Source: an uncultured Lachnospiraceae bacterium
GTDB lineage: Bacteria > Bacillota > Clostridia > Lachnospirales > Lachnospiraceae
Length of the DNA stretch: 64,000 nt
Reading direction: 5' to 3'
NCBI GenBank assembly: GCA_945919075.1
Contig: CAMEIX010000007.1
Span: 62,001-126,000 of the forward strand
The position numbers and the translations under genes are program-made. The notes beneath the pieces are model-generated. The model was not told where the DNA came from, did no database searches, and was given only the letters and a program-made list of their open reading frames with translations. Shown piece after piece: positions 1-64,000 of this stretch; positions within the stretch are counted from its first letter, which is position 1, and each line of letters opens with the position of its first letter.

Positions 1-1
1 G

Positions 2-1858
2 CAGGTGCATGAACTGGTGGATTTGCAGTACAGTACTTACAACCGTTCTCTGCTTCCGCTTCTGGAACAGAATGGTCTTCATGTGGTAAAGGGGCACGAG
101 GCACTAAATGAGAAGGAAAAACAGTTTGTAGACTCTTATTTTGCAAAAGATGTTTATCCGGTTCTGACCCCCATGGCGGTGGATTCCTCCAGACCTTTTC
201 CGTTAATCCGAAATAAATCTTTAAATCTTGGGGCTTTGGTGACCAAGAAAAACGAAGAGGGAGAACTGGATTTTGTTACCGTACAGGTTCCCAGTGTCTT
301 ACCCCGTATTGTAGAACTTCCCGGATCCGTTGAGGGACGCAGGGTTATTCTGCTGGAAGAGATTATTGAACGCAACATGGATAAACTCTTCTTAAATTAT
401 GACATTGTCTGTGTTCATCCTTTCCGGATTATGAGAAATGCAGACCTTACCATTGAGGAAGATGAAGCTGCGGATCTCTTAAAGGAGATTGAAAAGCAGT
501 TAAAAAAGAGACAGTGGGGAGAGGCAATCCGTCTGGAAGTAGAAGCCGGTATTGACAAGCGCCTTTTGAAGAAACTGAAGAAGGAGTTAAATATTGATAC
601 GCCGGATGTATATGAAATAGATGGACCTTTAGACCTTACATTCCTGATGAAAATGTATGGTATGAGCGGCTTTGAGCATTTGAAGACTCCGCCCCATGTG
701 CCCAAGGCTCATCCGGCACTTCCTGCCGGAACCGACATTTTTGAAGCAGTACGTAAGGAAGATATTCTGCTTCATCATCCGTACCAGTCCTTCACCCCGG
801 TAGTGGATTTTATCAGACAGGCGGCAAAGGATGAGAACGTACTTGCCATCAAACAGACTCTTTACCGCGTCAGTGGTAATTCTCCTATTATTGCGGCTCT
901 TGCGGAAGCAGCCGAAAACGGGAAGCAGGTTACCTGTCTGGTGGAATTAAAGGCAAGATTTGATGAGGAAAACAATATTGTCTGGGCGAGAATGTTAGAG
1001 AAGGCAGGATGCCACGTAATCTACGGTCTGGTGGGATTAAAGACCCACAGTAAGATTACCCTTGTGGTTCGAAAAGAAGAGGACGGTATCCGCAGATATG
1101 TGCATCTGGGAACCGGTAACTATAACGATTCCACTGCGAAGCTTTACACGGATATCGGGCTTTTAACCTGCAATGAGAGCATCGGAGAGGATGCGACTGC
1201 GGTATTTAATATGCTGTCCGGTTATTCGGAACCCTTGCACTGGAACAAGCTGACCCTGGCACCTTTGTGGCTGAAACAGAAATTCCTGTATCTGATTGGC
1301 AGGGAGACCGAACATGCAAAGGCAGGTAATGGCGGTAAGATCATAGCAAAAATGAATTCTCTCTGCGATCCCGATGTGATTGCGGCACTTTATGAAGCAA
1401 GTGCGGCGGGGGTTAAAATCGACCTGATTGTACGTGGTATCTGCTGTCTGCGTGTGGGGATTCCCGGTATCAGTGAGAACATTTCCGTTCGCTCCATTGT
1501 AGGCAATTTCCTGGAGCACAGCCGCATTTTCTATTTTGCCAATAATGACAGTGAAGAAATTTACTGTGCAAGCGCGGACTGGATGCCCAGAAATTTAGAG
1601 CGGCGTGTGGAGATTCTCTTCCCGGTTGAAAAGCCGGAATTAAAAGAGGAACTGAAGCACATTCTGGACTGCCAGTTAAGGGACAATGTGAAGGCACAGG
1701 TGTTAACACCCGAAGGCAATTATGAAAAAATTGACAGGAGAGGAAAAGAGAGCTTTAATTCCCAGGAGAATTTCTGTGAGGAAGCTGCAAAGAAGGCAGT
1801 GATCCCTGCGGAAGAGGAAAACAGCAGAGTCTTTATTCCGCAGACGCATCATGAATAA
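2..1858 (+). CDS. ppk1: Polyphosphate kinase 1 (5' end outside window)
   Basis: Makes inorganic polyphosphate from ATP through a phosphohistidine intermediate. The open frame runs in from the left edge, and the first GTG at base 5 lies inside the protein, so roughly the first 80-100 residues of a usual 690-720-residue enzyme are missing. What remains covers the end of the N domain, the head domain and both C-terminal phospholipase-D-like domains. The active-site histidine sits in GLKTHSKITLVVR (about residue 348 of the visible part), and RNLERRVEILFPV near the C-terminus is the second conserved motif. A charged 40-residue tail follows. The stop overlaps the next gene by 8 bases, so ppk1, maf and the HAD gene look like one operon. 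Family call is firm; only the start is unseen. Confidence 0.96.
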   Translation, partial: QVHELVDLQYSTYNRSLLPLLEQNGLHVVKGHEALNEKEKQFVDSYFAKDVYPVLTPMAVDSSRPFPLIRNKSLNLGALVTKKNEEGELDFVTVQVPSVLPRIVELPGSVEGRRVILLEEIIERNMDKLFLNYDIVCVHPFRIMRNADLTIEEDEAADLLKEIEKQLKKRQWGEAIRLEVEAGIDKRLLKKLKKELNIDTPDVYEIDGPLDLTFLMKMYGMSGFEHLKTPPHVPKAHPALPAGTDIFEAVRKEDILLHHPYQSFTPVVDFIRQAAKDENVLAIKQTLYRVSGNSPIIAALAEAAENGKQVTCLVELKARFDEENNIVWARMLEKAGCHVIYGLVGLKTHSKITLVVRKEEDGIRRYVHLGTGNYNDSTAKLYTDIGLLTCNESIGEDATAVFNMLSGYSEPLHWNKLTLAPLWLKQKFLYLIGRETEHAKAGNGGKIIAKMNSLCDPDVIAALYEASAAGVKIDLIVRGICCLRVGIPGISENISVRSIVGNFLEHSRIFYFANNDSEEIYCASADWMPRNLERRVEILFPVEKPELKEELKHILDCQLRDNVKAQVLTPEGNYEKIDRRGKESFNSQENFCEEAAKKAVIPAEEENSRVFIPQTHHE

Positions 1859-2468
1859 AATAATTTTGGCGAGTGCATCGCCCAGACGGAAAGAGCTTTT
1901 GGCACAGATTGGAATGGATTTTGCAGTCTGCGTCAGCGCTTGTGAGGAAGTAGTGACAAAGAGCACCCCGCAGGAGGTGGTATGTGAATTGTCTGCCTTA
2001 AAAGCGGGGTCAGTATATGAGAAGCTGATGACGGATGAGGCGGCGGCAGGAAAACTTAAATTGGGAAAAGAGGATGATTTTCTGGTAATCGGTTCGGATA
2101 CCATTGTAGCCTTTGGCGAGAAAATTTTGGGGAAGCCAAAAAGCAGGGAAGATGCTTTTTCCATGTTGTCCATGTTGGAGGGGAATACGCATGAGGTTTA
2201 TACCGGTGTGACTTTTGCTTTCAGACAGGGAGGCAAAAGAAAAGAGCATACCTTTTATGAGAAAACCGAAGTGGAATTTTACCCCATGAGTGAGAAGGAA
2301 ATTGGGGATTATATAGCTACTTCGGATCCCATGGACAAAGCCGGAAGTTATGGAATTCAGGGTGTTTTTGCAAAACATGTGAAGGGGATAAAGGGGGATT
2401 ACAATAATGTGGTAGGTCTGCCGGTGGGCAGACTGTATCAGGAGTTAAAGGAGTGTGGACTTTTATGA
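1851..2468 (+). CDS. maf: Maf family nucleotide pyrophosphatase
   Basis: Maf proteins hydrolyse non-canonical nucleoside triphosphates in the cytoplasm (house-cleaning) and have been linked to septum control. The 205-residue protein has the usual length. It opens with IILASASPRRKELL, the Maf signature with the conserved S-RR, and has the catalytic VIGSDTIVAFGEKILGKP near residue 80 and an SYGIQG segment near residue 165. The start lies inside the end of ppk1 and the stop overlaps the HAD gene as ATGA, which implies translational coupling. Substrate class (dTTP/UTP type or m7GTP type) is not decided here. Confidence 0.94.
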   Translation: MNKIILASASPRRKELLAQIGMDFAVCVSACEEVVTKSTPQEVVCELSALKAGSVYEKLMTDEAAAGKLKLGKEDDFLVIGSDTIVAFGEKILGKPKSREDAFSMLSMLEGNTHEVYTGVTFAFRQGGKRKEHTFYEKTEVEFYPMSEKEIGDYIATSDPMDKAGSYGIQGVFAKHVKGIKGDYNNVVGLPVGRLYQELKECGLL

Positions 2469-3118
2469 AAAAAGGTGTCATCTTTGATTTGGACGGAACG
2501 CTCACCAATTCTCTGGCATCCATTAAGATCAGTGCGGATACTGCAATCGGTAAATTTGGGTTTGGTCCCTACAGTGAAGAGGATTACAAGGTATTTGTGG
2601 GTGACGGCGCACAGGTGCTGATTGAACGCTGCTTAAAAGCAGGCGGGGATGAAAAACTGGAATACTTTGACAGGGCGTACCGGGAATACAAGGAAGTATT
2701 TGAAAAATACTGTATGTATCAGGTGGAGCCCTATGAGGGCATCCGGGAATTATTAGCTGCCTTAAAGGAAAAGAAAATTAAAATTGCGGTACTCAGCAAT
2801 AAACCCCATCCCCGGACCGAGGATGTGATTCATACCCTGTTTGGAGAGGGATATTTTGATGCGGTTTTGGGGCAGTGTGAGGAAATTCAAAGGAAGCCAT
2901 CCCCGGAAGGTGTATTTCATATCCTGAAAAAATGGAACTTAAAACCGGAGGATATTTTGTATCTGGGAGATACCGGTACGGACATGAAAACCGGCAAATC
3001 TGCGGGTGCTTTTACCATCGGAGCACTGTGGGGATTTCGGAAAGCGGAAGAACTTTTGGAGAACAAAGCGGATGCTTTAATAAAAAATCCGAAACAACTA
3101 CTTGACTATTTGGATTAG
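2465..3118 (+). CDS. HAD-superfamily phosphatase, phosphoglycolate phosphatase-like
   Basis: Soluble HAD hydrolase of 217 residues. Motif I is FDLDGTLTNS (nucleophile and acid/base Asp near residues 7 and 9), motif II is VLSNKP, motif III is the Lys in RKPSPEGV, and motif IV is YLGDTGTDM. This is the Gph/PpaX pattern with an alpha-helical cap, so the substrate may be phosphoglycolate or pyrophosphate, but sequence alone does not decide. I chose the ATG at 2465 over the in-frame GTG at 2453 because it forms an ATGA overlap with maf and has an AAAGGAG site 11 bases upstream. Last gene of the ppk1-maf-HAD operon. Confidence 0.88.
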   Translation: MKKGVIFDLDGTLTNSLASIKISADTAIGKFGFGPYSEEDYKVFVGDGAQVLIERCLKAGGDEKLEYFDRAYREYKEVFEKYCMYQVEPYEGIRELLAALKEKKIKIAVLSNKPHPRTEDVIHTLFGEGYFDAVLGQCEEIQRKPSPEGVFHILKKWNLKPEDILYLGDTGTDMKTGKSAGAFTIGALWGFRKAEELLENKADALIKNPKQLLDYLD

Positions 3119-3130
3119 AACGCATATTAT
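3102..3130 (+). promoter_or_regulatory. Predicted sigma-A promoter for the small acidic protein
   Basis: TTGACT and TATTAT are separated by exactly 17 bases. The -35 lies in the last codons of the HAD gene and the -10 just after its stop, 40 bases upstream of the next gene's start. Prediction from consensus only. Confidence 0.5.
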
Positions 3131-3170
3131 GTAAAAATAATAGATGAATTACTTGTTTGGAGGGTATGAT

Positions 3171-3434
3171 ATGCATGAGTATGATGATGCGGTTTTAACA
3201 TGCTTTCTGAATAACCAGTCCCAGCTCTTTCCGGAGGATGTGGCAGACAGCATGGAAGAGGCAGAAGCTTTTCTGGAAGAGTGTATGGCAGTGGTTGTAG
3301 ATTCAGCAGAAGATGTTATCGCTTATTTTGAAGAGGCAGGCATCGATATGGATGGAGCAGACGAAGAATCCATCTTAGAAGCATCAGAAGTTTTTGATGT
3401 TGGCGACGGCAGATATCTGATTGTCGAAGGATAA
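3171..3434 (+). CDS. Small acidic protein of unknown function
   Basis: An 87-residue, strongly acidic protein (many Glu and Asp, very few Lys or Arg) with no signal peptide or membrane segment, so probably cytoplasmic. The start at 3171 is preferred to the in-frame ATG at 3144 because GGAGGG (3159-3164) sits 6 bases upstream. It has its own promoter and a strong terminator directly after it, which suggests an independently transcribed single gene. I do not recognise a family; the helical acidic composition is all that can be described. Confidence 0.7.
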   Translation: MHEYDDAVLTCFLNNQSQLFPEDVADSMEEAEAFLEECMAVVVDSAEDVIAYFEEAGIDMDGADEESILEASEVFDVGDGRYLIVEG

Positions 3435-3450
3435 CAAAAATGGGTGACGA

Positions 3451-3490
3451 AGGCGTCAGGAAACGAAGAGTTTCTTGACGCCTATTTTTT
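3451..3490 (+). terminator. Intrinsic terminator
   Basis: AGGCGTCAGGAAA pairs with TTTCTTGACGCCT (one G-U pair), followed by ATTTTTT. It separates the small acidic protein from asnB. Confidence 0.9.
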
Positions 3491-3511
3491 AAACAATAAG
3501 GAGGAACTATC

Positions 3512-5095
3512 ATGTGTTCAATTATGTGTTACATGGGGAAAGATGTGAAAAAAGAAGTAGTGGAGGAGCATCTGAACCGTACAAAAATGCGTGGTCCGGA
3601 TGCAGGGCAGGTTGTAGAGACCTCCTTTGGTTATCTGGGATTTTTGAGATTGTCTATTATGGGGCTTACCGAGGAAGGTATGCAGCCCTTTTACCGAAAC
3701 GGAAACTGGTCCATCTGTAATGGCGAGATTTATGGTTTCAGAACCCTGAAGGAAGAACTGATTGGGCAGGGATATACTTTCCAGAGCGGTTCCGACTGTG
3801 AGGTGCTTCTGCCCCTTTATGAGATGTACGGCCTGGAAATGTTTGCCCATCTGGATGCGGAATATGCCTGTGTCATTTATGACGGGGAGAAGCAGAAGGT
3901 AATTGCGGCAAGAGATCCTATCGGCATTCGTCCCCTGTTCTATGGATACACCGAAAGCGGAAGCATTGTATTTGCCAGTGAAGCAGTCAGCCTGATGGAT
4001 CTGGTAAAGGAGGTAAAACCCTTCCCTCCCGGATGCTATTACTATGACGGCGAATTTGTAAAATATGATGAAATTGATAAAGTACAGGGCTTTATACATA
4101 CGGATCTGGACACCATCACCGGAGAAATTCATGACAAGTTGGTGAAGGGCGTGGAAAAGAGACTGGATGCGGATGCTCCTTTGGGATTTCTTTTATCCGG
4201 CGGTCTGGATTCCAGCCTTGTGTGTGCCATTGCAGCGGATATTCTGAAGAAACCCATCCGTACCTTTGCCATTGGTATGGATGTGGATGCCATTGACTTA
4301 AAATATGCAAAGGAAGTGGCCGATTTTATCGGTGCCGATCATACCGAAGTCATTATGACGAAGGAAGAAGTGTTAGCAAACTTAAGAACCGTTATCAAGG
4401 CACTCGGTACTTATGATATTACCACGATCCGTGCCAGCATGGGTATGTACATGGTCTGCAAAGCCATTCATGAAACAACGGATATCAAGGTGCTTTTAAC
4501 CGGAGAAATTTCGGATGAGCTTTTTGGTTACAAATATACCGATTTTGCTCCCAATGCGGAAGCTTTCCAGGTAGAAGCGGAGAAGAGGTTACGGGAACTG
4601 CATTATTATGATGTACTTCGTGCGGACCGTTGTCTGGCAGCAAACTCTCTGGAAGCCCGTGTACCTTTCGGGGATTTAGACTTTGTAAGATATGTCATGG
4701 CCATTGATCCGGTCAGGAAAATGAATACCTACGGAAAGGGCAAGTATCTTTTGCGAAAAGCATTTGAGAAGGACGCTATTTTGCCGGAATCCATTTTATG
4801 GCGTGAAAAAGCAGCTTTTTCCGATGCAGTAGGACATTCCATGGTGGATGACTTAAAGGAATATGCGGAAACGGTCTACACCGATGCAGAATTTGAAGAG
4901 GCATGCAAAAAATATGATTTTGCAACTCCTTTCACAAAAGAAAGCCTGCTTTACCGGGAAATCTTTGAAGAATTCTATCCGGGGCAGGCCAAGATGATTC
5001 CTGACTTCTGGATGCCCAATAAAGAGTGGGAGGGCTGTGATGTAAAGGATCCCAGTGCCAGAGTATTATCGAACTACGGAGACAGCGGCAAGTAA
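3512..5095 (+). CDS. asnB: Asparagine synthase (glutamine-hydrolysing)
   Basis: Converts aspartate, glutamine and ATP to asparagine and glutamate. The protein of 527 residues has Cys2 right after the start Met, which becomes the N-terminal nucleophile of the class II glutaminase domain (residues 1 to about 190). The synthetase domain carries the PP-loop LLSGGLDSSLVCAIA near residue 230 and GEISDELFGYKY near 330. AAGGAGG (3498-3504) lies 7 bases before the ATG. The 3' end overlaps the convergent PHP gene by 30 bases and there is no space for a terminator between them. Slightly shorter than E. coli AsnB but complete. Confidence 0.96.
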   Translation: MCSIMCYMGKDVKKEVVEEHLNRTKMRGPDAGQVVETSFGYLGFLRLSIMGLTEEGMQPFYRNGNWSICNGEIYGFRTLKEELIGQGYTFQSGSDCEVLLPLYEMYGLEMFAHLDAEYACVIYDGEKQKVIAARDPIGIRPLFYGYTESGSIVFASEAVSLMDLVKEVKPFPPGCYYYDGEFVKYDEIDKVQGFIHTDLDTITGEIHDKLVKGVEKRLDADAPLGFLLSGGLDSSLVCAIAADILKKPIRTFAIGMDVDAIDLKYAKEVADFIGADHTEVIMTKEEVLANLRTVIKALGTYDITTIRASMGMYMVCKAIHETTDIKVLLTGEISDELFGYKYTDFAPNAEAFQVEAEKRLRELHYYDVLRADRCLAANSLEARVPFGDLDFVRYVMAIDPVRKMNTYGKGKYLLRKAFEKDAILPESILWREKAAFSDAVGHSMVDDLKEYAETVYTDAEFEEACKKYDFATPFTKESLLYREIFEEFYPGQAKMIPDFWMPNKEWEGCDVKDPSARVLSNYGDSGK

Positions 5096-5956
5096 ATCTT
5101 TTAACCTGCCCAGTATCTCTTCGTGAATATATAATTTTCCGTAACCGGTGCCGAACTGTAAGCCGGACTTGTTGGCACCATGGAAATCGGAACCGCCGCT
5201 GACGGCCAGATTGTATTTGCGTGCAAGTGCCTGCATTTCTCTGGTCTCGGTGGCAGAATAGGTGGAGTAGATGCCTTCCATGGCATCTAAACCGGCATCT
5301 TTCAGGCACTCGATAAGAGTGCTTAATTTTTCTGTTCCCATATGATACAGGGTGGGATGGGCAAGCACCGCCAGTCCCCCTGCTCCATGAATCAGTTCTA
5401 TGGCCTGAACGGGTGTTACCTTGGTGCGCGGGATATAGCAGGGGGCATGGTCCCCCACATATCTTTCAAAGGCCTCCTGACGGCTCTTTACATATCCCTT
5501 GTCCAGCATATATTTGGCATAATGGGCTCTGGTAATCACCGAGTCCGGAAAATATTTCACGAGTTCTTCGTAAGTAATTTCAATTCCGTGTTCTCTAAGC
5601 AGACTGCACATTTTTATGTTGCGGTTTGTACGGGATGCAACAAAGTCTTCCAGATGTTTGGTGAATGCTTTGTTTTTGTAGTCAATAAAGAGACCTACCA
5701 TGTGGATGTCACGGCCTTCATATTCTGTGGAAAGTTCAATGCCGGGAATGACTTCCACACCCGCGCCCTGAGGGTTTTCTTCAGATACCTTTCCGGAATA
5801 TTCTTTGGAGTAAAAAAGAGCCTCATCAAGACCGGCAACGGCATCGTGGTCTGTGAGGGCAAATGCGGTAATCTTGTGGGTAAGTGCATATTCCACCAGC
5901 TCCTTTGGCGTAAGAGTGCCGTCGGAGCAGGTAGAATGTACATGTAAGTCAATCAT
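5066..5956 (-). CDS. PHP-domain phosphoesterase
   Basis: A 296-residue metal-dependent phosphoesterase. The N-terminal PHP motif HVHSTCSDG, the ALTDHDAVAG motif near residue 35, GIELSTEY near 92, LAHPTLY near 197 and the C-terminal GSDFHG are the expected metal ligands. The closest general match is the YciV/RNase AM and 3',5'-nucleotide bisphosphate phosphatase group, so it may act on pAp or on short RNA; that is inference from the family. The ABC-F gene ends 2 bases upstream, so the two form one reverse-strand operon. Confidence 0.88.
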   Translation of the reverse strand: MIDLHVHSTCSDGTLTPKELVEYALTHKITAFALTDHDAVAGLDEALFYSKEYSGKVSEENPQGAGVEVIPGIELSTEYEGRDIHMVGLFIDYKNKAFTKHLEDFVASRTNRNIKMCSLLREHGIEITYEELVKYFPDSVITRAHYAKYMLDKGYVKSRQEAFERYVGDHAPCYIPRTKVTPVQAIELIHGAGGLAVLAHPTLYHMGTEKLSTLIECLKDAGLDAMEGIYSTYSATETREMQALARKYNLAVSGGSDFHGANKSGLQFGTGYGKLYIHEEILGRLKDLLAAVSVVR

Positions 5957-5958
5957 AA

Positions 5959-7593
5959 TTAATCTTCGTCGTCATCAGTCTTGCTGTAGACGGTACGTTT
6001 TCTTGCCATCTCGTCACTTGCAAGATATTCGTCGTAGGTGGTAATCTTGTCGATCATGGTGCCGTTAGGAAGTATTTCCATGATACGGTTAGCAGTTGTC
6101 TGGACAAACTGATGGTCGTGGCAGGCAAAAAGCTCCACACCGCTAAATTTAATCAGTCCGTTGTTGAGGGCTGTAATAGATTCCATGTCCAGGTGGTTGG
6201 TGGGCTCATCCAGAATCAGACAGTTGGCACCGCTGATCATCATCTTGGAAAGGAGGCAGCGAACCTTCTCCCCTCCGGACAGAACTCTTACTTTCTTAAC
6301 ACCGTCTTCTCCGGCAAAAAGCATACGTCCCAAGAATCCACGTACATAGGTTACATCCTTTACGGGGGAGTAGCCGGTCAGCCAGTCTGCGATGGTAAGG
6401 TCGTTATCAAATTCGGCCGTATTATCCTTGGGGAAATAAGTCTGGGAGGTGGTAACACCCCATTTGTAAGTTCCCTCATCGGGTTCGATTTCCCCCATCA
6501 GGATACGGAAGAGGGTGGTTTTGGCCAGTTCATTTCCGCCTACAAAAGCAATTTTGTCATCATGTCCCACAATAAAGGAAATGTCATCAAGAACCTTTAC
6601 GCCATTGATGGTTTTGCTCAAATGTTCTACGGTGAGAACTTCATTACCGATTTCACGGTCAGGTCTAAAGTCAATATAAGGATATTTACGGCTGGAGGGA
6701 CGGATTTCATCCAGTTCGATCTTTTCAAGAGCACGTTTCCTTGCGGTAGCCTGCTTGGACTTGGAAGCATTTGCGGAGAAGCGGGAAATGAATTCCTGCA
6801 GTTCTTTGATTTTTTCTTCCTTCTTCTTGTTTGCTTCCTTCATCTGCTTCTGAAGTAACTGGCTGGATTCGTACCAGAAGTCGTAGTTGCCTGCATATAA
6901 CTGGATTTTGCCATAGTCGATATCCGCGGTATGGGTACATACCTTGTTTAAGAAGTAGCGGTCATGACTGACTACAATTACGGTATTTTCAAAATCAATC
7001 AGAAAGTCCTCCAACCATGCAATGGCATCTAAGTCCAGGTGGTTGGTAGGTTCATCCAGAAGTAAAATGTCGGGATTGCCGAAGAGTGCCTTGGCAAGCA
7101 GGATTTTAACCTTTTCATTACCGTTTAAGTCCTTCATGAGAGCGTAATGGAGGGAAGTGTCAATTCCCAGACCGTTTAAGAGGCTGGCAGCATTGGATTC
7201 CGCCTCCCATCCGTCCATTTCCGCAAATTCTGCTTCCAGTTCACTGGCACGGATACCGTCCTCATCGGTAAAATCCTCTTTGGCATAAATGGCATCCTTT
7301 TCCTTCATAATCTGATAAAGGCGTTCATTTCCCATGATGACCAGATCCAGAACGGTGTAATCATCATATTTGAAATGATCCTGTTCCAAAACGGAAAGTC
7401 TCTGGCCGGGAGTGATGAAGATCTCACCGTTTGTGGTATCCAGTTGTCCGGACAAAATCTTTAAGAAGGTGGATTTTCCGGCACCGTTTGCTCCGATGAG
7501 ACCATAGCAGTTGCCTTCTGTAAATTTAATGTTCACATCTTCGAATAATGCTTTTTTACCTACGCGGTAGGTGACATTGTTTGCACTGATCAT
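5959..7593 (-). CDS. ABC-F family ATPase (YkpA/YbiT-like)
   Basis: Cytoplasmic ABC protein with two ATPase domains and no membrane segments, 544 residues. ABC-F proteins act at the ribosomal E site. Domain 1 has GANGAGKST (about residue 38) and an LLLDEPTNHLDLDA Walker B; a charged, coiled linker follows (about residues 240-300). Domain 2 has RVLSGGEKVRCLLSKM and LILDEPTNHLDMES. The second Walker A reads GGNELAKTT instead of GxxGxGKS/T; I believe this deviation is typical of the YkpA-like subgroup. GAGG lies 8 bases before the ATG. First gene of the reverse operon, divergent from srtB. Confidence 0.92.
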   Translation of the reverse strand: MISANNVTYRVGKKALFEDVNIKFTEGNCYGLIGANGAGKSTFLKILSGQLDTTNGEIFITPGQRLSVLEQDHFKYDDYTVLDLVIMGNERLYQIMKEKDAIYAKEDFTDEDGIRASELEAEFAEMDGWEAESNAASLLNGLGIDTSLHYALMKDLNGNEKVKILLAKALFGNPDILLLDEPTNHLDLDAIAWLEDFLIDFENTVIVVSHDRYFLNKVCTHTADIDYGKIQLYAGNYDFWYESSQLLQKQMKEANKKKEEKIKELQEFISRFSANASKSKQATARKRALEKIELDEIRPSSRKYPYIDFRPDREIGNEVLTVEHLSKTINGVKVLDDISFIVGHDDKIAFVGGNELAKTTLFRILMGEIEPDEGTYKWGVTTSQTYFPKDNTAEFDNDLTIADWLTGYSPVKDVTYVRGFLGRMLFAGEDGVKKVRVLSGGEKVRCLLSKMMISGANCLILDEPTNHLDMESITALNNGLIKFSGVELFACHDHQFVQTTANRIMEILPNGTMIDKITTYDEYLASDEMARKRTVYSKTDDDED

Positions 7594-7720
7594 AATTCAA
7601 TCCTCATAGAAATCTGTTCATTTTTTCGTACCTATTCTATTATACATAAAGAAGTAAAATTTTCAAGGTAAATGTAATATATGTAATATCTGACAGACAG
7701 TAACAGATTGTTCAATCAGG

Positions 7721-7749
7721 TTGACAGATGAAAGATTTCACTTTAAAAT
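7721..7749 (+). promoter_or_regulatory. Promoter of the sortase locus
   Basis: A perfect TTGACA and a TAAAAT are separated by 17 bases, which puts transcription start near 7756, ahead of the AGGGGG site at 7783-7788. The promoter lies in an open frame that would extend srtB upstream from a TTG, which argues for the ATG at 7802. Confidence 0.7.
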
Positions 7750-7801
7750 GAATACAATGTTTAGTATGAAAAGCTGTCAGCAAGGGGGAACGGGTTCACT
7801 T

Positions 7802-8683
7802 ATGAAACGGAAACTGAACAATATACTGATCGTTCTGCTCACAGGAGTGTTTCTGTTTTCCTGCGGAAAGATCCTGGTGACACTGATTGGGCAGTATCGG
7901 GAAGATCATGCCTTTCAGATGCTCATCGAAGATCTTGAGGCAGCCTATGCGGCTGACGGCAATGGGGAAACACAGGCCGGCGGAGCGGATCAAAACAAAG
8001 GATCTGTCTCAAAGGAGGAAGATCAGTCCGGTGAGGACATCGATACGAAAGAGAATAGAAAAGCTAAATTGAAACTTCGGGATGCCATGCAAAGGGATGA
8101 TGAAACGGGTATGCTTGTGCCTTATCAGTCTTTGTATGAGAAGAATCCGGATCTGTATGGGTGGATTACCATAGAAGGAACGAAGGTCAATTATCCGGTC
8201 ATGTATACGCCACAGGACCCGGAGTATTACCTGCGCAGAGCTTTTGATGGGACGGAAACGGAGAGCGGTACACCTTTTCTGGATAGTGCCTGCAGTGAAG
8301 AAGGAAATCTGTATGTCATTTACGGCCACCGCATGAAGAACCGGACCATGTTTGGCTCACTGCCGTTTTATGAGAAGAAAAAATACTGGGAAGAACACCC
8401 TTATATTTATTTTGATACCCTCTACGAACAGGGAACCTATGAGGTTGTGGCCGCATTTTACAGTAAGATTTACGAGGACGGGGAGAAGGGGTTTCGTTAC
8501 TACAACTATAAGGATTTAAGCGATGAAGAGGTGTTTGCCGCATTTCGGGAAGGCGTGGAAGAATCGGCCATGTATGAGACGGATGAGGTGTTAGAGTATG
8601 GGGATCAGGTATTGTTACTTTCCACCTGCAGTTATCACACAGAGGAAGGAAGATTTGTCGTGGTAGCGAAAAAATTGTATTAA
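7802..8683 (+). CDS. srtB: Class B sortase
   Basis: Membrane-anchored cysteine transpeptidase that joins surface proteins to peptidoglycan. 293 residues: an uncleaved N-terminal membrane segment (about residues 7-30), an acidic and polar linker (about 45-90), then the sortase fold. Catalytic residues are visible as His176 in YGHRMKNRTMFGSL, Cys276 in LLLSTCSYH and Arg284 in EGRFVVVAKK. The length of the His-to-Cys region and the SYHTEEGR sequence fit class B. It heads a run with 13-base or smaller gaps through the next two genes, and a wall protein with an NPSTG sorting motif lies 5.5 kb downstream, a plausible substrate. Confidence 0.93.
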   Translation: MKRKLNNILIVLLTGVFLFSCGKILVTLIGQYREDHAFQMLIEDLEAAYAADGNGETQAGGADQNKGSVSKEEDQSGEDIDTKENRKAKLKLRDAMQRDDETGMLVPYQSLYEKNPDLYGWITIEGTKVNYPVMYTPQDPEYYLRRAFDGTETESGTPFLDSACSEEGNLYVIYGHRMKNRTMFGSLPFYEKKKYWEEHPYIYFDTLYEQGTYEVVAAFYSKIYEDGEKGFRYYNYKDLSDEEVFAAFREGVEESAMYETDEVLEYGDQVLLLSTCSYHTEEGRFVVVAKKLY

Positions 8684-8696
8684 AAGGGAGAAATCA

Positions 8697-10256
8697 ATGA
8701 AAAGAGCAGTGATAATCGGAGCAGGTCCGGCGGGAATTACGGCAGGATTGGAATTGTTGAAAAAATCAGGTGAATACGAGGTTATCATTTTAGAGGAAAG
8801 CCGGCGTATCGGCGGCATATCTGCAACGGTGTCGTGCGAAGGGAACCGGATGGATCTGGGAGGGCACAGGTTCTTCTCCAAAAATAAGGCTGTCATGCGT
8901 TGGTGGGAGGAGATTCTGCCGCTGCAGGGGAAACCGGCTTTTGATGACAAAAAGCTGGGCAGAAAAGTGGAACTTTTAAAAGGCGGTCCTGATCCGGAAA
9001 CGGAAGACCGGGTGTTTTTAAAGAGACAAAGGGTGTCCCGGATTTATTACAATCAACGTTTCTTTGACTATCCGGTGAAAATGAACTGGAATACGGTTAA
9101 GAACTTAGGCTTTTTTACCATGCTGCAGGCAGGGTGCAGTTATCTGAAAGCAGTTATTTTCCGTAGGGAAGAAAAATCTCTGGAAGACTTCTACATAAAC
9201 CGCTTCGGGAAGAAAATTTACAGTATCTTTTTTGAAGGCTATACGGAAAAACTCTGGGGACGTCACCCCCGGGATATTTCACCGGATTGGGGTGCCCAAA
9301 GGGTAAAGGGCCTGTCTGTGACAGCCGTGATAAAAGATATGTTGGGAAAGATGCTGCCCGTGAAAAACAGAAAGGTGGAAACTTCCCTGATTGAGAACTT
9401 TTATTATCCCAAGTTTGGACCGGGACAGATGTGGGAAGAAGCAGCTAAGAGGTTTTTAGAACTGGGCGGCCGGATTACATTTGGCTGTAAGGTAACGGGA
9501 ATCTGCCGGAAGGAAGGGCATATTGAAAAACTTATATTTGAGGAAAACGGAGAAACCAAAGAACTGACGGCGGATGTGGTATTTTCCAGCATGCCTGTGA
9601 AAGATCTGGTCGGTGGCATGAACAATGTGCCGGATAAGCTTAAAAATATTGCTAAGGGGCTTCCTTACCGGGATTTTGTTACGGTGGGAATCCTTACGGA
9701 CAGGCTCAAGTTACGGAACGAAACAAATTTCAAAACATTAGGCGACATTGTACCGGACTGCTGGATTTATGTGCAGGATCGTCATGTTAAGATGGGACGT
9801 ATTCAAATCTTTAATAACTGGTCTCCGTATATGGTGAAAAATCCGGAAGGAACCATCTGGATCGGACTGGAATATTTCTGTGCGTGGGGGGATGCCATGT
9901 GGCAGATGTCCCCTGAGCGATGGGCGGCATTTGGAAGAAAGGAACTGATTAAAATGGGCATTCTGAGCAAGGATGCACCGATTCTGTTGTCCCATTGTGA
10001 AAAGGTAAAAAAGGCCTACCCGGCTTATTTTGATACCTACGCCGGGATGCCTGACCTGAAAAAGTGGCTGAACGGCATTGACAATCTGTACTGCATCGGC
10101 AGAAATGGCCAGCACAGGTATAACAATATGGATCATTCCATGCTGACCGCCATGGAGGCAGTGGACTGTCTGCTTTTAGGAGGAATCGGAAAGGAACGGA
10201 TCTGGAATGTGAATACGGAGCAGGAATATCATGAGGAAAGGCAGGACCATAAATGA
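8697..10256 (+). CDS. FAD/NAD(P)-dependent oxidoreductase, UDP-galactopyranose mutase/amine-oxidase-like
   Basis: 519-residue flavoprotein. The N-terminal dinucleotide-binding motif is VIIGAGPAGITAGLELL, followed by an acidic strand end (ILEE) and the RIGGISATV and MDLGGHRFFSKN segments of the UGM/protoporphyrinogen-oxidase/amine-oxidase superfamily. AAAAGGGAG precedes the ATG. The gene overlaps the following glycosyltransferase as ATGA, so its product may prepare or modify a sugar nucleotide or lipid-linked sugar for that pathway; this is inference from position. It is larger than ordinary UDP-galactopyranose mutase (about 370-400 residues), so I do not assign that reaction. Confidence 0.82.
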   Translation: MKRAVIIGAGPAGITAGLELLKKSGEYEVIILEESRRIGGISATVSCEGNRMDLGGHRFFSKNKAVMRWWEEILPLQGKPAFDDKKLGRKVELLKGGPDPETEDRVFLKRQRVSRIYYNQRFFDYPVKMNWNTVKNLGFFTMLQAGCSYLKAVIFRREEKSLEDFYINRFGKKIYSIFFEGYTEKLWGRHPRDISPDWGAQRVKGLSVTAVIKDMLGKMLPVKNRKVETSLIENFYYPKFGPGQMWEEAAKRFLELGGRITFGCKVTGICRKEGHIEKLIFEENGETKELTADVVFSSMPVKDLVGGMNNVPDKLKNIAKGLPYRDFVTVGILTDRLKLRNETNFKTLGDIVPDCWIYVQDRHVKMGRIQIFNNWSPYMVKNPEGTIWIGLEYFCAWGDAMWQMSPERWAAFGRKELIKMGILSKDAPILLSHCEKVKKAYPAYFDTYAGMPDLKKWLNGIDNLYCIGRNGQHRYNNMDHSMLTAMEAVDCLLLGGIGKERIWNVNTEQEYHEERQDHK

Positions 10257-12532
10257 TTTCTTCTTACATTGAAATTTTGCTTAGCTGCCTGATTTTCTGG
10301 GTTACATACTTCTTCTGTGCAAAAAAGAGACAGCCGGTGTATACAGGCTTTGAACTTTTGTTGTTCTATTTCTTTGCAAGAGTATTTCCGGTTCTGATGC
10401 TGCAGGAAAGAACAAGGTATCATCTGCTCTGTCTTTCTGCAGAGTGGGTGCTTATGGCCCTGCTGTACTACTACTTAAGCCAGAGTAAATCCCGGAAAAT
10501 GCAGCATGTAATACTGGGCTTTTATCTGTTTAATCCGGCACTGGCAGTGCTTGTACTGACAGCGAATATCAAAGGCATTTGTGTGAGCGTATTTGTGCTT
10601 TTCCTTTTGTGTGCGGCGGACCGGATTCTGGAAAAAAGACAAATCAGCCTTTTGGCATTTTGGCCGGAATACCTGCTTTTTGGAACCGGTATCTCCGTCC
10701 TGTTAATGGCAAAAAATAATATTTACGGGATGTGCATGACCGGACTGGCTGTGGCAGGCACCGTCAGCCGGTTAGTCTGTCTGTGGAAAAATCCAACCCA
10801 AAGGAGAGAAGCTGCGTCAGAAGAAGAGGAGACGGTGCAGGAACCTGTTCGTGGATCACAGAGGTTCACGGGATGGGATTTCATTTGCATGGCGGCGATT
10901 ACACTTCTCTTTGCCGTGGCTGTATTGTGGAAGTTGGGAAGTCAACACACACCGGAGACCTTTGCTTCCTTTCGCGTAGGGAATCCGGGAGAAAATGAAA
11001 TCGTCCTGCAATTCGGAAAAGAGACGGAAATTTCGGATATTTTTATTTTTCCGGGGCATAAGGGGAAAAGAATTATTTCCTTTTCGGCTCTGTCGGTAGG
11101 CAGCACGGCATGGGAGGTTTTTGACAGCAGACATTCCGTGGAAAGCGTCTTTTGCTGGAACCGGGTGGCGGTGAACAGGAGTCTGCACTCCCTGGGAATG
11201 GTACTGATGGAGGGAGATGCCGACATTTGCGAGGTGGTCTGTCTGGATCGGAACGGACAGGTGATTCTGCCGGATAACAGCGAAGATTATCCCCTTTTAT
11301 TTGACGAACAGGATTTATTCCGGAATCCTGCCACCTATTATGACGGTACCATGTTTGATGAGGTATATCACGGACGCACCGCTTATGAATTCCTCCATGA
11401 ACTGCCGATTTATGAAAATACGCACCCGCCGCTGGGAAAAAGTATCATTTCCATAGGTATAGCGCTTTTTGGCATGAATCCTTTCGGCTTTCGAATCATG
11501 TGCGCACTGTTTGGCATAGGTATGATACCGCTTATGTATCTGTTTGCCCATAAGATGTTTGGCCGTACCGGGGTATCCTGTTTTGCTTCTGTCTTACTGG
11601 CTACGGCATTCATGAATACCACACTTTCCCGGATTGCCACCATTGATATCCTTGTGGCCTTTTTTATACTGGGCATGTTCTATTTTATGTATGGTTACAC
11701 ACAGGCACTTCAAAAACGGGAGCCATTTTTTAAGCAGATGCTGTGGCTTTTTAACAGTGGACTGTTCATGGCATTTGCGATTTCCACCAAATGGACGGGA
11801 TTTTATGGTGCGGCAGGCATCGCAATCCTGTTTTTTGTGGCACTGTTACAGCATATAGGAGGAATTTCCAAAATTCGTGAACATACGGGGTATCTCATGA
11901 AAACAGCAGGGTGCTGTGTGTTATTTTTTATCCTGATACCGGTTGTAATTTACACCCTTTCCTATCTGCCATTTCCAAAGGTTTATACGGATAAGGGACT
12001 AATCCGGCATATGATCGATAATGCCACTCTGATGCTAAACTATCACAAGGATTGTGTATTTGAGCATCCCTACTCTTCGGAATGGTATAAGTGGTTAATA
12101 GATGCGCGCCCCCTTGCGGATTCCCGTGTTTATTTGGAGAATGGGACAGTCAGCACGGTGATGACCTTCTTCAATCCGCTCCTTTGCTTTGGGGGACTGC
12201 TTGCTTTTCTGCATCAGTTTTATCTTAGAAGAGAGAAAAAGTGTAAAAGAGCAGTTTTTCTGATTGTCGGTTATTTATCCATGCTACTTCCATGGCTTAT
12301 CATTCACCGGACAATCTTTATCTATCAGTATTTTGTCAGCGGACTGTTTCTGGTTCTGATGGTGGCCAATTCACTTTCCTACAGCCGGCATCCTAAGAGG
12401 AATATGGCGATTTTCTCTGTCCTATCCGTGATACTGTATGCCATGTATTATCCGGTATTAACAGGGCAGCCTGTGAAGGTGTCTTTCATTAATCAGGTTC
12501 TGGAGCTCTTTACAACCTGGAATATTGCATAA
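10253..12532 (+). CDS. PMT-family (GT39-like) membrane glycosyltransferase
   Basis: 759-residue integral membrane protein of the GT-C fold. The catalytic acidic pair is visible in TMFDEVYHGRTAYEF (Asp369, Glu370), followed by YENTHPPLGKSIISIGI, a hallmark of protein O-mannosyltransferases and related lipid-phosphate-sugar enzymes. Many hydrophobic segments flank an extracytoplasmic insertion at about residues 225-365 rich in beta-strand sequence. Such enzymes take mannose or another sugar from polyprenyl phosphate and transfer it outside the membrane, often to Ser/Thr of secreted proteins. The start overlaps the preceding stop (ATGA). The Thr-rich wall protein downstream is a candidate acceptor (inference). 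Confidence 0.86.
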   Translation: MISSYIEILLSCLIFWVTYFFCAKKRQPVYTGFELLLFYFFARVFPVLMLQERTRYHLLCLSAEWVLMALLYYYLSQSKSRKMQHVILGFYLFNPALAVLVLTANIKGICVSVFVLFLLCAADRILEKRQISLLAFWPEYLLFGTGISVLLMAKNNIYGMCMTGLAVAGTVSRLVCLWKNPTQRREAASEEEETVQEPVRGSQRFTGWDFICMAAITLLFAVAVLWKLGSQHTPETFASFRVGNPGENEIVLQFGKETEISDIFIFPGHKGKRIISFSALSVGSTAWEVFDSRHSVESVFCWNRVAVNRSLHSLGMVLMEGDADICEVVCLDRNGQVILPDNSEDYPLLFDEQDLFRNPATYYDGTMFDEVYHGRTAYEFLHELPIYENTHPPLGKSIISIGIALFGMNPFGFRIMCALFGIGMIPLMYLFAHKMFGRTGVSCFASVLLATAFMNTTLSRIATIDILVAFFILGMFYFMYGYTQALQKREPFFKQMLWLFNSGLFMAFAISTKWTGFYGAAGIAILFFVALLQHIGGISKIREHTGYLMKTAGCCVLFFILIPVVIYTLSYLPFPKVYTDKGLIRHMIDNATLMLNYHKDCVFEHPYSSEWYKWLIDARPLADSRVYLENGTVSTVMTFFNPLLCFGGLLAFLHQFYLRREKKCKRAVFLIVGYLSMLLPWLIIHRTIFIYQYFVSGLFLVLMVANSLSYSRHPKRNMAIFSVLSVILYAMYYPVLTGQPVKVSFINQVLELFTTWNIA

Positions 12533-12559
12533 TACGCAGATGGCAGAAAGGTAATGATT

Positions 12560-14020
12560 ATGAATAAGAAATTTATTCCTACAAGGGCAGTGTGGTACGG
12601 AATTTCCGCGGCTGTTGTGATATTGTCCTATCTGTTGTTCGGCCGAACAGGAGATTCCCAAAACAGACTGAGAGTCTTCAGAATGATAACGGATCTGATC
12701 ATGCTGACCTGTATGGTGTTTTTCACGAAAAAATATATTGGCATCGGAAAGAAAGAATATACAGAGGAACAGCTTGCGGGCATTCTTCTGTGTGTCGGGA
12801 TTCTCATGCGGGTAGGCTATATGATCTATACGCCCTGCAATGTCAGGAGCCATGATCTGTGGGAACTTAATGAGAATTCTTACGGACACGCAAGTTATCT
12901 GTTACAGGTTATAAATGGGCATCTGCCCAAAACCAATACGGTTCAGTTCTACCAGCAACCGCTTTATTATATATTGGGAGCAGCCGTTTCCCGGTTTATC
13001 AATTTCATCCTGCAGACCAAGGATGCGTATTCTATGGTGGATGCCGCCAAGACGGTGTCCTGTATGGCTTCCTGCATAAGTCTTGTTGTGAGCAGGGAGA
13101 TTTTCCGTGAGTGCGGATTAACAGGACGGGGGCTTATGAGAGCCATGATGCTTGTTACTTTCCTGCCGGTATACTTTTTGTCCGGCGGAAGAATAGGACC
13201 GGATGCACTGTCGGGCATGTTTATGATGTTAGTGTTCTGGTATACCTTGAAATGGTTCGGGGAAAAGAGCTGGAAGCATACGATTCTTCTGGCACTGTTT
13301 TACGGACTTGGCATGATGACGAAGGTTTCCTGTGCCACACTGGCAGTTTTTACAGCTCTTGTTTTTGCAGATTGTCTGTATCAGGGCTGCAAGAACGGAA
13401 CCTGGAAATCCCTTCTGGGCAAATACCTGGTGTTCGGAGTAATCAGTCTTCCTCTTGGACTCTGGTATAGTGTACGCAATTATCTGTTATTTGGTCAGCC
13501 GCTTACCTATGTGCCGGTGATCGGCGAAGACAGCGATCTTTATACCGGAGGCTATTCTGTTTTTCAGAGGATTTTTGCCGTGAACGTAAAGAATCTGTTT
13601 GCGGATCCGTTTGCGGCTGTTTATGACGACTATAATCTGCCGGTGTATGCATTGAAATCCTCCCTGTTTGGAGAATTTCGTTTTGACAAGATGAAGGGGA
13701 TTGCCTCCGTGCTGTTGTTTTTTGCAGCGCTGCTTGCGGTTTGCTGTATGATAGCCCTTATTTATCAGATCGGATTTGCAAAAGGCGACAGAATGGGAAG
13801 GCTCTGTCTGACGGCCGCTGTCATTTTTTATGTCGGTATTGTGGTATTCTACCTAAAATTGCCTTACGGCTGCAGCATGGATTTTAGGTATATGCTGTTC
13901 CTGCCGGTTCCGATGGCAGTTATGTTGGGAAAATGCACCTGGTTTCAGAAAGATGTGGGACGGTATGCGGACATAATCTGCATCGGCTTTTCATTCTTCT
14001 CATTTTTCATGTTCGGTTGA
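12560..14020 (+). CDS. ArnT/PMT-like membrane glycosyltransferase
   Basis: 486-residue multispanning protein of the GT-C superfamily. After two N-terminal membrane helices it has an extracytoplasmic acidic motif, HDLWELNENSYGHASYLLQV (about residues 103-122), and then QFYQQPLYYILGA, the pattern of ArnT/GT39/GT83-like enzymes; about ten further hydrophobic segments follow. I prefer the ATG at 12560 to the in-frame ATG at 12554 because AGAAAGG (12545-12551) is then 8 bases away. It sits 27 bases after the first glycosyltransferase. Donor and acceptor cannot be read from sequence. Confidence 0.8.
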   Translation: MNKKFIPTRAVWYGISAAVVILSYLLFGRTGDSQNRLRVFRMITDLIMLTCMVFFTKKYIGIGKKEYTEEQLAGILLCVGILMRVGYMIYTPCNVRSHDLWELNENSYGHASYLLQVINGHLPKTNTVQFYQQPLYYILGAAVSRFINFILQTKDAYSMVDAAKTVSCMASCISLVVSREIFRECGLTGRGLMRAMMLVTFLPVYFLSGGRIGPDALSGMFMMLVFWYTLKWFGEKSWKHTILLALFYGLGMMTKVSCATLAVFTALVFADCLYQGCKNGTWKSLLGKYLVFGVISLPLGLWYSVRNYLLFGQPLTYVPVIGEDSDLYTGGYSVFQRIFAVNVKNLFADPFAAVYDDYNLPVYALKSSLFGEFRFDKMKGIASVLLFFAALLAVCCMIALIYQIGFAKGDRMGRLCLTAAVIFYVGIVVFYLKLPYGCSMDFRYMLFLPVPMAVMLGKCTWFQKDVGRYADIICIGFSFFSFFMFG

Positions 14021-14073
14021 ATGTTTATTCATGTTTGACTGAATGTTTTTTCGTGCTTATTTGAATTTTTTTA

Positions 14074-14103
14074 TTGACAGTGAAACCAAAAAATGGATAT
14101 AAT
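14074..14103 (+). promoter_or_regulatory. Strong promoter of the NPSTG wall-protein gene
   Basis: TTGACA and TATAAT, both perfect consensus hexamers, are 18 bases apart and 75 bases upstream of the wall-protein start. This implies that the surface protein is transcribed separately, and probably much more strongly, than the upstream enzymes. Confidence 0.8.
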
Positions 14104-14177
14104 AAATTGAGTTGTGAGCATGGGGGAACTGATAATAAGAAGTATTAGGGAAACATGCGAAACGAAAGGAGAATAAG

Positions 14178-15065
14178 ATGAATAAGAAAACAAAGAAATT
14201 CATGACAGCAATAGCAGGAACCACAGCAGCTTTCACACTTCTTTGTGCTACGGTAACAGCAGCAGAGTCCATTCCCGTAGCCGGTGGAGCAAACAGTTAT
14301 TATCTGTTAAACTCCGGCGAAGATTATGAAGTGCAGGTTAATGTACCGAAGAACCATTTCTTGTCAGCGAGTATCAATAATCAGAAACTGGCAGAAACAG
14401 ACCTTTCAGTAGAGGGTACTTCTCAGACAGCGCCCACAGGCACGACGGAAACGTCCAAGGCACCGTCTAGGACACAGACACCCGGGACAACGGCAGCACC
14501 CGGAACCACTGAGGCACCACCTGTAACCAGCGAAGCACCGGTAACCAGCGAGGCACCTGTAACCAGCGAAGCACCTTATACCACTGAGGCACCTGTAACC
14601 AGCGAAGCACCTTATACCACTGAGGCACCTGTATATACCACTGAGGCACCTGTATATACCACTGAGGCACCGGTAGATACTACTGAGCCACCTGCGGCAA
14701 CCGAATCAATTGATACCTATGGAACGGTTAACAGTAATGCAGCAGGCCTTGAGGCAGAGGGCGTTATTCTGGCAGCAGTGGATTATGCAGCACCTATAGA
14801 GGCAGATGCAGCAGAATATTACACCAAGATCAAAATTGCTGCTTCTTATATGAACACTTTACAGGAAGGCAAATACACATTAGCCCTTAACTTTGTGGAA
14901 GGCAGTGCTGTGGTAGACTTTACGGTAACCAAAGATGCTTCTTTGGTAAATGGCAGCAATCCTTCTACCGGAGATTCCACACATGTATTGCCCTATGTAT
15001 TGCTTGCAGCATGCAGTGCGGGCGCATTGGTTTTTCTGGCAAAGAGAGGAAAAAAAGAAGCATAA
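14178..15065 (+). CDS. Mucin-like wall-anchored surface protein with NPSTG sorting signal
   Basis: 295-residue secreted protein. A signal peptide (about residues 1-30, ending near VTAAE) is followed by a short folded segment, a Thr/Pro/Ser/Glu repeat region (about residues 77-176), a second folded segment (about 180-250), and a sorting signal: NPSTG at residues 261-265, a hydrophobic helix and the basic tail KRGKKEA. NPxTG agrees with the (S/N)PxTG type motif used by some clostridial class B sortases, and srtB is in the same locus. AAAGGAG (14165-14171) lies 6 bases before the ATG. The Thr-rich region is an obvious O-glycosylation candidate for the two membrane glycosyltransferases upstream. 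No enzyme or adhesin domain is recognised. Confidence 0.88.
   Translation: MNKKTKKFMTAIAGTTAAFTLLCATVTAAESIPVAGGANSYYLLNSGEDYEVQVNVPKNHFLSASINNQKLAETDLSVEGTSQTAPTGTTETSKAPSRTQTPGTTAAPGTTEAPPVTSEAPVTSEAPVTSEAPYTTEAPVTSEAPYTTEAPVYTTEAPVYTTEAPVDTTEPPAATESIDTYGTVNSNAAGLEAEGVILAAVDYAAPIEADAAEYYTKIKIAASYMNTLQEGKYTLALNFVEGSAVVDFTVTKDASLVNGSNPSTGDSTHVLPYVLLAACSAGALVFLAKRGKKEA
14503..14690 (+). repeat. In-frame tandem repeats encoding EAPVTS / EAPYTT / EAPVYTT
   Basis: Units of 18 to 21 bases, nearly identical at the DNA level (for example GAGGCACCTGTAACCAGC and GAGGCACCTGTATATACC), encode six- and seven-residue repeats. About ten units are present. Their DNA-level homogeneity suggests recent expansion and likely length variation between strains. 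Confidence 0.9.
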
Positions 15066-15098
15066 GTATTTTTAGCAGTTGAAAGTTTTGCATTACGA

Positions 15099-15134
15099 GG
15101 GAGTATATCAGATCCGGTATACTCCTTTTTCTTT
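15099..15134 (+). terminator. Intrinsic terminator after wall-protein gene
   Basis: GGAGTATA pairs with TATACTCC around a ten-base loop and is followed by TTTTTCTTT. Confidence 0.85.
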
Positions 15135-15176
15135 ATCATGTATGGTCAATAAACAAATGCTTTTTCAAGGATTTAT

Positions 15177-15205
15177 TTGACACAGGCACTTTAACATGAT
15201 AATAT
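15177..15205 (+). promoter_or_regulatory. Promoter of the amino acid ABC transporter operon
   Basis: A perfect TTGACA and TAATAT are separated by 17 bases, 55 bases upstream of the binding-protein start. Confidence 0.7.
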
Positions 15206-15260
15206 GGCACAGTGAAAGAATGAAAATAAAGGTGCCCTTTGGCACAAAGAGGAGAAAAGT

Positions 15261-16043
15261 ATGAAAAAATTAATGAGTTTGGTACTGATTGCCTGCATGT
15301 CCCTGTCATTAGCAGCATGCGGTGGCAAAAAAACAGAAACCTTTACCGTTGGATTTGATGCAGAATTTCCGCCCTACGGCTATATGGATGACAACGGTGA
15401 GTACGTAGGATTCGACCTTGACCTTGCAGAAGAAGTTTGTAAGAGAAATGGCTGGGAACTGGTAAAGCGTCCTATTGACTGGGATTCTAAGGATATGGAA
15501 TTGTCTACCAAGTCCATCGATTGTATCTGGAACGGTTTCACCATGAACGGTCGTGAGGATGCTTACACATGGTCTGTACCCTATGTAGATAACAGCCAGG
15601 TATTCGTGGTAGCCAAGGCTGACGGCATTACAAGCACCGCCGATCTTGCCGGCAAGGCAGTGGGTGTACAGGCAGATTCTTCTGCACTTGCAGCACTGAA
15701 CGACGAAGAAAGCCCTGAAAACATTGCTCTTCGCGACAGCTTTGCAAGCCTTACCGAATATGGCGATTACAACACCGCATTCTTAGATCTGGAAGCAGGT
15801 GCGATTCAGGCAGTGGCAATGGATATCGGAGTTGCAAATTACCAGATTGAATCCCGTGGGGATAAGTACGTTATCTTAGACGAGCTTCTTGCAACCGAAC
15901 AGTACGGTATCGGCTTCTTAAAAGGCAATACAGAGCTTAAAGACAAAGTAGAAAAGACTTTATTGGAAATGGTAGATGACGGTACTTTTGCAAAAATTGC
16001 TGAAAAATGGGGTCTTTCCGACAGCGTTTGTCTCGGTAAATAA
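15261..16043 (+). CDS. Amino acid ABC transporter substrate-binding lipoprotein
   Basis: 260-residue extracytoplasmic binding protein. A lipoprotein signal peptide ends in LAAC with Cys20 as the lipidation site. The mature part has the family 3 (polar amino acid) features FTVGFDAEFPPYGYMDDNGEYVGFDLDLAEEVCKRNGW at the start and the YGIGFLKGN segment near residue 215. GAGGAGAAAAG precedes the ATG. Followed by permease and ATPase genes, so a complete importer is encoded. The ligand (glutamine, cystine or another polar amino acid) is not determined. Confidence 0.92.
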   Translation: MKKLMSLVLIACMSLSLAACGGKKTETFTVGFDAEFPPYGYMDDNGEYVGFDLDLAEEVCKRNGWELVKRPIDWDSKDMELSTKSIDCIWNGFTMNGREDAYTWSVPYVDNSQVFVVAKADGITSTADLAGKAVGVQADSSALAALNDEESPENIALRDSFASLTEYGDYNTAFLDLEAGAIQAVAMDIGVANYQIESRGDKYVILDELLATEQYGIGFLKGNTELKDKVEKTLLEMVDDGTFAKIAEKWGLSDSVCLGK

Positions 16044-16086
16044 AGGATAGTATCATCCGTTAAGAATATAAAGAGCAGGTGTGAGA

Positions 16087-16737
16087 ATGAGTATTCAAAT
16101 GATGTTGTTACAGTTAGGAAAAGGTATGTTGGTGTCAGTTGAGATATTCGCACTCACCCTGCTTTTTTCTTTGCCTTTAGGACTCTTCGTATCCTTTGGA
16201 CGAATGTCAAAGAACGGAATTGTCCGGGGACTTACCAAGGCATACATATCCCTGATGAGGGGAACCCCCCTTATGCTTCAGCTTCTTATCATTTATTTTG
16301 GACCTTCCCTTCTTTTCAAAATCCGAACCGGTACCGAGTATCGGTTTGTTGCGGTAATTATAGCGTTTTCCATTAATTACGCAGCTTATTTTGCAGAGAT
16401 TTACCGCTCGGGGATTGAATCCATGCCCATCGGTCAGTATGAAGCGGCGAAGGTTTTGGGTTACAGTAAGGCACAGACTTTTGTCAAAATCATATTACCG
16501 CAGGTGATTAAGCGAATTCTGCCTTCCGTGACCAATGAAATCATTACATTGGTTAAGGACACTTCTCTGGCATTTGCCATTGCACAGGCGGAAATGTTTA
16601 CCATCGCAAAGCAGATTGCCGCAGCGCAGACTACCATCATGCCGCTTATGATAGCAGGTGTGTTTTACTATGTATTTAACTTTATCGTGGCCCTTGTTAT
16701 GGAGAGAGTGGAAAAAGCACTTTCTTACTACCGGTAG
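16087..16737 (+). CDS. Amino acid ABC transporter permease
   Basis: 216-residue membrane protein of the HisM/GlnP family. It has hydrophobic segments near residues 10-35, 55-80, 90-110 and 180-205 and the EAA loop YEAAKVLGYSKAQTFVKIILPQ that docks on the ATPase. I chose the ATG at 16087 over the GTG at 16081 for better spacing from AGCAGG (16074-16079). A single permease gene implies a homodimer. Located between its binding protein and ATPase. Confidence 0.93.
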   Translation: MSIQMMLLQLGKGMLVSVEIFALTLLFSLPLGLFVSFGRMSKNGIVRGLTKAYISLMRGTPLMLQLLIIYFGPSLLFKIRTGTEYRFVAVIIAFSINYAAYFAEIYRSGIESMPIGQYEAAKVLGYSKAQTFVKIILPQVIKRILPSVTNEIITLVKDTSLAFAIAQAEMFTIAKQIAAAQTTIMPLMIAGVFYYVFNFIVALVMERVEKALSYYR

Positions 16738-16752
16738 AAAGGAGTACCCCCT

Positions 16753-17514
16753 ATGGAACTGTTAGAGATGCAACATGTAAAGAAAGAATTCAACGGTCTT
16801 AAGGTTCTTAAGGACATTTCCCTGAGTGTAAGCAAAGGAGAAGTGGTCTCCATTATCGGACCCTCCGGCTCCGGAAAATCCACCCTGCTTCGTTGTGCTA
16901 CGATGTTAGAGAAAATGGATGGCGGCAGCCTTACCTACATGGGAGAAAGTGCATGTTGGGAAGAAGGCGACAAATGTGTTTATGCCTCCAAGGCAAAATT
17001 AAAAGAAATCCATAAATGTTTCGGTCTGGTGTTTCAGAACTTTAATCTTTTTCCGCATTACAGTGTCATGAAGAATATTACGGATGCTCTTATCAGTGTG
17101 GATAAGATTTCTAAGAAGGAAGCAGAAGAGCGGGCTTTAGTTCTGCTTGCCAAGTTAGGCCTTTCCGACAAAAAGGATGCCTATCCCTGTCAGTTGTCCG
17201 GCGGTCAGCAGCAAAGGGTTTCCATTGCCAGAGCTCTGGCAAAACAGCCCCAGATTCTTTTTTTTGACGAACCCACATCGGCCCTTGACCCGGAACTTAC
17301 GGCGGAGGTCTTAAAGGTCATCAAGGAACTGGCAAAAGAGCATATGACCATGATTATCGTGACCCATGAAATGCAGTTTGCCAAAGAGGTTTCCGACCGT
17401 ATCATTTTCATGGAACATGGTGTGATTCAGGCACAGGGAAGTCCGGAAGAACTCTTTGACATGAAAAATGAAAGACTCAAGGAATTTATGGGACATCTTT
17501 CAGGTAATTTATAA
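16753..17514 (+). CDS. Amino acid ABC transporter ATP-binding protein
   Basis: 253-residue ATPase of the GlnQ/HisP family with Walker [14 protein letters not shown] (near residue 37), Q-loop [10 protein letters not shown], signature [15 protein letters not shown], Walker [16 protein letters not shown] and the H-loop [15 protein letters not shown] precedes the ATG. Last gene of the operon; the hairpin at 17660 may end the transcript. Confidence 0.95.
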
Positions 17515-17616
17515 CAAAAATTATTTATTTTGCATAAAAATTATTACTAATTCATGAAAGAAATTGTCGAAAACAGACAAAATGGATTTGCGCGAAAAAG
17601 AATTGAATTAAACATC

Positions 17617-17645
17617 TTGATATATTCGGGTCAAATTGTTAAAAT
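17617..17645 (+). promoter_or_regulatory. Promoter of ppdK
   Basis: TTGATA and TAAAAT are separated by 17 bases, about 90 bases upstream of the ppdK start, leaving a leader of roughly 85 bases. Confidence 0.65.
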
Positions 17646-17659
17646 ATATAGGAATCATG

Positions 17660-17693
17660 CATAGAAAAGGGCTTTGATGCCTTTTTTTCTATG
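17660..17693 (+). terminator. Hairpin with U-run in the ppdK leader
   Basis: AAAAGGGC pairs with GCCTTTT around TTTGAT and continues into a run of T; CATAG and CTATG flank it. It lies downstream of the predicted ppdK promoter and 43 bases before the start codon, so it is either the terminator of the ABC operon read-through or an attenuator of ppdK itself. Confidence 0.6.
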
Positions 17694-17735
17694 TTTGAAA
17701 TATCTTAAAAACTAAGAAAAGGGAGAAAGAAAGAT

Positions 17736-20372
17736 ATGAACAAATGGGTTTATATGTTTAGTGAAGGCGACATGTCCATGAGAAACCTTCTCGGCGGTAA
17801 AGGTGCTAACCTCGCAGAAATGACCAGCATCGGCCTTCCTGTACCTCAGGGCTTCACAATCACAACAGAAGCTTGTACACAGTACTACGAAGATGGACGT
17901 AAGATTAACGACGAAATCATGGCTCAGGCTATGGAAGGCGTTAAGAAAATGGAAGAGATCAACGGTAAGAAATTCGGCGATCTTAAGAATCCTTTATTAG
18001 TATCAGTTCGTTCCGGTGCAAGAGCATCCATGCCCGGTATGATGGATACCATCTTAAACTTAGGTTTGAATGACGAAGTAGTTAGCGCAATGATCGCCGG
18101 CAACCCTGATCCGGCTTTCGAACGTTTCGTATATGACTCTTACAGACGTTTCATTCAGATGTTCTCTGACGTTGTAATGGAAGTTGGTAAGAAATATTTC
18201 GAGCAGTTAATCGACGCTATGAAGGAAAAGAAAGGCGTGCAGTATGACGTTGAATTAACCGCTGCTGACCTTAAGGAATTGGCAGAACAGTTCAAGGCTG
18301 AATACAAGAATCAGCTTGGTACTGATTTCCCTTCCGATCCTGTTGAACAGTTAAAACTTGCTATCGAAGCAGTATTCCGTTCCTGGGACAACCCTCGTGC
18401 AAACGTATATCGTCGTGACAATGATATCCCTTATTCCTGGGGTACCGCTGTTAACGTAATGCCCATGGTATTCGGTAACTTAAACAATGAATCCGGTACC
18501 GGTGTTGCATTTACCCGTGATCCTGCTACAGGTGAAAACAAACTGATGGGTGAATTCTTAATCAACGCTCAGGGTGAAGACGTAGTTGCAGGTGTTCGTA
18601 CACCTATGCCTATCGCTCAGATGGAAAAAGAATTCCCTGAAGCATATGCTGAATTCATCAAAGTATGTGAAACTCTTGAAAACCATTATCATGATATGCA
18701 GGATATGGAATTCACAGTTGAAAATAGAAAGCTTTACATGTTACAGTGCCGTAACGGTAAGAGAACCGCTCCTGCAGCATTAAAGATTGCTTGTGACCTG
18801 GTTGATGAAGGACACAAGACAGAAGCAGAAGCAGTTGCTATGATTGATCCTCGTAACTTAGATACCTTATTACATCCTCAGTTCGACGCAAAAGAACTTA
18901 AGGCTGCTACTCCTATCGGAAAAGGTCTTGGTGCATCTCCCGGAGCTGCTTGCGGTAAAGTTGTATTTACTGCAGATGACGCTGTTGAATGGGCTGCAAG
19001 AGGTGAAAAGGTAGTTCTTGTTCGTCTTGAAACATCTCCTGAAGATATCACCGGTATGAAAGCTGCTCAGGGTATCTTAACCGTTCGTGGTGGTATGACC
19101 AGCCATGCAGCAGTAGTTGCACGTGGTATGGGTACCTGCTGTGTATCCGGTTGTGGCGACATCAAGATGGATGAAGAAAACAAGAAATTTGAATTAGCTG
19201 GTCAGATCTTCACTGAAGGTTCTGAAATCTCTATCGATGGTTCTACCGGTAACATCTATGCTGGTTTAATTCCTACTGTAGATGCTACTATCGCCGGTGA
19301 ATTCGGTCGTGTTATGGCTTGGGCTGACAAGTTCAGAAAACTGAAAGTTCGTACAAACGCAGATACTCCTGCAGATGCTAAGAAAGCTCGTGAACTTGGT
19401 GCAGAAGGTATCGGTCTTTGCCGTACCGAGCATATGTTCTTCGAAGCAGACAGAATCGCAGCATTCCGTGAAATGATCTGTGCAGATACTGTTGAAGAAA
19501 GAGAAGCAGCTCTTGAAAAGATCCTTCCTTATCAGCAGGGAGACTTTAAGGCTCTTTATGAAGCTCTTGAAGGAAATCCTGTTACCATTCGTTTCCTTGA
19601 TCCTCCTCTTCATGAGTTTGTTCCTACTGAAGAAGAAGACATCGAAAAGCTTGCTAAGGCTCAGGGTAAATCCGTTGAAGATATCAAGAACATCATCGCT
19701 TCCTTACATGAATTCAACCCTATGATGGGTCACAGAGGATGCCGTCTTGCTGTTACTTATCCTGAAATTGCTAAGATGCAGACTAAGGCTGTTATCCGCG
19801 CAGCAATCGAAGTTAAGAAAGCACATCCTGATTGGAATGTAAAACCTGAAATCATGATTCCTCTGGTATGTGAAGTTAAAGAATTAAAATACGTTAAGAA
19901 GGTAGTTGTAGAAACCGCTGATGCTGAAATCGCTGCAGCAGGTGTAGAACTTGAGTACGAAGTTGGTACCATGATCGAAATCCCCAGAGCTGCTCTTACC
20001 GCTGATGAAATCGCAGCTGAAGCTGACTTCTTCTGCTTCGGTACTAACGACTTAACTCAGATGACCTTCGGCTTCTCCCGTGATGACGCTGGTAAGTTCT
20101 TAGACGCTTACTATGATACCAAGATCTTTGAAAACGATCCGTTTGCTAAACTGGATCAGACCGGTGTTGGCAAGTTAATGGAAATGTCCATCAAACTTGG
20201 CAAACCTGTTAATCCTAACCTGCACATCGGTATCTGTGGTGAGCACGGCGGAGATCCTTCTTCCGTTGAATTCTGCCACAAGATCGGTCTGGATTACGTT
20301 TCCTGTTCTCCTTTCCGTGTGCCTATCGCACGTCTTGCAGCAGCACAGGCAGCGATTGCTGATATGAAATAA
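17736..20372 (+). CDS. ppdK: Pyruvate, phosphate dikinase
   Basis: Interconverts pyruvate, ATP and phosphate with phosphoenolpyruvate, AMP and pyrophosphate; in anaerobes it works in glycolysis with PPi. 878 residues, full length. The N-terminal ATP-grasp domain includes LLGGKGANLAEM and SVRSGARASMPGMMDT; the swivelling phosphohistidine domain has LTVRGGMTSHAAVVARGMG near residue 450; the C-terminal TIM barrel ends with GICGEHGGDPSSVEF bearing the catalytic Cys. Codon use is strongly biased (GAA, GCT, CGT, AAC) unlike its neighbours, which points to high expression. The last codons recur at 32290-32323, see the island entry. Confidence 0.98.
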   Translation: MNKWVYMFSEGDMSMRNLLGGKGANLAEMTSIGLPVPQGFTITTEACTQYYEDGRKINDEIMAQAMEGVKKMEEINGKKFGDLKNPLLVSVRSGARASMPGMMDTILNLGLNDEVVSAMIAGNPDPAFERFVYDSYRRFIQMFSDVVMEVGKKYFEQLIDAMKEKKGVQYDVELTAADLKELAEQFKAEYKNQLGTDFPSDPVEQLKLAIEAVFRSWDNPRANVYRRDNDIPYSWGTAVNVMPMVFGNLNNESGTGVAFTRDPATGENKLMGEFLINAQGEDVVAGVRTPMPIAQMEKEFPEAYAEFIKVCETLENHYHDMQDMEFTVENRKLYMLQCRNGKRTAPAALKIACDLVDEGHKTEAEAVAMIDPRNLDTLLHPQFDAKELKAATPIGKGLGASPGAACGKVVFTADDAVEWAARGEKVVLVRLETSPEDITGMKAAQGILTVRGGMTSHAAVVARGMGTCCVSGCGDIKMDEENKKFELAGQIFTEGSEISIDGSTGNIYAGLIPTVDATIAGEFGRVMAWADKFRKLKVRTNADTPADAKKARELGAEGIGLCRTEHMFFEADRIAAFREMICADTVEEREAALEKILPYQQGDFKALYEALEGNPVTIRFLDPPLHEFVPTEEEDIEKLAKAQGKSVEDIKNIIASLHEFNPMMGHRGCRLAVTYPEIAKMQTKAVIRAAIEVKKAHPDWNVKPEIMIPLVCEVKELKYVKKVVVETADAEIAAAGVELEYEVGTMIEIPRAALTADEIAAEADFFCFGTNDLTQMTFGFSRDDAGKFLDAYYDTKIFENDPFAKLDQTGVGKLMEMSIKLGKPVNPNLHIGICGEHGGDPSSVEFCHKIGLDYVSCSPFRVPIARLAAAQAAIADMK

Positions 20373-20374
20373 GC
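20341..20374 (+). repeat. Left attachment-site candidate (end of intact ppdK)
   Basis: 34 bases covering the last ppdK codons (AQAAIADMK, stop) and the first bases after the stop. They match 32290-32323 at 31 of 34 positions; all three differences fall at third codon positions, one of them changing Met to Ile. Confidence 0.7.
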
Positions 20375-20406
20375 TAACTGTTAAGAAAACTCTATAGAAG
20401 TTCTAA

Positions 20407-20447
20407 TACCCACTAGAACAGAGACGGTTCTAGTGGGTATTTTTTTA
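20407..20447 (+). terminator. Intrinsic terminator of ppdK
   Basis: TACCCACTAGAAC pairs perfectly with GTTCTAGTGGGTA (13 pairs, 7-base loop) followed by a run of T. Confidence 0.95.
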
Positions 20448-20469
20448 TGCATTGGAAACTATCGCAAAG

Positions 20470-20498
20470 TAGACAGTATTATGATATAATGATATAAT
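20470..20498 (+). promoter_or_regulatory. Promoter-like sequence at the left end of the island
   Basis: TAGACA and TATAAT lie 17 bases apart (a second TATAAT overlaps at 20485). The first convincing gene starts 280 bases downstream. The stretch 20448-20779 otherwise holds only the small open frame at 20591-20734. Confidence 0.45.
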
Positions 20499-20590
20499 AA
20501 AAAGTATCGTAGACATAAGGCTATTGCAACGTATCAAGTAACACAAAAAAAATACAGAGAACATTCTTCTTTACAGACTGCGGACACAAA

Positions 20591-20734
20591 ATGTTTTCTA
20601 TAAACACTAATGATATGCAATATCACGGTTGTTTATATCCTGGTTGTTTGTGTAAAGCAATACAGACAACATTGTATATTAGAGGATCTGAAGAAGCGAA
20701 TGTGTATTGTAATAAAAAGGTCAAAGAGAAGTAA
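20591..20734 (+). CDS. Short cysteine-containing frame, probably a gene remnant
   Basis: A 47-codon frame with a CLYPGCLC cluster and a basic C-terminus. The same frame is open for a few codons upstream (ending CGHK before the ATG), giving a zinc-ribbon-like look. No ribosome site precedes the ATG. I consider it more likely the 3' remnant of a lost gene than a live gene, and I do not recognise the family. Confidence 0.25.
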   Translation: MFSINTNDMQYHGCLYPGCLCKAIQTTLYIRGSEEANVYCNKKVKEK

Positions 20735-20779
20735 AACAGAAACAAAAGATTGATTTTATTGTAGAAATGGGGGAGACAT

Positions 20780-21655
20780 ATGAAAAATGAACTTAATATG
20801 GCAATATCAATGATGCCAAAAGTAGGTGAAGTGGAACTTTTTAGAGAAATGGCAAGACAATTTAATTTTAATAAATTTGCCAAAGCTACCTACGTGAAAG
20901 AAGTACATAAACAGTATATTGAGTACCCGTCTTCTTTTCTAGGTAGTATGAAAAGAATTGAATTAGGAGATTTGCTATTTATAACATATGACAAATCGAC
21001 AAAAGAACTCCGAATATGCATTTTACAAGCAAAATATAGAAGAGGTTCATATAGAAAATTCTTGAATTGTAAAGCAGATATTTTTCAATGGGAGCTACTA
21101 TATTATAAGCCAGATGTATACGATAAGAGTACAATGAATATTCCGAAGCATATTCTTAATTTTAGACATGATTATAAAAGCATTACAGCTTATGGAGTTT
21201 TTTATCATGACAAAAAATTAAATATGATAGATTTTTTATATACGTTACCCGAATTATTTGCTCCAAAATATCTATTGCCATCACCATCAAATACTTTTGT
21301 TTATAATTGTCCAAATTTGAGTGTTTGTAAGTCTTCTTGTTGTGGATGTAGTACAACAATGTGTCCAACAAAACAAGGAGGAATGCCCAAAGAGACTTTA
21401 TATACATGTTCTATTGATATTTTTGAGCATGAAATCTTATCATGTAGAATTGGAGCACCAATAAATGATGATGAAATTAAAAAATATATATTAGAATTAT
21501 TAGTTATTATGAAAAGAACATCGGAAAATCCAGAAGTGATAGATGAGATATTGCGTGATTATGAATATATATATGATTCTGATGATTATTTTTCAGATGA
21601 CGAGTATCCTTCTGCAATTATAGTTATTACAGAAAGTGAATATATGAAGCATTAA
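20780..21655 (+). CDS. Unrecognised island protein with nuclease-like motif and cysteine cluster
   Basis: 291 residues, no signal peptide or membrane segment. AATGGGGGAG precedes the ATG. Residues about 62-85 read GDLLFI...CILQAKY, which resembles the D-(E/Q)xK core of PD-(D/E)xK nucleases, and residues about 175-195 hold a cysteine cluster (C-x5-C-x3-CC-x-C-x4-C) that could bind zinc. The C-terminus is acidic (YDSDDYFSDDEYP). Low G+C and codon use match the island rather than the chromosome. It could be a defence or element-maintenance protein; the nuclease idea is only a motif impression. Confidence 0.6.
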   Translation: MKNELNMAISMMPKVGEVELFREMARQFNFNKFAKATYVKEVHKQYIEYPSSFLGSMKRIELGDLLFITYDKSTKELRICILQAKYRRGSYRKFLNCKADIFQWELLYYKPDVYDKSTMNIPKHILNFRHDYKSITAYGVFYHDKKLNMIDFLYTLPELFAPKYLLPSPSNTFVYNCPNLSVCKSSCCGCSTTMCPTKQGGMPKETLYTCSIDIFEHEILSCRIGAPINDDEIKKYILELLVIMKRTSENPEVIDEILRDYEYIYDSDDYFSDDEYPSAIIVITESEYMKH

Positions 21656-21699
21656 AAATAGGAATAGAATCTGGTTTTCATAAGAGGAAGTAGGAAAAT

Positions 21700-22084
21700 A
21701 TGAATTTATTTGATCTAATTGTAAAGAATGATGAATGGATATATTTAACGCTCATTATTTAATCCTTAATTGTTCCTATAGTTCATACTATATGAATAAA
21801 GAGTAAAATCAGAAAATTGTCTGATAATGCATTAGAAGTTACACCTAAAGTATTTTTTATATTAAGAAATTCAAGTAATGGTGGACGTGGGAGGGAACAT
21901 ATATCAGCCAAATATGATTTTCATGGAGTATATTTATTATATAATCATACTAAAAACATATATTATGTAGTGCAAGGCAAAATAGTATTTCAGCGAGTAA
22001 TAATCATATTACTGGTCATGGTAATGGGATGTATACGCAGATTATAAATAAGGAGATGAGTTTACCATTAAAATGATTGTGTAA
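21700..22084 (+). pseudogene. Broken GIY-YIG nuclease gene
   Basis: From the ATG at 21700 one frame reads MNLFDLIVKNDEWIYLTLII, stop, SLIVPIVHTI, stop (TGA where TGG would restore Trp), IKSKIRKL and on to KYDFHGVYLLYNHTKNIYYVVQGKIVFQRV: a membrane segment followed by a GIY-YIG core. A one-base shift then gives NNHITGHGNG, and another gives GDVYADYK, stop, GDEFTIKMI. Two in-frame stops upstream, one stop at 22049 and two frameshifts make it inactive. The YIG glycine is also replaced (YYVV). Intact relatives would be membrane-anchored GIY-YIG proteins of about 140-170 residues. Confidence 0.75.
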
Positions 22085-22184
22085 AAGAATAGCGGTTATA
22101 TTGGAAAATAAATTTGACAAAATGGTTTGAATTAAAAGGGAAGGAAAATTATGTTTGTAAATTTTTTTGAGGGGGGATAAACAT

Positions 22185-22910
22185 ATGTTCAGGATAGCAA
22201 TATGCGATGATGAGAAACCATTTAGAGATAGTGTTAGAAAATATGTTGAGAAATATTTTTGTGAAAAAGAGATCTCTTACGAAGTGGATACATTTGCTTC
22301 TGGCAAGGAATTTCTTGATTTAGGAATTGAACTAGTACAATACGACATAATTTTTCTTGATATAAATATGGACGAAATAGATGGAATTGTAACAGCACAA
22401 AAAATTAGAGAATATAGTTCAGAAGTGTATATTGTGTTTGTAACAGCTTATATAAATTATTCGTTGGAAGGGTATAAAGTCGATGCAGCAAGATATTTAT
22501 TAAAGAATAATACGAATTTTGATGATTCTATATATGAATGTATGGATACTATTCTCCATAAGATGAACTATGTTGTTATGAAAAAGACTTTTCAATTCAA
22601 TGAATGTGAAAAGGATGTTCCGGTAGAAAGAATACTATACATAGAGAGTAAATTGCATAAACTGGAATTTCATATCATGGAAGAAAAGTTAAAAATTTAT
22701 ACTTTGTATGGGACATTAAATGAATTGGAAACGGAAATGACGGACTTTTCTTTTCTAAGGATTCATCAAAGCTTTTTAGTAAATCTAAAGCATATAAAAA
22801 AAGTTATAGGGTATAAAGTAATATTGAGTAATAATCAGGAGCTAATTATTCCTAAAGCAAGATACAAAGATGTAAAGAACGCATTTATTGCATACAAAGG
22901 AGAACTGTGA
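22185..22910 (+). CDS. agrA: LytTR response regulator (AgrA-like)
   Basis: 241-residue cytoplasmic regulator. The receiver domain has the acidic pair in AICDDEKPF, phosphoacceptor Asp59 in IFLDINMDEIDG and a Lys near residue 108. The C-terminal LytTR DNA-binding domain (about 135-240) includes ILYIESKLHKLEF and FLRIHQSFLVNLKHI. The start at 22185 is chosen over the TTG at 22167 because GAGGGGGG (22169-22176) lies 8 bases upstream. The kinase gene begins 3 bases later, and agrB and agrD follow, so it is the output of a peptide quorum-sensing circuit. It would bind pairs of direct repeats; see 24279-24305. Confidence 0.9.
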   Translation: MFRIAICDDEKPFRDSVRKYVEKYFCEKEISYEVDTFASGKEFLDLGIELVQYDIIFLDINMDEIDGIVTAQKIREYSSEVYIVFVTAYINYSLEGYKVDAARYLLKNNTNFDDSIYECMDTILHKMNYVVMKKTFQFNECEKDVPVERILYIESKLHKLEFHIMEEKLKIYTLYGTLNELETEMTDFSFLRIHQSFLVNLKHIKKVIGYKVILSNNQELIIPKARYKDVKNAFIAYKGEL

Positions 22911-22913
22911 TAT

Positions 22914-24224
22914 ATGTTTTTATATTTTTTTAGTTTGGCAATAATTGCATTTGAGGTTATATGTTGCAAGATATTTTTTGAAAGCTTTTGCCATTCGTCT
23001 TTAGGACAAAGAAAGTTACAAAAAGTTCTGCTTTTATTAGTGTTGATTTTCGTATATTATGTGTGTGGTCTGACTTTGTCTGGTTGGATAGTTGTGAAAC
23101 AAATAATTGCTATATTGGTCACAGCAGTTATTATGCACGTTTACTTTAGAATAAGCATAAAAAAGTCATCGGTGCTGGCAATGTTGTATCAAGGTTTATT
23201 GCTGTTAGTTGATTATTTGGCTTATGTCGGAAATTGTGCTATCATTTCAAAAGAAGGAGTAGTACAAAACGAATATGCATTAGAAGGTAATCTGGTTGTT
23301 GTTTTTAGTAAAGTTATACTGTTTCTTTGTATTTTACTTGTTAAGAAACAATTTGGGCATAAATCAACAGAGATGCTGGCAGATGCGGAATGGATCAAAT
23401 TTTTGTTTTTTCCGGTATTTACAATTGTTACGATTGTTGCAATGCTTATGACATTTCAATATACAGAAAATAAGGCACAGGCTTATGTTCTTTATTCCAT
23501 TGCACTTGGGATGGTTGTTATGAATGCATTTGTATATTATCTAATTAACGATATTGTTATTAGAGAAGCTGAAATACATGAGAAAGCAATATTAGAATTA
23601 CAGGTTAAGAATCAAATTGAAATGTATCGTTCTATATCAGAGAATTATGAAATCCAGAAGGACAAGTCGCATGAGTTTAAGAACCAGATATTGTGTATTG
23701 AGTCATTACTGAAAGATCATGAATATGACGAAGCAAGTAGGTATGTAAATAATATTAGTAAGACATTTATGGGAGAGAGAAATATAATCAATACTAATCA
23801 TGTGATAATCAATGCTATTCTTAATACAAAGTACCAGGAAGCAATTAGTAACCATATTGTCTTTGTGTTTAAAGTAAATGACTTATCGAAAATTGGAATA
23901 GAAGATGAGGATCTAGTTGTCGTTTTGGCTAATTTATTAAATAATGCCATTGAAGCGTGTGAAAAATGTAAAGAAAAGAAAGAAATTAAGTTTAAATTTA
24001 TGATAGAAGATGAGTTGATAATTCTTTCTGTAAAGAATACATATAATCAACCGCTTGTATATGATAATGATGAAATCAAGACAAGTAAGACAGTAATGCC
24101 AGATGAACATGGCGTAGGGATCAAAAATGTAATACGGATTGTAAAAAAATATAGAGGAGAATATGTCGTTCAAAATAATGAAAAGGAATTTTACTTTTCA
24201 ATTGTTATTCCATTAAAAAAATAA
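22914..24224 (+). CDS. agrC: Sensor histidine kinase (AgrC-like, GHKL type)
   Basis: 436-residue membrane receptor kinase. The first 220 residues hold about six hydrophobic segments, as in AgrC-type peptide sensors. The dimerisation region has the HPK10 phosphoacceptor His253 in KSHEFKNQILCIESLL. The GHKL ATPase domain has the N-box VVVLANLLNNAIEACEK (near 335-350) and the G-box HGVGIKNV near 400. Placed 3 bases after the regulator and followed by a strong terminator. Presumed ligand: the processed peptide of the AgrD encoded downstream. Confidence 0.9.
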   Translation: MFLYFFSLAIIAFEVICCKIFFESFCHSSLGQRKLQKVLLLLVLIFVYYVCGLTLSGWIVVKQIIAILVTAVIMHVYFRISIKKSSVLAMLYQGLLLLVDYLAYVGNCAIISKEGVVQNEYALEGNLVVVFSKVILFLCILLVKKQFGHKSTEMLADAEWIKFLFFPVFTIVTIVAMLMTFQYTENKAQAYVLYSIALGMVVMNAFVYYLINDIVIREAEIHEKAILELQVKNQIEMYRSISENYEIQKDKSHEFKNQILCIESLLKDHEYDEASRYVNNISKTFMGERNIINTNHVIINAILNTKYQEAISNHIVFVFKVNDLSKIGIEDEDLVVVLANLLNNAIEACEKCKEKKEIKFKFMIEDELIILSVKNTYNQPLVYDNDEIKTSKTVMPDEHGVGIKNVIRIVKKYRGEYVVQNNEKEFYFSIVIPLKK

Positions 24225-24242
24225 GTATAGTGTGTATTTTAA

Positions 24243-24282
24243 GGACAAAGGGTATTCAAGAAAATGCCCTTTGTTCATTTTC
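24243..24282 (+). terminator. Intrinsic terminator between agrC and agrB
   Basis: GGACAAAGGGTATT pairs with AATGCCCTTTGTTC (14 pairs including two G-U) around CAAGAA and is followed by ATTTTCT. It separates the agrAC and agrBD transcripts. Confidence 0.85.
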
Positions 24283-24305
24283 TGCTAAAAATGTCCGCTT
24301 TCTGC
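24279..24305 (+). promoter_or_regulatory. Candidate AgrA (LytTR) binding site: direct repeat TTTCTGC
   Basis: TTTCTGC occurs at 24279-24285 and 24299-24305, start to start 20 bases, about two helical turns, as in LytTR-regulator direct-repeat sites. The pair ends 8 bases upstream of the -35 of the agrBD promoter, the position expected for an activator. Confidence 0.5.
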
Positions 24306-24313
24306 AAGGCTAA

Positions 24314-24341
24314 TTGAATATATCTATATCTTTGATATGAT
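24314..24341 (+). promoter_or_regulatory. Promoter of agrBD
   Basis: TTGAAT and TATGAT are 16 bases apart, 24 bases before the agrB start. The suboptimal spacing and the upstream direct repeat fit an activator-dependent promoter. Confidence 0.55.
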
Positions 24342-24364
24342 TTTAGGAAAGGAGGCACAAAGAT

Positions 24365-24958
24365 ATGGTTGAAAGGATAGCTAATGCAATAGTAGACCAA
24401 ATGGAAGAAAAAAGAATTTTACAGTCAGAGATGAAGGAACACTATTTATATGCTTTAATCACGACAATAGAAAAGTGGCTTACCATAATTTCAATATTGT
24501 GTATTGGAGTGGTTTTTAAGCAGATTATTCCGATGATGTTATTTCTGGCTTTTTTTCTTTCTTTGAGAAAAAGGACAGGTGGTTATCATGCAAACTCGTT
24601 TTTACAATGCTATTTGGGAACTTTGATTATTAGCATAGGTGTTGTTCATGTATGTCCGATATTAGTAAATTATATGTATGCTGTATATGTATTACTTGTT
24701 TGTTCCATAGTAGTAATAGCTTTAATTGGAACGATCAATCATCCTAATTTGGCAATGGATTGTATTGAGTTACAAGAATCAAAAAAAGCGGCAAGATATT
24801 TACTTGGACTAGAATGTATGATATTGGCAGCTGCTATATCGATAGAGATATGTGAACTTTTTATCTGCTATATGTCCGTTGCAATCGTATTGTGTGCATT
24901 TCTTTTGTGTTTAGCAAAAATTTTGAAACAGGAGGTATGTTTGAATGAAAAAGAGTAA
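24365..24958 (+). CDS. agrB: AgrB-like peptide-processing protease
   Basis: 197-residue integral membrane cysteine protease that cleaves AgrD and forms the thiolactone ring. The catalytic pair appears as His75 and Cys82 in RTGGYHANSFLQCYLG, with the same seven-residue spacing as in AgrB family members. Five or six hydrophobic segments span the protein. AAAGGAGG lies just upstream of the ATG. The 3' end overlaps agrD by 14 bases. Length and topology match the family. Confidence 0.93.
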   Translation: MVERIANAIVDQMEEKRILQSEMKEHYLYALITTIEKWLTIISILCIGVVFKQIIPMMLFLAFFLSLRKRTGGYHANSFLQCYLGTLIISIGVVHVCPILVNYMYAVYVLLVCSIVVIALIGTINHPNLAMDCIELQESKKAARYLLGLECMILAAAISIEICELFICYMSVAIVLCAFLLCLAKILKQEVCLNEKE

Positions 24959-25082
24959 TTTAAAAACAAGTGTTTTGAGAGTGGTTCAGAAGGTAATTGG
25001 TTTGGAGGTTGAGAGAAACAATTCCGGAAATTCTTTTTGTATTGGTATTTTACACCAGCCTAAAAGACCTAAGAGAAAATAA
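24945..25082 (+). CDS. agrD: AgrD-like cyclic peptide precursor
   Basis: 45 residues, below ordinary gene-calling size. It starts inside the end of agrB with GGAGG (24931-24935) 9 bases upstream. An amphipathic basic N-terminal half (about residues 1-22) leads to NSGNSF, then Cys32 and the C-terminus CIGILHQPKRPKRK. The ring would form between Cys32 and the residue four later (CIGIL), with HQPKRPKRK as the removed tail; QPK directly after the ring is common in clostridial AgrD peptides. N-terminal cleavage site, and so the exocyclic tail length, is not predictable here. Confidence 0.85.
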   Translation: MKKSNLKTSVLRVVQKVIGLEVERNNSGNSFCIGILHQPKRPKRK

Positions 25083-25094
25083 TCATTATGAAAG

Positions 25095-25343
25095 GTGGGA
25101 TTTATATTAAAATTAAAAATTTATAGCAAGTTCTCTTGCGTAATCATGGTATTATCGATTTCGAATAATACAGGCAAAATTATTAATGTCTATGCTGAGG
25201 ATACAGTAGTGATGAAAGAGTTTAATGAAAATGTTTCATTGCAGGAAGACGTGATAAATTTATCTTCTACACATTATATTACTTCAAATGTTAATTATAA
25301 TGAAGGTAGAAAATCATTATGCTATTTAGAGTATCTAATATAG
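25095..25343 (+). pseudogene. Short remnant of a secreted-protein gene downstream of agrD
   Basis: The frame reads like an N-terminal signal sequence (LKLKIYSKFSCVIMVLSISN...VYAED) followed by about 45 residues and a stop. No normal start is well placed: AAAGGTGGG (25091-25099) is followed at 25104 by ATA, where an ATG would be expected, and the only upstream start codon is the GTG inside the ribosome site. I read it as a gene that lost its start and probably its 3' part. It could still be translated weakly from the GTG. Confidence 0.4.
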
Positions 25344-25446
25344 AATCATCAGATGAGTACATAATTTTAAACTGATAATTCAGAAAATAAAATATTTGAT
25401 ATTATAACTTGAACTTAACAGATAATAAGAAAAGGAGAATTTCAGT

Positions 25447-25848
25447 ATGAAAAAGATTACCAAAGGAAATTTAAGAAAAATAATTTTAACATTCACACTT
25501 GCGTTTACTTTGACTTTCGGTATGAGCATATCGGCGTATGCTGCAACTTCTGCAACAGGAGGAATTAATGATTATATCACCAGAGGTTCATCTTCTATAA
25601 GTGCAACAGGTGCAAGTGCTTCAACATCATATCAAAGCACTGGATCTGTCACCGTATCATCAACCTATAGCTATGTGAATACTGATACTCTTGAGACAGG
25701 TACATCTACTAAGAATAATGGACATTATAGTTCATGTTCGGTAAGTTTTTCGGCTCCGAGCAATTGTCGTAGCGTAAAGGTAACTAGTTCCCACAGTGTT
25801 ACTGCATATGATCAGACATGGACTACGAACACATCAGCCACATATTGA
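25447..25848 (+). CDS. Small secreted Ser/Thr-rich protein, possible agr output
   Basis: 133 residues. A cleavable signal peptide (basic MKKITKGNLRK, hydrophobic core, AYA-AT cleavage near residue 32) is followed by about 100 residues rich in Ser, Thr and Tyr with two Cys (near 97 and 107) that could form a disulphide. No catalytic motif or wall-anchor signal. AAAGGAG lies upstream of the ATG. Position directly after agrBD and before an ABC operon suggests an agr-controlled exported effector, for instance a bacteriocin-like or matrix protein; the superficial likeness to lactococcin-972-type secreted proteins is too weak to assign. Unknown family. Confidence 0.75.
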   Translation: MKKITKGNLRKIILTFTLAFTLTFGMSISAYAATSATGGINDYITRGSSSISATGASASTSYQSTGSVTVSSTYSYVNTDTLETGTSTKNNGHYSSCSVSFSAPSNCRSVKVTSSHSVTAYDQTWTTNTSATY

Positions 25849-25872
25849 TCCTTTTTATTAGGTGAAATGTCG

Positions 25873-27108
25873 ATGAAGAAGAAATCTTTGTTCATAATCA
25901 TTATTTTTATATTTTGCTTTTGTTCCGTGATTGTTTTGCTTATGTTAAAGCAAAACAATCACGGATTTAATGACGAAGAGTACGTTTATGACCCTACAGA
26001 CCCCCAATGCAACTATTCTGAGCATACCGTAATTTATCTGGATGGTTCGGGGATACTGCACCTTATCGAAACAACTTCCGGTAAGGACATGGTCTATTGT
26101 GACAGACCTAACTGCACGCATGAAGGCTTTTCACATAATAATGAGAATCCATCATGTCCTGCAGCTTTTTTGGGACTGAGCAAGAGTGGACCGGTGCTTT
26201 ATAACGGGCATCTTTATTTTATTGGTAATATGTCCAATGAAGATATATTCCGGACGCAGTATCTCTATGAAATGGATCCAAACGGTGAGAATCGTAAAAA
26301 GGTTGCCACTTTAGAAGGGGTTCAGAATCTCAGATATGTTCTATACAGGGATAAGTATGTTATAGGTGCTTATTATAACAGAATCGAGATAAATGATGAG
26401 GGGCAGATTATCAACGACAATAAGCCGGAAGCCGGTATCTTTGTCATCGACCTTGATAATTATAAAGTGTACATGGGAGATAAGATAACGGGAGAGCAGG
26501 CAAATATTACAGGAATTTATTATGAAGAAGGGGCTGTATATTATTCGAGTATTCATTTTGGTGATAATGTTACAGAACTTATGGTTGGTGATACAGCAGA
26601 GAACGACTTTGAGTCCTTTGTTTATGAAAATATGCTATATGAAATCTACCGATATGATATTGCAAATGAGAATACTGCGCTCGTAAAGACTTTCGACCAT
26701 ATAAGTGACCTTCAGCTGATAGATGGTGATGCTTACTATGTATCCAAAGAAGGGTATTTTGTATTTGATAAAATAAGCGGAGAGACCAAAGAATTAGCAA
26801 TAGAAATAGATGCTGGAACATTAAGGGGCGGCGGATTTAAAAAGCATGAAGATGCTTTATATTATGCTCTCTTCGATAGTGCCGGTAATGAAGTCATATA
26901 TTATCGTATGGAGAATGGTGAAACCGATGAACTGATGAGAGTACCGCCTGAAGACTCATTTGGAATAGTAAACATATGCGGTCAGTCGGTTTATATCAAT
27001 TATACCGATGATAAAGGACGTTTTTGTTTGGGAGTATTGCGCATGGATGATTTCAATCAGGGGAGATTTATACCGAAAGAATTGAGGTGCTATGATGAAG
27101 AAGAATAG
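25873..27108 (+). CDS. Membrane-anchored beta-propeller-like protein (DUF5050/TolB-like)
   Basis: 411 residues. An N-terminal signal anchor (about 6-27) is followed by an extracytoplasmic region of repeated beta-blade sequences such as YNGHLYFIG...YLYEMDPNGENRKKV, typical of DUF5050/TolB-like propellers. Three or four Cys near residues 75-100 (CDRPNCTHEG...CPAAF) resemble a metal or disulphide knot. The ATG at 25873 is chosen over 25867 because of AGGTGA spacing. The stop overlaps the next gene. It heads the ABC operon and contains the inverted repeat at 25924-25965. Role unknown; probably a sensor or accessory on the outer face. Confidence 0.65.
   Translation: MKKKSLFIIIIFIFCFCSVIVLLMLKQNNHGFNDEEYVYDPTDPQCNYSEHTVIYLDGSGILHLIETTSGKDMVYCDRPNCTHEGFSHNNENPSCPAAFLGLSKSGPVLYNGHLYFIGNMSNEDIFRTQYLYEMDPNGENRKKVATLEGVQNLRYVLYRDKYVIGAYYNRIEINDEGQIINDNKPEAGIFVIDLDNYKVYMGDKITGEQANITGIYYEEGAVYYSSIHFGDNVTELMVGDTAENDFESFVYENMLYEIYRYDIANENTALVKTFDHISDLQLIDGDAYYVSKEGYFVFDKISGETKELAIEIDAGTLRGGGFKKHEDALYYALFDSAGNEVIYYRMENGETDELMRVPPEDSFGIVNICGQSVYINYTDDKGRFCLGVLRMDDFNQGRFIPKELRCYDEEE
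25924..25965 (+). repeat. Perfect 18-bp inverted repeat inside the start of a gene
   Basis: TCCGTGATTGTTTTGCTT and its exact reverse complement AAGCAAAACAATCACGGA flank the 6-base loop ATGTTA. The repeat lies in the codons for the membrane anchor, 76 bases after the stop of the small secreted protein gene. In RNA it makes an 18-pair hairpin. Confidence 0.95.
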
Positions 27109-28588
27109 GATTATTTTGACAGCGATTGTACTGTTTGCCTTGATTGTGATTTCTGCAATGGCAATTTTGAATAAAAAAACGGATTCACCCGGCAAAACGG
27201 AAACGGATAATAAAAACATAACATCGGATTTGACCGGTGAAGAAAAATCGGACGCAAAAATCATAACATTTGCTGTTCCGGATATTTGTAAGATAGATGA
27301 TGATAATCTTCAGCAATTTAATGATGAGCTCAATAGGGACGGTCATGATTATATACTCAAAATAAAATATCTGGAATATGATGAATATGCTGCGGTGCTT
27401 GAGGACGAGTTAAAAACCGGAGAAACAGATATTGCTTTCTTAGGGTTGGGCGATGCAGGCGGAAGCAATAATGTATATACCCTTATGAATTCCGGACTTG
27501 TTCATAATCTTGATGAGATATTGTCGCAGAAGTCGGGTGCTGCGCTTTATAATGCTTTCCCACAAAATCTTTGGGAGTCAGTTAAATGCAACGGGCATAT
27601 TTATTCGATACCATCAGTACTTGCTAATGATCAGGGCATATATGCTGCATTTAACAGAGATTATATCGCAGATGAGGATATAGAAAAGTGGGACGGAAGT
27701 ATAGAGGGGATTTATGAAATTATTAAAAACGCTGAGTGGAATAACAGTGATGCTCCCCGTTTTCAATATCTTATAAATGGTTATTCGTTTGAGGATATGA
27801 TAGGGTGTGAAATAAGATATGGACTAATTTTGGACTATGACTCACTATCGATTGAAAATCCCTTGGAGTCGGAAAAGCTTATAGGTTATCTGAATGTACT
27901 TGATCGAATGAAGAAAGACGGATATATGAATAACTCTATATCATATCTTGACAATTCCGGCTTAAACAGTATGGGAGTGTTGAAAAATGTAGAATCAGGT
28001 AATTACCTGGTGGCATTATCATCCGGTTCCGTAGATAAGGTGTTTCTGAAAGATAATATAACTGTTAAGACAGTAAAGCCATATCTTTCATCAAGAATAA
28101 ACGGTTCCATAGGTATATCAAAAAATACAGATGATATCGATAGCGTGGTGGATTTTCTGGGACTTTTGTATGGTGACGGAAAGTATGCCAATATTCTTCT
28201 ATATGGGCAGGCAGATTCGGATTATAAGGTTATAGACGGTGTTGCCTGCAATATGGATGGCACTGATCTGGATGATGAATATATTACCAAGCTCTGTTTG
28301 AATTTGTTTGTGAATGCACATCCTGTCAGAGGTGAGAACTATATGAACAATCGTAAGAATGAGTTTTTTTCTTTTTATGACAGTATAAATTTATCACCGT
28401 TTATCGGCTTTGAACCTGATACAGCCGGTTCAAACAAAATTTTAAATGACCTGAATGAATTTATGAATAGTCTTAATGATAAGAGTGTGGATGAAGCTAT
28501 AGACAGCACCAGGGATAAACTTATAGCCGATGGCATTGATGAATATCTTAGCAGTATAAAAAGTCAGTGGGAGGAGTATCGACAATGA
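27095..28588 (+). CDS. Membrane-anchored solute-binding-like protein of the ABC operon
   Basis: 497 residues. An N-terminal signal anchor without a lipobox Cys (about residues 6-25) precedes an acidic linker and a domain resembling family 1 extracellular binding proteins (two-lobe fold; DIAFLGLGDAGGSN near 112, LVHNLDEIL near 135, GHIYSIPSVLANDQGIYAAFN near 168). The second ATG (27095) has better spacing from GAGG than 27092. It overlaps the propeller gene upstream and the ATPase downstream (ATGA). A binding-protein fold next to an export-type ATPase and permease suggests a sensing, capture or immunity role rather than import. Confidence 0.68.
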   Translation: MKKNRIILTAIVLFALIVISAMAILNKKTDSPGKTETDNKNITSDLTGEEKSDAKIITFAVPDICKIDDDNLQQFNDELNRDGHDYILKIKYLEYDEYAAVLEDELKTGETDIAFLGLGDAGGSNNVYTLMNSGLVHNLDEILSQKSGAALYNAFPQNLWESVKCNGHIYSIPSVLANDQGIYAAFNRDYIADEDIEKWDGSIEGIYEIIKNAEWNNSDAPRFQYLINGYSFEDMIGCEIRYGLILDYDSLSIENPLESEKLIGYLNVLDRMKKDGYMNNSISYLDNSGLNSMGVLKNVESGNYLVALSSGSVDKVFLKDNITVKTVKPYLSSRINGSIGISKNTDDIDSVVDFLGLLYGDGKYANILLYGQADSDYKVIDGVACNMDGTDLDDEYITKLCLNLFVNAHPVRGENYMNNRKNEFFSFYDSINLSPFIGFEPDTAGSNKILNDLNEFMNSLNDKSVDEAIDSTRDKLIADGIDEYLSSIKSQWEEYRQ

Positions 28589-29448
28589 TACTTAAACTGG
28601 AAGGTCTTACCAAAAATTATAAAGATAAAGTTGCATTGGATGGTATAACGTTTTCATTTACTCCCGGAATATATGGCCTTTTGGGTCCGAACGGTGCCGG
28701 TAAGTCAACCATGATGAATCTTATTACTGATAATCTGACTCCTACCAAAGGACGTGTACTGCTTGATGAAAAAAGCATAGATGAACTGGGAAGTGAATAC
28801 AGAAAACTTTTAGGATATATGCCGCAGCAACAAAATATATATCCGGAGCTTAGTCTCAGGCGATTTTTGTATTTTATGGCCTCTCTGAAAGGCTTAAAAA
28901 AGAGTGAGGCCCAAAAAGATATAAACCATTATGTAAGGATGGTAAAACTGGAAGATGTACTCGGAAAGAAGCTTGGAACTTTTTCGGGCGGGATGAAACA
29001 AAGGGCTTTAATAGCACAGGCGCTTATAGGCAATCCCGGTATACTGATCTTAGATGAACCTACTGCAGGACTTGACCCGAAGGAGAGAATCAGAATCCGT
29101 AATCTGATATCAGAGGTCGCGCGTGATAAGATTGTTATCATTGCGACTCATGTGGTTACGGATATAGAATTTATAGCAAAAGAAATAATCATGCTGAATA
29201 GCGGGAACATAATACGGAGTGGTTCTCCTTCCGAATTGCTTAGCGAGTTAGACGGAAAAGTTTGGAATATCTTTTTGTCTGATGAAGAGATAGATGAAAT
29301 AAACGTTAAATACAAAGTAAGTAACATTTCAAGGGATGCTGAAGGTGTTATCGCCAGGATCATTGCTGATTCCTATGATGGCAGGTGGAAAAAAGAGGCA
29401 GTACGACCGAATCTTGAAGATTTGTATTTGTATCTTAATGGAGATTGA
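28585..29448 (+). CDS. ABC transporter ATP-binding protein (export type)
   Basis: 287-residue ATPase of the NatA/BcrA/CcmA-like group. Walker A GPNGAGKSTMMN (near 35), Q-loop MPQQQNIYPELSLR, signature FSGGMKQRALIAQALIG, Walker B ILILDEPTAGLDPKER and H-loop VIIATHVV are intact. The C-terminal 60 residues form the extra domain seen in ABC-2 exporters. The start overlaps the preceding stop (ATGA 28585-28588) and GGGAGGAG lies 8 bases upstream. Works with the permease encoded next. Confidence 0.92.
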   Translation: MILKLEGLTKNYKDKVALDGITFSFTPGIYGLLGPNGAGKSTMMNLITDNLTPTKGRVLLDEKSIDELGSEYRKLLGYMPQQQNIYPELSLRRFLYFMASLKGLKKSEAQKDINHYVRMVKLEDVLGKKLGTFSGGMKQRALIAQALIGNPGILILDEPTAGLDPKERIRIRNLISEVARDKIVIIATHVVTDIEFIAKEIIMLNSGNIIRSGSPSELLSELDGKVWNIFLSDEEIDEINVKYKVSNISRDAEGVIARIIADSYDGRWKKEAVRPNLEDLYLYLNGD

Positions 29449-29450
29449 AA

Positions 29451-31556
29451 ATGGATATATTAAAAAATGAAATCTGTAAATTGCTGACTAAAAGAACAGT
29501 GTCGATTCTTTTGCTTCTGATTGTCATTAATCCATTGCTTCAACTGTATATCATCAACACTCCCAATGAGGATGGATATTCGCTTAAGGATTATAGCGGG
29601 TTATATCATAAAATTAGTTCCTACAGTCAGGATGATCTTCTGGCTGAAATTGAAGAAGAAAAAATAAAGGCTGATACATTCGGTGATGTAAATCTATATG
29701 CCAGGGTTTACAAGGAAGTAAAGGCATGCATCACATATGATGAATATCTTAATTCTATTGATGAAAAAGCCGAAGAGATTGCGATTATGAACAGGTTTGT
29801 TGATGATGGCGGATATGCAGTAAGAAATGCTGAAAAAACAAGCAAAGTGTACCGGAAACTTAAAGGAACAGAACTTAAAGTGGAAGACCCTATGGGTATA
29901 CTTAATATTACTGACAATGAACTTACGGATTACATAGCGATAATAATGATATTTGTTATTGCTATTAATCTCGTTCTTTACGAAAAAAACGAGAATCAAT
30001 TTAGTTTTTTAAGAACAACATCAAATGGTAGAAAAAAGTTGATGGCGTCCAAAGTCCTTGCCATGTTTTTATTTGTTTTATTTATCACTATGTCTCTATA
30101 CGGAATTAATGCAGTAATAAGCAGGTGCTTCTATAATTCCATAGATTTTGAAAGCCCGCTTCAAAGTGTGTATTTATACCGAAACAGTCCGTTTGGCTTA
30201 AATATAGGCGAATTTCTGGTCAGTTATTTTCTTGTCAAAATCTTAAGCTGTGTTCTCCTTGGAATTCTGTTTATGTTAATATGTGCTGTATTTGACCATA
30301 TCATTTTTGTATTTGTTGCTTCTGCTTTAACAGTTCTTGTTGAAATAATTTGTTATACCAAAATTTCCGGAACGCATTTTCTTGCATTTCTAAAATACAT
30401 AAATATCATGTCTGGTGTCAAAACCGGCGGCATGTTTTCTGATTATGTAAATTTGAATTTGATTGGATATCCGGTCAACACATGCCTTTTGTATGGGATA
30501 TTGTGGTTGATATTAACAGTTGTTTTTGTTTTTACTGTCATAAATTATCTTGAATCATCCTACGAAAAAAGGAGTATTTCTTTACAGAGATTTGATTTTC
30601 TTAAAGGCTTTGAATGTCATACTTCTCTTTTTTGGCATGAATGTTACAAGATGCTTGTTCCCGGTCGAGTTTTTTTGGTACTGATTTTTTCATGTCTGTT
30701 TGTGATATGGTGGAATCCTGCAGAGAAAATTCAGTTTGATACAGTTGATGAAGTTTATTATAAAGAGTACATGGATAAATTTTATGGGCCTTTAAATTCT
30801 AAAAACTATGAGATGTTAAATGAAGAAAGGGCAAAATATGATCAGTTGTCTGCAAACATATCCGCTGATATCATGCAGGGAAAAAGTGAAAATTATATCA
30901 GCATAAAATACAAAGATGAGTTAAGCAGACAAGCTGCATTCGACATGGTTACAGAACATATTGAATATCTGGAATCCCAAAAGGGAGGATGGTTATTCTA
31001 TGAAAAAGGATATGATATTCTTACAGATAATACTCATTTTAAGAATCGGGATATTTCACAAGCATTCGTATATCTTATTATACTTATAGCCATAACATGT
31101 GGTATTTACGGTGTTGATTTTGGTAATTCGGAAATGAGGATTTTAAGAATAACTTATCATGGCAGAAGAAATCTTAAAAATATCAAAGGGGTATTGGGAG
31201 TTTTATGTACTCTTATCTCGTTTGTATTGGTATATATTGTACGTCTGTTAAATGTGCTTAGGGCATATGGTACCTGCGGATTTAATGCCCCTGCTGCAAG
31301 CATGGAGCATTTGTCACGAGTCCCTCAGAATATATCTGTATTACAATATATTCTGATAATAATGATCATGAGATTTATCGGCGGCCTGATTGTTACTAAG
31401 GCTGTTTTTGTGTCATTCAAGTATCTAAAGAACAGTATTTCTGTGATTATTTCATGTATTGTGATATTCGTAATACCACTGGCTCTTGCAGCTTTAAATG
31501 TTCCAAATGCACAGTATATCTTATTTAATCCGTTACTGCTCGGAAATGTATTTTGA
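29451..31556 (+). CDS. Large ABC-2-like permease with internally duplicated layout
   Basis: 701-residue membrane protein. Each half starts with a short amphipathic segment and a membrane helix (KNEICKLLTKRTVSILLLLIVINPLL; WHECYKMLVPGRVFLVLIFSCLFVIWW), then a charged helical extracytoplasmic loop of about 100 residues, then four or five further membrane helices. So one chain probably carries both halves of the translocation path, unlike usual 230-400-residue ABC-2 permeases. The ATG at 29451 has GGAGA 6 bases upstream. Last gene of the operon; the end of transcription is not obvious. Substrate unknown; export of a peptide or lantibiotic-type self-protection are options. Confidence 0.78.
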   Translation: MDILKNEICKLLTKRTVSILLLLIVINPLLQLYIINTPNEDGYSLKDYSGLYHKISSYSQDDLLAEIEEEKIKADTFGDVNLYARVYKEVKACITYDEYLNSIDEKAEEIAIMNRFVDDGGYAVRNAEKTSKVYRKLKGTELKVEDPMGILNITDNELTDYIAIIMIFVIAINLVLYEKNENQFSFLRTTSNGRKKLMASKVLAMFLFVLFITMSLYGINAVISRCFYNSIDFESPLQSVYLYRNSPFGLNIGEFLVSYFLVKILSCVLLGILFMLICAVFDHIIFVFVASALTVLVEIICYTKISGTHFLAFLKYINIMSGVKTGGMFSDYVNLNLIGYPVNTCLLYGILWLILTVVFVFTVINYLESSYEKRSISLQRFDFLKGFECHTSLFWHECYKMLVPGRVFLVLIFSCLFVIWWNPAEKIQFDTVDEVYYKEYMDKFYGPLNSKNYEMLNEERAKYDQLSANISADIMQGKSENYISIKYKDELSRQAAFDMVTEHIEYLESQKGGWLFYEKGYDILTDNTHFKNRDISQAFVYLIILIAITCGIYGVDFGNSEMRILRITYHGRRNLKNIKGVLGVLCTLISFVLVYIVRLLNVLRAYGTCGFNAPAASMEHLSRVPQNISVLQYILIIMIMRFIGGLIVTKAVFVSFKYLKNSISVIISCIVIFVIPLALAALNVPNAQYILFNPLLLGNVF

Positions 31557-31802
31557 TTGTTGATAGAAAGCGTGACTTCATGATACTTGAGGGCTCCTTC
31601 CTTGCCTGAAATATGTAATATTCATGTGTATACAAGAAAATAGTCAGGTAAGGGAGAAATTGAAAAATAGAATTGAGGCACAATTGATATGGCTTCTATT
31701 AAGTAGATAGTTCAGACTGTAGACAAAGTGGGACTGTAAATAAAAATCGCTACAGAGCACAATTGACTTTGAAAAATTGAGGAAGAGAGCAAGTTTAATA
31801 TA

Positions 31803-32058
31803 AATGGTGGTCTTGATTTTAATAGTGTATGGAATTGGAGAGCTAATTTGAAAGGAATTTGTTCTATGTCAGAAGAATGGCAACCTCAAGATGATTTTTT
31901 ATTTTTCTATCAAGTGAATAAAAATAAAACTTTTTTAGGATAAACAACCTTAGATAGTCAAGCGGGAATTTGTGTTGTAGAATTTGAAGGTAAAAAGTGG
32001 ACTATGTAAGTTCCGTTTAATGGTACATGTGTATCAATAGCATATCCTCAGAATTGCA
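31803..32058 (+). pseudogene. Unrecognised decayed reading frame
   Basis: In the 960-base stretch without an intact gene after the permease, one frame reads GGLDFNSVWNWRANLKG...FLG, stop, TTLDSQAGICVVEFEGKKWTM, stop, VPFNGTCVSIAYPQNCKHE. The residue composition is protein-like across two stop codons, which suggests gene decay. No family is recognised. The sequence 31557-31802 shows nothing I can interpret. Confidence 0.4.
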
Positions 32059-32061
32059 AAC

Positions 32062-32312
32062 ATGAGTGCGCTTGTCGAAAGCCTGACAGAGTTTATTAAG
32101 ATGCAAGCCTTTGACGCAAGAGCCAAGATACCCGAGTCAATGATCGACGCATTTGTCGATAGAGTTGTTTTTGACAAAGGATTTTTTTTGGTATCTTAAT
32201 CCTAAGTTTGGTAATGAGACATTTAGAGTCGATACTATCGATTGGAAAAAGAATATGTTGAAGACTCAAAAAAAGTTACTTGCTGACACCAGCACAGGCA
32301 GCTATTGCTGAC
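32062..32312 (+). pseudogene. C-terminal fragment of a site-specific (serine) recombinase, frameshifted
   Basis: The frame LVESLTEFIKMQAFDARAKIPESMIDAFVDRVVFDKGFF continues after a one-base shift as WYLNPKFGNETFRVDTIDWKKN, the type of C-terminal tail found in large serine recombinases of clostridial elements. The shift falls in a run of eight T (32182-32189), where one T too many closes the frame. The N-terminal catalytic and zinc domains are missing. The shifted frame ends with a TGA at 32310-32312, inside the copy of the ppdK 3' end. Family assignment rests on pattern memory, so moderate. Confidence 0.55.
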
Positions 32313-32323
32313 ATCAAATAAGC
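32290..32323 (+). repeat. Right attachment-site candidate (orphan ppdK 3' end)
   Basis: Encodes AQAAIADIK and a stop in the ppdK reading frame with 31 of 34 bases matching 20341-20374, yet no ppdK body precedes it. A terminator follows at 32356. It is probably the displaced original 3' end of ppdK, left when the island integrated. Confidence 0.7.
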
Positions 32324-32355
32324 GAAAATAATTCGTTTATTATAAGATAAGAATT

Positions 32356-32387
32356 AAGCCCCCGTAGGAAACTATGGGGGCTTTTTG
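32356..32387 (+). terminator. Intrinsic terminator at the right island border
   Basis: AAGCCCCC pairs with GGGGGCTT (extended by GTA/TAT) and is followed by TTTTTG. Probably the original ppdK terminator. Confidence 0.85.
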
Positions 32388-32412
32388 AAATATAAGTATT
32401 GTTCATAAAAAC

Positions 32413-32503
32413 AATTCGGAATAAACCGACTCGAATAAAACCGAATTAATTGTTTACAAATAGAAGTGAAGATGTTACGATTAACTCGGAACAAACCGAG
32501 TCG
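32413..32503. repeat. Palindromic iterons upstream of the ATPase gene
   Basis: CGGAATAAACCGACTCG (32417-32433) and CGGAACAAACCGAGTCG (32487-32503) match at 15 of 17 positions and are exactly 70 bases apart; CGAATAAAACCGAATT (32432-32447) is a third, weaker copy. The second is a clean inverted repeat ACTCGG-aacaaa-CCGAGT; AATTCGG (32413) and CCGAATT (32441) pair as well. Likely operator for the ATPase gene. Confidence 0.6.
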
Positions 32504-32519
32504 GAAGGAACTGAATAAA

Positions 32520-33689
32520 ATGAAATTTATTGGACGAAAAGATGAACTGAAAAAGTTGGATAAGGTTATTCATACAGATGAGATGAATTTTACCTTGATA
32601 TATGGACGAAGACGAGTAGGAAAAAGTGAACTTGTCAGTCAGGCACTGTTAAAGAGCAAAGTGAAAAAATTATATTATGAATGTAAGCAGGTTGCCGAGG
32701 AAAGCAATGTGAATGGCTTAAGTGAGATTGTATCTGAGAGCATGGGTCTTCCCAAACTCGGATTTACAAATATTGAATCACTGCTCAACTATATTTTCGA
32801 ACTTTCCACAAAAGAAAAGATGGTTCTGGTACTGGATGAATATCCATATTTGAGAGAATCAGTAAAAGGAATGGACAGCATTTTACAGGCGGTTGTAGAT
32901 AAATACCGCAAGGATTCTAAACTTACTCTGATTATTTTAGGTTCTTATGTAGAGGTCATGCGCTCACTTTTGGAACACGAAAATCCACTATATGGAAGAG
33001 TAGATCTTACCATAGATCTAAAGCAGATGGATTACTATGAGTCTTCCTTCTTTTATCCAAATTTCTCAGCAGAGGATAAGGTAAGAATTTACTCGGTATT
33101 TGGAGGAATTCCGTATTATAACCGATTAATTGATGATTCAAAGAGTGTAAAGGAAAACATTATTGAACTGATTGCTTCTCCGGGATCAAGACTGGAGAAT
33201 GAAGTATCCATGTATTTGAATGCTGAGCTTTCAAAAATCGTAAATGCCAATGAAGTATTTGAAGCATTAGCAAGAGGGTTTTCAAAGTATAGTGATATCC
33301 TTTCTCAGTCTCATGTTTCAAGTGGACCTACTCTTGTGGATGTGCTTGATAAGCTGATTCGTATGGAAGTAGTGGCTAAGGCTGCACCAATCAATGATAG
33401 CACAAATAAAAAGAAGGTTGCATACTATATTTGCGATAATCTTTCTCTTTTCTATTACAGATATATTTTTAAATATTCATCACAGATGAAGATTATGGAT
33501 TCTGATGTGTTTTATAAGAAATATATTGAAAAGGATTTTGACGAATACTATGTACCTCATATATTCGAAAATATATGCAGGCAGTATCTGATTCGTAAAA
33601 CAGGGCAGGAGAGTTTCTCGCATAGTGGATTCAGTTGCGGAAAAAGAGATGATGTAGTATTGATTGCACTTGAAGATATATTTGCATAA
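32520..33689 (+). CDS. Archaeal-type ATPase (DEXX-box AAA), C-terminally truncated
   Basis: 389 residues. The N-terminal P-loop domain reads FIGRKDELKKLDKVI...LIYGRRRVGKSELV (Walker A near residue 25) and VLVLDEYPYLRES (Walker B near 100), followed by the winged-helix region. Family members of about 450-480 residues end with a DUF234 nuclease-like domain after FE(N/E)ICRQYLIRK; here the sequence departs right after that point (GQESFSHSGFSCGKR) and stops about 35 residues later, so the nuclease part is missing. The ATG at 32520 is used, with GGAAGGAA upstream. These ATPases are often found near mobile elements; function unknown. Confidence 0.75.
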   Translation: MKFIGRKDELKKLDKVIHTDEMNFTLIYGRRRVGKSELVSQALLKSKVKKLYYECKQVAEESNVNGLSEIVSESMGLPKLGFTNIESLLNYIFELSTKEKMVLVLDEYPYLRESVKGMDSILQAVVDKYRKDSKLTLIILGSYVEVMRSLLEHENPLYGRVDLTIDLKQMDYYESSFFYPNFSAEDKVRIYSVFGGIPYYNRLIDDSKSVKENIIELIASPGSRLENEVSMYLNAELSKIVNANEVFEALARGFSKYSDILSQSHVSSGPTLVDVLDKLIRMEVVAKAAPINDSTNKKKVAYYICDNLSLFYYRYIFKYSSQMKIMDSDVFYKKYIEKDFDEYYVPHIFENICRQYLIRKTGQESFSHSGFSCGKRDDVVLIALEDIFA

Positions 33690-33726
33690 AGAAGTATATA
33701 GACTATTTGAAACATCTGGAGGGATA

Positions 33727-36700
33727 ATGAAGAAATTACCGGGAATTTCAAGAGAAGCGGAAGAAAAAAGATTACAAGACACTATTGAGATAGCAGAGGA
33801 AAAGGTAAGGGAAAATGAGCGAAGCGTACGTGAACTTGCCAACGAGCTGCATACCATGCAGAAGGAATTTGATGAAAATGATAAGGATTCCCAGCAGCTT
33901 TGGCACACCACAGATGCCAGATTTAAGTTTGTAAATCAGGATTTACGACGGGCCATGCAGGCCAGGAAAAAGCCTTATTTTGGAAGAATTGATTTTGAAG
34001 ATAAGAAAATTGGGGAGAAAGAGGTTTATTACATTGGGCGAAGTGTGATTGCCAAAGATCCTGCCAATCCGGAAGTGATAGACTGGCGTGCACCAATTGC
34101 GGGTGTGTATTATGATGCAACTTTGGGGGACGTATCCTATTATGTAAAAGGAGAAGGCAGATTTCACATTGACCTTACTCGAAAAAGAACCTATGAAATT
34201 GAAAATGATGAACTAAAGGATTTCTATGATTCGGATGTGGTGGCCAATGATGAACTTTTGACCAAGTATCTTGCAAAGAGCAAAAGAGCGGTTTTAGGAG
34301 AGATTATTGCCACAATCCAACAGGAACAAAATGAGGTGATCAGGAAGAATCCCCATCATAATGTGATTGTGCAGGGGGCAGCAGGAAGCGGAAAGACAAC
34401 GGTGGCGATGCACCGGATTTCCTATATTTTATATAATTATGAAGCGGAATTTGCACCGGAAGATTTTTACATAATCGGAAGCAATAAAGTGCTTTTAAAT
34501 TATATTACGGGAGTTCTTCCGGAACTCAATGTTTATGGGGTTTGTCAGATGACCATGGAAGAGCTGTTTACCAGGCTGCTGTATGAAGATTGGGACAAGC
34601 ACCGGTATGAGGTAAAGCCTGTTGTCAAAGGGATTACGGAACCGGTCAAAGGAACCATGGAGTGGTTTGATGATTTGGAACAGTTTTGCGAAGAGTACGA
34701 AAGAAAAATTATTCCCACAAGTGAAATTATTATAGAGAAAACCGGAGCGCTGCTTCTGGATCAAGAGAGCATTGAAAAAATCTGGAAGAAGGCTAAAGGG
34801 TTATCCAGAGCAGATAAGATAGAGAAATTAACACAGCACTTACTTTCTAAACTGGAAAATGAAATTAGTGGTAAGTACTATTCTTATTCGGAAGCGGAAA
34901 AACAAACGCTGCTTCGCAGGTACGAAACGCACTTTGGAAAAAGAGAGTGGAAGGGATCAGTTTTTGATTTATACGAACAATTTTTAACGGGACAAGATGC
35001 CAAGGGAAAGCCGGTAAAGCATCCTGAGGAAGTATTTGATTTGTATGATTTGGCAGCCCTTGCTTATCTGTACAAAAGAATAAAGGAAGATACCGTAATC
35101 AGAGAAGCGGGGCATGTAGTGATTGATGAGGCACAGGATTTTGGCATGTCCGTATATGCCTCCTTAAAATATTGTCTTAGCAAATGTACCTATACCATTA
35201 TGGGGGATGTTTCCCAAAATGTGTCCATGGAATATGGTTTGAATGACTGGTCCGACCTAAAGGATTTAATGCTTCCCGAAGAGTATGATTATTTTGGTCT
35301 CTTAAAAAAGAGTTATCGAAATACGGTGGAGATTTCAGAGTTTGCTACGAATATTTTATATCACGGCAGTTTTCAGAAATATCCGGTAGAGCCCATTATC
35401 CGACATGGAAAAGAAGTTTTAGTGGAAGCATGCAAAGATTTTCCCTCTTTGATGGAAGAAACTGCTAAAACAGTAAATGAATGGACAAAAAACGGCATGG
35501 AAACGGTGGCAATCGTTTGCCCCGATGATGCGAGTGTTAAAAAGGTAACCAGAGCATTAGCAGGAAAAGTTGACCTTTTATCCACCAATGAAGAAACCAT
35601 TGAGTTTACGGAAGGCGTCATGGTTCTTTCTATCGAATATACCAAAGGACTTGAGTTTGATGCAGTAGTTCTATTGGATGCTTCAAAGGAAAATTATCCT
35701 GCAAAGGATGCTTATGTGAAACGGTTATATGTGGCTGCTACCCGTGCACTTCATGAATTGAAAGTATTGTATACAGGGGAACTGACCGACCTTATCGCTA
35801 AGGAGGTGCCGAAGGAAAAAAGGGGAAATGTTATTACCCATGTGGAAAATAAACGTCCCAATGCAAAACCGGAAGAATCGGAAGAAACAAACGAAGAGAA
35901 ATATAGACGAATCGCAAGGGAAGGGGAACTTGAGAGGCAGAAAAGAGAACTTTATGGACCCAAAAAAATTGAAGTCATAAAGAAAGAAGAAGTAGAAAAA
36001 GAAGCTTCGGCATCAAAGAAATACAAAGAAAGAGGGATTAGTCTTCCGGAAAATAAGCGGGATTATAAGATTCCTACTTATATGGAAAGAATGAAGGAGG
36101 AGCAGGCTTTACGCAGAATGGAGGAACTGGATGAAGGCGATTTTGGAACCATTCCGGGTGAGAGCATGCTCTATCCTCCGGGACATTCAAAAATAGATAC
36201 AGCGGTAAAATTTTGCATGAAAGGGGAAGGCTGTCTGGACATTTTGAGTAGTTATGGAACACTTCGCATATCCCCAATCTCTCCGGATATAGTACGAATC
36301 TCCTTTGCCAAGGGACAATTTACAAATTTTCCCAAGAGCTCCTCTAAAATAAAAAGAAAACCGGTAAAATATAAACTTAGAGAGAACCCTGCCTTTATAC
36401 AGATTATTACCGAAAAATTGTGCGTTCAGGTGGAAAAAAAGACAGGTGCAGTAAGCTTTATGGATAGTAAGGGTAAAGTGCTTCTGGGAGAAAGAACAAA
36501 GGAACCCAGAATGGTAACAGAGGGTAAAACCTGGGAGTTTTTCGAGTTTGGTAAAGATTCTAATCTGGTTGCAAAAGGAGTTTTGGAGAATAGAAATATG
36601 AGAATGGGATTTAGTGCCAGATACATTTCTTTTGGTGAAAATTGTGAAGAAATGCCGGCATTATTTTCACCAAAGGGATATGAATTGATTTTCCCGGAAA

Positions 36701-36798
36701 AGAGGAAAATCTTATGTTGCAGTATTCCTATGTATGGACCATACATAGCCTTTGAAAATACAGACATGATCGATTATTACTTCAAGATTTCTTCCTAA
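33727..36798 (+). CDS. HelD/UvrD-like helicase with C-terminal GH31-type N-domain extension
   Basis: 1023 residues. Residues 1 to about 760 match superfamily 1 helicases of the HelD type: coiled N-terminus, the DFEDKKIGEKEVYYIGR segment, Walker A QGAAGSGKTTVAMHRISYIL (near 217-225), Walker B VVIDEAQDFGMSVYASLK, and motif VI VAATRALHELKVLY. HelD removes stalled RNA polymerase from DNA. A charged linker follows, and from about residue 835 the sequence (YGTLRISPISPDIVRISF; VEKKTGAVSFMDSKGKVLLGE; PALFSPKGYELIFPEKRK; YFKISS) resembles the N-terminal beta-sandwich of GH31 glycosidases, without the catalytic barrel. GGAGGG lies just before the ATG at 33727. Standard HelD is about 750 residues, so the extension is unusual. 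Confidence 0.82.
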   Translation: MKKLPGISREAEEKRLQDTIEIAEEKVRENERSVRELANELHTMQKEFDENDKDSQQLWHTTDARFKFVNQDLRRAMQARKKPYFGRIDFEDKKIGEKEVYYIGRSVIAKDPANPEVIDWRAPIAGVYYDATLGDVSYYVKGEGRFHIDLTRKRTYEIENDELKDFYDSDVVANDELLTKYLAKSKRAVLGEIIATIQQEQNEVIRKNPHHNVIVQGAAGSGKTTVAMHRISYILYNYEAEFAPEDFYIIGSNKVLLNYITGVLPELNVYGVCQMTMEELFTRLLYEDWDKHRYEVKPVVKGITEPVKGTMEWFDDLEQFCEEYERKIIPTSEIIIEKTGALLLDQESIEKIWKKAKGLSRADKIEKLTQHLLSKLENEISGKYYSYSEAEKQTLLRRYETHFGKREWKGSVFDLYEQFLTGQDAKGKPVKHPEEVFDLYDLAALAYLYKRIKEDTVIREAGHVVIDEAQDFGMSVYASLKYCLSKCTYTIMGDVSQNVSMEYGLNDWSDLKDLMLPEEYDYFGLLKKSYRNTVEISEFATNILYHGSFQKYPVEPIIRHGKEVLVEACKDFPSLMEETAKTVNEWTKNGMETVAIVCPDDASVKKVTRALAGKVDLLSTNEETIEFTEGVMVLSIEYTKGLEFDAVVLLDASKENYPAKDAYVKRLYVAATRALHELKVLYTGELTDLIAKEVPKEKRGNVITHVENKRPNAKPEESEETNEEKYRRIAREGELERQKRELYGPKKIEVIKKEEVEKEASASKKYKERGISLPENKRDYKIPTYMERMKEEQALRRMEELDEGDFGTIPGESMLYPPGHSKIDTAVKFCMKGEGCLDILSSYGTLRISPISPDIVRISFAKGQFTNFPKSSSKIKRKPVKYKLRENPAFIQIITEKLCVQVEKKTGAVSFMDSKGKVLLGERTKEPRMVTEGKTWEFFEFGKDSNLVAKGVLENRNMRMGFSARYISFGENCEEMPALFSPKGYELIFPEKRKILCCSIPMYGPYIAFENTDMIDYYFKISS

Positions 36799-36852
36799 TA
36801 GCCGGAAATACACGGTGATGACAATGCTATTTCAAGGATAATAGAGATTATG

Positions 36853-36881
36853 TTGCAATAATTAAAGTTGTATATTATAAT
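36853..36881 (+). promoter_or_regulatory. Promoter of the GH130 gene
   Basis: TTGCAA and TATAAT are separated by 17 bases, about 80 bases before the GH130 start. Confidence 0.6.
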
Positions 36882-36961
36882 TAAAATAACTTAAATAACA
36901 GACTCGAATAAATTAATAAACAAGTTAAAAATACTTAAAGAAAACTAAACGAGGTAGAAAA

Positions 36962-37942
36962 ATGATTATTGGAGAGAATCTTAAAAACATTCCCTGGCAG
37001 GACAGACCTGAAGGATGTACGGACGTGGTTTGGCGCTACAGCGCGAATCCTATTATTGACAGACATGCAATCCCCAGTGCGAACAGTGTATTCAACAGTG
37101 CAGTAGTGGCAAAGGATGGCGCATTTGTTGGAGTATTTCGAAGTGATGACAAGGCTATGAAGTCCCATCTTTTCCTGGGAAAGAGTACAGATGCCATTCA
37201 TTGGGACATTGAACCCGATATTTTGGTTCTCTATGACGAGAAGACCGGTGACAGAGTCGGTACTGCTGACGGTTACGATCCTCGTGTTTGTTTCATTGAA
37301 GACAGATATTATGTAACCTGGTGTACCCAGTTTGAAAAAGGAAAAGGACCTACCATAGGCGTTGCTTATTCTTATGACTTTGAGAAGTTCTACAGACTGC
37401 CCGATGCATTTATCCCTTACAACAGAAATGGTGTGTTATTCCCCAGAAAGATTAATGGTAAATTTGTAATGTTTTCACGTCCCTCCGATAATGGACATAC
37501 CCCCTTCGGTGATGTGTTTATCAGCCAGTCCCCTGATATGGTTCATTGGGGTGAGCATCATCATGTATTAGAACCCAGAGATTGGGCCTGGACTAAGGTG
37601 GGAGCAGGTCCTATTCCTATTGAAATCGAGGAAGGATGGCTTATGATTTTCCATGGCGTTGGTCAGACCTGTAACGGTATGATTTACAACATGGGAGCTG
37701 CAATTCTTGATAAGGATGAGCCCTGGAAGGTAAAATATCGTTGCTATCCTTACATATTGCACCCTGAAACACCTTATGAATGTGTAGGGGATGTTCCTAA
37801 CGTATGCTTCCCCTGTGCGACCCTCCACGATGCCGAAACCGGTAGGATTGCAATTTATTATGGCGCTGCAGATACAGTTGTAGCACTTGCATTTACGCAG
37901 GTAGATGAACTGGTTGATTACATTAAGAAGAATAAATGCTAA
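36962..37942 (+). CDS. GH130 mannoside phosphorylase
   Basis: 326-residue cytoplasmic five-bladed propeller enzyme. GH130 enzymes split beta-1,4-mannosides (or mannosyl-glucose) with phosphate to give mannose 1-phosphate. Visible features are NPI near residue 23, SVFNSAVVAKDGAFVGVFRSDD, the catalytic Asp in TADGYDPRVCFIEDRYYVTWC (near 103), GVLFPRKINGKFVMFSRPSD and a terminal YYGAADT. Length and motifs fit mannooligosaccharide phosphorylases of the GH130_2 type rather than the longer GH130_1. It has its own promoter and terminator. With the GH26 mannanase 4 kb downstream it suggests mannan use. Confidence 0.9.
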   Translation: MIIGENLKNIPWQDRPEGCTDVVWRYSANPIIDRHAIPSANSVFNSAVVAKDGAFVGVFRSDDKAMKSHLFLGKSTDAIHWDIEPDILVLYDEKTGDRVGTADGYDPRVCFIEDRYYVTWCTQFEKGKGPTIGVAYSYDFEKFYRLPDAFIPYNRNGVLFPRKINGKFVMFSRPSDNGHTPFGDVFISQSPDMVHWGEHHHVLEPRDWAWTKVGAGPIPIEIEEGWLMIFHGVGQTCNGMIYNMGAAILDKDEPWKVKYRCYPYILHPETPYECVGDVPNVCFPCATLHDAETGRIAIYYGAADTVVALAFTQVDELVDYIKKNKC

Positions 37943-37947
37943 AATCG

Positions 37948-37990
37948 AAACTCCCTGTCTTGGATTGAATCCGGGACAGGGAGTTTTTTT
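37948..37990 (+). terminator. Intrinsic terminator of the GH130 gene
   Basis: AAACTCCCTGTC pairs perfectly with GACAGGGAGTTT and is followed by a run of T. Confidence 0.95.
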
Positions 37991-38058
37991 GATAAATTTC
38001 AAATAAATACATATACGGTTATTATTATATCAAACAAGTAAGATTGATGAGTCTCATA

Positions 38059-38087
38059 TTGTAAGTATTTGTTGGATATGCTAACAT
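38059..38087 (+). promoter_or_regulatory. Possible promoter of the amidohydrolase gene
   Basis: TTGTAA and TAACAT are 17 bases apart, 37 bases before the start codon. Weak hexamers. Confidence 0.35.
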
Positions 38088-38123
38088 AAAACAAATACAT
38101 GCTTTTTAGATGGAGGGACCAGG

Positions 38124-39350
38124 ATGAAAGCGGAACAGATAAAGAGAGAAGCAGAGGAAATAAAAGAAGCAGTTATTGCAGACAGAAGATATCTTCATGC
38201 CCACGCCGAGACCGGTTTTGATTTGAAAGAAACCGTTGCCTATGTAAAGAAGGAATTACAAAAAATGGGCTATGAACCCAAGGAATGCGGACGCGCCGGA
38301 CTTGTGGCACTGGCGGGAGGAAAAAAGCCGGGAAAGGTATTTTTAATCCGTGGCGATATGGATGCCCTTCCGATCAAAGAGGAATCAGGAGTGGATTTTG
38401 CCTCTGAAAACGGTTGTATGCATGCCTGCGGACATGATATGCACACGGCCATGTTACTGGGAGCGGCACGTATATTGAAGCAGCATGAAGAAGAAATAGA
38501 GGGAACTGTTAAATTAATGTTTCAGCCTGCGGAGGAGATTTTTGAAGGCTCTAGTGACATGATCGGAGCAGGTCTTCTTACAAATCCCGAGGTTGACGCG
38601 GCATTAATGATTCATGTCATGGCGGGAATGCCTTTCCCCGCCGGTACGGTTGTGGTATCCGCTCCGGGTGTCAGCGCTCCGGCAGCCGACTATTTTGAAA
38701 TTAAAGTGAAGGGCAAGGGCTGCCACGGCTCCATGCCCAATACCGGAATTGATCCGCTCACAGCGGCTGCCCATATCTTAATTGCCCTGCAGGAGATTCA
38801 TGCCAGAGAACTGGCCATGAGTGATCAGGCGGTATTGACTATCGGCACCATGAATGCCGGAACCGCTGCCAATGCCATACCTGATGTTGTAGTGATGGGC
38901 GGAAGCATTCGTACCTTTGATGAGGATACAAGAGGATTTATCAAACAAAGAATGACAGAAATTGCAGAAGGAATTGCGAAGTCTTTCCGGGCCGAGGCGG
39001 AGGTAACCTTCGGAAGCGGATGTCCCACGTTAGTAAATGACAGTGCGCTTTCTGCATGTGCGGATCAATATGTAAAGGAGCTTTTGGGGGCAGGGTGCGC
39101 CTTTTCGGTAGCGGAACTGAATGCACTTGGCGGAAACAGCCAGTCTTCCAAATCCGCCGGTTCCGAGGATTTTGCTTATGTCAGTCAGGAAGTACCTTCC
39201 ATTATGCTGGCATTGGCAGCAGGACAGCCGGATAAGGGCTATATGTATCCCCAACATCATCCTATGGTTAAATTTGATGAGGAGGCCTTAGCTAACGGCA
39301 GTGCGGTTTATGCTTATACTGCTTTGCGCTGGTTAGAGGAACATAAATAG
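38124..39350 (+). CDS. M20 family amidohydrolase
   Basis: 408-residue metal-dependent hydrolase of the M20D group (hippurate hydrolase, N-acyl-amino-acid amidohydrolase, IAA-amino-acid hydrolase). The metal ligands appear in RGDMDALPI, the MHACGHDMHTAMLLGAA motif with the conserved Cys (near 95-110) and QPAEE near 135. The dimerisation domain occupies about 190-310 (KGKGCHGSMPNTGIDP at its start). A last ligand His is in YPQHHPMVKF near 385. GATGGAGGG precedes the ATG. The TRIC gene starts 1 base after its stop, so the two are co-transcribed. Natural substrate unknown. Confidence 0.92.
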   Translation: MKAEQIKREAEEIKEAVIADRRYLHAHAETGFDLKETVAYVKKELQKMGYEPKECGRAGLVALAGGKKPGKVFLIRGDMDALPIKEESGVDFASENGCMHACGHDMHTAMLLGAARILKQHEEEIEGTVKLMFQPAEEIFEGSSDMIGAGLLTNPEVDAALMIHVMAGMPFPAGTVVVSAPGVSAPAADYFEIKVKGKGCHGSMPNTGIDPLTAAAHILIALQEIHARELAMSDQAVLTIGTMNAGTAANAIPDVVVMGGSIRTFDEDTRGFIKQRMTEIAEGIAKSFRAEAEVTFGSGCPTLVNDSALSACADQYVKELLGAGCAFSVAELNALGGNSQSSKSAGSEDFAYVSQEVPSIMLALAAGQPDKGYMYPQHHPMVKFDEEALANGSAVYAYTALRWLEEHK

Positions 39351-39351
39351 T

Positions 39352-39993
39352 ATGAGTCTTTTCATGATTGGTTTTGAGGTGCTGGGGACCATTGCCTTTT
39401 CCGTATCCGGAGCGATAGAAGCTATGAAAAAGGACATGGATCTGCTCGGCGTTTTGGTTCTGGGTTTAATTACGGCTGTTGGGGGCGGTATGCTCAGGGA
39501 TGTGCTGATGGGAGAACTGCCGCCTGCTGCATTTCAGACGCCATGGACTGCGCTGGTTGCACTATGTGCCGCCTTTATTGCCTTTTTCATGGGGGCAGTG
39601 TTGTCAAAATATCATAAGGAAGTACACAGCAGAATATTTAATATCCTATTGTTAGTTTCGGATGCTATCGGACTTGGAACATTTACGGTGCTTGGAATCC
39701 GATATGTGCAGGCACAGGCAGGATATGAGAATCCGGTACTTTTACTCTTTGTGGGAGTGGTTACCGGTGTCGGAGGCGGTGTTATGAGGGATGTTCTTGC
39801 CGGCAATGTACCGTTTATCTTCCGCAAGCATGTTTATGCCACGGCATCCATTGCAGGAGCCGTTGTTTACCTTGTGCTGGCAGAGAGGGGAAGTGCCGAT
39901 TTTGCTGCATCCGTAAGCCTTCTAACAGTACTGGTTCTTCGCCTTCTTGCGGCAAAATTTAAATGGAATCTTCCCATTGTGCACCTGAAATAA
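39352..39993 (+). CDS. TRIC-type cation channel family protein (UPF0126)
   Basis: 213-residue membrane protein with seven hydrophobic segments in two homologous halves. Each half has the family pattern: FSVSGAIEAMKKDMDLLGVLVLGLITAVGGGMLRDVLMGELPP and, in the second, GTFTVLGIRYV...GVVTGVGGGVMRDVLAGNVPFIF, with glycine-rich kinks and the GGGxxRD motif. Bacterial TRIC proteins form trimeric monovalent-cation channels. Coupled to the amidohydrolase gene by a 1-base gap. Confidence 0.93.
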   Translation: MSLFMIGFEVLGTIAFSVSGAIEAMKKDMDLLGVLVLGLITAVGGGMLRDVLMGELPPAAFQTPWTALVALCAAFIAFFMGAVLSKYHKEVHSRIFNILLLVSDAIGLGTFTVLGIRYVQAQAGYENPVLLLFVGVVTGVGGGVMRDVLAGNVPFIFRKHVYATASIAGAVVYLVLAERGSADFAASVSLLTVLVLRLLAAKFKWNLPIVHLK

Positions 39994-40019
39994 AAGTATA
40001 ATTTTATTAGTACGAGGTC

Positions 40020-40048
40020 TTGATTTATTTAATTTCAAAGGGTATAGT
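40020..40048 (+). promoter_or_regulatory. Promoter of the SDR gene
   Basis: TTGATT and TATAGT are separated by 17 bases, 66 bases before the SDR start codon. Confidence 0.55.
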
Positions 40049-40113
40049 AATAATAACGATATCTTGTGACTTGGTTCATGAGATTTGGGTGAATAAACTA
40101 AAGGGGGTCTATT

Positions 40114-40917
40114 ATGGACAGATTAAAAGACAAAGTTGCGATTGTAACAGGTTCTACCAGCGGAATCGGCGTGGGAATAGCAAAACTCTTTGCGTCAGAA
40201 GGTGCCAAGGTTGTCATCTGTGGACGAAGAGCAGAAAAAGGAGAAGCAGTAGTTGAAAGTATTGTGAAAGAAGGCGGAGAGGCTTCCTATCATTTCATGG
40301 ATATCACCGTGATAGAGAGCATTGATAAACTCTTTGCAGACACCGTAGAAAAATACGGAAAGATTGATATTCTGGTGAATAACGCAGCTAACGTGGGATT
40401 GAAGGACGGGCGCGTAGATGAAATTACATTGGAAATGTGGGACAACATTTTCCAGAGCGATGTGCGCGGAACCTTCTATGCAACCAAATGTGTACTGCCT
40501 TATATGCAGAAAAATGCAACCGGTGGTTCCATCATTAACATCGGTTCCATGGCTTCCTGCGGCGGCGACCTGGGGTCTACCGCTTATGCCTGTGCAAAAG
40601 CCGGCGTGGATATGTTAACCAAGTCGACTGCTCTTCAGTACGGCAAACAGAACATCCGTTGCAACTGTGTGCGTCCGGGTCTTATTGTTACTCCGGAAAA
40701 TGAAGCACATGTACCGCAGGTACTGAAGGACATTTTCCTCAGTAATATCATGGTAGACCGTTACGGTTGTCCTGCAGATATCGGACATATGTGCGTTTAC
40801 CTTGCTTCTGATGAAAGCACATATGTGACCGGACAGATTGTGAACGTGGATGGCGGATTAAATTCCCACGTGCCCACGGTTGCACAGTTTAAGGAATTAA
40901 ACTCCCGTACATGGTAG
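40114..40917 (+). CDS. Short-chain dehydrogenase/reductase
   Basis: 267-residue classical SDR. The NAD(P)-binding motif is VTGSTSGIGVGIAKLFASEGAKVVICGRR (Arg pair after the second strand suggests NADP(H)), then NNAAN near 90, Ser in IINIGSMAS near 145, and YACAKAG with the catalytic Tyr and Lys near 160. The C-terminus closes with VTGQIVNVDGG. Sugar alcohols, hydroxysteroids or 3-oxoacyl compounds are all possible substrates; no close subgroup is claimed. AAGGGGG precedes the ATG. Single-gene transcript between its own promoter and terminator. Confidence 0.92.
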   Translation: MDRLKDKVAIVTGSTSGIGVGIAKLFASEGAKVVICGRRAEKGEAVVESIVKEGGEASYHFMDITVIESIDKLFADTVEKYGKIDILVNNAANVGLKDGRVDEITLEMWDNIFQSDVRGTFYATKCVLPYMQKNATGGSIINIGSMASCGGDLGSTAYACAKAGVDMLTKSTALQYGKQNIRCNCVRPGLIVTPENEAHVPQVLKDIFLSNIMVDRYGCPADIGHMCVYLASDESTYVTGQIVNVDGGLNSHVPTVAQFKELNSRTW

Positions 40918-40942
40918 TGATATAAAGTAAGCAGACAGAGTA

Positions 40943-40975
40943 AAATGCCGGAACTGACAGGTTCCGGTATTTTTA
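40943..40975 (+). terminator. Intrinsic terminator of the SDR gene
   Basis: AATGCCGGAAC pairs with GTTCCGGTATT (one G-U) followed by TTT. The frame that would extend the mannanase gene upstream begins inside this hairpin, which supports the later start. Confidence 0.85.
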
Positions 40976-41013
40976 TAATAAGCATTTATTCAAGAAAAAA
41001 AGAGGAATTAACG

Positions 41014-42570
41014 ATGAAGAAAACAAAAATTGCAGCATGGTTACTTGTAGTGGTGATGACAGCAGTATCTTTTACAGGATGTGGTGCCGGCAGCAGTACA
41101 ACGGTAGGAGAAAACGCGGATGGCACAGTGTCGGAAACCCGGTCGGAAACATCTGCCGAAATCAAGGAGGAAACTTTGGCTGAGACTTCAGATGAAACGG
41201 AGTCGGAAGCAAAAGATGCCGAACAGCAGATATTGCAGAAAGGACAGTTACTATTTTCGGGAAATACAAACGAAGGGTATTATCCCGGGGATGACATTGA
41301 CTGGCTAAAAAGTGCCAAGGATACGGATGCCATTGCTATTATTTATGCCTGTGATGATCTGACTCACGGAGGCTGGGGTGTCCTGGGTCTGGGGTGCAAT
41401 GTAGAGGGCATGGGAAGACAGCAGATGGAGATTGCAGCCTATGCGGATATGCCGGATAAGGAGCGTCTTTTGTATATGACAATGGAAGAACTGGCTGGAA
41501 AGTTAGGCGGTCAAACGGTTTCGGATCTGACCTCTTTTGACCTTGGCGCGTGGAACGGCGGCCGAATTGCGGGATTGTATTTTCTCTCCGGGGATGTTGC
41601 GGTCGAAATGAAGAACTATCTGGAAGAAGCGGAGGCAGCATCTGCCATAAAGCACACATACGACGGCAGTCTTTCCAATCCCAATGCCATCGAAAATGCT
41701 GTGGCGGTGTATGATTATTTGAAGGATACCTGGGGGAAAAACTGCCTTACCGGACAGATGGAATCTACCTGGATGGGGTCACCGGATTATGAGATGAATT
41801 ATCTGGAAAAAAATACGGGCAGACTTCCGGCAATCCGGGGACTGGACTTTATGCATAACGATTTTGCGGGTGTTGTAACAAGAGCCAGGGAATGGTGGGA
41901 TAAAGGAGGTATTGTGACAATCTGCTGGCATACCGGTGCAGATTTTGCATCCGGGTATAATGAAAGTAAGTCAGACAATATCAACTGGGAGGAAGCATTT
42001 ACGGAAGGAACGGAAACCTACAATGCATTGATTGCAGGTATGGACAGAGCAGTACCTTATCTGCAGGAACTGGAAGATGCGGGAGTACCGGTCTTGTGGA
42101 GACCTTTTCATGAACTGGATGGCGGCTGGTTCTGGTGGAGTAAGGGTGGTAGTGAGAACTTTATAAAACTCTGGCAGATGATGTACAACCACTATACGGT
42201 TGACTGCGGCCTTGACAATCTGATATGGGTTTACGGATATTCCGGAAACGGTATCGAAATGAAATCCTGGTATCCGGGGGACGAGTATGTGGATCTGATA
42301 GGGGCGGACAGCTATACAAAGGGTGCAAACAAGAATCTTTATGAGGGTGTTGCGGAAATTGCAGCCGAAGGTATGCCCATTGTATTCCATGAATGTGGAA
42401 CAATTCCAACAGAGGCAGAAATGAAGGAAGCAGGGACTGACTGGCTCTTTTTCATGACCTGGCACACGGATTATCTTACAAGCGAGAGCAATAACACGAT
42501 AGATTCCTTAAAGGAGATCTATAACAGTGAATATTTCATCACCTTGGATGAACTCCCTTCCTTCAGGTAA
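41014..42570 (+). CDS. GH26 beta-mannanase lipoprotein
   Basis: 518-residue surface glycosidase. A lipoprotein signal ends in FTGC with Cys23, followed by an acidic Ser/Thr/Glu linker (about 25-75). The GH26 barrel shows HTGADFASGY, the acid/base Glu in LWRPFHELDGGWFWWSKGG (near 360), IWVYGYSGNG and the nucleophile Glu in IVFHECGTIPT near 465. GH26 members mainly cut beta-1,4-mannan. AGAGGA lies 7 bases before the ATG at 41014. It would attack mannan outside the cell, with GH130 using the products inside; no dedicated transporter lies in the window. Confidence 0.9.
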   Translation: MKKTKIAAWLLVVVMTAVSFTGCGAGSSTTVGENADGTVSETRSETSAEIKEETLAETSDETESEAKDAEQQILQKGQLLFSGNTNEGYYPGDDIDWLKSAKDTDAIAIIYACDDLTHGGWGVLGLGCNVEGMGRQQMEIAAYADMPDKERLLYMTMEELAGKLGGQTVSDLTSFDLGAWNGGRIAGLYFLSGDVAVEMKNYLEEAEAASAIKHTYDGSLSNPNAIENAVAVYDYLKDTWGKNCLTGQMESTWMGSPDYEMNYLEKNTGRLPAIRGLDFMHNDFAGVVTRAREWWDKGGIVTICWHTGADFASGYNESKSDNINWEEAFTEGTETYNALIAGMDRAVPYLQELEDAGVPVLWRPFHELDGGWFWWSKGGSENFIKLWQMMYNHYTVDCGLDNLIWVYGYSGNGIEMKSWYPGDEYVDLIGADSYTKGANKNLYEGVAEIAAEGMPIVFHECGTIPTEAEMKEAGTDWLFFMTWHTDYLTSESNNTIDSLKEIYNSEYFITLDELPSFR

Positions 42571-42595
42571 AGATGGAAAATATTTTCCAATGAGG

Positions 42596-42624
42596 TTGAC
42601 GGAAGGAGAAAATGGTGCTACTAT
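42596..42624 (+). promoter_or_regulatory. Promoter of the riboswitch transcript
   Basis: TTGACG and TACTAT are separated by 17 bases and would start transcription just before the aptamer. The promoter overlaps a perfect 9-bp inverted repeat, TGACGGAAG (42597) with CTTCCGTCA (42626). Confidence 0.6.
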
Positions 42625-42654
42625 ACTTCCGTCAGCTTACTGGCTTAATTGAAT

Positions 42655-42840
42655 ACAAAGTAAGAGGTGCCCTTGATTGCAGATTTGCAAGGCCAAGGGG
42701 TAAAAGGGAAACAGGTGCAAGTCCTGTACGATCTCGTCACTGTGATAGCGGAGCATATCGTCAAAATGTCACTGGTAAAACCGGGAAGGCGATGGTATGT
42801 GTGGAGGCTTCAGCCAGGAAACCTGCCTCTTAGCTTGGTA
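42655..42840 (+). promoter_or_regulatory. Cobalamin (B12) riboswitch
   Basis: The leader has the conserved cobalamin aptamer elements in order: AAGAGGTGCCC, the core AAAAGGGAAACAGGTGCAAG followed by TCCTGTACGATCTCGTCACTGTGAT, and the B12 box AGCCAGGAAACCTGCC at 42812-42827. A terminator hairpin follows at 42902, so binding of B12 probably switches the downstream DUF4430 gene off. Two short open frames drawn through this region are not genes. Confidence 0.93.
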
Positions 42841-42901
42841 CAAAGATCACGAGGAATTGGTCGTACTGATAATAAAGGAAGAAAGCTCCTTTCTGTTTTG
42901 G

Positions 42902-42944
42902 TGTCCGTCATTGTGATTAAGTGCAGTGAGGGACAATTTTATTT
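42902..42944 (+). terminator. Riboswitch expression-platform terminator
   Basis: TGTCC-G-TCATTG pairs with CAGTGA-G-GGACA (one internal G-G mismatch, one G-U) around a ten-base loop and is followed by ATTTTATTT, 19 bases before the start codon. Confidence 0.65.
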
Positions 42945-42962
42945 CAGAGAGGAGAAAACAAA

Positions 42963-43367
42963 GTGGAAAACAAAAAACAAAACAAAAAAATACTTCTGGT
43001 TCTGATACCAATCATATTGGTAATTGCTTTGGCGGTTGCTTTCTTTGTATTCAGACCCAAGCCGGCAGAAGGAAGTAAGGCAATTGTAATTCAGGTCGTG
43101 GACAATGAAAAGAAGACTGAGGAGTATTCTTTCAAAACGGATGCTGAGTACTTAAGGCAGGCCATGGAGGAAGCGGAAGGCCTTACATTTTCAGGCAATG
43201 AAAGTGAATATGGACTGATGGTAATCGAAGTAAACGGTGTTACTGCGGATTACAGTGTAGATGGTTCGTATTGGGCATTCTACGTAAATGACACATATTG
43301 CGAATATGGCGTGGATACCCAGCCCGTATACGATGGTGACAAATTTAAAATTGAATATACCAAGTAG
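42963..43367 (+). CDS. DUF4430 (transcobalamin-like) membrane-anchored protein
   Basis: 134 residues. A basic N-terminus and one signal-anchor helix (about 9-29) lead to a single extracytoplasmic DUF4430 domain (SFKTDAEYLRQAMEEAEG; EYGLMVIEVNGVTADYSVDGSYWAFYVND; GVDTQPVYDGDKFKIEYTK), the small beta-rich fold shared with the C-terminal domain of transcobalamin and intrinsic factor. It starts with GTG, with GAGAGGAG (42947-42954) 8 bases upstream. Control by a B12 riboswitch supports a corrinoid-capture role at the cell surface. No lipobox Cys is present. Single gene with its own terminator; no BtuFCD genes are adjacent. Confidence 0.88.
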   Translation: MENKKQNKKILLVLIPIILVIALAVAFFVFRPKPAEGSKAIVIQVVDNEKKTEEYSFKTDAEYLRQAMEEAEGLTFSGNESEYGLMVIEVNGVTADYSVDGSYWAFYVNDTYCEYGVDTQPVYDGDKFKIEYTK

Positions 43368-43386
43368 TATATTCTGCAGATTCAAA

Positions 43387-43427
43387 GCACTCTCAATTTC
43401 CTTATTGGATTTGAGAGTGTTTTTTGT
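43387..43427 (+). terminator. Intrinsic terminator of the DUF4430 gene
   Basis: GCACTCTCAA pairs with TTGAGAGTGT (one G-U) followed by TTTTTGTTT. Confidence 0.9.
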
Positions 43428-43487
43428 TTCCAATACCTTTATATTATGATATAATAAAAGTTAAAAATAAAGGGGAGAAAGTCTAAT

Positions 43488-46166
43488 ATGAATGTAAAAA
43501 ATCGTTCCGGTTATCATACAGCCCAGGTTGTTCTGACTTCCGCATTTATTGCAGGAATTGGATTATTTATTATTTACTTTCTGAAGGGAATCTATCCGTT
43601 TGGGAGTCGTAGTATTGCATATTATGATATGCCACAGTCCTTTGTACCATTATACTATCGCACCTATGATGTACTTCACGGCGAGAAATCTCTTTTCTGG
43701 GACTGGTATTCCGGGCTGGGAGTATCTGTTGTTGATGCATTGGGCAGTTTCATTTTAAGTCCATTCAATCTGTTCTTTTTCTTTGTTAAGAGAGAGAATA
43801 TTTTGGAATCCATGTCTTTCTTCCTGGTGTTGAAGGTATGTTTTTGTGCCGGCACGATGAGCTTCTATACTAAGAAAAGTTATCGGAATCTTAGCGATTT
43901 ATGGCATATACTTTTTGGTATTATGTATTGCGGTTGCGGATTTGTAATACAGTATTATACCTCCATATATTTTCTGGATATTGTTGCTCTCTTCCCAATT
44001 ATTATGTATTTTGTCGACAAATTGATAGAAGAAGGGAAGTATGTAGGTGTCATTCTGTGTATGGCCTTATCTACGGTTGTCAATCTGTATTTTACGTTCA
44101 TGATAGGCATCTACTTAGTCTTATATAGTGCAGTAAGAATATCCGATTATCCAAAAGAAGAACAAAAAAAGAAATTTATAACGCTGGGAGTCAGCGTAGT
44201 AATATCCCTGTGTCTGTCTGCGATGGTTACCCTTCCGTATGTGTGGATGCTTTTGCATTCATCAAGGGTTGAAGTGACGGACAAACTTTCGAATAAGCAT
44301 ATTGTCTGGCAGCTTGTCGACCGCTTTTTTGGAAACAAACTGTTAATGCTGTATGGATGCGAAGCAGCAATCTGCGTGATTATTTTATTGCTGATTTTCA
44401 GAATTAAGAAAGAGAGAACTTTTATTAAATGGATAGGGTTGGCGGGATTACTGATTGTCCCCATCTGGTTCGAACTCATTAATCTGGCATGGCACCCGGG
44501 GGGATATGTAGAGTTTCCAATGCGCTTTGGTTATATCCTGAGTTTTACGCTGATAGCGATAATGGGGAGGATACTCAATAATTCGGAACTGTTTGTGGAA
44601 CCTAAGTCAGAAAAGATAAAAAGAGTTTTACATTATGGCAGATTGCTGTTTGTGGCGATATTACCTTTTTCCGTAATTGCATTGTGGTATTTCCTGAAGG
44701 GATTTGAAAAATATGGAGCCAGGGATACAAGTGCTTATGCTCCCTATTACTCCATCATGCTTTTATTAGGTGTTTTATTTGCAATCGCCATTATTTGTTT
44801 TCAGAAAAAAAGTATTCCTGTCGTCTGCGGAATTGTCATAATGACACAATTTTTGCTGGGCTGGTATGGCTTTCTTGCACCTGAGGACAGGTATTCCAAT
44901 GAATGTCAGGATGATATTGTGAGGTTTAGTGAAAAAATTCATCCGTACATAGAACAATCGGCGAACAATAGTTTTGAAAGAATTAAGGATGCGAGTAACT
45001 CACTAAATGTGAATTATCCGTTTATTATTGAGAAAGCTGCTATTTCTAACTGGACCTGGGGAGGAAAGGAAAGTGTTCGAAAGACGTTGGGAAAATTAGG
45101 TTATAGTACTCACTATACCCGGTTTCTGGACAATGGGGGTACCATTTTCTCCGATGCTTTCATGAATGTCAGAGAAGTGATTTCCTATGATGAACTTAGT
45201 GATAAACTATACAATTCAATAACTCAGGCGGATGAATATTATTTGAGTGAGACAAAACATAGTTATCCGTTTGGGTTGATTGTTTCTGATGAGATAGTGA
45301 ATTGGAATACAGACGAGAATATTACACCTTTTCAGTATCAAAATGATTTATTCCGGAAAATTAGTGGATATGAGGGTTCCTTAATTAAGCAGTATGAAGA
45401 GGAAGAAACATTTATCGATCGATATTCCACAGATGAATCGACCTATCTTTATTTTTATCAAATTCCTGTTGAAGATTTGGGAGTCTTATATCTTCAAATA
45501 GAAAATAAGGATCAGTCCATGATTTTTTACATGAATGGTCAGGTATTGAGACTTCCGGATATTGGAATTTCAGACAACATTGTTTATCCCGGACAATTCG
45601 TTAATGGGCTGGTGGAATTTGGAGTTTTTGAAAATGAAGTGGTAATATGCGGCATTGAAACAGTGGAGCCTCTTAAGGGGGCGGTTACGTTCGGGGTCTT
45701 GGACGTTAACACATTATATGAGAATATGGATTTGCAGAATGAGACTGATAGAACTATTACAGTCGGAAAACAGAGTATGGAAATCAGCATTGTAAACAAG
45801 GCGGGAAATAATCTGCTATTACCCATCGGGTATGATCCGGATTTTGTTGTCAAAGTCAATGGAAAAGAAGTAAAGGCCGAAGCAACGATGGATGGGGCTT
45901 TCATGGTGATTCCGATTGAGTCCGGAACCAATCAGATTTCATTGGTATTCAGACCTGCAGGAACAGATATCGGAATTATAATAACAGTGGTAGGAATAAT
46001 CTTATTTGGTCTGTTTATCTGGAAAGGAAATCTTGTAATAAATAATAAATGGATAGGGAACGTTGCGTTTGTTTGCTTTTATGTTTGTCTTGCAGGTTTT
46101 ATGGCTTATTTGTATATCATTCCATTCATTAAAACAGTGATAGGTTATGCTCAATACAGGCTGTAA
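43488..46166 (+). CDS. YfhO family membrane glycosyltransferase (first copy)
   Basis: 892 residues, about 13 membrane segments. The N-terminal half (FLKGIYPFGSRSIAYYDMPQSFVPLYYRTYDVL, with an acidic residue in the first outer loop) is the GT-C-like core of YfhO proteins; a large extracytoplasmic beta-rich part (about 480-825) precedes a C-terminal pair of helices. YfhO proteins in Bacillus and Listeria decorate lipoteichoic acid or other surface polymers with sugars. AGGGGAG precedes the ATG. It starts a long run of surface genes; a second copy lies at 52928. Confidence 0.88.
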   Translation: MNVKNRSGYHTAQVVLTSAFIAGIGLFIIYFLKGIYPFGSRSIAYYDMPQSFVPLYYRTYDVLHGEKSLFWDWYSGLGVSVVDALGSFILSPFNLFFFFVKRENILESMSFFLVLKVCFCAGTMSFYTKKSYRNLSDLWHILFGIMYCGCGFVIQYYTSIYFLDIVALFPIIMYFVDKLIEEGKYVGVILCMALSTVVNLYFTFMIGIYLVLYSAVRISDYPKEEQKKKFITLGVSVVISLCLSAMVTLPYVWMLLHSSRVEVTDKLSNKHIVWQLVDRFFGNKLLMLYGCEAAICVIILLLIFRIKKERTFIKWIGLAGLLIVPIWFELINLAWHPGGYVEFPMRFGYILSFTLIAIMGRILNNSELFVEPKSEKIKRVLHYGRLLFVAILPFSVIALWYFLKGFEKYGARDTSAYAPYYSIMLLLGVLFAIAIICFQKKSIPVVCGIVIMTQFLLGWYGFLAPEDRYSNECQDDIVRFSEKIHPYIEQSANNSFERIKDASNSLNVNYPFIIEKAAISNWTWGGKESVRKTLGKLGYSTHYTRFLDNGGTIFSDAFMNVREVISYDELSDKLYNSITQADEYYLSETKHSYPFGLIVSDEIVNWNTDENITPFQYQNDLFRKISGYEGSLIKQYEEEETFIDRYSTDESTYLYFYQIPVEDLGVLYLQIENKDQSMIFYMNGQVLRLPDIGISDNIVYPGQFVNGLVEFGVFENEVVICGIETVEPLKGAVTFGVLDVNTLYENMDLQNETDRTITVGKQSMEISIVNKAGNNLLLPIGYDPDFVVKVNGKEVKAEATMDGAFMVIPIESGTNQISLVFRPAGTDIGIIITVVGIILFGLFIWKGNLVINNKWIGNVAFVCFYVCLAGFMAYLYIIPFIKTVIGYAQYRL

Positions 46167-46202
46167 AGAGGGTGAAATTTTTACGAGAGGAAGGCGTATT
46201 TT

Positions 46203-46994
46203 GTGAAAAATGAATATAAACATGCCTTTGTGATATGTGCGTATCAGGAATCAAAGTATCTGGAAAGATGTATCTGTTCGTTGGTGCATCAGACCGTAAA
46301 ATCGCCGGTAGTTGTATGTACCTCTACCCCCTGCGATTTCATTTCACGCATAGTAGATAAATATGGTCTGCAATTGTATGTAAGGGACGGCAAAAGTGAT
46401 ATCCAGGATGATTGGAATTTTGCTGCCGGACAAATTGACGCGGAATGGATTACGGTTGCGCATCAGGATGATGTTTACAATAAACATTACGTAGAGTGTC
46501 TATTACAGGCAATTACATCCGGTGAGGATGCCATTCTTGCCTTTACCGATTACCGGCCAATCCTGCACGGGAAAATAGGAATGGATCGTAACTGCCGAAT
46601 CAGGAGGCTTTTACGGATGCCATTAAAAAGCAGGAAACTGGCCGGCAAAAGATGGGTCAGAAAAATGTGCCTTTCTTTGGGAAACTGCATTTGTTGTCCT
46701 TCGGTTGCCTACCACAAAACACTGATTGACGGACCGGTTTTTACATCAAAACTGAAATATTCCCTGGATTGGGACACTTTTTTGAAATTTGCTTCGGGTG
46801 AGCATCGTTTTTTGTATATTGATAAGCCTCTTACCTATTACCGGATTCATAAGGAGGCTACAACAATGGAGTTTATCAATAACGAAGCCAGAAAAAAGGA
46901 GGACGTAATTATGTTCCGGAAATTCTGGCCGGAGTTAGTGGTAAAATGGATTATGAAGTTCTATGTATACGCATATCGAACTTATACGGATTAA
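46203..46994 (+). CDS. Family 2-like glycosyltransferase
   Basis: 263-residue cytoplasmic glycosyltransferase of the GT-A fold. It has the opening AFVICAYQESKYLERCICSLVHQT, a nucleotide-sugar DDWNFAAGQID segment and the metal-binding acidic pair in ITVAHQDDVYNKHYVE (near residue 95). The C-terminal helix is basic. It starts with GTG (46203), with GAGAGGAAGG upstream. Located between YfhO and an FkbM methyltransferase, so likely to build a lipid-linked or surface glycan. Donor sugar unknown. Confidence 0.85.
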   Translation: MKNEYKHAFVICAYQESKYLERCICSLVHQTVKSPVVVCTSTPCDFISRIVDKYGLQLYVRDGKSDIQDDWNFAAGQIDAEWITVAHQDDVYNKHYVECLLQAITSGEDAILAFTDYRPILHGKIGMDRNCRIRRLLRMPLKSRKLAGKRWVRKMCLSLGNCICCPSVAYHKTLIDGPVFTSKLKYSLDWDTFLKFASGEHRFLYIDKPLTYYRIHKEATTMEFINNEARKKEDVIMFRKFWPELVVKWIMKFYVYAYRTYTD

Positions 46995-47007
46995 TGGGAG
47001 AAATATT

Positions 47008-47880
47008 ATGAATAGTAGAATAGCCTCAAATGATTTTGAATTTATCTTATGTGAATGCAGGGCGCTTTTCCTTAAGAAAAAGATTATAAAAAAATATGCA
47101 GACAGCGTGGAACCGCAGATTCAGCAAATAATTCAATTCCTGAAAAAGAACAGAATATCGGTATTCCCCTATTCCTACACAAAGAAATACAGGATTTCCG
47201 ATGTCCAAATTGAAAAGGATGAGAATAATGGTTTGCTATATGCTGTCCTGAATGGCAGGAGACTCTATTTAAGACGGGGGTATCAATCCAAATACAGAGC
47301 AGCAAGATATGTGAAAAATATTTTGCTTGAGCAGGATCCGGAAAGTCCGCATTGTTACCTGAACGCAGACTTTATGCCTGAGGAAAACAGTGTTGTAATC
47401 GATATAGGAGGGGCAGAAGGGGCTTTTTCTTTGCCTCATATTGATAAGATGAAACATGTTTTTATCTTTGACTGTGATGCTTCCTGGGTAGAAGCTTTGA
47501 ATGCAACATATAAGGATTATAAAGATAAAGTCACGATTATAAAAAAGTTTGTATCCGCTCACACGGATGATAACCACATTTGTCTGGACGACCTTGTAAA
47601 ACAATATCATCTGGAGAATGAAAAAATCTTTATTAAAATTGATGCGGAGGGTGATGAAATCAATATCCTGAAAGGTGCCAAAGAATTGTTACGTGAGGTT
47701 GGAAATGTGAAACTTGCCGTTTGTGTTTACCATCGACAGGAGCACGAAAGAAAAATACGGGAACATTTTAAGGGGTGGCGGATCACCAATTCCGAAGGCT
47801 ATATGATTTATTATTATGATTTTGACTGTAAGGATCCATATCTGAGAAGAGGGGTCTTACGGATAGAAAAGACACCATAA
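47008..47880 (+). CDS. FkbM family SAM-dependent methyltransferase
   Basis: 290 residues. The SAM-binding motif I is VVIDIGGAEGAFSLPHI (near residue 132), followed by an acidic VFIFDCDASW, and the FkbM signature KIFIKIDAEGDEINILKGAKELL near 210. Methylates sugars or other surface metabolites in polysaccharide loci. The ATG at 47008 (GGGAG 7 bases upstream) is chosen over the longer frame from 46963, which would overlap the preceding gene. Follows the glycosyltransferase by 13 bases. Confidence 0.85.
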   Translation: MNSRIASNDFEFILCECRALFLKKKIIKKYADSVEPQIQQIIQFLKKNRISVFPYSYTKKYRISDVQIEKDENNGLLYAVLNGRRLYLRRGYQSKYRAARYVKNILLEQDPESPHCYLNADFMPEENSVVIDIGGAEGAFSLPHIDKMKHVFIFDCDASWVEALNATYKDYKDKVTIIKKFVSAHTDDNHICLDDLVKQYHLENEKIFIKIDAEGDEINILKGAKELLREVGNVKLAVCVYHRQEHERKIREHFKGWRITNSEGYMIYYYDFDCKDPYLRRGVLRIEKTP

Positions 47881-47903
47881 TTTTTGTATTACAGGGGAGA
47901 ACT

Positions 47904-49106
47904 ATGAAGAATCATCGTATCAAAATAAGTATTTTCATCCTTTTGATCCTGGCAGTGGTGCTTGCGGGGGGCATTGTTGTGGCCAAATGGCTCGGACCGG
48001 CCGATCCCTATGCGGTTCCACACGGAAAATGTAGGGAAAATACCTATGAACCGGATGAAAAACATGTAAAGTATTTAGGACGCAGCATCTATGAAAAGGA
48101 TAGTCTGTGGATGGTTCTTTCCGGAACCGGTGCAGAATTTGAATTCTATGGTACCCGGGCATCCATTCTCTTTTATGGGGATAATACCGCCATGAAACTG
48201 GGAGGTGACCCGAATAGCAGAGCCCGTATTGCGGTTTACGTAAATGGTGAGCGGGTACAGGATTTTATGATGGATGAACTTCAAAAGAGTGTGGAAGTTT
48301 ATGCTTCCAAGGAACCAAAATGGTGCACGGTAAAGGTTGTCAAATTGTCGGAAGCAGCAAATTCCACAGCGGGAATCCATTCCATAACGGTGGATTCCGT
48401 GGGTGGAATACGTCCCACAAAGGAGAAGGACTACCTGATTGAAATAATCGGGGATTCCATTACCTGTGGTTACGGTGTGGATGATGAAGATAAGAATCAT
48501 CATTTTTCAACCACAACCGAGGATATCACCAAGACTTACGGTTATCTGGCGGCAGAGAAGCTGAATGCAGATTATAGTTTTGTATCCTATAGCGGATATG
48601 GGGTGCTCTCCGGATACTGCATTACACCGGGAGAGCCGAATACAGAGTGTACCATAGGACAGTATTATGACTATGTGGGTAATTCGGCAGCGTATTACCG
48701 GGGCAGCAAAGCGCAGGAAACGGTTTGGGCTTTTGCAAAACAGCCGGATGTTGTAGTAGTCAATCTGGGAACAAACGATGCCAGTTATACCGGGAATGAT
48801 CCGCAGAAGAATAAGAAATTTGAGGCAGAATACGTGGCATTTCTAAAGCAGATCCGGGAACGAAATCCGGGTGCACATATTCTGTGTACGCTCGGTATTA
48901 TGGGAAATGGTCTTTATGAAAATATAGTATCTGCCGTGGAGGACTATACAGGTGAAACAGGGGATGGCAATCTCTCATGTATGGAGTTTTTTATGCAGCA
49001 GGAAAGCGACGGTTATGGGGCTGACTGGCATCCGAGCTATGTGACCCATAGGAAGGCGGCAGACAGACTGGCGGACGAAATTGCACTTATCTTAAAGCAG
49101 AAATAA
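47904..49106 (+). CDS. Membrane-anchored SGNH esterase, CE2-like
   Basis: 400 residues: an N-terminal signal anchor (about 8-28), a beta-sandwich domain (about 45-170, with GTGAEFEFYGTRASILFYGDN) as in carbohydrate esterase family 2, and a C-terminal SGNH hydrolase. Catalytic Ser is in IIGDSITCGYG (near 185), the block III motif in VVNLGTNDASYT (near 293) and the Asp/His pair in GADWHPSYVTHRKAADRL (near 375). CE2 enzymes remove acetyl groups from mannan, glucomannan or xylan; here it could instead edit the organism's own surface glycan. AGGGGAG precedes the ATG. Confidence 0.85.
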   Translation: MKNHRIKISIFILLILAVVLAGGIVVAKWLGPADPYAVPHGKCRENTYEPDEKHVKYLGRSIYEKDSLWMVLSGTGAEFEFYGTRASILFYGDNTAMKLGGDPNSRARIAVYVNGERVQDFMMDELQKSVEVYASKEPKWCTVKVVKLSEAANSTAGIHSITVDSVGGIRPTKEKDYLIEIIGDSITCGYGVDDEDKNHHFSTTTEDITKTYGYLAAEKLNADYSFVSYSGYGVLSGYCITPGEPNTECTIGQYYDYVGNSAAYYRGSKAQETVWAFAKQPDVVVVNLGTNDASYTGNDPQKNKKFEAEYVAFLKQIRERNPGAHILCTLGIMGNGLYENIVSAVEDYTGETGDGNLSCMEFFMQQESDGYGADWHPSYVTHRKAADRLADEIALILKQK

Positions 49107-49156
49107 AACAGGCTGTTTAATGTGGAAACACGCAGACAGGTAAAGGCGGGGAAAAT

Positions 49157-50083
49157 ATGGTTCATATATTCATTATCAATCATTTTGCCGGTGGAAAGGA
49201 ACTGGCTAAAAATTTGAGAAGTCATCTGGCAGAAAAAAAGGGGTTGCGCTATTTCGTATTCAATACGGTAAGGGCCGGTTTTGAGACGGAAATTGTGAGA
49301 AAGGCCCGTAAGTTTTTTGAGGATGAAAAATTACGCTTTTATTGCTGCGGCGGTTCCGGCACTTTGCGTAATATGCTAAACGGATTAGATAATTTTAAGA
49401 GGGTTGAATTTGCATTTTATCCCTGTGGAATGACCAATGATTTCTTAAAGTGTTTTGGGGATGATGAGGCATTCCGGGATATTGATAAACTGATTGAGGG
49501 AAAGACCGTAGAAATCGACTACATAAAAACGAATTTCGGAGTGGCACTCAATACCTTGTCCGTGGGATTTGATTCTAATGTAGAGGATGCCATGAGAAAT
49601 TTTCGTATTTACAATATTTTTGGAAAACAAATTCCCTATATTTTGTCAGTTTTGTATGGAATTGTATTGGCGAAGCCCAAGCAGGTGGAACTGATAATTG
49701 ACGGAGAAATCCGGCCTAATAAGTATTCTGAAATTGTATTTGCAAACGGTTGTGTACTGGGAGGAAACCTGTATGTAAGTGCACATACCAATATAATGGA
49801 TGGGATGGCTTCCTACTTTACCGCTTCTGATGTAAAGGGGCTGGAAGCATTTCCTTTTCTAATCAAGATTATGCAGAAAAAACTCACAAAACTGAATCAC
49901 AAAGTGAAATATGGAGAGTGCAAATCCATTGAAATCAGAAGCTTGGACGGGAAACCGCTTCTGTTAAACTATGATGGGGAACTGGTGGAATGTGGAACAA
50001 AATGTAAAGCGGAAATTGTGTATAAGGGGTTACCTTTTGTGATTCCGCAGACCGTGAATATAAAGAAGTTAACGTTGTACTAA
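49157..50083 (+). CDS. Diacylglycerol kinase-like lipid kinase with altered GGDGT motif
   Basis: 308 residues with the DAGK catalytic fold: N-terminal IFIINHFAGG, nucleotide loop CCGGSGTLRNMLNGL, PCGMTNDFLKCFG near 95, GFDSNVEDAM near 140, and the C-terminal NYDGELVECG. The usual GGDGT reads GGSGT (Ser67 for Asp). The acidic residue is normally important for catalysis, so the substrate or mechanism may differ or activity be lost. The neighbours suggest lipid recycling for surface polymer synthesis. Ends 14 bases before the hybrid kinase. Confidence 0.82.
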   Translation: MVHIFIINHFAGGKELAKNLRSHLAEKKGLRYFVFNTVRAGFETEIVRKARKFFEDEKLRFYCCGGSGTLRNMLNGLDNFKRVEFAFYPCGMTNDFLKCFGDDEAFRDIDKLIEGKTVEIDYIKTNFGVALNTLSVGFDSNVEDAMRNFRIYNIFGKQIPYILSVLYGIVLAKPKQVELIIDGEIRPNKYSEIVFANGCVLGGNLYVSAHTNIMDGMASYFTASDVKGLEAFPFLIKIMQKKLTKLNHKVKYGECKSIEIRSLDGKPLLLNYDGELVECGTKCKAEIVYKGLPFVIPQTVNIKKLTLY

Positions 50084-50097
50084 GGGGGCAACGCAGG

Positions 50098-52509
50098 ATG
50101 GATTTGAATTACAGATTGGGAAGAATTATATCTATTTTTATTTATTTTATGGAAGGGTCTGTTGCCTTTTGGATTGCAATCTTTTCGGGAATGGTAGGTC
50201 ACGGAGTGCTTGCGCAGACCTCAATCTGCTGGGCTATTGGTTTTGTACTTCTTTTTTTGATTAAGAGTAAGAAAAGAAATGTGGAAAATCTGTTTATCGT
50301 AACAGAAACTTTTTTGACACTGCTTATGTCCATATGGTTTTCTTATATCTTCGGGAATGCACATATTCTTTTTCTGCTTCTTTTTTTGCAGTGGATGAGT
50401 AATTTACTTTTTTTCAGAGACAGTGTGTGTAATTCGTTGTGGTGTATGCATACTGTCACAATTCTGGTGCTTACCTTTGCCTTTTCTCAGTACAATGTAC
50501 GGGAATGTCTGGTTGCTATGCTGGTACTTATTTTTGTCAGATGGTTTGTATCCATGATTAACAAAATTGTAAAGGATCAGGAGAACCAGAACCACGACCA
50601 CCAGCAGAGTATGGATGATATGTTAAATCTGGTGGAGGAGAAATATGAGGAAGCACGTCAGGCAAACCGTGCCAAAAGCAGTTTCCTTGCCAATATGTCC
50701 CATGAAATCCGTACACCTATTAATACCGTTTTAGGTCTCGATACCATGATTTTAAGGGAAAGTGCAGAAGACAGTATCAGGCATTATGCTATGGATATCC
50801 AAAATGCAGGGCAGAGTCTGCTATCCATCATTAACGATATTCTGGACCTTTCAAAAATTGAGTCCGGAAAGATGGAAGTAATCCCCGTGGAATATGATTT
50901 TTCCAGTATGATTCATGATGTTGCGAGTATGATATCCAACAGGGCAAACGATAAGGGGCTGTTTTTTGATGTGAACATAGACCGGAATCTTCCGTGTAAA
51001 CTGTTGGGGGATGATGTCAGGATTCGTCAGATATTAATCAATCTGTTAACCAATGCGGTAAAATATACGCATAAGGGAGGAGTCACACTGTCGGTTGACG
51101 GAGAAGTGGAAGTAGGAACGGTCAAACTATACGTTTCGGTAAAAGATACGGGCATCGGAATCAAGGAAGAAAACATCGCAAAGCTGTTTCAGGAATTTGT
51201 CAGGGTGGATGAAAAGAAGAACCGGAACATTGAAGGAACCGGACTGGGTATTAATATTGTATCCCATCTTTTGTACCTGATGGGAAGTAAGCTGGAGGTA
51301 GACAGTACCTATGGAAAGGGCTCGGATTTTCACTTTGTTCTGGAGCAGAAAATCATAGACTATAAACCGATTGGTGACCTGACAAAGAGAATCCGGGAAA
51401 TGGAGACAGAATACCGGTATGAAGCGTCACTCATTATTCCAGATGTAAGGATTCTGATTGTGGATGACAATGCCATCAACAGAAAAGTCTTTAGGGCACT
51501 TCTAAAGGAACTTCAGTGTCAGATTGATGAGGCGGACAGTGGAAAACAGTGTTTGGAACTGGTTGTAAGAGAAAAATACGATATTATTTTCATGGACCAC
51601 ATGATGCCGGAAATGGATGGGATTGAGACATTCCATCATATTCGGGAAAATAATCTTCTCCTAAATTCGGATACGCCTGTGGTAATTCTTACAGCAAATG
51701 CAGTTTCCGGGGTGCGTGAAAAATACCTGGAAGAAGGCTTTGATGATTATCTGTCCAAACCGATCGTTCCGGAAAAACTGGAGCAGATCATTGAGAAACT
51801 TTTGCCGGACAGTAAAAAACAGGCGGATGCTTCTACATTTGTGAAGGAGGAGATCACGCCCATACAGAAAGAAGTGGCTCCAAGCAGTCTGCCGGATGTG
51901 GAGGGAATCGACTGGGACTATGCACTTTTGAAAATGCATGACGTTTCCCTGTTAATGAGTGTTATCAAGGATTTCTCGCTCACCGCAGGAAAGGATATAA
52001 AGGATTTGCAAAACATGTATGAAAGGCTTTCCTGTACAGAAGGTGAAGAGTATACAGAGATATTAAATTCCTACCGTATTAAAGTGCATGCCATGAAAAC
52101 GAATGCCGCCATGATTGGAGCTATGAATGTTTCCGCACTGGCGCGTGTGCTGGAGTATGCAGCCCGGGACAATAGGGAAGATGTTATCCGACGTGTGATG
52201 GAGGTATTTGCCGGTGAATGGATGCGGTTAAAAGAGTTAATTGACAGAGCATTCGGGTTTAATCTAAAGATAAACCGGGACAGAGTCAGGGGGATTAACA
52301 AGGAACAGTTTCTTCAGTATATGGATACTCTGGCAGAAGCGATCAAGGTTTTGGACACGGATGTCACCGATAATATTATTGAAGAACTGATCCGTTTTGA
52401 TTATAATGAAAAAGGAGAACGCATCCTGGCCGAACTAAGCATTGCAGTTCAGAATCTGGATATCGAAGATACATTACGACTGATAGAAGAATGGAAGGGA
52501 GAATGGTAA
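50098..52509 (+). CDS. Hybrid sensor histidine kinase with receiver and HPt domains
   Basis: 803 residues. An N-terminal membrane domain of about five or six helices (about 8-160) has little extracellular sequence. HisKA follows with His202 in SFLANMSHEIRTPINTVLG, then HATPase (ILINLLTNAVKYT; DTGIGIKEENI; EGTGLGINIVSHLL), a receiver with Asp500 in DIIFMDHMMPEMDG and Lys in DDYLSKPI, and a C-terminal HPt-like domain with His664 in IKVHAMKTNAAMIGA. A full internal phosphorelay is thus encoded. The stand-alone receiver gene starts 7 bases later and is its likely partner. Confidence 0.9.
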   Translation: MDLNYRLGRIISIFIYFMEGSVAFWIAIFSGMVGHGVLAQTSICWAIGFVLLFLIKSKKRNVENLFIVTETFLTLLMSIWFSYIFGNAHILFLLLFLQWMSNLLFFRDSVCNSLWCMHTVTILVLTFAFSQYNVRECLVAMLVLIFVRWFVSMINKIVKDQENQNHDHQQSMDDMLNLVEEKYEEARQANRAKSSFLANMSHEIRTPINTVLGLDTMILRESAEDSIRHYAMDIQNAGQSLLSIINDILDLSKIESGKMEVIPVEYDFSSMIHDVASMISNRANDKGLFFDVNIDRNLPCKLLGDDVRIRQILINLLTNAVKYTHKGGVTLSVDGEVEVGTVKLYVSVKDTGIGIKEENIAKLFQEFVRVDEKKNRNIEGTGLGINIVSHLLYLMGSKLEVDSTYGKGSDFHFVLEQKIIDYKPIGDLTKRIREMETEYRYEASLIIPDVRILIVDDNAINRKVFRALLKELQCQIDEADSGKQCLELVVREKYDIIFMDHMMPEMDGIETFHHIRENNLLLNSDTPVVILTANAVSGVREKYLEEGFDDYLSKPIVPEKLEQIIEKLLPDSKKQADASTFVKEEITPIQKEVAPSSLPDVEGIDWDYALLKMHDVSLLMSVIKDFSLTAGKDIKDLQNMYERLSCTEGEEYTEILNSYRIKVHAMKTNAAMIGAMNVSALARVLEYAARDNREDVIRRVMEVFAGEWMRLKELIDRAFGFNLKINRDRVRGINKEQFLQYMDTLAEAIKVLDTDVTDNIIEELIRFDYNEKGERILAELSIAVQNLDIEDTLRLIEEWKGEW

Positions 52510-52516
52510 GTTACAA

Positions 52517-52909
52517 ATGAATGATGGAATGTTTTTTGGAATTAGAAAAGTACTGGTGATTGATGACAGCGCAATCATCCTTCGAAGTGTGAAAAATCAG
52601 CTTCAGGATCAATATGATGTTTCCATTGCTATCAGTGGGGAGATGGGAATTGAAAAGGCTATAGCAGAAAAACCGGATATTATTCTGCTTGATTATGAGA
52701 TGCCCGGTATGAATGGGAATGCCACCTTTGAGAGATTGCGGCAGGAAGAGGCGACGAAGGATATTCCGGTTATCTTCTTAACCGGCGTATCGGATGGTGA
52801 ACGCGTTGGAAAAGTACTGGAAAAACATCCTGCGGGCTATATCTTAAAGCCTCTGGATGTTAAAAAAGTACGGGAACGTATTGAAGAAGTATTGCGGGCG
52901 AAGCAGTAA
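52517..52909 (+). CDS. Stand-alone response regulator receiver
   Basis: 130 residues, a single receiver domain: VLVIDDSAIILRSV (acidic pair), phosphoacceptor Asp in IILLDYEMPGMNG near residue 58, Thr in IFLTGVSDG and Lys in YILKPLDVKKV. No output domain is present, so it acts by protein contact or relays phosphate. Seven bases after the hybrid kinase; probable acceptor of its HPt. Confidence 0.9.
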   Translation: MNDGMFFGIRKVLVIDDSAIILRSVKNQLQDQYDVSIAISGEMGIEKAIAEKPDIILLDYEMPGMNGNATFERLRQEEATKDIPVIFLTGVSDGERVGKVLEKHPAGYILKPLDVKKVRERIEEVLRAKQ

Positions 52910-52927
52910 AGGAATCCTGAGGGTAAA

Positions 52928-55561
52928 ATGGACAAAAGGAGCAATCATAAAATAACAATCGGATATATACTGGCATTTGCAATTCCCTGTCTCTTTATGA
53001 CAATGATTCTGTATCTCCAGAAGGCAATTCCTTTTGGTAAGGCTACTTTTCTGTATGGAGACGCATACAATCAGTATTATGCAGTGTTTCGGGAAATGCT
53101 TCGTTGGTTAAAGGACCCGCAACGAAGCCTGATCTTGTGGGACAGGGGGCTGGGCGTGGATTTTTGCGCCAATATGCTCTATTACGGTTTAAGCCCGTTC
53201 AACGTGATTTTAGCAGTCATGGGAGAGGAGGGGCTGGAACTGTCCATGACGGTGGTTACGGTCCTTAAGATGGCCTGTATCGGCGTGACAACCTATCATT
53301 TCTTTTTGCATACCGGGTGCCTTGCGGGGCAGGACGGAACAAACCGAAAGCATTTTCTGGTGTCACTGGCAGCCTCACTGGCATTTAGCCTGTCAGGCTT
53401 TGTTCTCGCCTACAATCATAACCTGATGTGGCTGGACGGACTGATTCTGTTACCGCTATTGGCGTTGGCTATAGAAAGACTGGTTACGGAGGGAAAATGG
53501 CGGGCATTTGTAATCCTGTTAGTCCTTACCATGGTTACAAATTTCTATTTTGCAGTCTATATTTGTTTTTTCTGCTTTCTGTATTTCCTGTTGCAGGATT
53601 TTAACGGGAAGTTTCTGAAATGTTTCCTGAAATTTGCGGGAGCGGCAGTTCTTGCGGCACTGATCGCCTCGGTAGTGTTGATTCCGGCTTTTTATGCAGT
53701 GCTTAGCAGAGGAAATTATGATGATTCCTTTTCCATTTCTCTTATTCCCGCAATAGGTGATCTGTGGAACTTTTTTGGGACATTCAATCCCCTGTCTGAT
53801 TTGGACGGACTTGGCAAATCCATCTATACCTACAATAATTTTTGTGGCTGCATTGTTCTCTTTTTATTGTGTCTGTTCTTCTCTGAGAAGAAGATTCCCG
53901 TGAAAAGAAGGGTAAAATATGGTATCGTTATTTTATTTCTGACAATTGCAACCAATTTAAAAATATGCAGTTATGTACTTCATGGTTTTTCCTATCCTCA
54001 CGGGATGGGGAACCGGTTTGCATTTATCCTCGTATTTTTGTTAATCATAATGAGTGTGGAAACCATCCGCACTATGGAACAGTTGTCCCCAAGGAGGACA
54101 GTCTTTCTATGTCTTTTTTTGGGAATCTATACGGCTGTGGGAATGGTATTAAACAGTGGGGTATCCTATGTCGGCCTGTTAGTTTGCATGGTATTATACT
54201 GTAGTTTTGCCGTTCTCTTTTCTAAAAACAGTATTCGGCTTTCCGCATTTAGAACCTGTATTACAGCAGTCTGGATTGTGGAGATCACAGCAAATTGCTT
54301 TTATGCGGCATTACCAAAGTATTCTCCTTCTACGTTCAGGGAAGAGACGGGTTATGAACAGTATAGGGATTATTATGATGGTATTACCACTAAGGCAGGA
54401 GAGCGAAAGACGGTATTATCCGGGGAAAGTTTTATGAGTGCTTCTGAAACGGACTGGTATTCCTCGGTACTAAACGGAAATGCACTGGATGCTTTTCAAA
54501 GTCTTGGCCTGTCCAATTATGAGGTGGCAGAAATCACTTACCGGGGAACCACGCCGCTTACGGCGCTCCTTTTCAATGTTCGTTATGTCCTGACCAATGA
54601 ATGGGGTATGCATGGCGGATACCGGGAAGCAGGGGGCGAAGCAGGAAACTTCAAAGTAGTGCAGGATGTTACGGAAAAAATTTTGAAGTTGTATGAGGCG
54701 GAAAATCCGATGGGCTTCGGGTATATGGTTTCCAAAGATGTCTTAGATTGGAAGGGGAACCGGGATCCGTTTGAAAATCAGAATGAGCTGATGCATAAAT
54801 TTCTTTCGGATTCTGCGTATGGAGATATTTTTACAAAAGCAGATGTGGAATATCAGGGCGATGCGACCTTGTTTATGGATGTAAACGGGAAGAAGGAACA
54901 GACCTATGATTATACTTCTACGATGTTGCTTCCGCCTATGTTTACGGTGCAATATGTGGCAAATTCCGATATGGATTTATATATGTGGTCAAAGGATAAC
55001 AGATACCGTACCATAAATGCTTATGTGGACGAAGAATTGCGGGTACTTAGTTGCTATACGGATAATGCATCTGTTGCCCATATCGGAGAGGTAAAAAAGG
55101 GGCAGACCATTCTGTTACGTTTTTTTAGCGGTGCGGATATGGGAGAAGAGGGCCTGATGGAGTACAGCCTGTATTCTTTTCATGAGGATGCCTTCCTGAA
55201 GGCATTGCCTGAGTTAAAAGATGAGGTACTTCAGATAGACGGAATGGAAGGTGGCTCTGTTTCCGGACACATTGATGTGAAGCAGGATGGGGTTCTTTAT
55301 CTGGCCCTGCCCTACTCTGAGGGGTATAAGGTAACTGCTGATGGGATAGCGATACCTGTACATAAAATTGGAACAGGCTTAATGGGTGTGGAACTGGAAG
55401 CAGGAACTCATGAAATAGAAATTACCTATTGTACCCCCGGTTTGCATACAGGTATAGTCTGTAGTATAGTAGGACTGATATGTTTCCTGCTTTTGAGTTT
55501 TATTCCGAAAAAAAGCAAAAACGATATTCAGGAGAATGCTTTATGTTTCGAAAACGAATAA
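52928..55561 (+). CDS. YfhO family membrane glycosyltransferase (second copy)
   Basis: 877 residues, same layout as the first YfhO: N-terminal GT-C core (AIPFGKATFLYGDAYNQYYAVFREMLRWL with acidic residues in the first outer loop; GFVLAYNHNLMWLDGLILLPLLALAIERLV), about 12 membrane helices, an extracytoplasmic beta-rich domain (about 480-840) and a last helix. The downstream gene overlaps its 3' end by 19 bases. Two copies suggest two different sugar modifications. Confidence 0.88.
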   Translation: MDKRSNHKITIGYILAFAIPCLFMTMILYLQKAIPFGKATFLYGDAYNQYYAVFREMLRWLKDPQRSLILWDRGLGVDFCANMLYYGLSPFNVILAVMGEEGLELSMTVVTVLKMACIGVTTYHFFLHTGCLAGQDGTNRKHFLVSLAASLAFSLSGFVLAYNHNLMWLDGLILLPLLALAIERLVTEGKWRAFVILLVLTMVTNFYFAVYICFFCFLYFLLQDFNGKFLKCFLKFAGAAVLAALIASVVLIPAFYAVLSRGNYDDSFSISLIPAIGDLWNFFGTFNPLSDLDGLGKSIYTYNNFCGCIVLFLLCLFFSEKKIPVKRRVKYGIVILFLTIATNLKICSYVLHGFSYPHGMGNRFAFILVFLLIIMSVETIRTMEQLSPRRTVFLCLFLGIYTAVGMVLNSGVSYVGLLVCMVLYCSFAVLFSKNSIRLSAFRTCITAVWIVEITANCFYAALPKYSPSTFREETGYEQYRDYYDGITTKAGERKTVLSGESFMSASETDWYSSVLNGNALDAFQSLGLSNYEVAEITYRGTTPLTALLFNVRYVLTNEWGMHGGYREAGGEAGNFKVVQDVTEKILKLYEAENPMGFGYMVSKDVLDWKGNRDPFENQNELMHKFLSDSAYGDIFTKADVEYQGDATLFMDVNGKKEQTYDYTSTMLLPPMFTVQYVANSDMDLYMWSKDNRYRTINAYVDEELRVLSCYTDNASVAHIGEVKKGQTILLRFFSGADMGEEGLMEYSLYSFHEDAFLKALPELKDEVLQIDGMEGGSVSGHIDVKQDGVLYLALPYSEGYKVTADGIAIPVHKIGTGLMGVELEAGTHEIEITYCTPGLHTGIVCSIVGLICFLLLSFIPKKSKNDIQENALCFENE

Positions 55562-57252
55562 AAGAGAACTGGGCTTGTTTGGTAATCGGATTATTCTTTC
55601 TGGTAACGCTTATCTATCTGCTCCTGTTTGGCGAAGATATTATTTTGCAGATTCATGATTTTCTGGACAGTTGGGTTGCGGTATATAAGGTGATGGGAGC
55701 CGATGGCTTGTTTTTCTTAGGAGAACCGGTTCCTATATTGGGAGGCGTTTCCCGAAATTATCTGCCGTCAGAATTTAAGTTATACAGTATACTCTATATG
55801 GTACTGCCTGCTTTTACAGCCGTCATTGTGAACTGGTATCTGAAAATTCTGTTGTCCGTCTGGGGATTTAAAAGTCTGGCACAAAAGTGCCTTACCGAAT
55901 ACCGGAATCATAAAAATATAATCCTGCTTTGCGGTTTTCTCTATGGAATTCTGCCGGTGTACCCGCCGGCAGCCTTAGGGTTTGCTTCTTTGCCGTTGTT
56001 TACGGCAAATTTGGCAGGACTGTATCAGAACCCGAAGCCGCGACATTATGTGTTTCTGTTTTTCTATCCGTTGTTTGCGGACTTTTCCGTATTTGGTATC
56101 TTTATTTGTGGGTACTTATTCCTTTTTATAATCATAGACTGGATTCGGAAGAAGAAGCTTCCGGTCGGAATGCTTCTTGCAATCGGAACCTTGTTTGCAG
56201 GGTATCTGATCATGGAATGGCGGCTTTTTTATGTGATGTTTTTTGAAAGGGAAGAAAATATCCGCAGCACATTTGTGTCCACCTATCTGTCATTGGGGGA
56301 AGCCATAAAGGAGGGACTGTCGGCATTTGCAAAAGGTCAGTATCACAGTGGTTCCCTGCATACTTATATAGTGTTGCCGGTATGCATGCTGTATCTGGTA
56401 GGACATAATGGGAAACTGTTAAAAGAAAAGCGTGGGAAAGAACTGTTACAGGATCGCTACAACCAGATTATTTTATTAATAATATTTAACGCCGCAGTCT
56501 GCATTTTGTATTCCTTAAAAGGTTTTAATGATTTCCTGAAAGCGGTTATGCCGAGTCTGGCCGGATTTAATTTTTCCAGAACGCTGTGGTTTAATCCCTT
56601 TCTGTGGTATCTGGCCTTTTTGATGGTGCTTTGCCGGATTCCTAAAAAATGGATACAGTACGGGCTTATTCTGATGGCATTCATGGTTCTTTGCATGAAG
56701 GATGAAGTGTACAATCATTTGCATAAAAATCTTTCTTATGCGGCTCATAAAGTATTGGATAGGGAATACGAAACCACCGGGCTGACTTACGAGGAATTTT
56801 ATTCTGAAAAACTGTTTGCAAAGGTTAAGGAAGAAATCGGTTACGAAGGGGAGTGGGCCGTAGCATACGGTATGCACCCGGCAATTTTAGAGTACAATGA
56901 AATCCATACTTTGGATGGTTATCTGAACATTTATTCCGCAGATTACAAGGATAAATTTCGAAAAGTAATTGCTCCTGCATTAGAGGAAAGCGATTCCTAT
57001 GCATCCTATTACGATAACTGGGGAGCGAGGGCTTACCTGTTTTCAGAGGAGGTAAGTTATGCACCGGCACGGTTTATGGAGACGGAGAGCGCCATGCTTC
57101 GGATGGATGTTCAGGCATTTAAGGAACTGGGAGGAGAATACATCTTTTCCAGAGTGGGAATTTCCAATAAAGAGGAGTTGCAGTTGGAGGAAGTGGGCAC
57201 TTTCCGTGAAGAAAGTTCCCCTTACAAAATATATGTGTATCGCGTAGAGTAA
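55543..57252 (+). CDS. Polytopic membrane protein, DUF6044/YkoS-like
   Basis: 569 residues with about ten membrane segments and a C-terminal soluble region (about 405-569) carrying conserved-looking HTLDGYLNIYSADYKDKFRKVIAP. The first outer loop, HDFLDSWVAVYKVM...GEPVPILGGVSRNYLPSEF, has the acidic and Pro/Gly pattern of GT-C-like enzymes. I believe it belongs to the DUF6044/YkoS group, which in Firmicutes accompanies YfhO-type genes. The ATG at 55543 (GGAG 8 bases upstream) is preferred to the longer frame that would overlap the YfhO gene by 82 bases. Confidence 0.72.
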   Translation: MFRKRIKENWACLVIGLFFLVTLIYLLLFGEDIILQIHDFLDSWVAVYKVMGADGLFFLGEPVPILGGVSRNYLPSEFKLYSILYMVLPAFTAVIVNWYLKILLSVWGFKSLAQKCLTEYRNHKNIILLCGFLYGILPVYPPAALGFASLPLFTANLAGLYQNPKPRHYVFLFFYPLFADFSVFGIFICGYLFLFIIIDWIRKKKLPVGMLLAIGTLFAGYLIMEWRLFYVMFFEREENIRSTFVSTYLSLGEAIKEGLSAFAKGQYHSGSLHTYIVLPVCMLYLVGHNGKLLKEKRGKELLQDRYNQIILLIIFNAAVCILYSLKGFNDFLKAVMPSLAGFNFSRTLWFNPFLWYLAFLMVLCRIPKKWIQYGLILMAFMVLCMKDEVYNHLHKNLSYAAHKVLDREYETTGLTYEEFYSEKLFAKVKEEIGYEGEWAVAYGMHPAILEYNEIHTLDGYLNIYSADYKDKFRKVIAPALEESDSYASYYDNWGARAYLFSEEVSYAPARFMETESAMLRMDVQAFKELGGEYIFSRVGISNKEELQLEEVGTFREESSPYKIYVYRVE

Positions 57253-57325
57253 TTTCTTTTATGACATAGGAGAAGAAGGGAGAGTAAACGGCAAATGAGG
57301 AATCTTGAAGAGTTGAGGAAGAATT

Positions 57326-59452
57326 ATGTTTTGTAATCAGTGCGGTCAGAAAAATCCGGATAACTTAATATTCTGTTCCAACTGTGGAGCACGCCTGCCG
57401 CTTCCTGTGATGAGACCGGTACAGCAATCGCCGGTGTATCAACAACCGGTACCACCGGTAAATGAGCAACCAATGCAACAGACTTTACAGGAGCCCAAGA
57501 AGAAAGGCGGATTAAAGTGGCTTTTCTTCCTTTTGATACTGGTGGTTGTGGCTGCAATCTGTATCGGAGTCGGAATCTTCATCGGAAAGGGAAATGACGA
57601 CGAGGAAGAGTATCGTAATCAGTACGTGGAGAGCGCGGAGAAATCCCAAGAGACCATCGTAGAAGTGCCGGAAAATCATGAAGCAGAGCGGACTGTGATG
57701 GTGTATATGATTGGCAGTAATCTGGAATCAGAGAGTGGTCTGGGTAGTCAGGATATTGACGAAATGCTACTTGCAAAAAGCAGTGATGATTTCAAGATTG
57801 TAGTGCAGACAGGCGGAAGCCGCATATGGCATAACAGTAAGATTAAGGGCGGCAGAGTACAGCGTTTTGAAATCCGGGATAACCGTCTGGTAGAACTGGA
57901 AGATCTGGGAAAGGTCAGTATGGTGGAAACCTCCACTCTGACAGATTTCATATCCTTTGCAAAAGAAAAGTATCCCGCCAGGGAATATGTGCTGGTTATG
58001 TGGAATCATGGCGGGAGTGTGCCCATTGGGTTCGGCTCGGACGAACTCTTTGAAGGGGAACTGACGGATGTGGAAATCGGACAGGCGATTAAGGATGCGG
58101 ATATTCATTTTGATGCATTGATTTTTAATGCCTGTGAAATGTGTTCCCTGGAACTTTTCATGGCAATTAAGGATAACGTGGATTATGTGGTGGCTGCGGA
58201 AAGCGTGGTATACGGATACGGCATTTACGGTTCGGGAATCGATTATACCAGTTGGATTAATCTGGCTATTGACAGTGAGGTAAGCACGCAGGACTACTGC
58301 GAAAAAATCCTGGATGATTATGTGGAGTTTTTAGACGAAATCGGGTCCCAGGGATCTATGTCGGTTATCCGTATGGACCGGGTAGATGAAGTATATCAGG
58401 CATATATTGATTATATCAAAGCCGTATATGAGGATTTAAAAGACGGTGACGGTTATGCAGCCTTTGTGCAGGCCAGGGAAAACTGCGGCATCTACGAAGG
58501 AACTGATGCGGTAGATATCAGTACGCTGGCAGGAAAGTATGAAAATCCATATTCCACACCCCTGCAAAATGCCGTTACCAATGCGGTTGTGCGTACGAAA
58601 AGTGATATTTCCTACGGGCATGGTATTACGGTGTATTCCCCCTATCATTATGCGGATTATTACAGTTTAGGACGGGAGTCTTTTGAAAAACTGGATTATG
58701 ATCAGGCTATCATAGATTTTTACGATCTTTTTGCAAGTAAACTCCTGTTTTATAACGATATGCTGGCCTGTGCCGGTGACTGGTATGTGGAGCAGGAGGA
58801 CTCCGATGGAGGAACCCACGGAGAAGAATACGAACTTGCGTATACCGGTATGGGAGATTATCAGGCAATTGCACTCGATGAGGAGGACTGGGAACTGGTT
58901 AAAGCGGTAAGGATGTACGTGGCCCAGGATCTGGATGAAGTGAATTTACGTTATCTGTATGGGTCGGCTAATCAGTATGAACTGGATGACAACGGTTATA
59001 TAAAAGTGGCGCCGCCACAGTACTGGCTTTTTATTAACGATTACATTCCCACCAGTTATTGTCAGTCTTATACGCGCGAGGATGAGGAATGGTATCAGAT
59101 TAACTTTGTATTTGCCTATGTGAATGGCGAGGAAGCCTATATTCGTGTGGACAGCAATCAGGACAATCCGGACGGGGCAGTCGTAGGTTATTATTTCTGC
59201 GACTTTGAGACCGACGAATACGATGAGGGGCATGTATTTGCGGATGATGATATTGTGCAGCTCGCAGCCGTCACCTATCAGGATGGGGACGATGAAATTC
59301 TTCCCATCGGGCTGGAACTTAACGGCGGAGAACTGTATGCGGAATTTGTACCACTGAAATACGGCGTGGGAGAAGAAGTTCTTTTATTTTATGAGATTGA
59401 GGATGTTTATGGGAATCTCTATTCCACAGAAGTCACCACCGCATCCAAATAA
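57326..59452 (+). CDS. Membrane-anchored clostripain-family (C11) peptidase with zinc ribbon
   Basis: 708 residues. A cytoplasmic N-terminal zinc ribbon (CNQCGQKNPDNLIFCSNCGARLP, two CxxC knuckles) is followed by a Pro/Gln-rich linker, one membrane helix (about 66-88) and a large extracytoplasmic C11 peptidase domain. Catalytic His is in VLVMWNHGGSVPIGFG (near 225) and Cys in LIFNACEMCSLELF (near 270); an acidic C-terminal beta domain (about 490-708) follows. C11 peptidases cut after Arg or Lys. The zinc-ribbon and single-helix arrangement suggests a signalling or processing role inside the cell wall. GAGGAAG lies upstream of the start. Confidence 0.88.
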   Translation: MFCNQCGQKNPDNLIFCSNCGARLPLPVMRPVQQSPVYQQPVPPVNEQPMQQTLQEPKKKGGLKWLFFLLILVVVAAICIGVGIFIGKGNDDEEEYRNQYVESAEKSQETIVEVPENHEAERTVMVYMIGSNLESESGLGSQDIDEMLLAKSSDDFKIVVQTGGSRIWHNSKIKGGRVQRFEIRDNRLVELEDLGKVSMVETSTLTDFISFAKEKYPAREYVLVMWNHGGSVPIGFGSDELFEGELTDVEIGQAIKDADIHFDALIFNACEMCSLELFMAIKDNVDYVVAAESVVYGYGIYGSGIDYTSWINLAIDSEVSTQDYCEKILDDYVEFLDEIGSQGSMSVIRMDRVDEVYQAYIDYIKAVYEDLKDGDGYAAFVQARENCGIYEGTDAVDISTLAGKYENPYSTPLQNAVTNAVVRTKSDISYGHGITVYSPYHYADYYSLGRESFEKLDYDQAIIDFYDLFASKLLFYNDMLACAGDWYVEQEDSDGGTHGEEYELAYTGMGDYQAIALDEEDWELVKAVRMYVAQDLDEVNLRYLYGSANQYELDDNGYIKVAPPQYWLFINDYIPTSYCQSYTREDEEWYQINFVFAYVNGEEAYIRVDSNQDNPDGAVVGYYFCDFETDEYDEGHVFADDDIVQLAAVTYQDGDDEILPIGLELNGGELYAEFVPLKYGVGEEVLLFYEIEDVYGNLYSTEVTTASK

Positions 59453-59469
59453 GTAACCGGGAGAAAAAG

Positions 59470-60252
59470 ATGGATTTAACAAAGGATTGGTACCGCAGTG
59501 AATTTCTTGATCATGAATTATTGGAAAAGCATCGTGAGATTGAAAGTGAAGTCAGTTTTTATAATGCCATTGTAAACGGCGATATTGAATTCGTGGAAAA
59601 TAACTGTAATGCCAATACTTTTCTGAATCCCGAAGGGATGGGGAAGTTGTCCGAAAATCCCCTGCAGAATATCCGTTATCATTTTGTGGTGACTGCGGCG
59701 ATGATTACCCGATACTGTGTATATGCGGGTATGGAGCAGGAAAAGGCCTATGGACTGAGTGACTTTTATATTTTGAAAATGGATAAGTGCAAGACCATAG
59801 AAGAGGTTTCCAAACTGCACGATACCATGTGCTTGGATATGTGCAGGCAGATGAATATCGTGAAAAACAGCCAGGTATTATCCAAACCTATCGTACTTTG
59901 TCTGGATTACATATATAAGCATATACACTATAGGATTACCCTGAAGGAACTTGCGGACTATCTGGAGCTGTCCGAGAGTTATCTGTCCAAACTTTTTTCG
60001 AAGGAAATGGGAAGACCGTTAAGCGATTACATTCTGGATTTAAAAATCGAAAAGGCCAAGAATCTTCTGCAATACTCCGAATACAGTATCGGGGACATTG
60101 CAAATTACCTGTCCTTTTCGTCACAAAGTCATTTTATTCAGGTTTTTCAAAAGAAAAACGGACTCACTCCCTATCGTTACCGGGCCAAATATTTCAGGCG
60201 TGAATGGGAAAAAATGGGCAGCAGCACAGAACAGACAACGCATCAGCCCTGA
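59470..60252 (+). CDS. AraC family transcriptional regulator
   Basis: 260 residues. The C-terminal 100 residues carry two helix-turn-helix motifs: ITLKELADYLELSESYLSKLFSKEMGRPLSDYIL and IGDIANYLSFSSQSHFIQVFQKKNGLTPYRYR. The N-terminal 150 residues are helical and are not the common cupin sensor; they resemble the YSIRK/PAS-free helical regulators seen next to surface genes. It starts 17 bases after the peptidase gene, so it may be co-transcribed. Target genes unknown. The 3' end overlaps degV convergently by 10 bases. Confidence 0.88.
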   Translation: MDLTKDWYRSEFLDHELLEKHREIESEVSFYNAIVNGDIEFVENNCNANTFLNPEGMGKLSENPLQNIRYHFVVTAAMITRYCVYAGMEQEKAYGLSDFYILKMDKCKTIEEVSKLHDTMCLDMCRQMNIVKNSQVLSKPIVLCLDYIYKHIHYRITLKELADYLELSESYLSKLFSKEMGRPLSDYILDLKIEKAKNLLQYSEYSIGDIANYLSFSSQSHFIQVFQKKNGLTPYRYRAKYFRREWEKMGSSTEQTTHQP

Positions 60253-61121
60253 TATTTGGTGGTGCCATAGTAGATAAGGGATATCATATCGGGACCTGTA
60301 TGGGCACCGATGATGGGGCTTAGCATGGTGATTCGGATTGTAAGACCGGGATGCGATTCCAAAACCATCTCTTTTAATGTGGCAGCATCTTCCATGCAGT
60401 CCGCACAACTGATATAGACCACGTTGCTGACAGCAGGGTCAAAATTCTCTTCAAATCTTTCAATCAGATTGCGGAATGCCTGACGGTTTCCGCGTTTTTT
60501 GTCTACGGTCTGTAAATGACCGGTAGAATCCACGGTAAGGATGGGGTTTAAGTTGAGTGCCGTACCGAGAATTGCGGTAGCAGTGGAAATGCGGCCGCCG
60601 CGACTTAAATACATCAGGTCCTCTACCTTGAACCAGAGATTGACATAATATGCTTTTTCCCGAAGCCAGGCAGCATTTTCTGTAAGACTCATGCCGGCAT
60701 CACGATTGGCACACGCGGATTCTGTCAAAAGACCCATACCACCCGTTGCACCCAAACTGTCCACTACTTCGATATTGACATTGTCATAATCTTCCTGCAA
60801 CATCTGAACTGCCATGAGAGCAGATTCATAGGTGTTGCTTAAACCACTGGAAAGGGAGAGATATAGGATGGACTTTCCTTCTTGGATATAGGGTTCGAAG
60901 ATCTCTACATAGTGATTCGGCACAATCTGGCTGGTATGGGTAGGGATTTTGTTTCTGAGTTTCTCATAATAGTTGTGCATCATTTCATCCGATTCGGGTT
61001 CTGTGCAGGGGAAGGAATCTTCTCCTAACATATATTCCATGGGAACATAACGAACCTGATTTTCTTCTGCAAACTTCTTATCAATGTCGATGGAAACATC
61101 GGCAAATATTTCGTAATTCAT
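60243..61121 (-). CDS. DegV family fatty-acid-binding protein
   Basis: 292 residues. DegV/FakB proteins bind a fatty acid and present it to the kinase FakA. Features are the N-terminal YEIFADVSIDIDKKF, TSQIVPNHYVEIFEPYIQEGKSILYLSLSSGLSNTYESA (near 62-100), DSLGATGGMGLLTESAC near 132 and FKVEDLMYLSRGGRIS near 170. No FakA gene is nearby. Reverse strand, divergent from the TetR gene, sharing a 156-base intergenic region. Confidence 0.92.
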   Translation of the reverse strand: MNYEIFADVSIDIDKKFAEENQVRYVPMEYMLGEDSFPCTEPESDEMMHNYYEKLRNKIPTHTSQIVPNHYVEIFEPYIQEGKSILYLSLSSGLSNTYESALMAVQMLQEDYDNVNIEVVDSLGATGGMGLLTESACANRDAGMSLTENAAWLREKAYYVNLWFKVEDLMYLSRGGRISTATAILGTALNLNPILTVDSTGHLQTVDKKRGNRQAFRNLIERFEENFDPAVSNVVYISCADCMEDAATLKEMVLESHPGLTIRITMLSPIIGAHTGPDMISLIYYGTTKYQG

Positions 61122-61167
61122 GGGAATACTCCTTTAGTAAAATAATGGAAAAAAGCACCATTGGAAA

Positions 61168-61205
61168 TTGACTTCTTCCACACATGGGTATTATACTATA
61201 TGTGG
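61168..61205 (+). promoter_or_regulatory. Promoter with overlapping inverted repeat, possible TetR operator
   Basis: TTGACT and TATACT are 18 bases apart. CCACACAT (61178-61185) and ATATGTGG (61198-61205) form an imperfect inverted repeat with a 12-base gap across the spacer and -10. Placed upstream of the TetR-family gene and opposite degV, so it could serve autoregulation. Confidence 0.45.
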
Positions 61206-61277
61206 TAATTAATACAATTGCCAAAAAGGGTTGGATGTAGAATATTCAACAGATTCTATATAAATGGGGAAAATATC

Positions 61278-61874
61278 GTGGATAAAAGAATTGAAAAGAC
61301 AAAGGAAGCCATTACGAGGGCCTATTTGACTTTGCAGACGGAAAAGACAGGAAATCGTATTACCATATCGGAGATTGCAAGGAAAGCAAATATTGACAGA
61401 AAAACCTTCTACCTGCATTTTGACACAGTGGAAGATATTGTAAAAGAATATGCGAGAGAAAAAGTAAAGAGAGTAATGGAGGAAGTGGTCTTTGAAGACT
61501 CTTCCAGACATCCTTTCCACATTGACCAGCTCTTTGATGTTTTGAATCGTACGGTTAAGGAAAATCAGGATTTCTTCCGGTTCGTGATGAAGCACTGTGA
61601 ATATAATTATTTCTTTGCCTGGACCAAGGATTTATTATGTTCCATGCTTATGGAGCATTACAGGTTAAGTTGTGATTTTTCAGAGAAGGAACTGCGGGTA
61701 TATACGGAGTTTTATATTTCGGCTATATTGTCAGCCTATGCCCAATGGCTTGCACTACAGGAACCGTATCCCATAGAAGAACTGACCGCCTATGTAAGAA
61801 AGGCTACCTTTGAAGGCCTGAATCATGTGTTAGAGGGGCGGGAAAAAAAGATAAACAGCGAGGAAAGAAGATAA
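61278..61874 (+). CDS. TetR/AcrR family transcriptional regulator
   Basis: 198 residues. The N-terminal helix-turn-helix is RIEKTKEAITRAYLTL...RITISEIARKANIDRKTFYLHFDTVEDIVKEYA, the standard TetR pattern; the remaining 140 residues form a helical ligand domain of the TetR_C type seen in DhaS-like Firmicutes regulators. The start is a GTG at 61278 with GGGGA upstream; the longer frame from 61218 would add 20 residues without a ribosome site. The carboxypeptidase gene starts directly at the base after its stop. Confidence 0.88.
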   Translation: MDKRIEKTKEAITRAYLTLQTEKTGNRITISEIARKANIDRKTFYLHFDTVEDIVKEYAREKVKRVMEEVVFEDSSRHPFHIDQLFDVLNRTVKENQDFFRFVMKHCEYNYFFAWTKDLLCSMLMEHYRLSCDFSEKELRVYTEFYISAILSAYAQWLALQEPYPIEELTAYVRKATFEGLNHVLEGREKKINSEERR

Positions 61875-63092
61875 ATGAAACAGGAAACCAGAGAAGCCTA
61901 TGAGGAAGAAAAGCGACGTATCCGAAGACGGGCTATGATAGAACGTGCCAGACAGGAAAAATTACGCAGGCAGAAAATAAGAAAAATCATCCTGTTAGCC
62001 CTACCGGTGATGGTGGTGGGAATCATTGTTCTGATTGTGGTGCTTTCCGCCCCTAAAAAGGCAAAGGATATTCCGAATCCGACAAAACAGGAAGAAATGA
62101 GAAACAAGCCGGAGGCGAGCGAGAGCAAGTCGGGGGAAACAGAGGAAGAACTTTTAGACCCCGTAACAGAGACGAAAACACCGGGGGAAGGAATGGGGAG
62201 TAAAGCGGATACCTCCGGACTGGAAAATGCTTTTTTGCAGGTTAACAGTGTACTAGCCGCAGATTATGTGAAACTGCCCCCTTTGCAGGCATCTGCAACG
62301 GATAATACGGGTGGATTTCCCGAAACGGTGATTAGCGAGAACGGTATTTTGATTGATCTGGAGAAGGAAGAAATCATAGCCATGAAGGATCCTTATGCAA
62401 AAATCAGTCCCGCATCCATGACTAAAATACTGACCATTTTAGTGGCGGCAGAACACATTGAGAATCTGGAGGATACCTTCACCATTACGATTGGAATTAC
62501 GGATTACAGTTTTTCGAATGATTGCAGTAATGTGGGTTTTGAGGTAGGAGAAGTAGTAACGATACAGGATTTGTTTTATGGAACCATCTTACCCTCCGGA
62601 GCGGATGCAGCACTGGGACTTGCCATTTATACCGCGGGTTCCCATGAGGCATTTGTGGACATGATGAATGAGAAACTGGAGGAATTGGGACTTTCCGACA
62701 CGGCGCATTTTACCAATTGCGTAGGGCTGTACGACAAGGAACATTATTGCTCCGTATATGATATGGCAGTGATATTAAAAGCCGCCTATGATAATCCGCT
62801 TTGCAGAAGTGTTTTATCCGCACACACGTATACCACCTCTGCTACGGAGGAACATCCGGAAGGAATTCTGCTTTCCAATTGGTTTTTAAGGAGAATTGAA
62901 GATAAGGATACGCACGGAGAAGTGCTTTGTGCGAAGACCGGTTATGTAGTACAATCCAAAAACTGTGCAGCCAGTCTGGCGGAAGATATAGAAGGAAGGA
63001 AATATCTGTGCGTAACTGCCGGTTCTACCAGCAGCTGGAGATGCATCTATGATCATGTGGATATTTATGCAAAATATTTGAGAGGGGAATGA
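61875..63092 (+). CDS. D-alanyl-D-alanine carboxypeptidase, membrane-anchored (PBP5/DacF-like)
   Basis: 405 residues. Unusually for the family, it has a basic, Arg-rich cytoplasmic N-terminus (about 1-36), one membrane helix (about 37-57) and an acidic linker (about 58-125) instead of a cleaved signal and C-terminal amphipathic anchor. The peptidase S11 motifs are SxxK in SPASMTKILTIL (near 178), SGA in ILPSGADAALGLA where many relatives have SGN (near 240), and KTG in CAKTGYVVQS (near 355). Trims peptidoglycan stem peptides. Co-transcribed with the TetR gene. Confidence 0.9.
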   Translation: MKQETREAYEEEKRRIRRRAMIERARQEKLRRQKIRKIILLALPVMVVGIIVLIVVLSAPKKAKDIPNPTKQEEMRNKPEASESKSGETEEELLDPVTETKTPGEGMGSKADTSGLENAFLQVNSVLAADYVKLPPLQASATDNTGGFPETVISENGILIDLEKEEIIAMKDPYAKISPASMTKILTILVAAEHIENLEDTFTITIGITDYSFSNDCSNVGFEVGEVVTIQDLFYGTILPSGADAALGLAIYTAGSHEAFVDMMNEKLEELGLSDTAHFTNCVGLYDKEHYCSVYDMAVILKAAYDNPLCRSVLSAHTYTTSATEEHPEGILLSNWFLRRIEDKDTHGEVLCAKTGYVVQSKNCAASLAEDIEGRKYLCVTAGSTSSWRCIYDHVDIYAKYLRGE

Positions 63093-63105
63093 TCCCCTCT
63101 CTTTC
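63080..63105. terminator. Hairpin terminator between convergent genes
   Basis: GAGAGGGGA pairs with TCCCCTCTC around a 4-base loop; TTTCCTTT follows on the + strand. It begins in the last codons of the carboxypeptidase gene. Confidence 0.8.
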
Positions 63106-63120
63106 CTTTCAAGCTTTCTC

Positions 63121-64000
63121 TCAATCCGTTAACAAGGCAGTCACTTCATCCCAGTTATCCATTACAATTTTACCAATGGCTGGGTCATACATAATACCTA
63201 AATTCTTTTTGATTTCTTCGAAACAGATATCTATAGGAAGGGCATCCCTGTAACAGCGCTTGGATGTCATGGCATCGATGGAATCCGCGATGGCGATGAT
63301 ACGGGAACCAATCGGAATCTCTTCCCCGGAAAGACGATCCGGATATCCCTTTCCGTCATAACGTTCATGGTGGTGGCGGATGATTTGGGCAATTTCCGTC
63401 ATGGATTCTGCATGTGCTACAATGGAGGCTCCGATTACCGGGTGCTGCTTCATATTATTGTATTCTAAGTCCGTAAGACGACCGGGCTTTAACAGGATGG
63501 ATTCGCTGATGGCAATTTTACCGATATCGTGCATTTCTGCCGCAGAATGGATATCCTCCACAGTTCGGTCGGATAACCCTAACTTCCCGGCAATCAGACA
63601 GGAAAGTCTGGCAACACGGCCGGAGTGGTGTGCGGTATAGGGGTCTCTGGCCTCTACGATTTCTACGACACCGTTAATGATTTCACGGAGTTCTTCCGCT
63701 TCGGTAGGATAGTCGGAGCGGCAGGAGCGCTTGTTGGCGTACATATTGAGATCCGCCGCCTGTTTCCAGTCATTGGCGGATAAGGGTTTTCCGTCTTCTG
63801 TAATAAGCCGGCTTGCCCCGCGGGCTATGGATAAGGGATAAACAGCGGATTCATTGTAAAGATCAAGTTCTTTTTGCAGCAGTGCATCCAAAGAGGTAAA
63901 ATCCATCGTGAGATCGGTTATGATAACGGCAAATTCATCACCGCCGATACGGAAGATTTCTCCATAGTTTTGAAAAGTTTTTTCTAAGATGTCGGCACTG
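63121..64000 (-). CDS. GGDEF and HD-GYP cyclic-di-GMP protein (5' end outside window)
   Basis: Reading from the right edge on the reverse strand, the frame is already open and shows the end of a GGDEF domain, EIFRIGGDEFAVI, with an intact catalytic motif. An HD-GYP phosphodiesterase domain follows: DPYTAHHSGRVARLS, AAEMHDIGKIAISESILLKPG, RHHHERYDGKGYPDRLSGEEIP and SRIIAIADSIDAM. So both a diguanylate cyclase and a c-di-GMP hydrolase module are present. The ATG at 63906 is internal and should not be used as start. Any N-terminal sensor lies outside the window. Confidence 0.88.
   Translation of the reverse strand, partial: SADILEKTFQNYGEIFRIGGDEFAVIITDLTMDFTSLDALLQKELDLYNESAVYPLSIARGASRLITEDGKPLSANDWKQAADLNMYANKRSCRSDYPTEAEELREIINGVVEIVEARDPYTAHHSGRVARLSCLIAGKLGLSDRTVEDIHSAAEMHDIGKIAISESILLKPGRLTDLEYNNMKQHPVIGASIVAHAESMTEIAQIIRHHHERYDGKGYPDRLSGEEIPIGSRIIAIADSIDAMTSKRCYRDALPIDICFEEIKKNLGIMYDPAIGKIVMDNWDEVTALLTD

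Follow-up and report, generated by a model that had tools for sequence, protein, structure and literature searches.

The locus raises the question of why the last codons of ppdK occur twice in the window (the whole stretch of 64,000 nucleotides analysed here) and what brought in the DNA between the two copies. A direct-repeat search of positions 20000–32700 gave, as the first listed of 55 repeat families, a 40-nt repeat (20338–20377 and 32287–32326) whose copies are 88% identical and lie 11,949 bases apart. Between 20341–20374 and 32290–32323, 31 of 34 bases are identical, and each of the three mismatches affects the third base of a ppdK codon, with an ATG/ATC pair changing Met to Ile. The ppdK stop lies within the left copy, and neither tblastn of the window ORFs nor the ORF list showed any ppdK body 5' of the right copy. 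Both points, the duplication at a distance of 11.9 kb and the right copy without a gene body, had been made in the first-pass annotation and were confirmed in full. The features at the two ends are as follows.

17736–20372, + strand: ppdK, pyruvate phosphate dikinase, 878 aa (ORF list); host gene, its 3' end being the putative attachment site
20341–20374, + strand: left copy of the ppdK tail, attL side, with the core CAGGCAGC at 20346
20406–20447, + strand: terminator-like hairpin 3' of the left copy (fold of 20373–20460, −26.1 kcal/mol)
32074–32305, + strand: remnant of a large serine recombinase (LSR), approximately residues 480–562, in two frames (32074–32190 and 32180–32305; tblastn)
32290–32323, + strand: right copy of the ppdK tail, attR side, with the core CAGGCAGC at 32295; this copy contains the end of the LSR frame
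32356–32386, + strand: terminator-like hairpin 3' of the right copy (fold of 32322–32400, −25.1 kcal/mol)

The two copies showed their top similarities to different genomes, the left one to G129 and G071 (score 31) and the right one to G017 (score 35). A search of the own genome with the ppdK-tail pattern, allowing up to three mismatches (2,999,133 bases in 55 contigs, 98.71% complete), returned the two window copies only, and the chance expectation for a 31/34 pair in 12 kb of random sequence is about 4e-8.

The broken recombinase whose stop had been said to overlap the right copy was found as described, with its class 1 frame ending at the TGA at 32309–32311, inside the copy. Eight of nine LSR queries from one family matched this stretch in two pieces (tblastn, E values from 1.3e-9 to 4.9e-23) and, judging from these alignments, what remains is the C-terminal ~80 residues of an LSR from a single Lachnospirales family, interrupted by a frameshift. 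No intact LSR of this family was found in the own genome. The window shows a ppdK tail at both ends of the element and a family LSR crossing the core at the right end, the latter as a remnant only; no LSR C-terminus lies directly behind ppdK at the left end, where the LSR frame stops at once and tblastn gave no LSR match.

The AT-richness attributed to the island was evident, as GC content in 1-kb windows was 27.3–38.6% over 21001–32000 versus 39.7–47.6% over positions 1–20000; to the right of the island, at 33–37 kb, GC was also low (36–41%). The genes between the copies are the following.

20780–21655, + strand: 291-aa protein, no Pfam match at 0.001 and no NCBIfam match at 0.01
22182–22910, + strand: agrA-like response regulator with LytTR domain (ORF listed from 22167; Pfam LytTR 1.4e-17, Response_reg 2.9e-16)
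22914–24224, + strand: agrC-like histidine kinase, GHKL (Pfam HATPase_c_5 8.6e-27)
24365–24958, + strand: agrB (Pfam AgrB 3e-29)
24945–25082, + strand: agrD, predicted cyclic lactone autoinducer precursor (NCBIfam TIGR04223 1.8e-6, over the cut-off)
25447–25848, + strand: 133-aa small secreted-looking protein, signal-like N-terminus by eye, no Pfam or NCBIfam match
25867–27108, + strand: 413-aa protein, no Pfam or NCBIfam match
27092–28588, + strand: 498-aa protein, no Pfam or NCBIfam match
28582–29448, + strand: ABC transporter ATPase (ORF listed from 28567; Pfam ABC_tran 6.3e-31)
29445–31556, + strand: 703-aa large permease, ABC-2 type (Pfam ABC2_membrane_2 0.0009, below the cut-off, weak)

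The agr and export genes are the cargo of the window island. The quorum-sensing circuit with an export operon proposed at first reading was supported, with AgrA, AgrC, AgrB, and AgrD types matched in Pfam or NCBIfam and a clear ABC ATPase beside the weakly matched permease. As in known agr quorum sensing, AgrB, AgrD, a LytTR regulator, and a GHKL kinase, all assigned by their domains, appear in one cluster; here, however, the cluster lies on an att-flanked island beside an unusual export operon, known from its genes alone. No Pfam family of conjugation genes was found in the nine island proteins scanned. Outside the own genome, the best match of the permease was 26% identical (G095), and a match at 1e-20 occurred in 47 of 138 genomes, own included, while the agr-type matches (L087, L151, L091, L112, L192, L051, and L198) were loose. 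Since permease matches were distant and agr matches loose, the agr/export cargo was rejected as a trait of the family.

A feature of most family loci is found at the 3' end of the recombinase gene, and the appearance in intact relatives of an attachment site inside that gene was absent from the first-pass annotation. The family table holds 55 loci, from 59 after dropping L205–L208 (weak or partial matches). In 47 of the 55, the 3' end of the LSR gene spans the core, at LSR codon 546–558 (one 5'-truncated locus apart), or in 46 of 54 without a double, since L150, from the viral collection, and L197 are apparently one 14,418-base contig. Over the core of these 47 loci, the LSR frame is shifted relative to the ppdK frame by +1 in 36 and by +2 in 11, and coincides with it in none (0); the ppdK frame itself reads QAAI or QAAL in all 47 and reaches a stop after 6–10 residues. 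The other eight have an LSR 3' end without the core, which counts against an attP inside the gene; one of them is L203, where ppdK and an LSR share one contig. A profile of the ppdK-side peptide matched the C-termini of two related core-less LSRs (E 3.2e-6 and 5.9e-5). Three family members scanned carry Pfam Resolvase and Recombinase domains and are not tyrosine recombinases, and structure prediction suggests a disordered linker around codon 546–558 of ~600, followed by a terminal strand-helix-strand module. Thirteen LSRs are uninterrupted and may represent junctions of neighbouring elements rather than free attP. Coverage of the LSR reached 80% nowhere in the plasmid and phage collections, where weaker matches came from 3 and 41 records, respectively.

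The reciprocal arrangement was observed at ppdK in relatives. All 17 genomes chosen have the ppdK core followed directly by an LSR C-terminus (one cut by the contig end); many of these C-termini are closely related to one another, and each shares the frame class of the LSR body (class 2 in four, class 1 in thirteen). An LSR lies on the same contig and strand as ppdK in ten of these genomes, 35–105 kb downstream, although in arrays the LSR found is not necessarily the partner of the C-terminus at ppdK. When one C-terminal peptide was used as query in the genus search, 7 of 138 genomes matched, with ppdK upstream in all seven loci. Among 50 ppdK ends collected by motif search, eight were LSR-like (L012, L014, L015, cut by the contig end, L018, L024, L115, L116, and L119), and four other open frames after ppdK (L063, L069, L079, and L029) were judged unrelated by eye. 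Among these eight, G013, G149, and G015 had a partner LSR body carrying the core, and G012 one with a changed core; against the pairing, no partner body was present among the matches listed for G004, G019, G061, and G099, which are draft assemblies.

Elements with a full recombinase, for which the first-pass annotation proposed a search, do exist at ppdK; the agr/export cargo is not a trait they share. In Butyrivibrio sp. MC2013, the core pattern was matched twice in 66.6 kb, with conjugation genes between the matches and an LSR at the right end; this 65 kb conjugative element with its full recombinase sits at ppdK and encodes RepA_N, a coupling protein, TrbL/VirB6-like, PrgI and NlpC/P60 proteins, a topoisomerase, and a relaxase. 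ParA, ParB, RepA_N, and TraG genes adjoin ppdK in G013, and a PF07508 search revealed an LSR at a displaced tail in G149. Tyrosine integrases were considered as drivers too and rejected: PF00589 had many matches in 39 genomes, and among those listed none was seen by eye within 10 kb of a displaced tail. Other cargo at ppdK in the cases examined included a BREX cluster.

The expected empty site, ppdK followed by the same right flank, was not found, because none of three right-flank genes was matched downstream of ppdK (39 regions, 1.5–20.8 kb); ppdK in same-genus regions was 84–97% identical in protein alignment. Nor was the same 12 kb seen elsewhere without a ppdK fragment, as followed through one cargo protein in 138 genomes.

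Taken together, we interpret the 12 kb, with a probability of roughly 0.83, as what would be a decayed integrative unit at the ppdK-tail site of Lachnospirales LSR elements that have their attP inside the LSR gene. The integration footprint proposed for the 3' end of ppdK is upheld by a right copy that would be attR, by a remnant whose family ends at the site, and by the full-recombinase elements at ppdK. In family elements, the LSR gene would lie at the right end, with attP at about codon 546–558 of ~600. Recombination, which we infer to be catalysed by this LSR, would have its crossover in the shared CAGGCNGC core, joining ppdK to the LSR 3' end, which, in another frame, would provide the final codons and stop of ppdK, and placing the former ppdK tail behind the LSR body. 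With attP inside the LSR gene, ppdK and the recombinase would swap their 3' ends on integration; the integrated LSR would lose ~50 C-terminal residues and gain a few read in a shifted frame, so that free and integrated enzyme would differ in their C-terminus, and arrays would yield chimeric recombinases. Of the LSR, the window keeps only the C-terminal ~80 residues, broken by a frameshift, before the displaced tail, and at the left end a ppdK-like tail with terminator stands in place of the LSR C-terminus. For the family as a whole, it is highly probable from the gene ends compared that attP lies in its own coding sequence, that three reading frames run through the core (ppdK tail, class 1, and class 2), and that a C-terminal module is exchanged per integration for a tail encoded by ppdK. 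The additional idea that this exchange might act as a switch, of direction or of integration state, is a rather doubtful guess.

It is conceivable, if somewhat less than probable, that the window island was instead a recombinase-less passenger (CIME-like) between two ppdK-type tails, mobilised in trans by a related LSR or remaining from an array that had lost a part. A ppdK-like tail with terminator is present at both window ends, and G141 and G153 have comparable tail-flanked units, with three and two tails, respectively, that of G153 showing no recombinase among the ORFs listed; however, the remnant of an LSR of the right family lies exactly at the right end, as in autonomous members. We consider it very improbable that the LSR C-termini behind ppdK are deletion scars between the ppdK tail and a similar LSR stretch, with attP elsewhere. 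Such an origin would fit the restriction of ppdK/LSR similarity to the short core, but not the agreement of frame class in 17 of 17 cases, with the ppdK tail restored each time, the ten genomes with downstream LSR bodies on the same strand, or the conjugative element between two cores in MC2013. Finally, that the right copy represents the tail of an ancient ppdK paralogue, of which none was seen, or arose as a chance repeat is scarcely credible even if both copies resemble genuine ppdK ends with a terminator behind, as no ppdK body precedes the right copy, the preceding bases are LSR coding in the class 1 frame, and such tails number only two in the genome, at the chance expectation given above.

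An integrative unit using the end of a conserved gene has known counterparts. SCC cassettes insert at the 3' end of the conserved gene rlmH, and their Ccr enzymes are likewise serine recombinases, CcrB being the best NCBIfam match of one family LSR (E 4.6e-40, well short of the cut-off); their target gene, however, is not ppdK, and we know of no Ccr gene carrying its own attachment site. Firmicutes ICEs with a RepA_N/ParAB/VirD4-type backbone share backbone genes with MC2013 and G013 but differ in the integration module, here of the LSR/ppdK kind, and these backbone families are absent from the window island proteins scanned with Pfam. The ppdK 3' end is a published site for the Bacteroidota CTns PvCTn and relatives (PMC11005914), which, by their description there, insert with a restored stop, as in the window, but in another phylum. 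The main text of that paper does not give the integrase type, the words tyrosine, serine, and recombinase being absent from it, and its passages on these elements do not mention an attP within the gene of the integrase. Archaeal SSV-type "suicidal" integrases, termed exclusive to archaea in the source consulted, are tyrosine recombinases split into Int(N) and a catalytic Int(C) (PMC8371274). Their recombination site lies within the integrase gene, as it appears to in the LSR family from a comparison of ends, though not in the decayed window; in contrast to them, the LSR family is a bacterial serine recombinase that would keep its catalytic N-terminal part and exchange only the last ~50 residues. 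An attP inside a serine integrase gene was not found in the literature covered, namely titles and abstract openings outside most subscription journals and preprints.

If true, this would be a bacterial and widespread case in which the effect of C-terminal exchange on recombination direction can be tested, and the family would be a source of many LSR/att pairs with inferred sites. The ppdK 3' end would be a mobile-element target in two gut phyla, with cargo including agr signalling, the BREX cluster, and others. The window host is itself a gut bacterium with a quorum-sensing island at the end of a metabolic gene.

The survey of the large serine recombinase (LSR) family gathered 58 loci from a scan of named genomes and one from a scan of viral contigs, and 55 of these 59 were tabulated (L205–L208 were left out; L150 and L197 are apparently one contig). 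In 47 of the 55, a short sequence common to the 3' end of ppdK, the core, spans the 3' end of the LSR gene; it falls at LSR codon 546–558 in all but L200, which lacks its 5' part. In all 47 loci, translation of the core in the ppdK frame gives QAAI or QAAL and reaches a stop after 6–10 residues. None of the LSRs uses this frame: 36 are read at +1 relative to ppdK (class 1) and 11 at +2 (class 2), among the latter the frameshifted gene L199. In thirteen LSRs of the tabulated set, the reading frame stays open for 40 codons or more beyond the core. The core was absent in eight loci (L162, L170, L184, L188, L193, L195, L202, and L203); in L203, ppdK and the coreless LSR lie on one contig about 0.8 kb apart, an arrangement that the model set out below does not explain. 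A 392-genome sample of the order, overlapping the first one, gave family-LSR matches at 1e-120 in 16 genomes and 12 of 173 genera, with the core near the LSR end in 13 of 17 matches, including L257, where it lies downstream of a stop, in frame 0.

The ppdK gene was located for 17 of the 58 named loci, picked mainly for long contigs or isolates. All 17 genomes showed an LSR C-terminus immediately behind the ppdK core (cut by the contig end in G174), always of the same frame class as the LSR body of that genome: class 2 in G162, G163, G172, and G177, and class 1 in the other thirteen. Because many class 1 C-termini are near-identical to one another, the 17 genomes do not count as independent cases; where elements form arrays, the C-terminus at ppdK may belong to a different LSR from the one found. 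In ten genomes (G162, G163, G164, G166, G167, G168, G172, G173, G177, and G178), the LSR and ppdK share a contig and a strand at a distance of 35–105 kb, as judged from coordinates and contig sizes, the latter differing slightly for G164. A profile of 13 ppdK-side peptides matched long family LSRs at their C-termini; it also matched the C-termini of L123 and L124, two related LSRs that lack the core (E 3.2e-6 and 5.9e-5), which independently supports the view that an LSR end is what follows ppdK.

An element with a full recombinase, one part of what the first-pass annotation had proposed to look for, is seen in Butyrivibrio sp. MC2013, where 66.6 kb from ppdK onward contain two core-pattern matches, at 710 and 65,814, with conjugation genes between them and the LSR at the right end. 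The ten proteins scanned between the cores included RepA_N, a T4SS coupling protein, TrbL/VirB6-like, PrgI, and P-loop TraG, as well as NlpC/P60, topoisomerase, relaxase, BrxC domains of BREX, and methylase. By eye, a second LSR-like gene was also seen in this conjugative element (L246–L249), between two pieces of a coupling-protein gene.

In the model that we propose, the LSR at the right end of the element would recombine its own internal attP with ppdK, whose end would remain working because LSR sequence read in another frame would provide the final codons and the stop codon. The old ppdK tail would in turn encode the last few residues of the integrated LSR. Where insertions are neighbours, an LSR body would acquire its C-terminus from the next element, sometimes in the other frame class, the case cited being Eubacterium plexicaudatum (L167). 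A structure model of the uninterrupted LSR of L181 (alignment of 26) had a mean pLDDT of 71.9 and a pTM of 0.34, and thus only local features were used: the core (codon 546) is predicted inside low-confidence residues 539–557, between a beta hairpin and the last strand-helix-strand unit. The ppdK 3' end is a published attB of PvCTn-like elements of Bacteroidota (PMC11005914), and integrases whose genes are split on integration are described in archaea and termed exclusive to them (PMC8371274). No report of an attP within a serine integrase gene was found in the open literature searched. Together, these points support regarding the arrangement as a variant on known themes, and priority is not claimed.

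Among relatives, an LSR-like C-terminus in a non-ppdK frame followed 8 of the 50 distinct ppdK ends compared. One such peptide used as query had matches in 7 of 138 same-genus genomes, directly preceded by ppdK in all seven loci. The best eight matches to the G149 LSR came from G149, G013 (two), G012, G061, G062, G160, and G015, and seven 3' ends were inspected, leaving out the second G013 match. The LSRs of G149, G013, G160, and G015 terminate in the core and that of G012 in an altered core (QHRRA); in G061 and G062 the C-terminus is complete and the core is absent. For the draft genomes G004, G019, G061, and G099, which carry the C-terminus behind ppdK, no core-bearing LSR body appeared among the matches listed. 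Genes for DUF6075, ParA, ParB, RepA_N, and TraG lie next to ppdK in G013. At L016/L041 (G021:C24), the ppdK stop has another partial ppdK tail no more than about 60 bases away, and that tail is followed by a scrap resembling an LSR C-terminus.

In the window, the two ppdK-tail copies are spaced 11,949 bases apart and share 31 of 34 bases, the three mismatches falling at third codon positions and one turning Met into Ile. This duplication, already claimed in the first-pass annotation, was borne out: a pattern search of the whole own genome found only these two places, against a chance expectation of about 4e-8 per 12 kb. A tblastn search of 20372–32400 with nine family LSRs likewise substantiated the broken recombinase described at the right copy. 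Eight queries matched two pieces in different frames (32074–32190 and 32180–32305; E 1.3e-9 to 4.9e-23), corresponding to about residues 480–562; L121 gave a single short piece (E 0.043), L201 an additional chance-like match elsewhere (E 0.37), and no further LSR pieces were found by this search.

The right end agrees with the model, as the remnant, read in the class 1 frame, continues into the displaced tail, which fits a decayed element. However, the left end disagrees: the LSR frame stops immediately, and a ppdK-like tail and terminator are found there. The island may instead be a passenger unit, since tail-flanked units of this left-end kind occur in G141 and G153. L087 (G141:C12) has three tandem ppdK tails, and its first unit carries, besides an LSR fragment, a LytTR regulator (38% identical to that of the window) and a GHKL kinase (32%). 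In L089 (G153:C11, reverse complement 5416–11149), two tails enclose a unit of 5.7 kb that encodes a large ATPase-like protein and, by eye, a toxin-antitoxin-like pair. In G092 and G073, a second tail lies on a separate contig. The own genome gave four LSR-type matches by Pfam and no family-LSR match at E 1e-40 or 1e-120, so the island probably cannot move on its own.

An empty ppdK site, predicted for relatives, was not found among the regions searched. The DNA between the tails is AT-rich as claimed, but GC is also low over the next 4 kb on the right (about 36–41% over 32324–37000); as GC remains low up to 37 kb, the ATPase and helicase-like genes there may be foreign too. The quorum-sensing and export cargo was recovered as AgrA-, AgrC-, AgrB-, and AgrD-like proteins, an ABC ATPase, and a large permease, and several island proteins had no family match. 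Smaller features in and beside the island were as follows:

25924–25965, perfect 18 bp inverted repeat with a 6-base loop, within the start of a 413-aa ORF
31795–32060, coding remnant of a different protein with many stops, after the permease gene and ahead of the LSR remnant
32413–32512, repeated/palindromic stretches with ACTCGGAA-AAACCGA-like words, before and across the start of the AAA ATPase gene
32466–33689, AAA ATPase gene (ATPase_2/DUF234), right of the island

The repeats at 32413–32512 are those that had been termed iterons.
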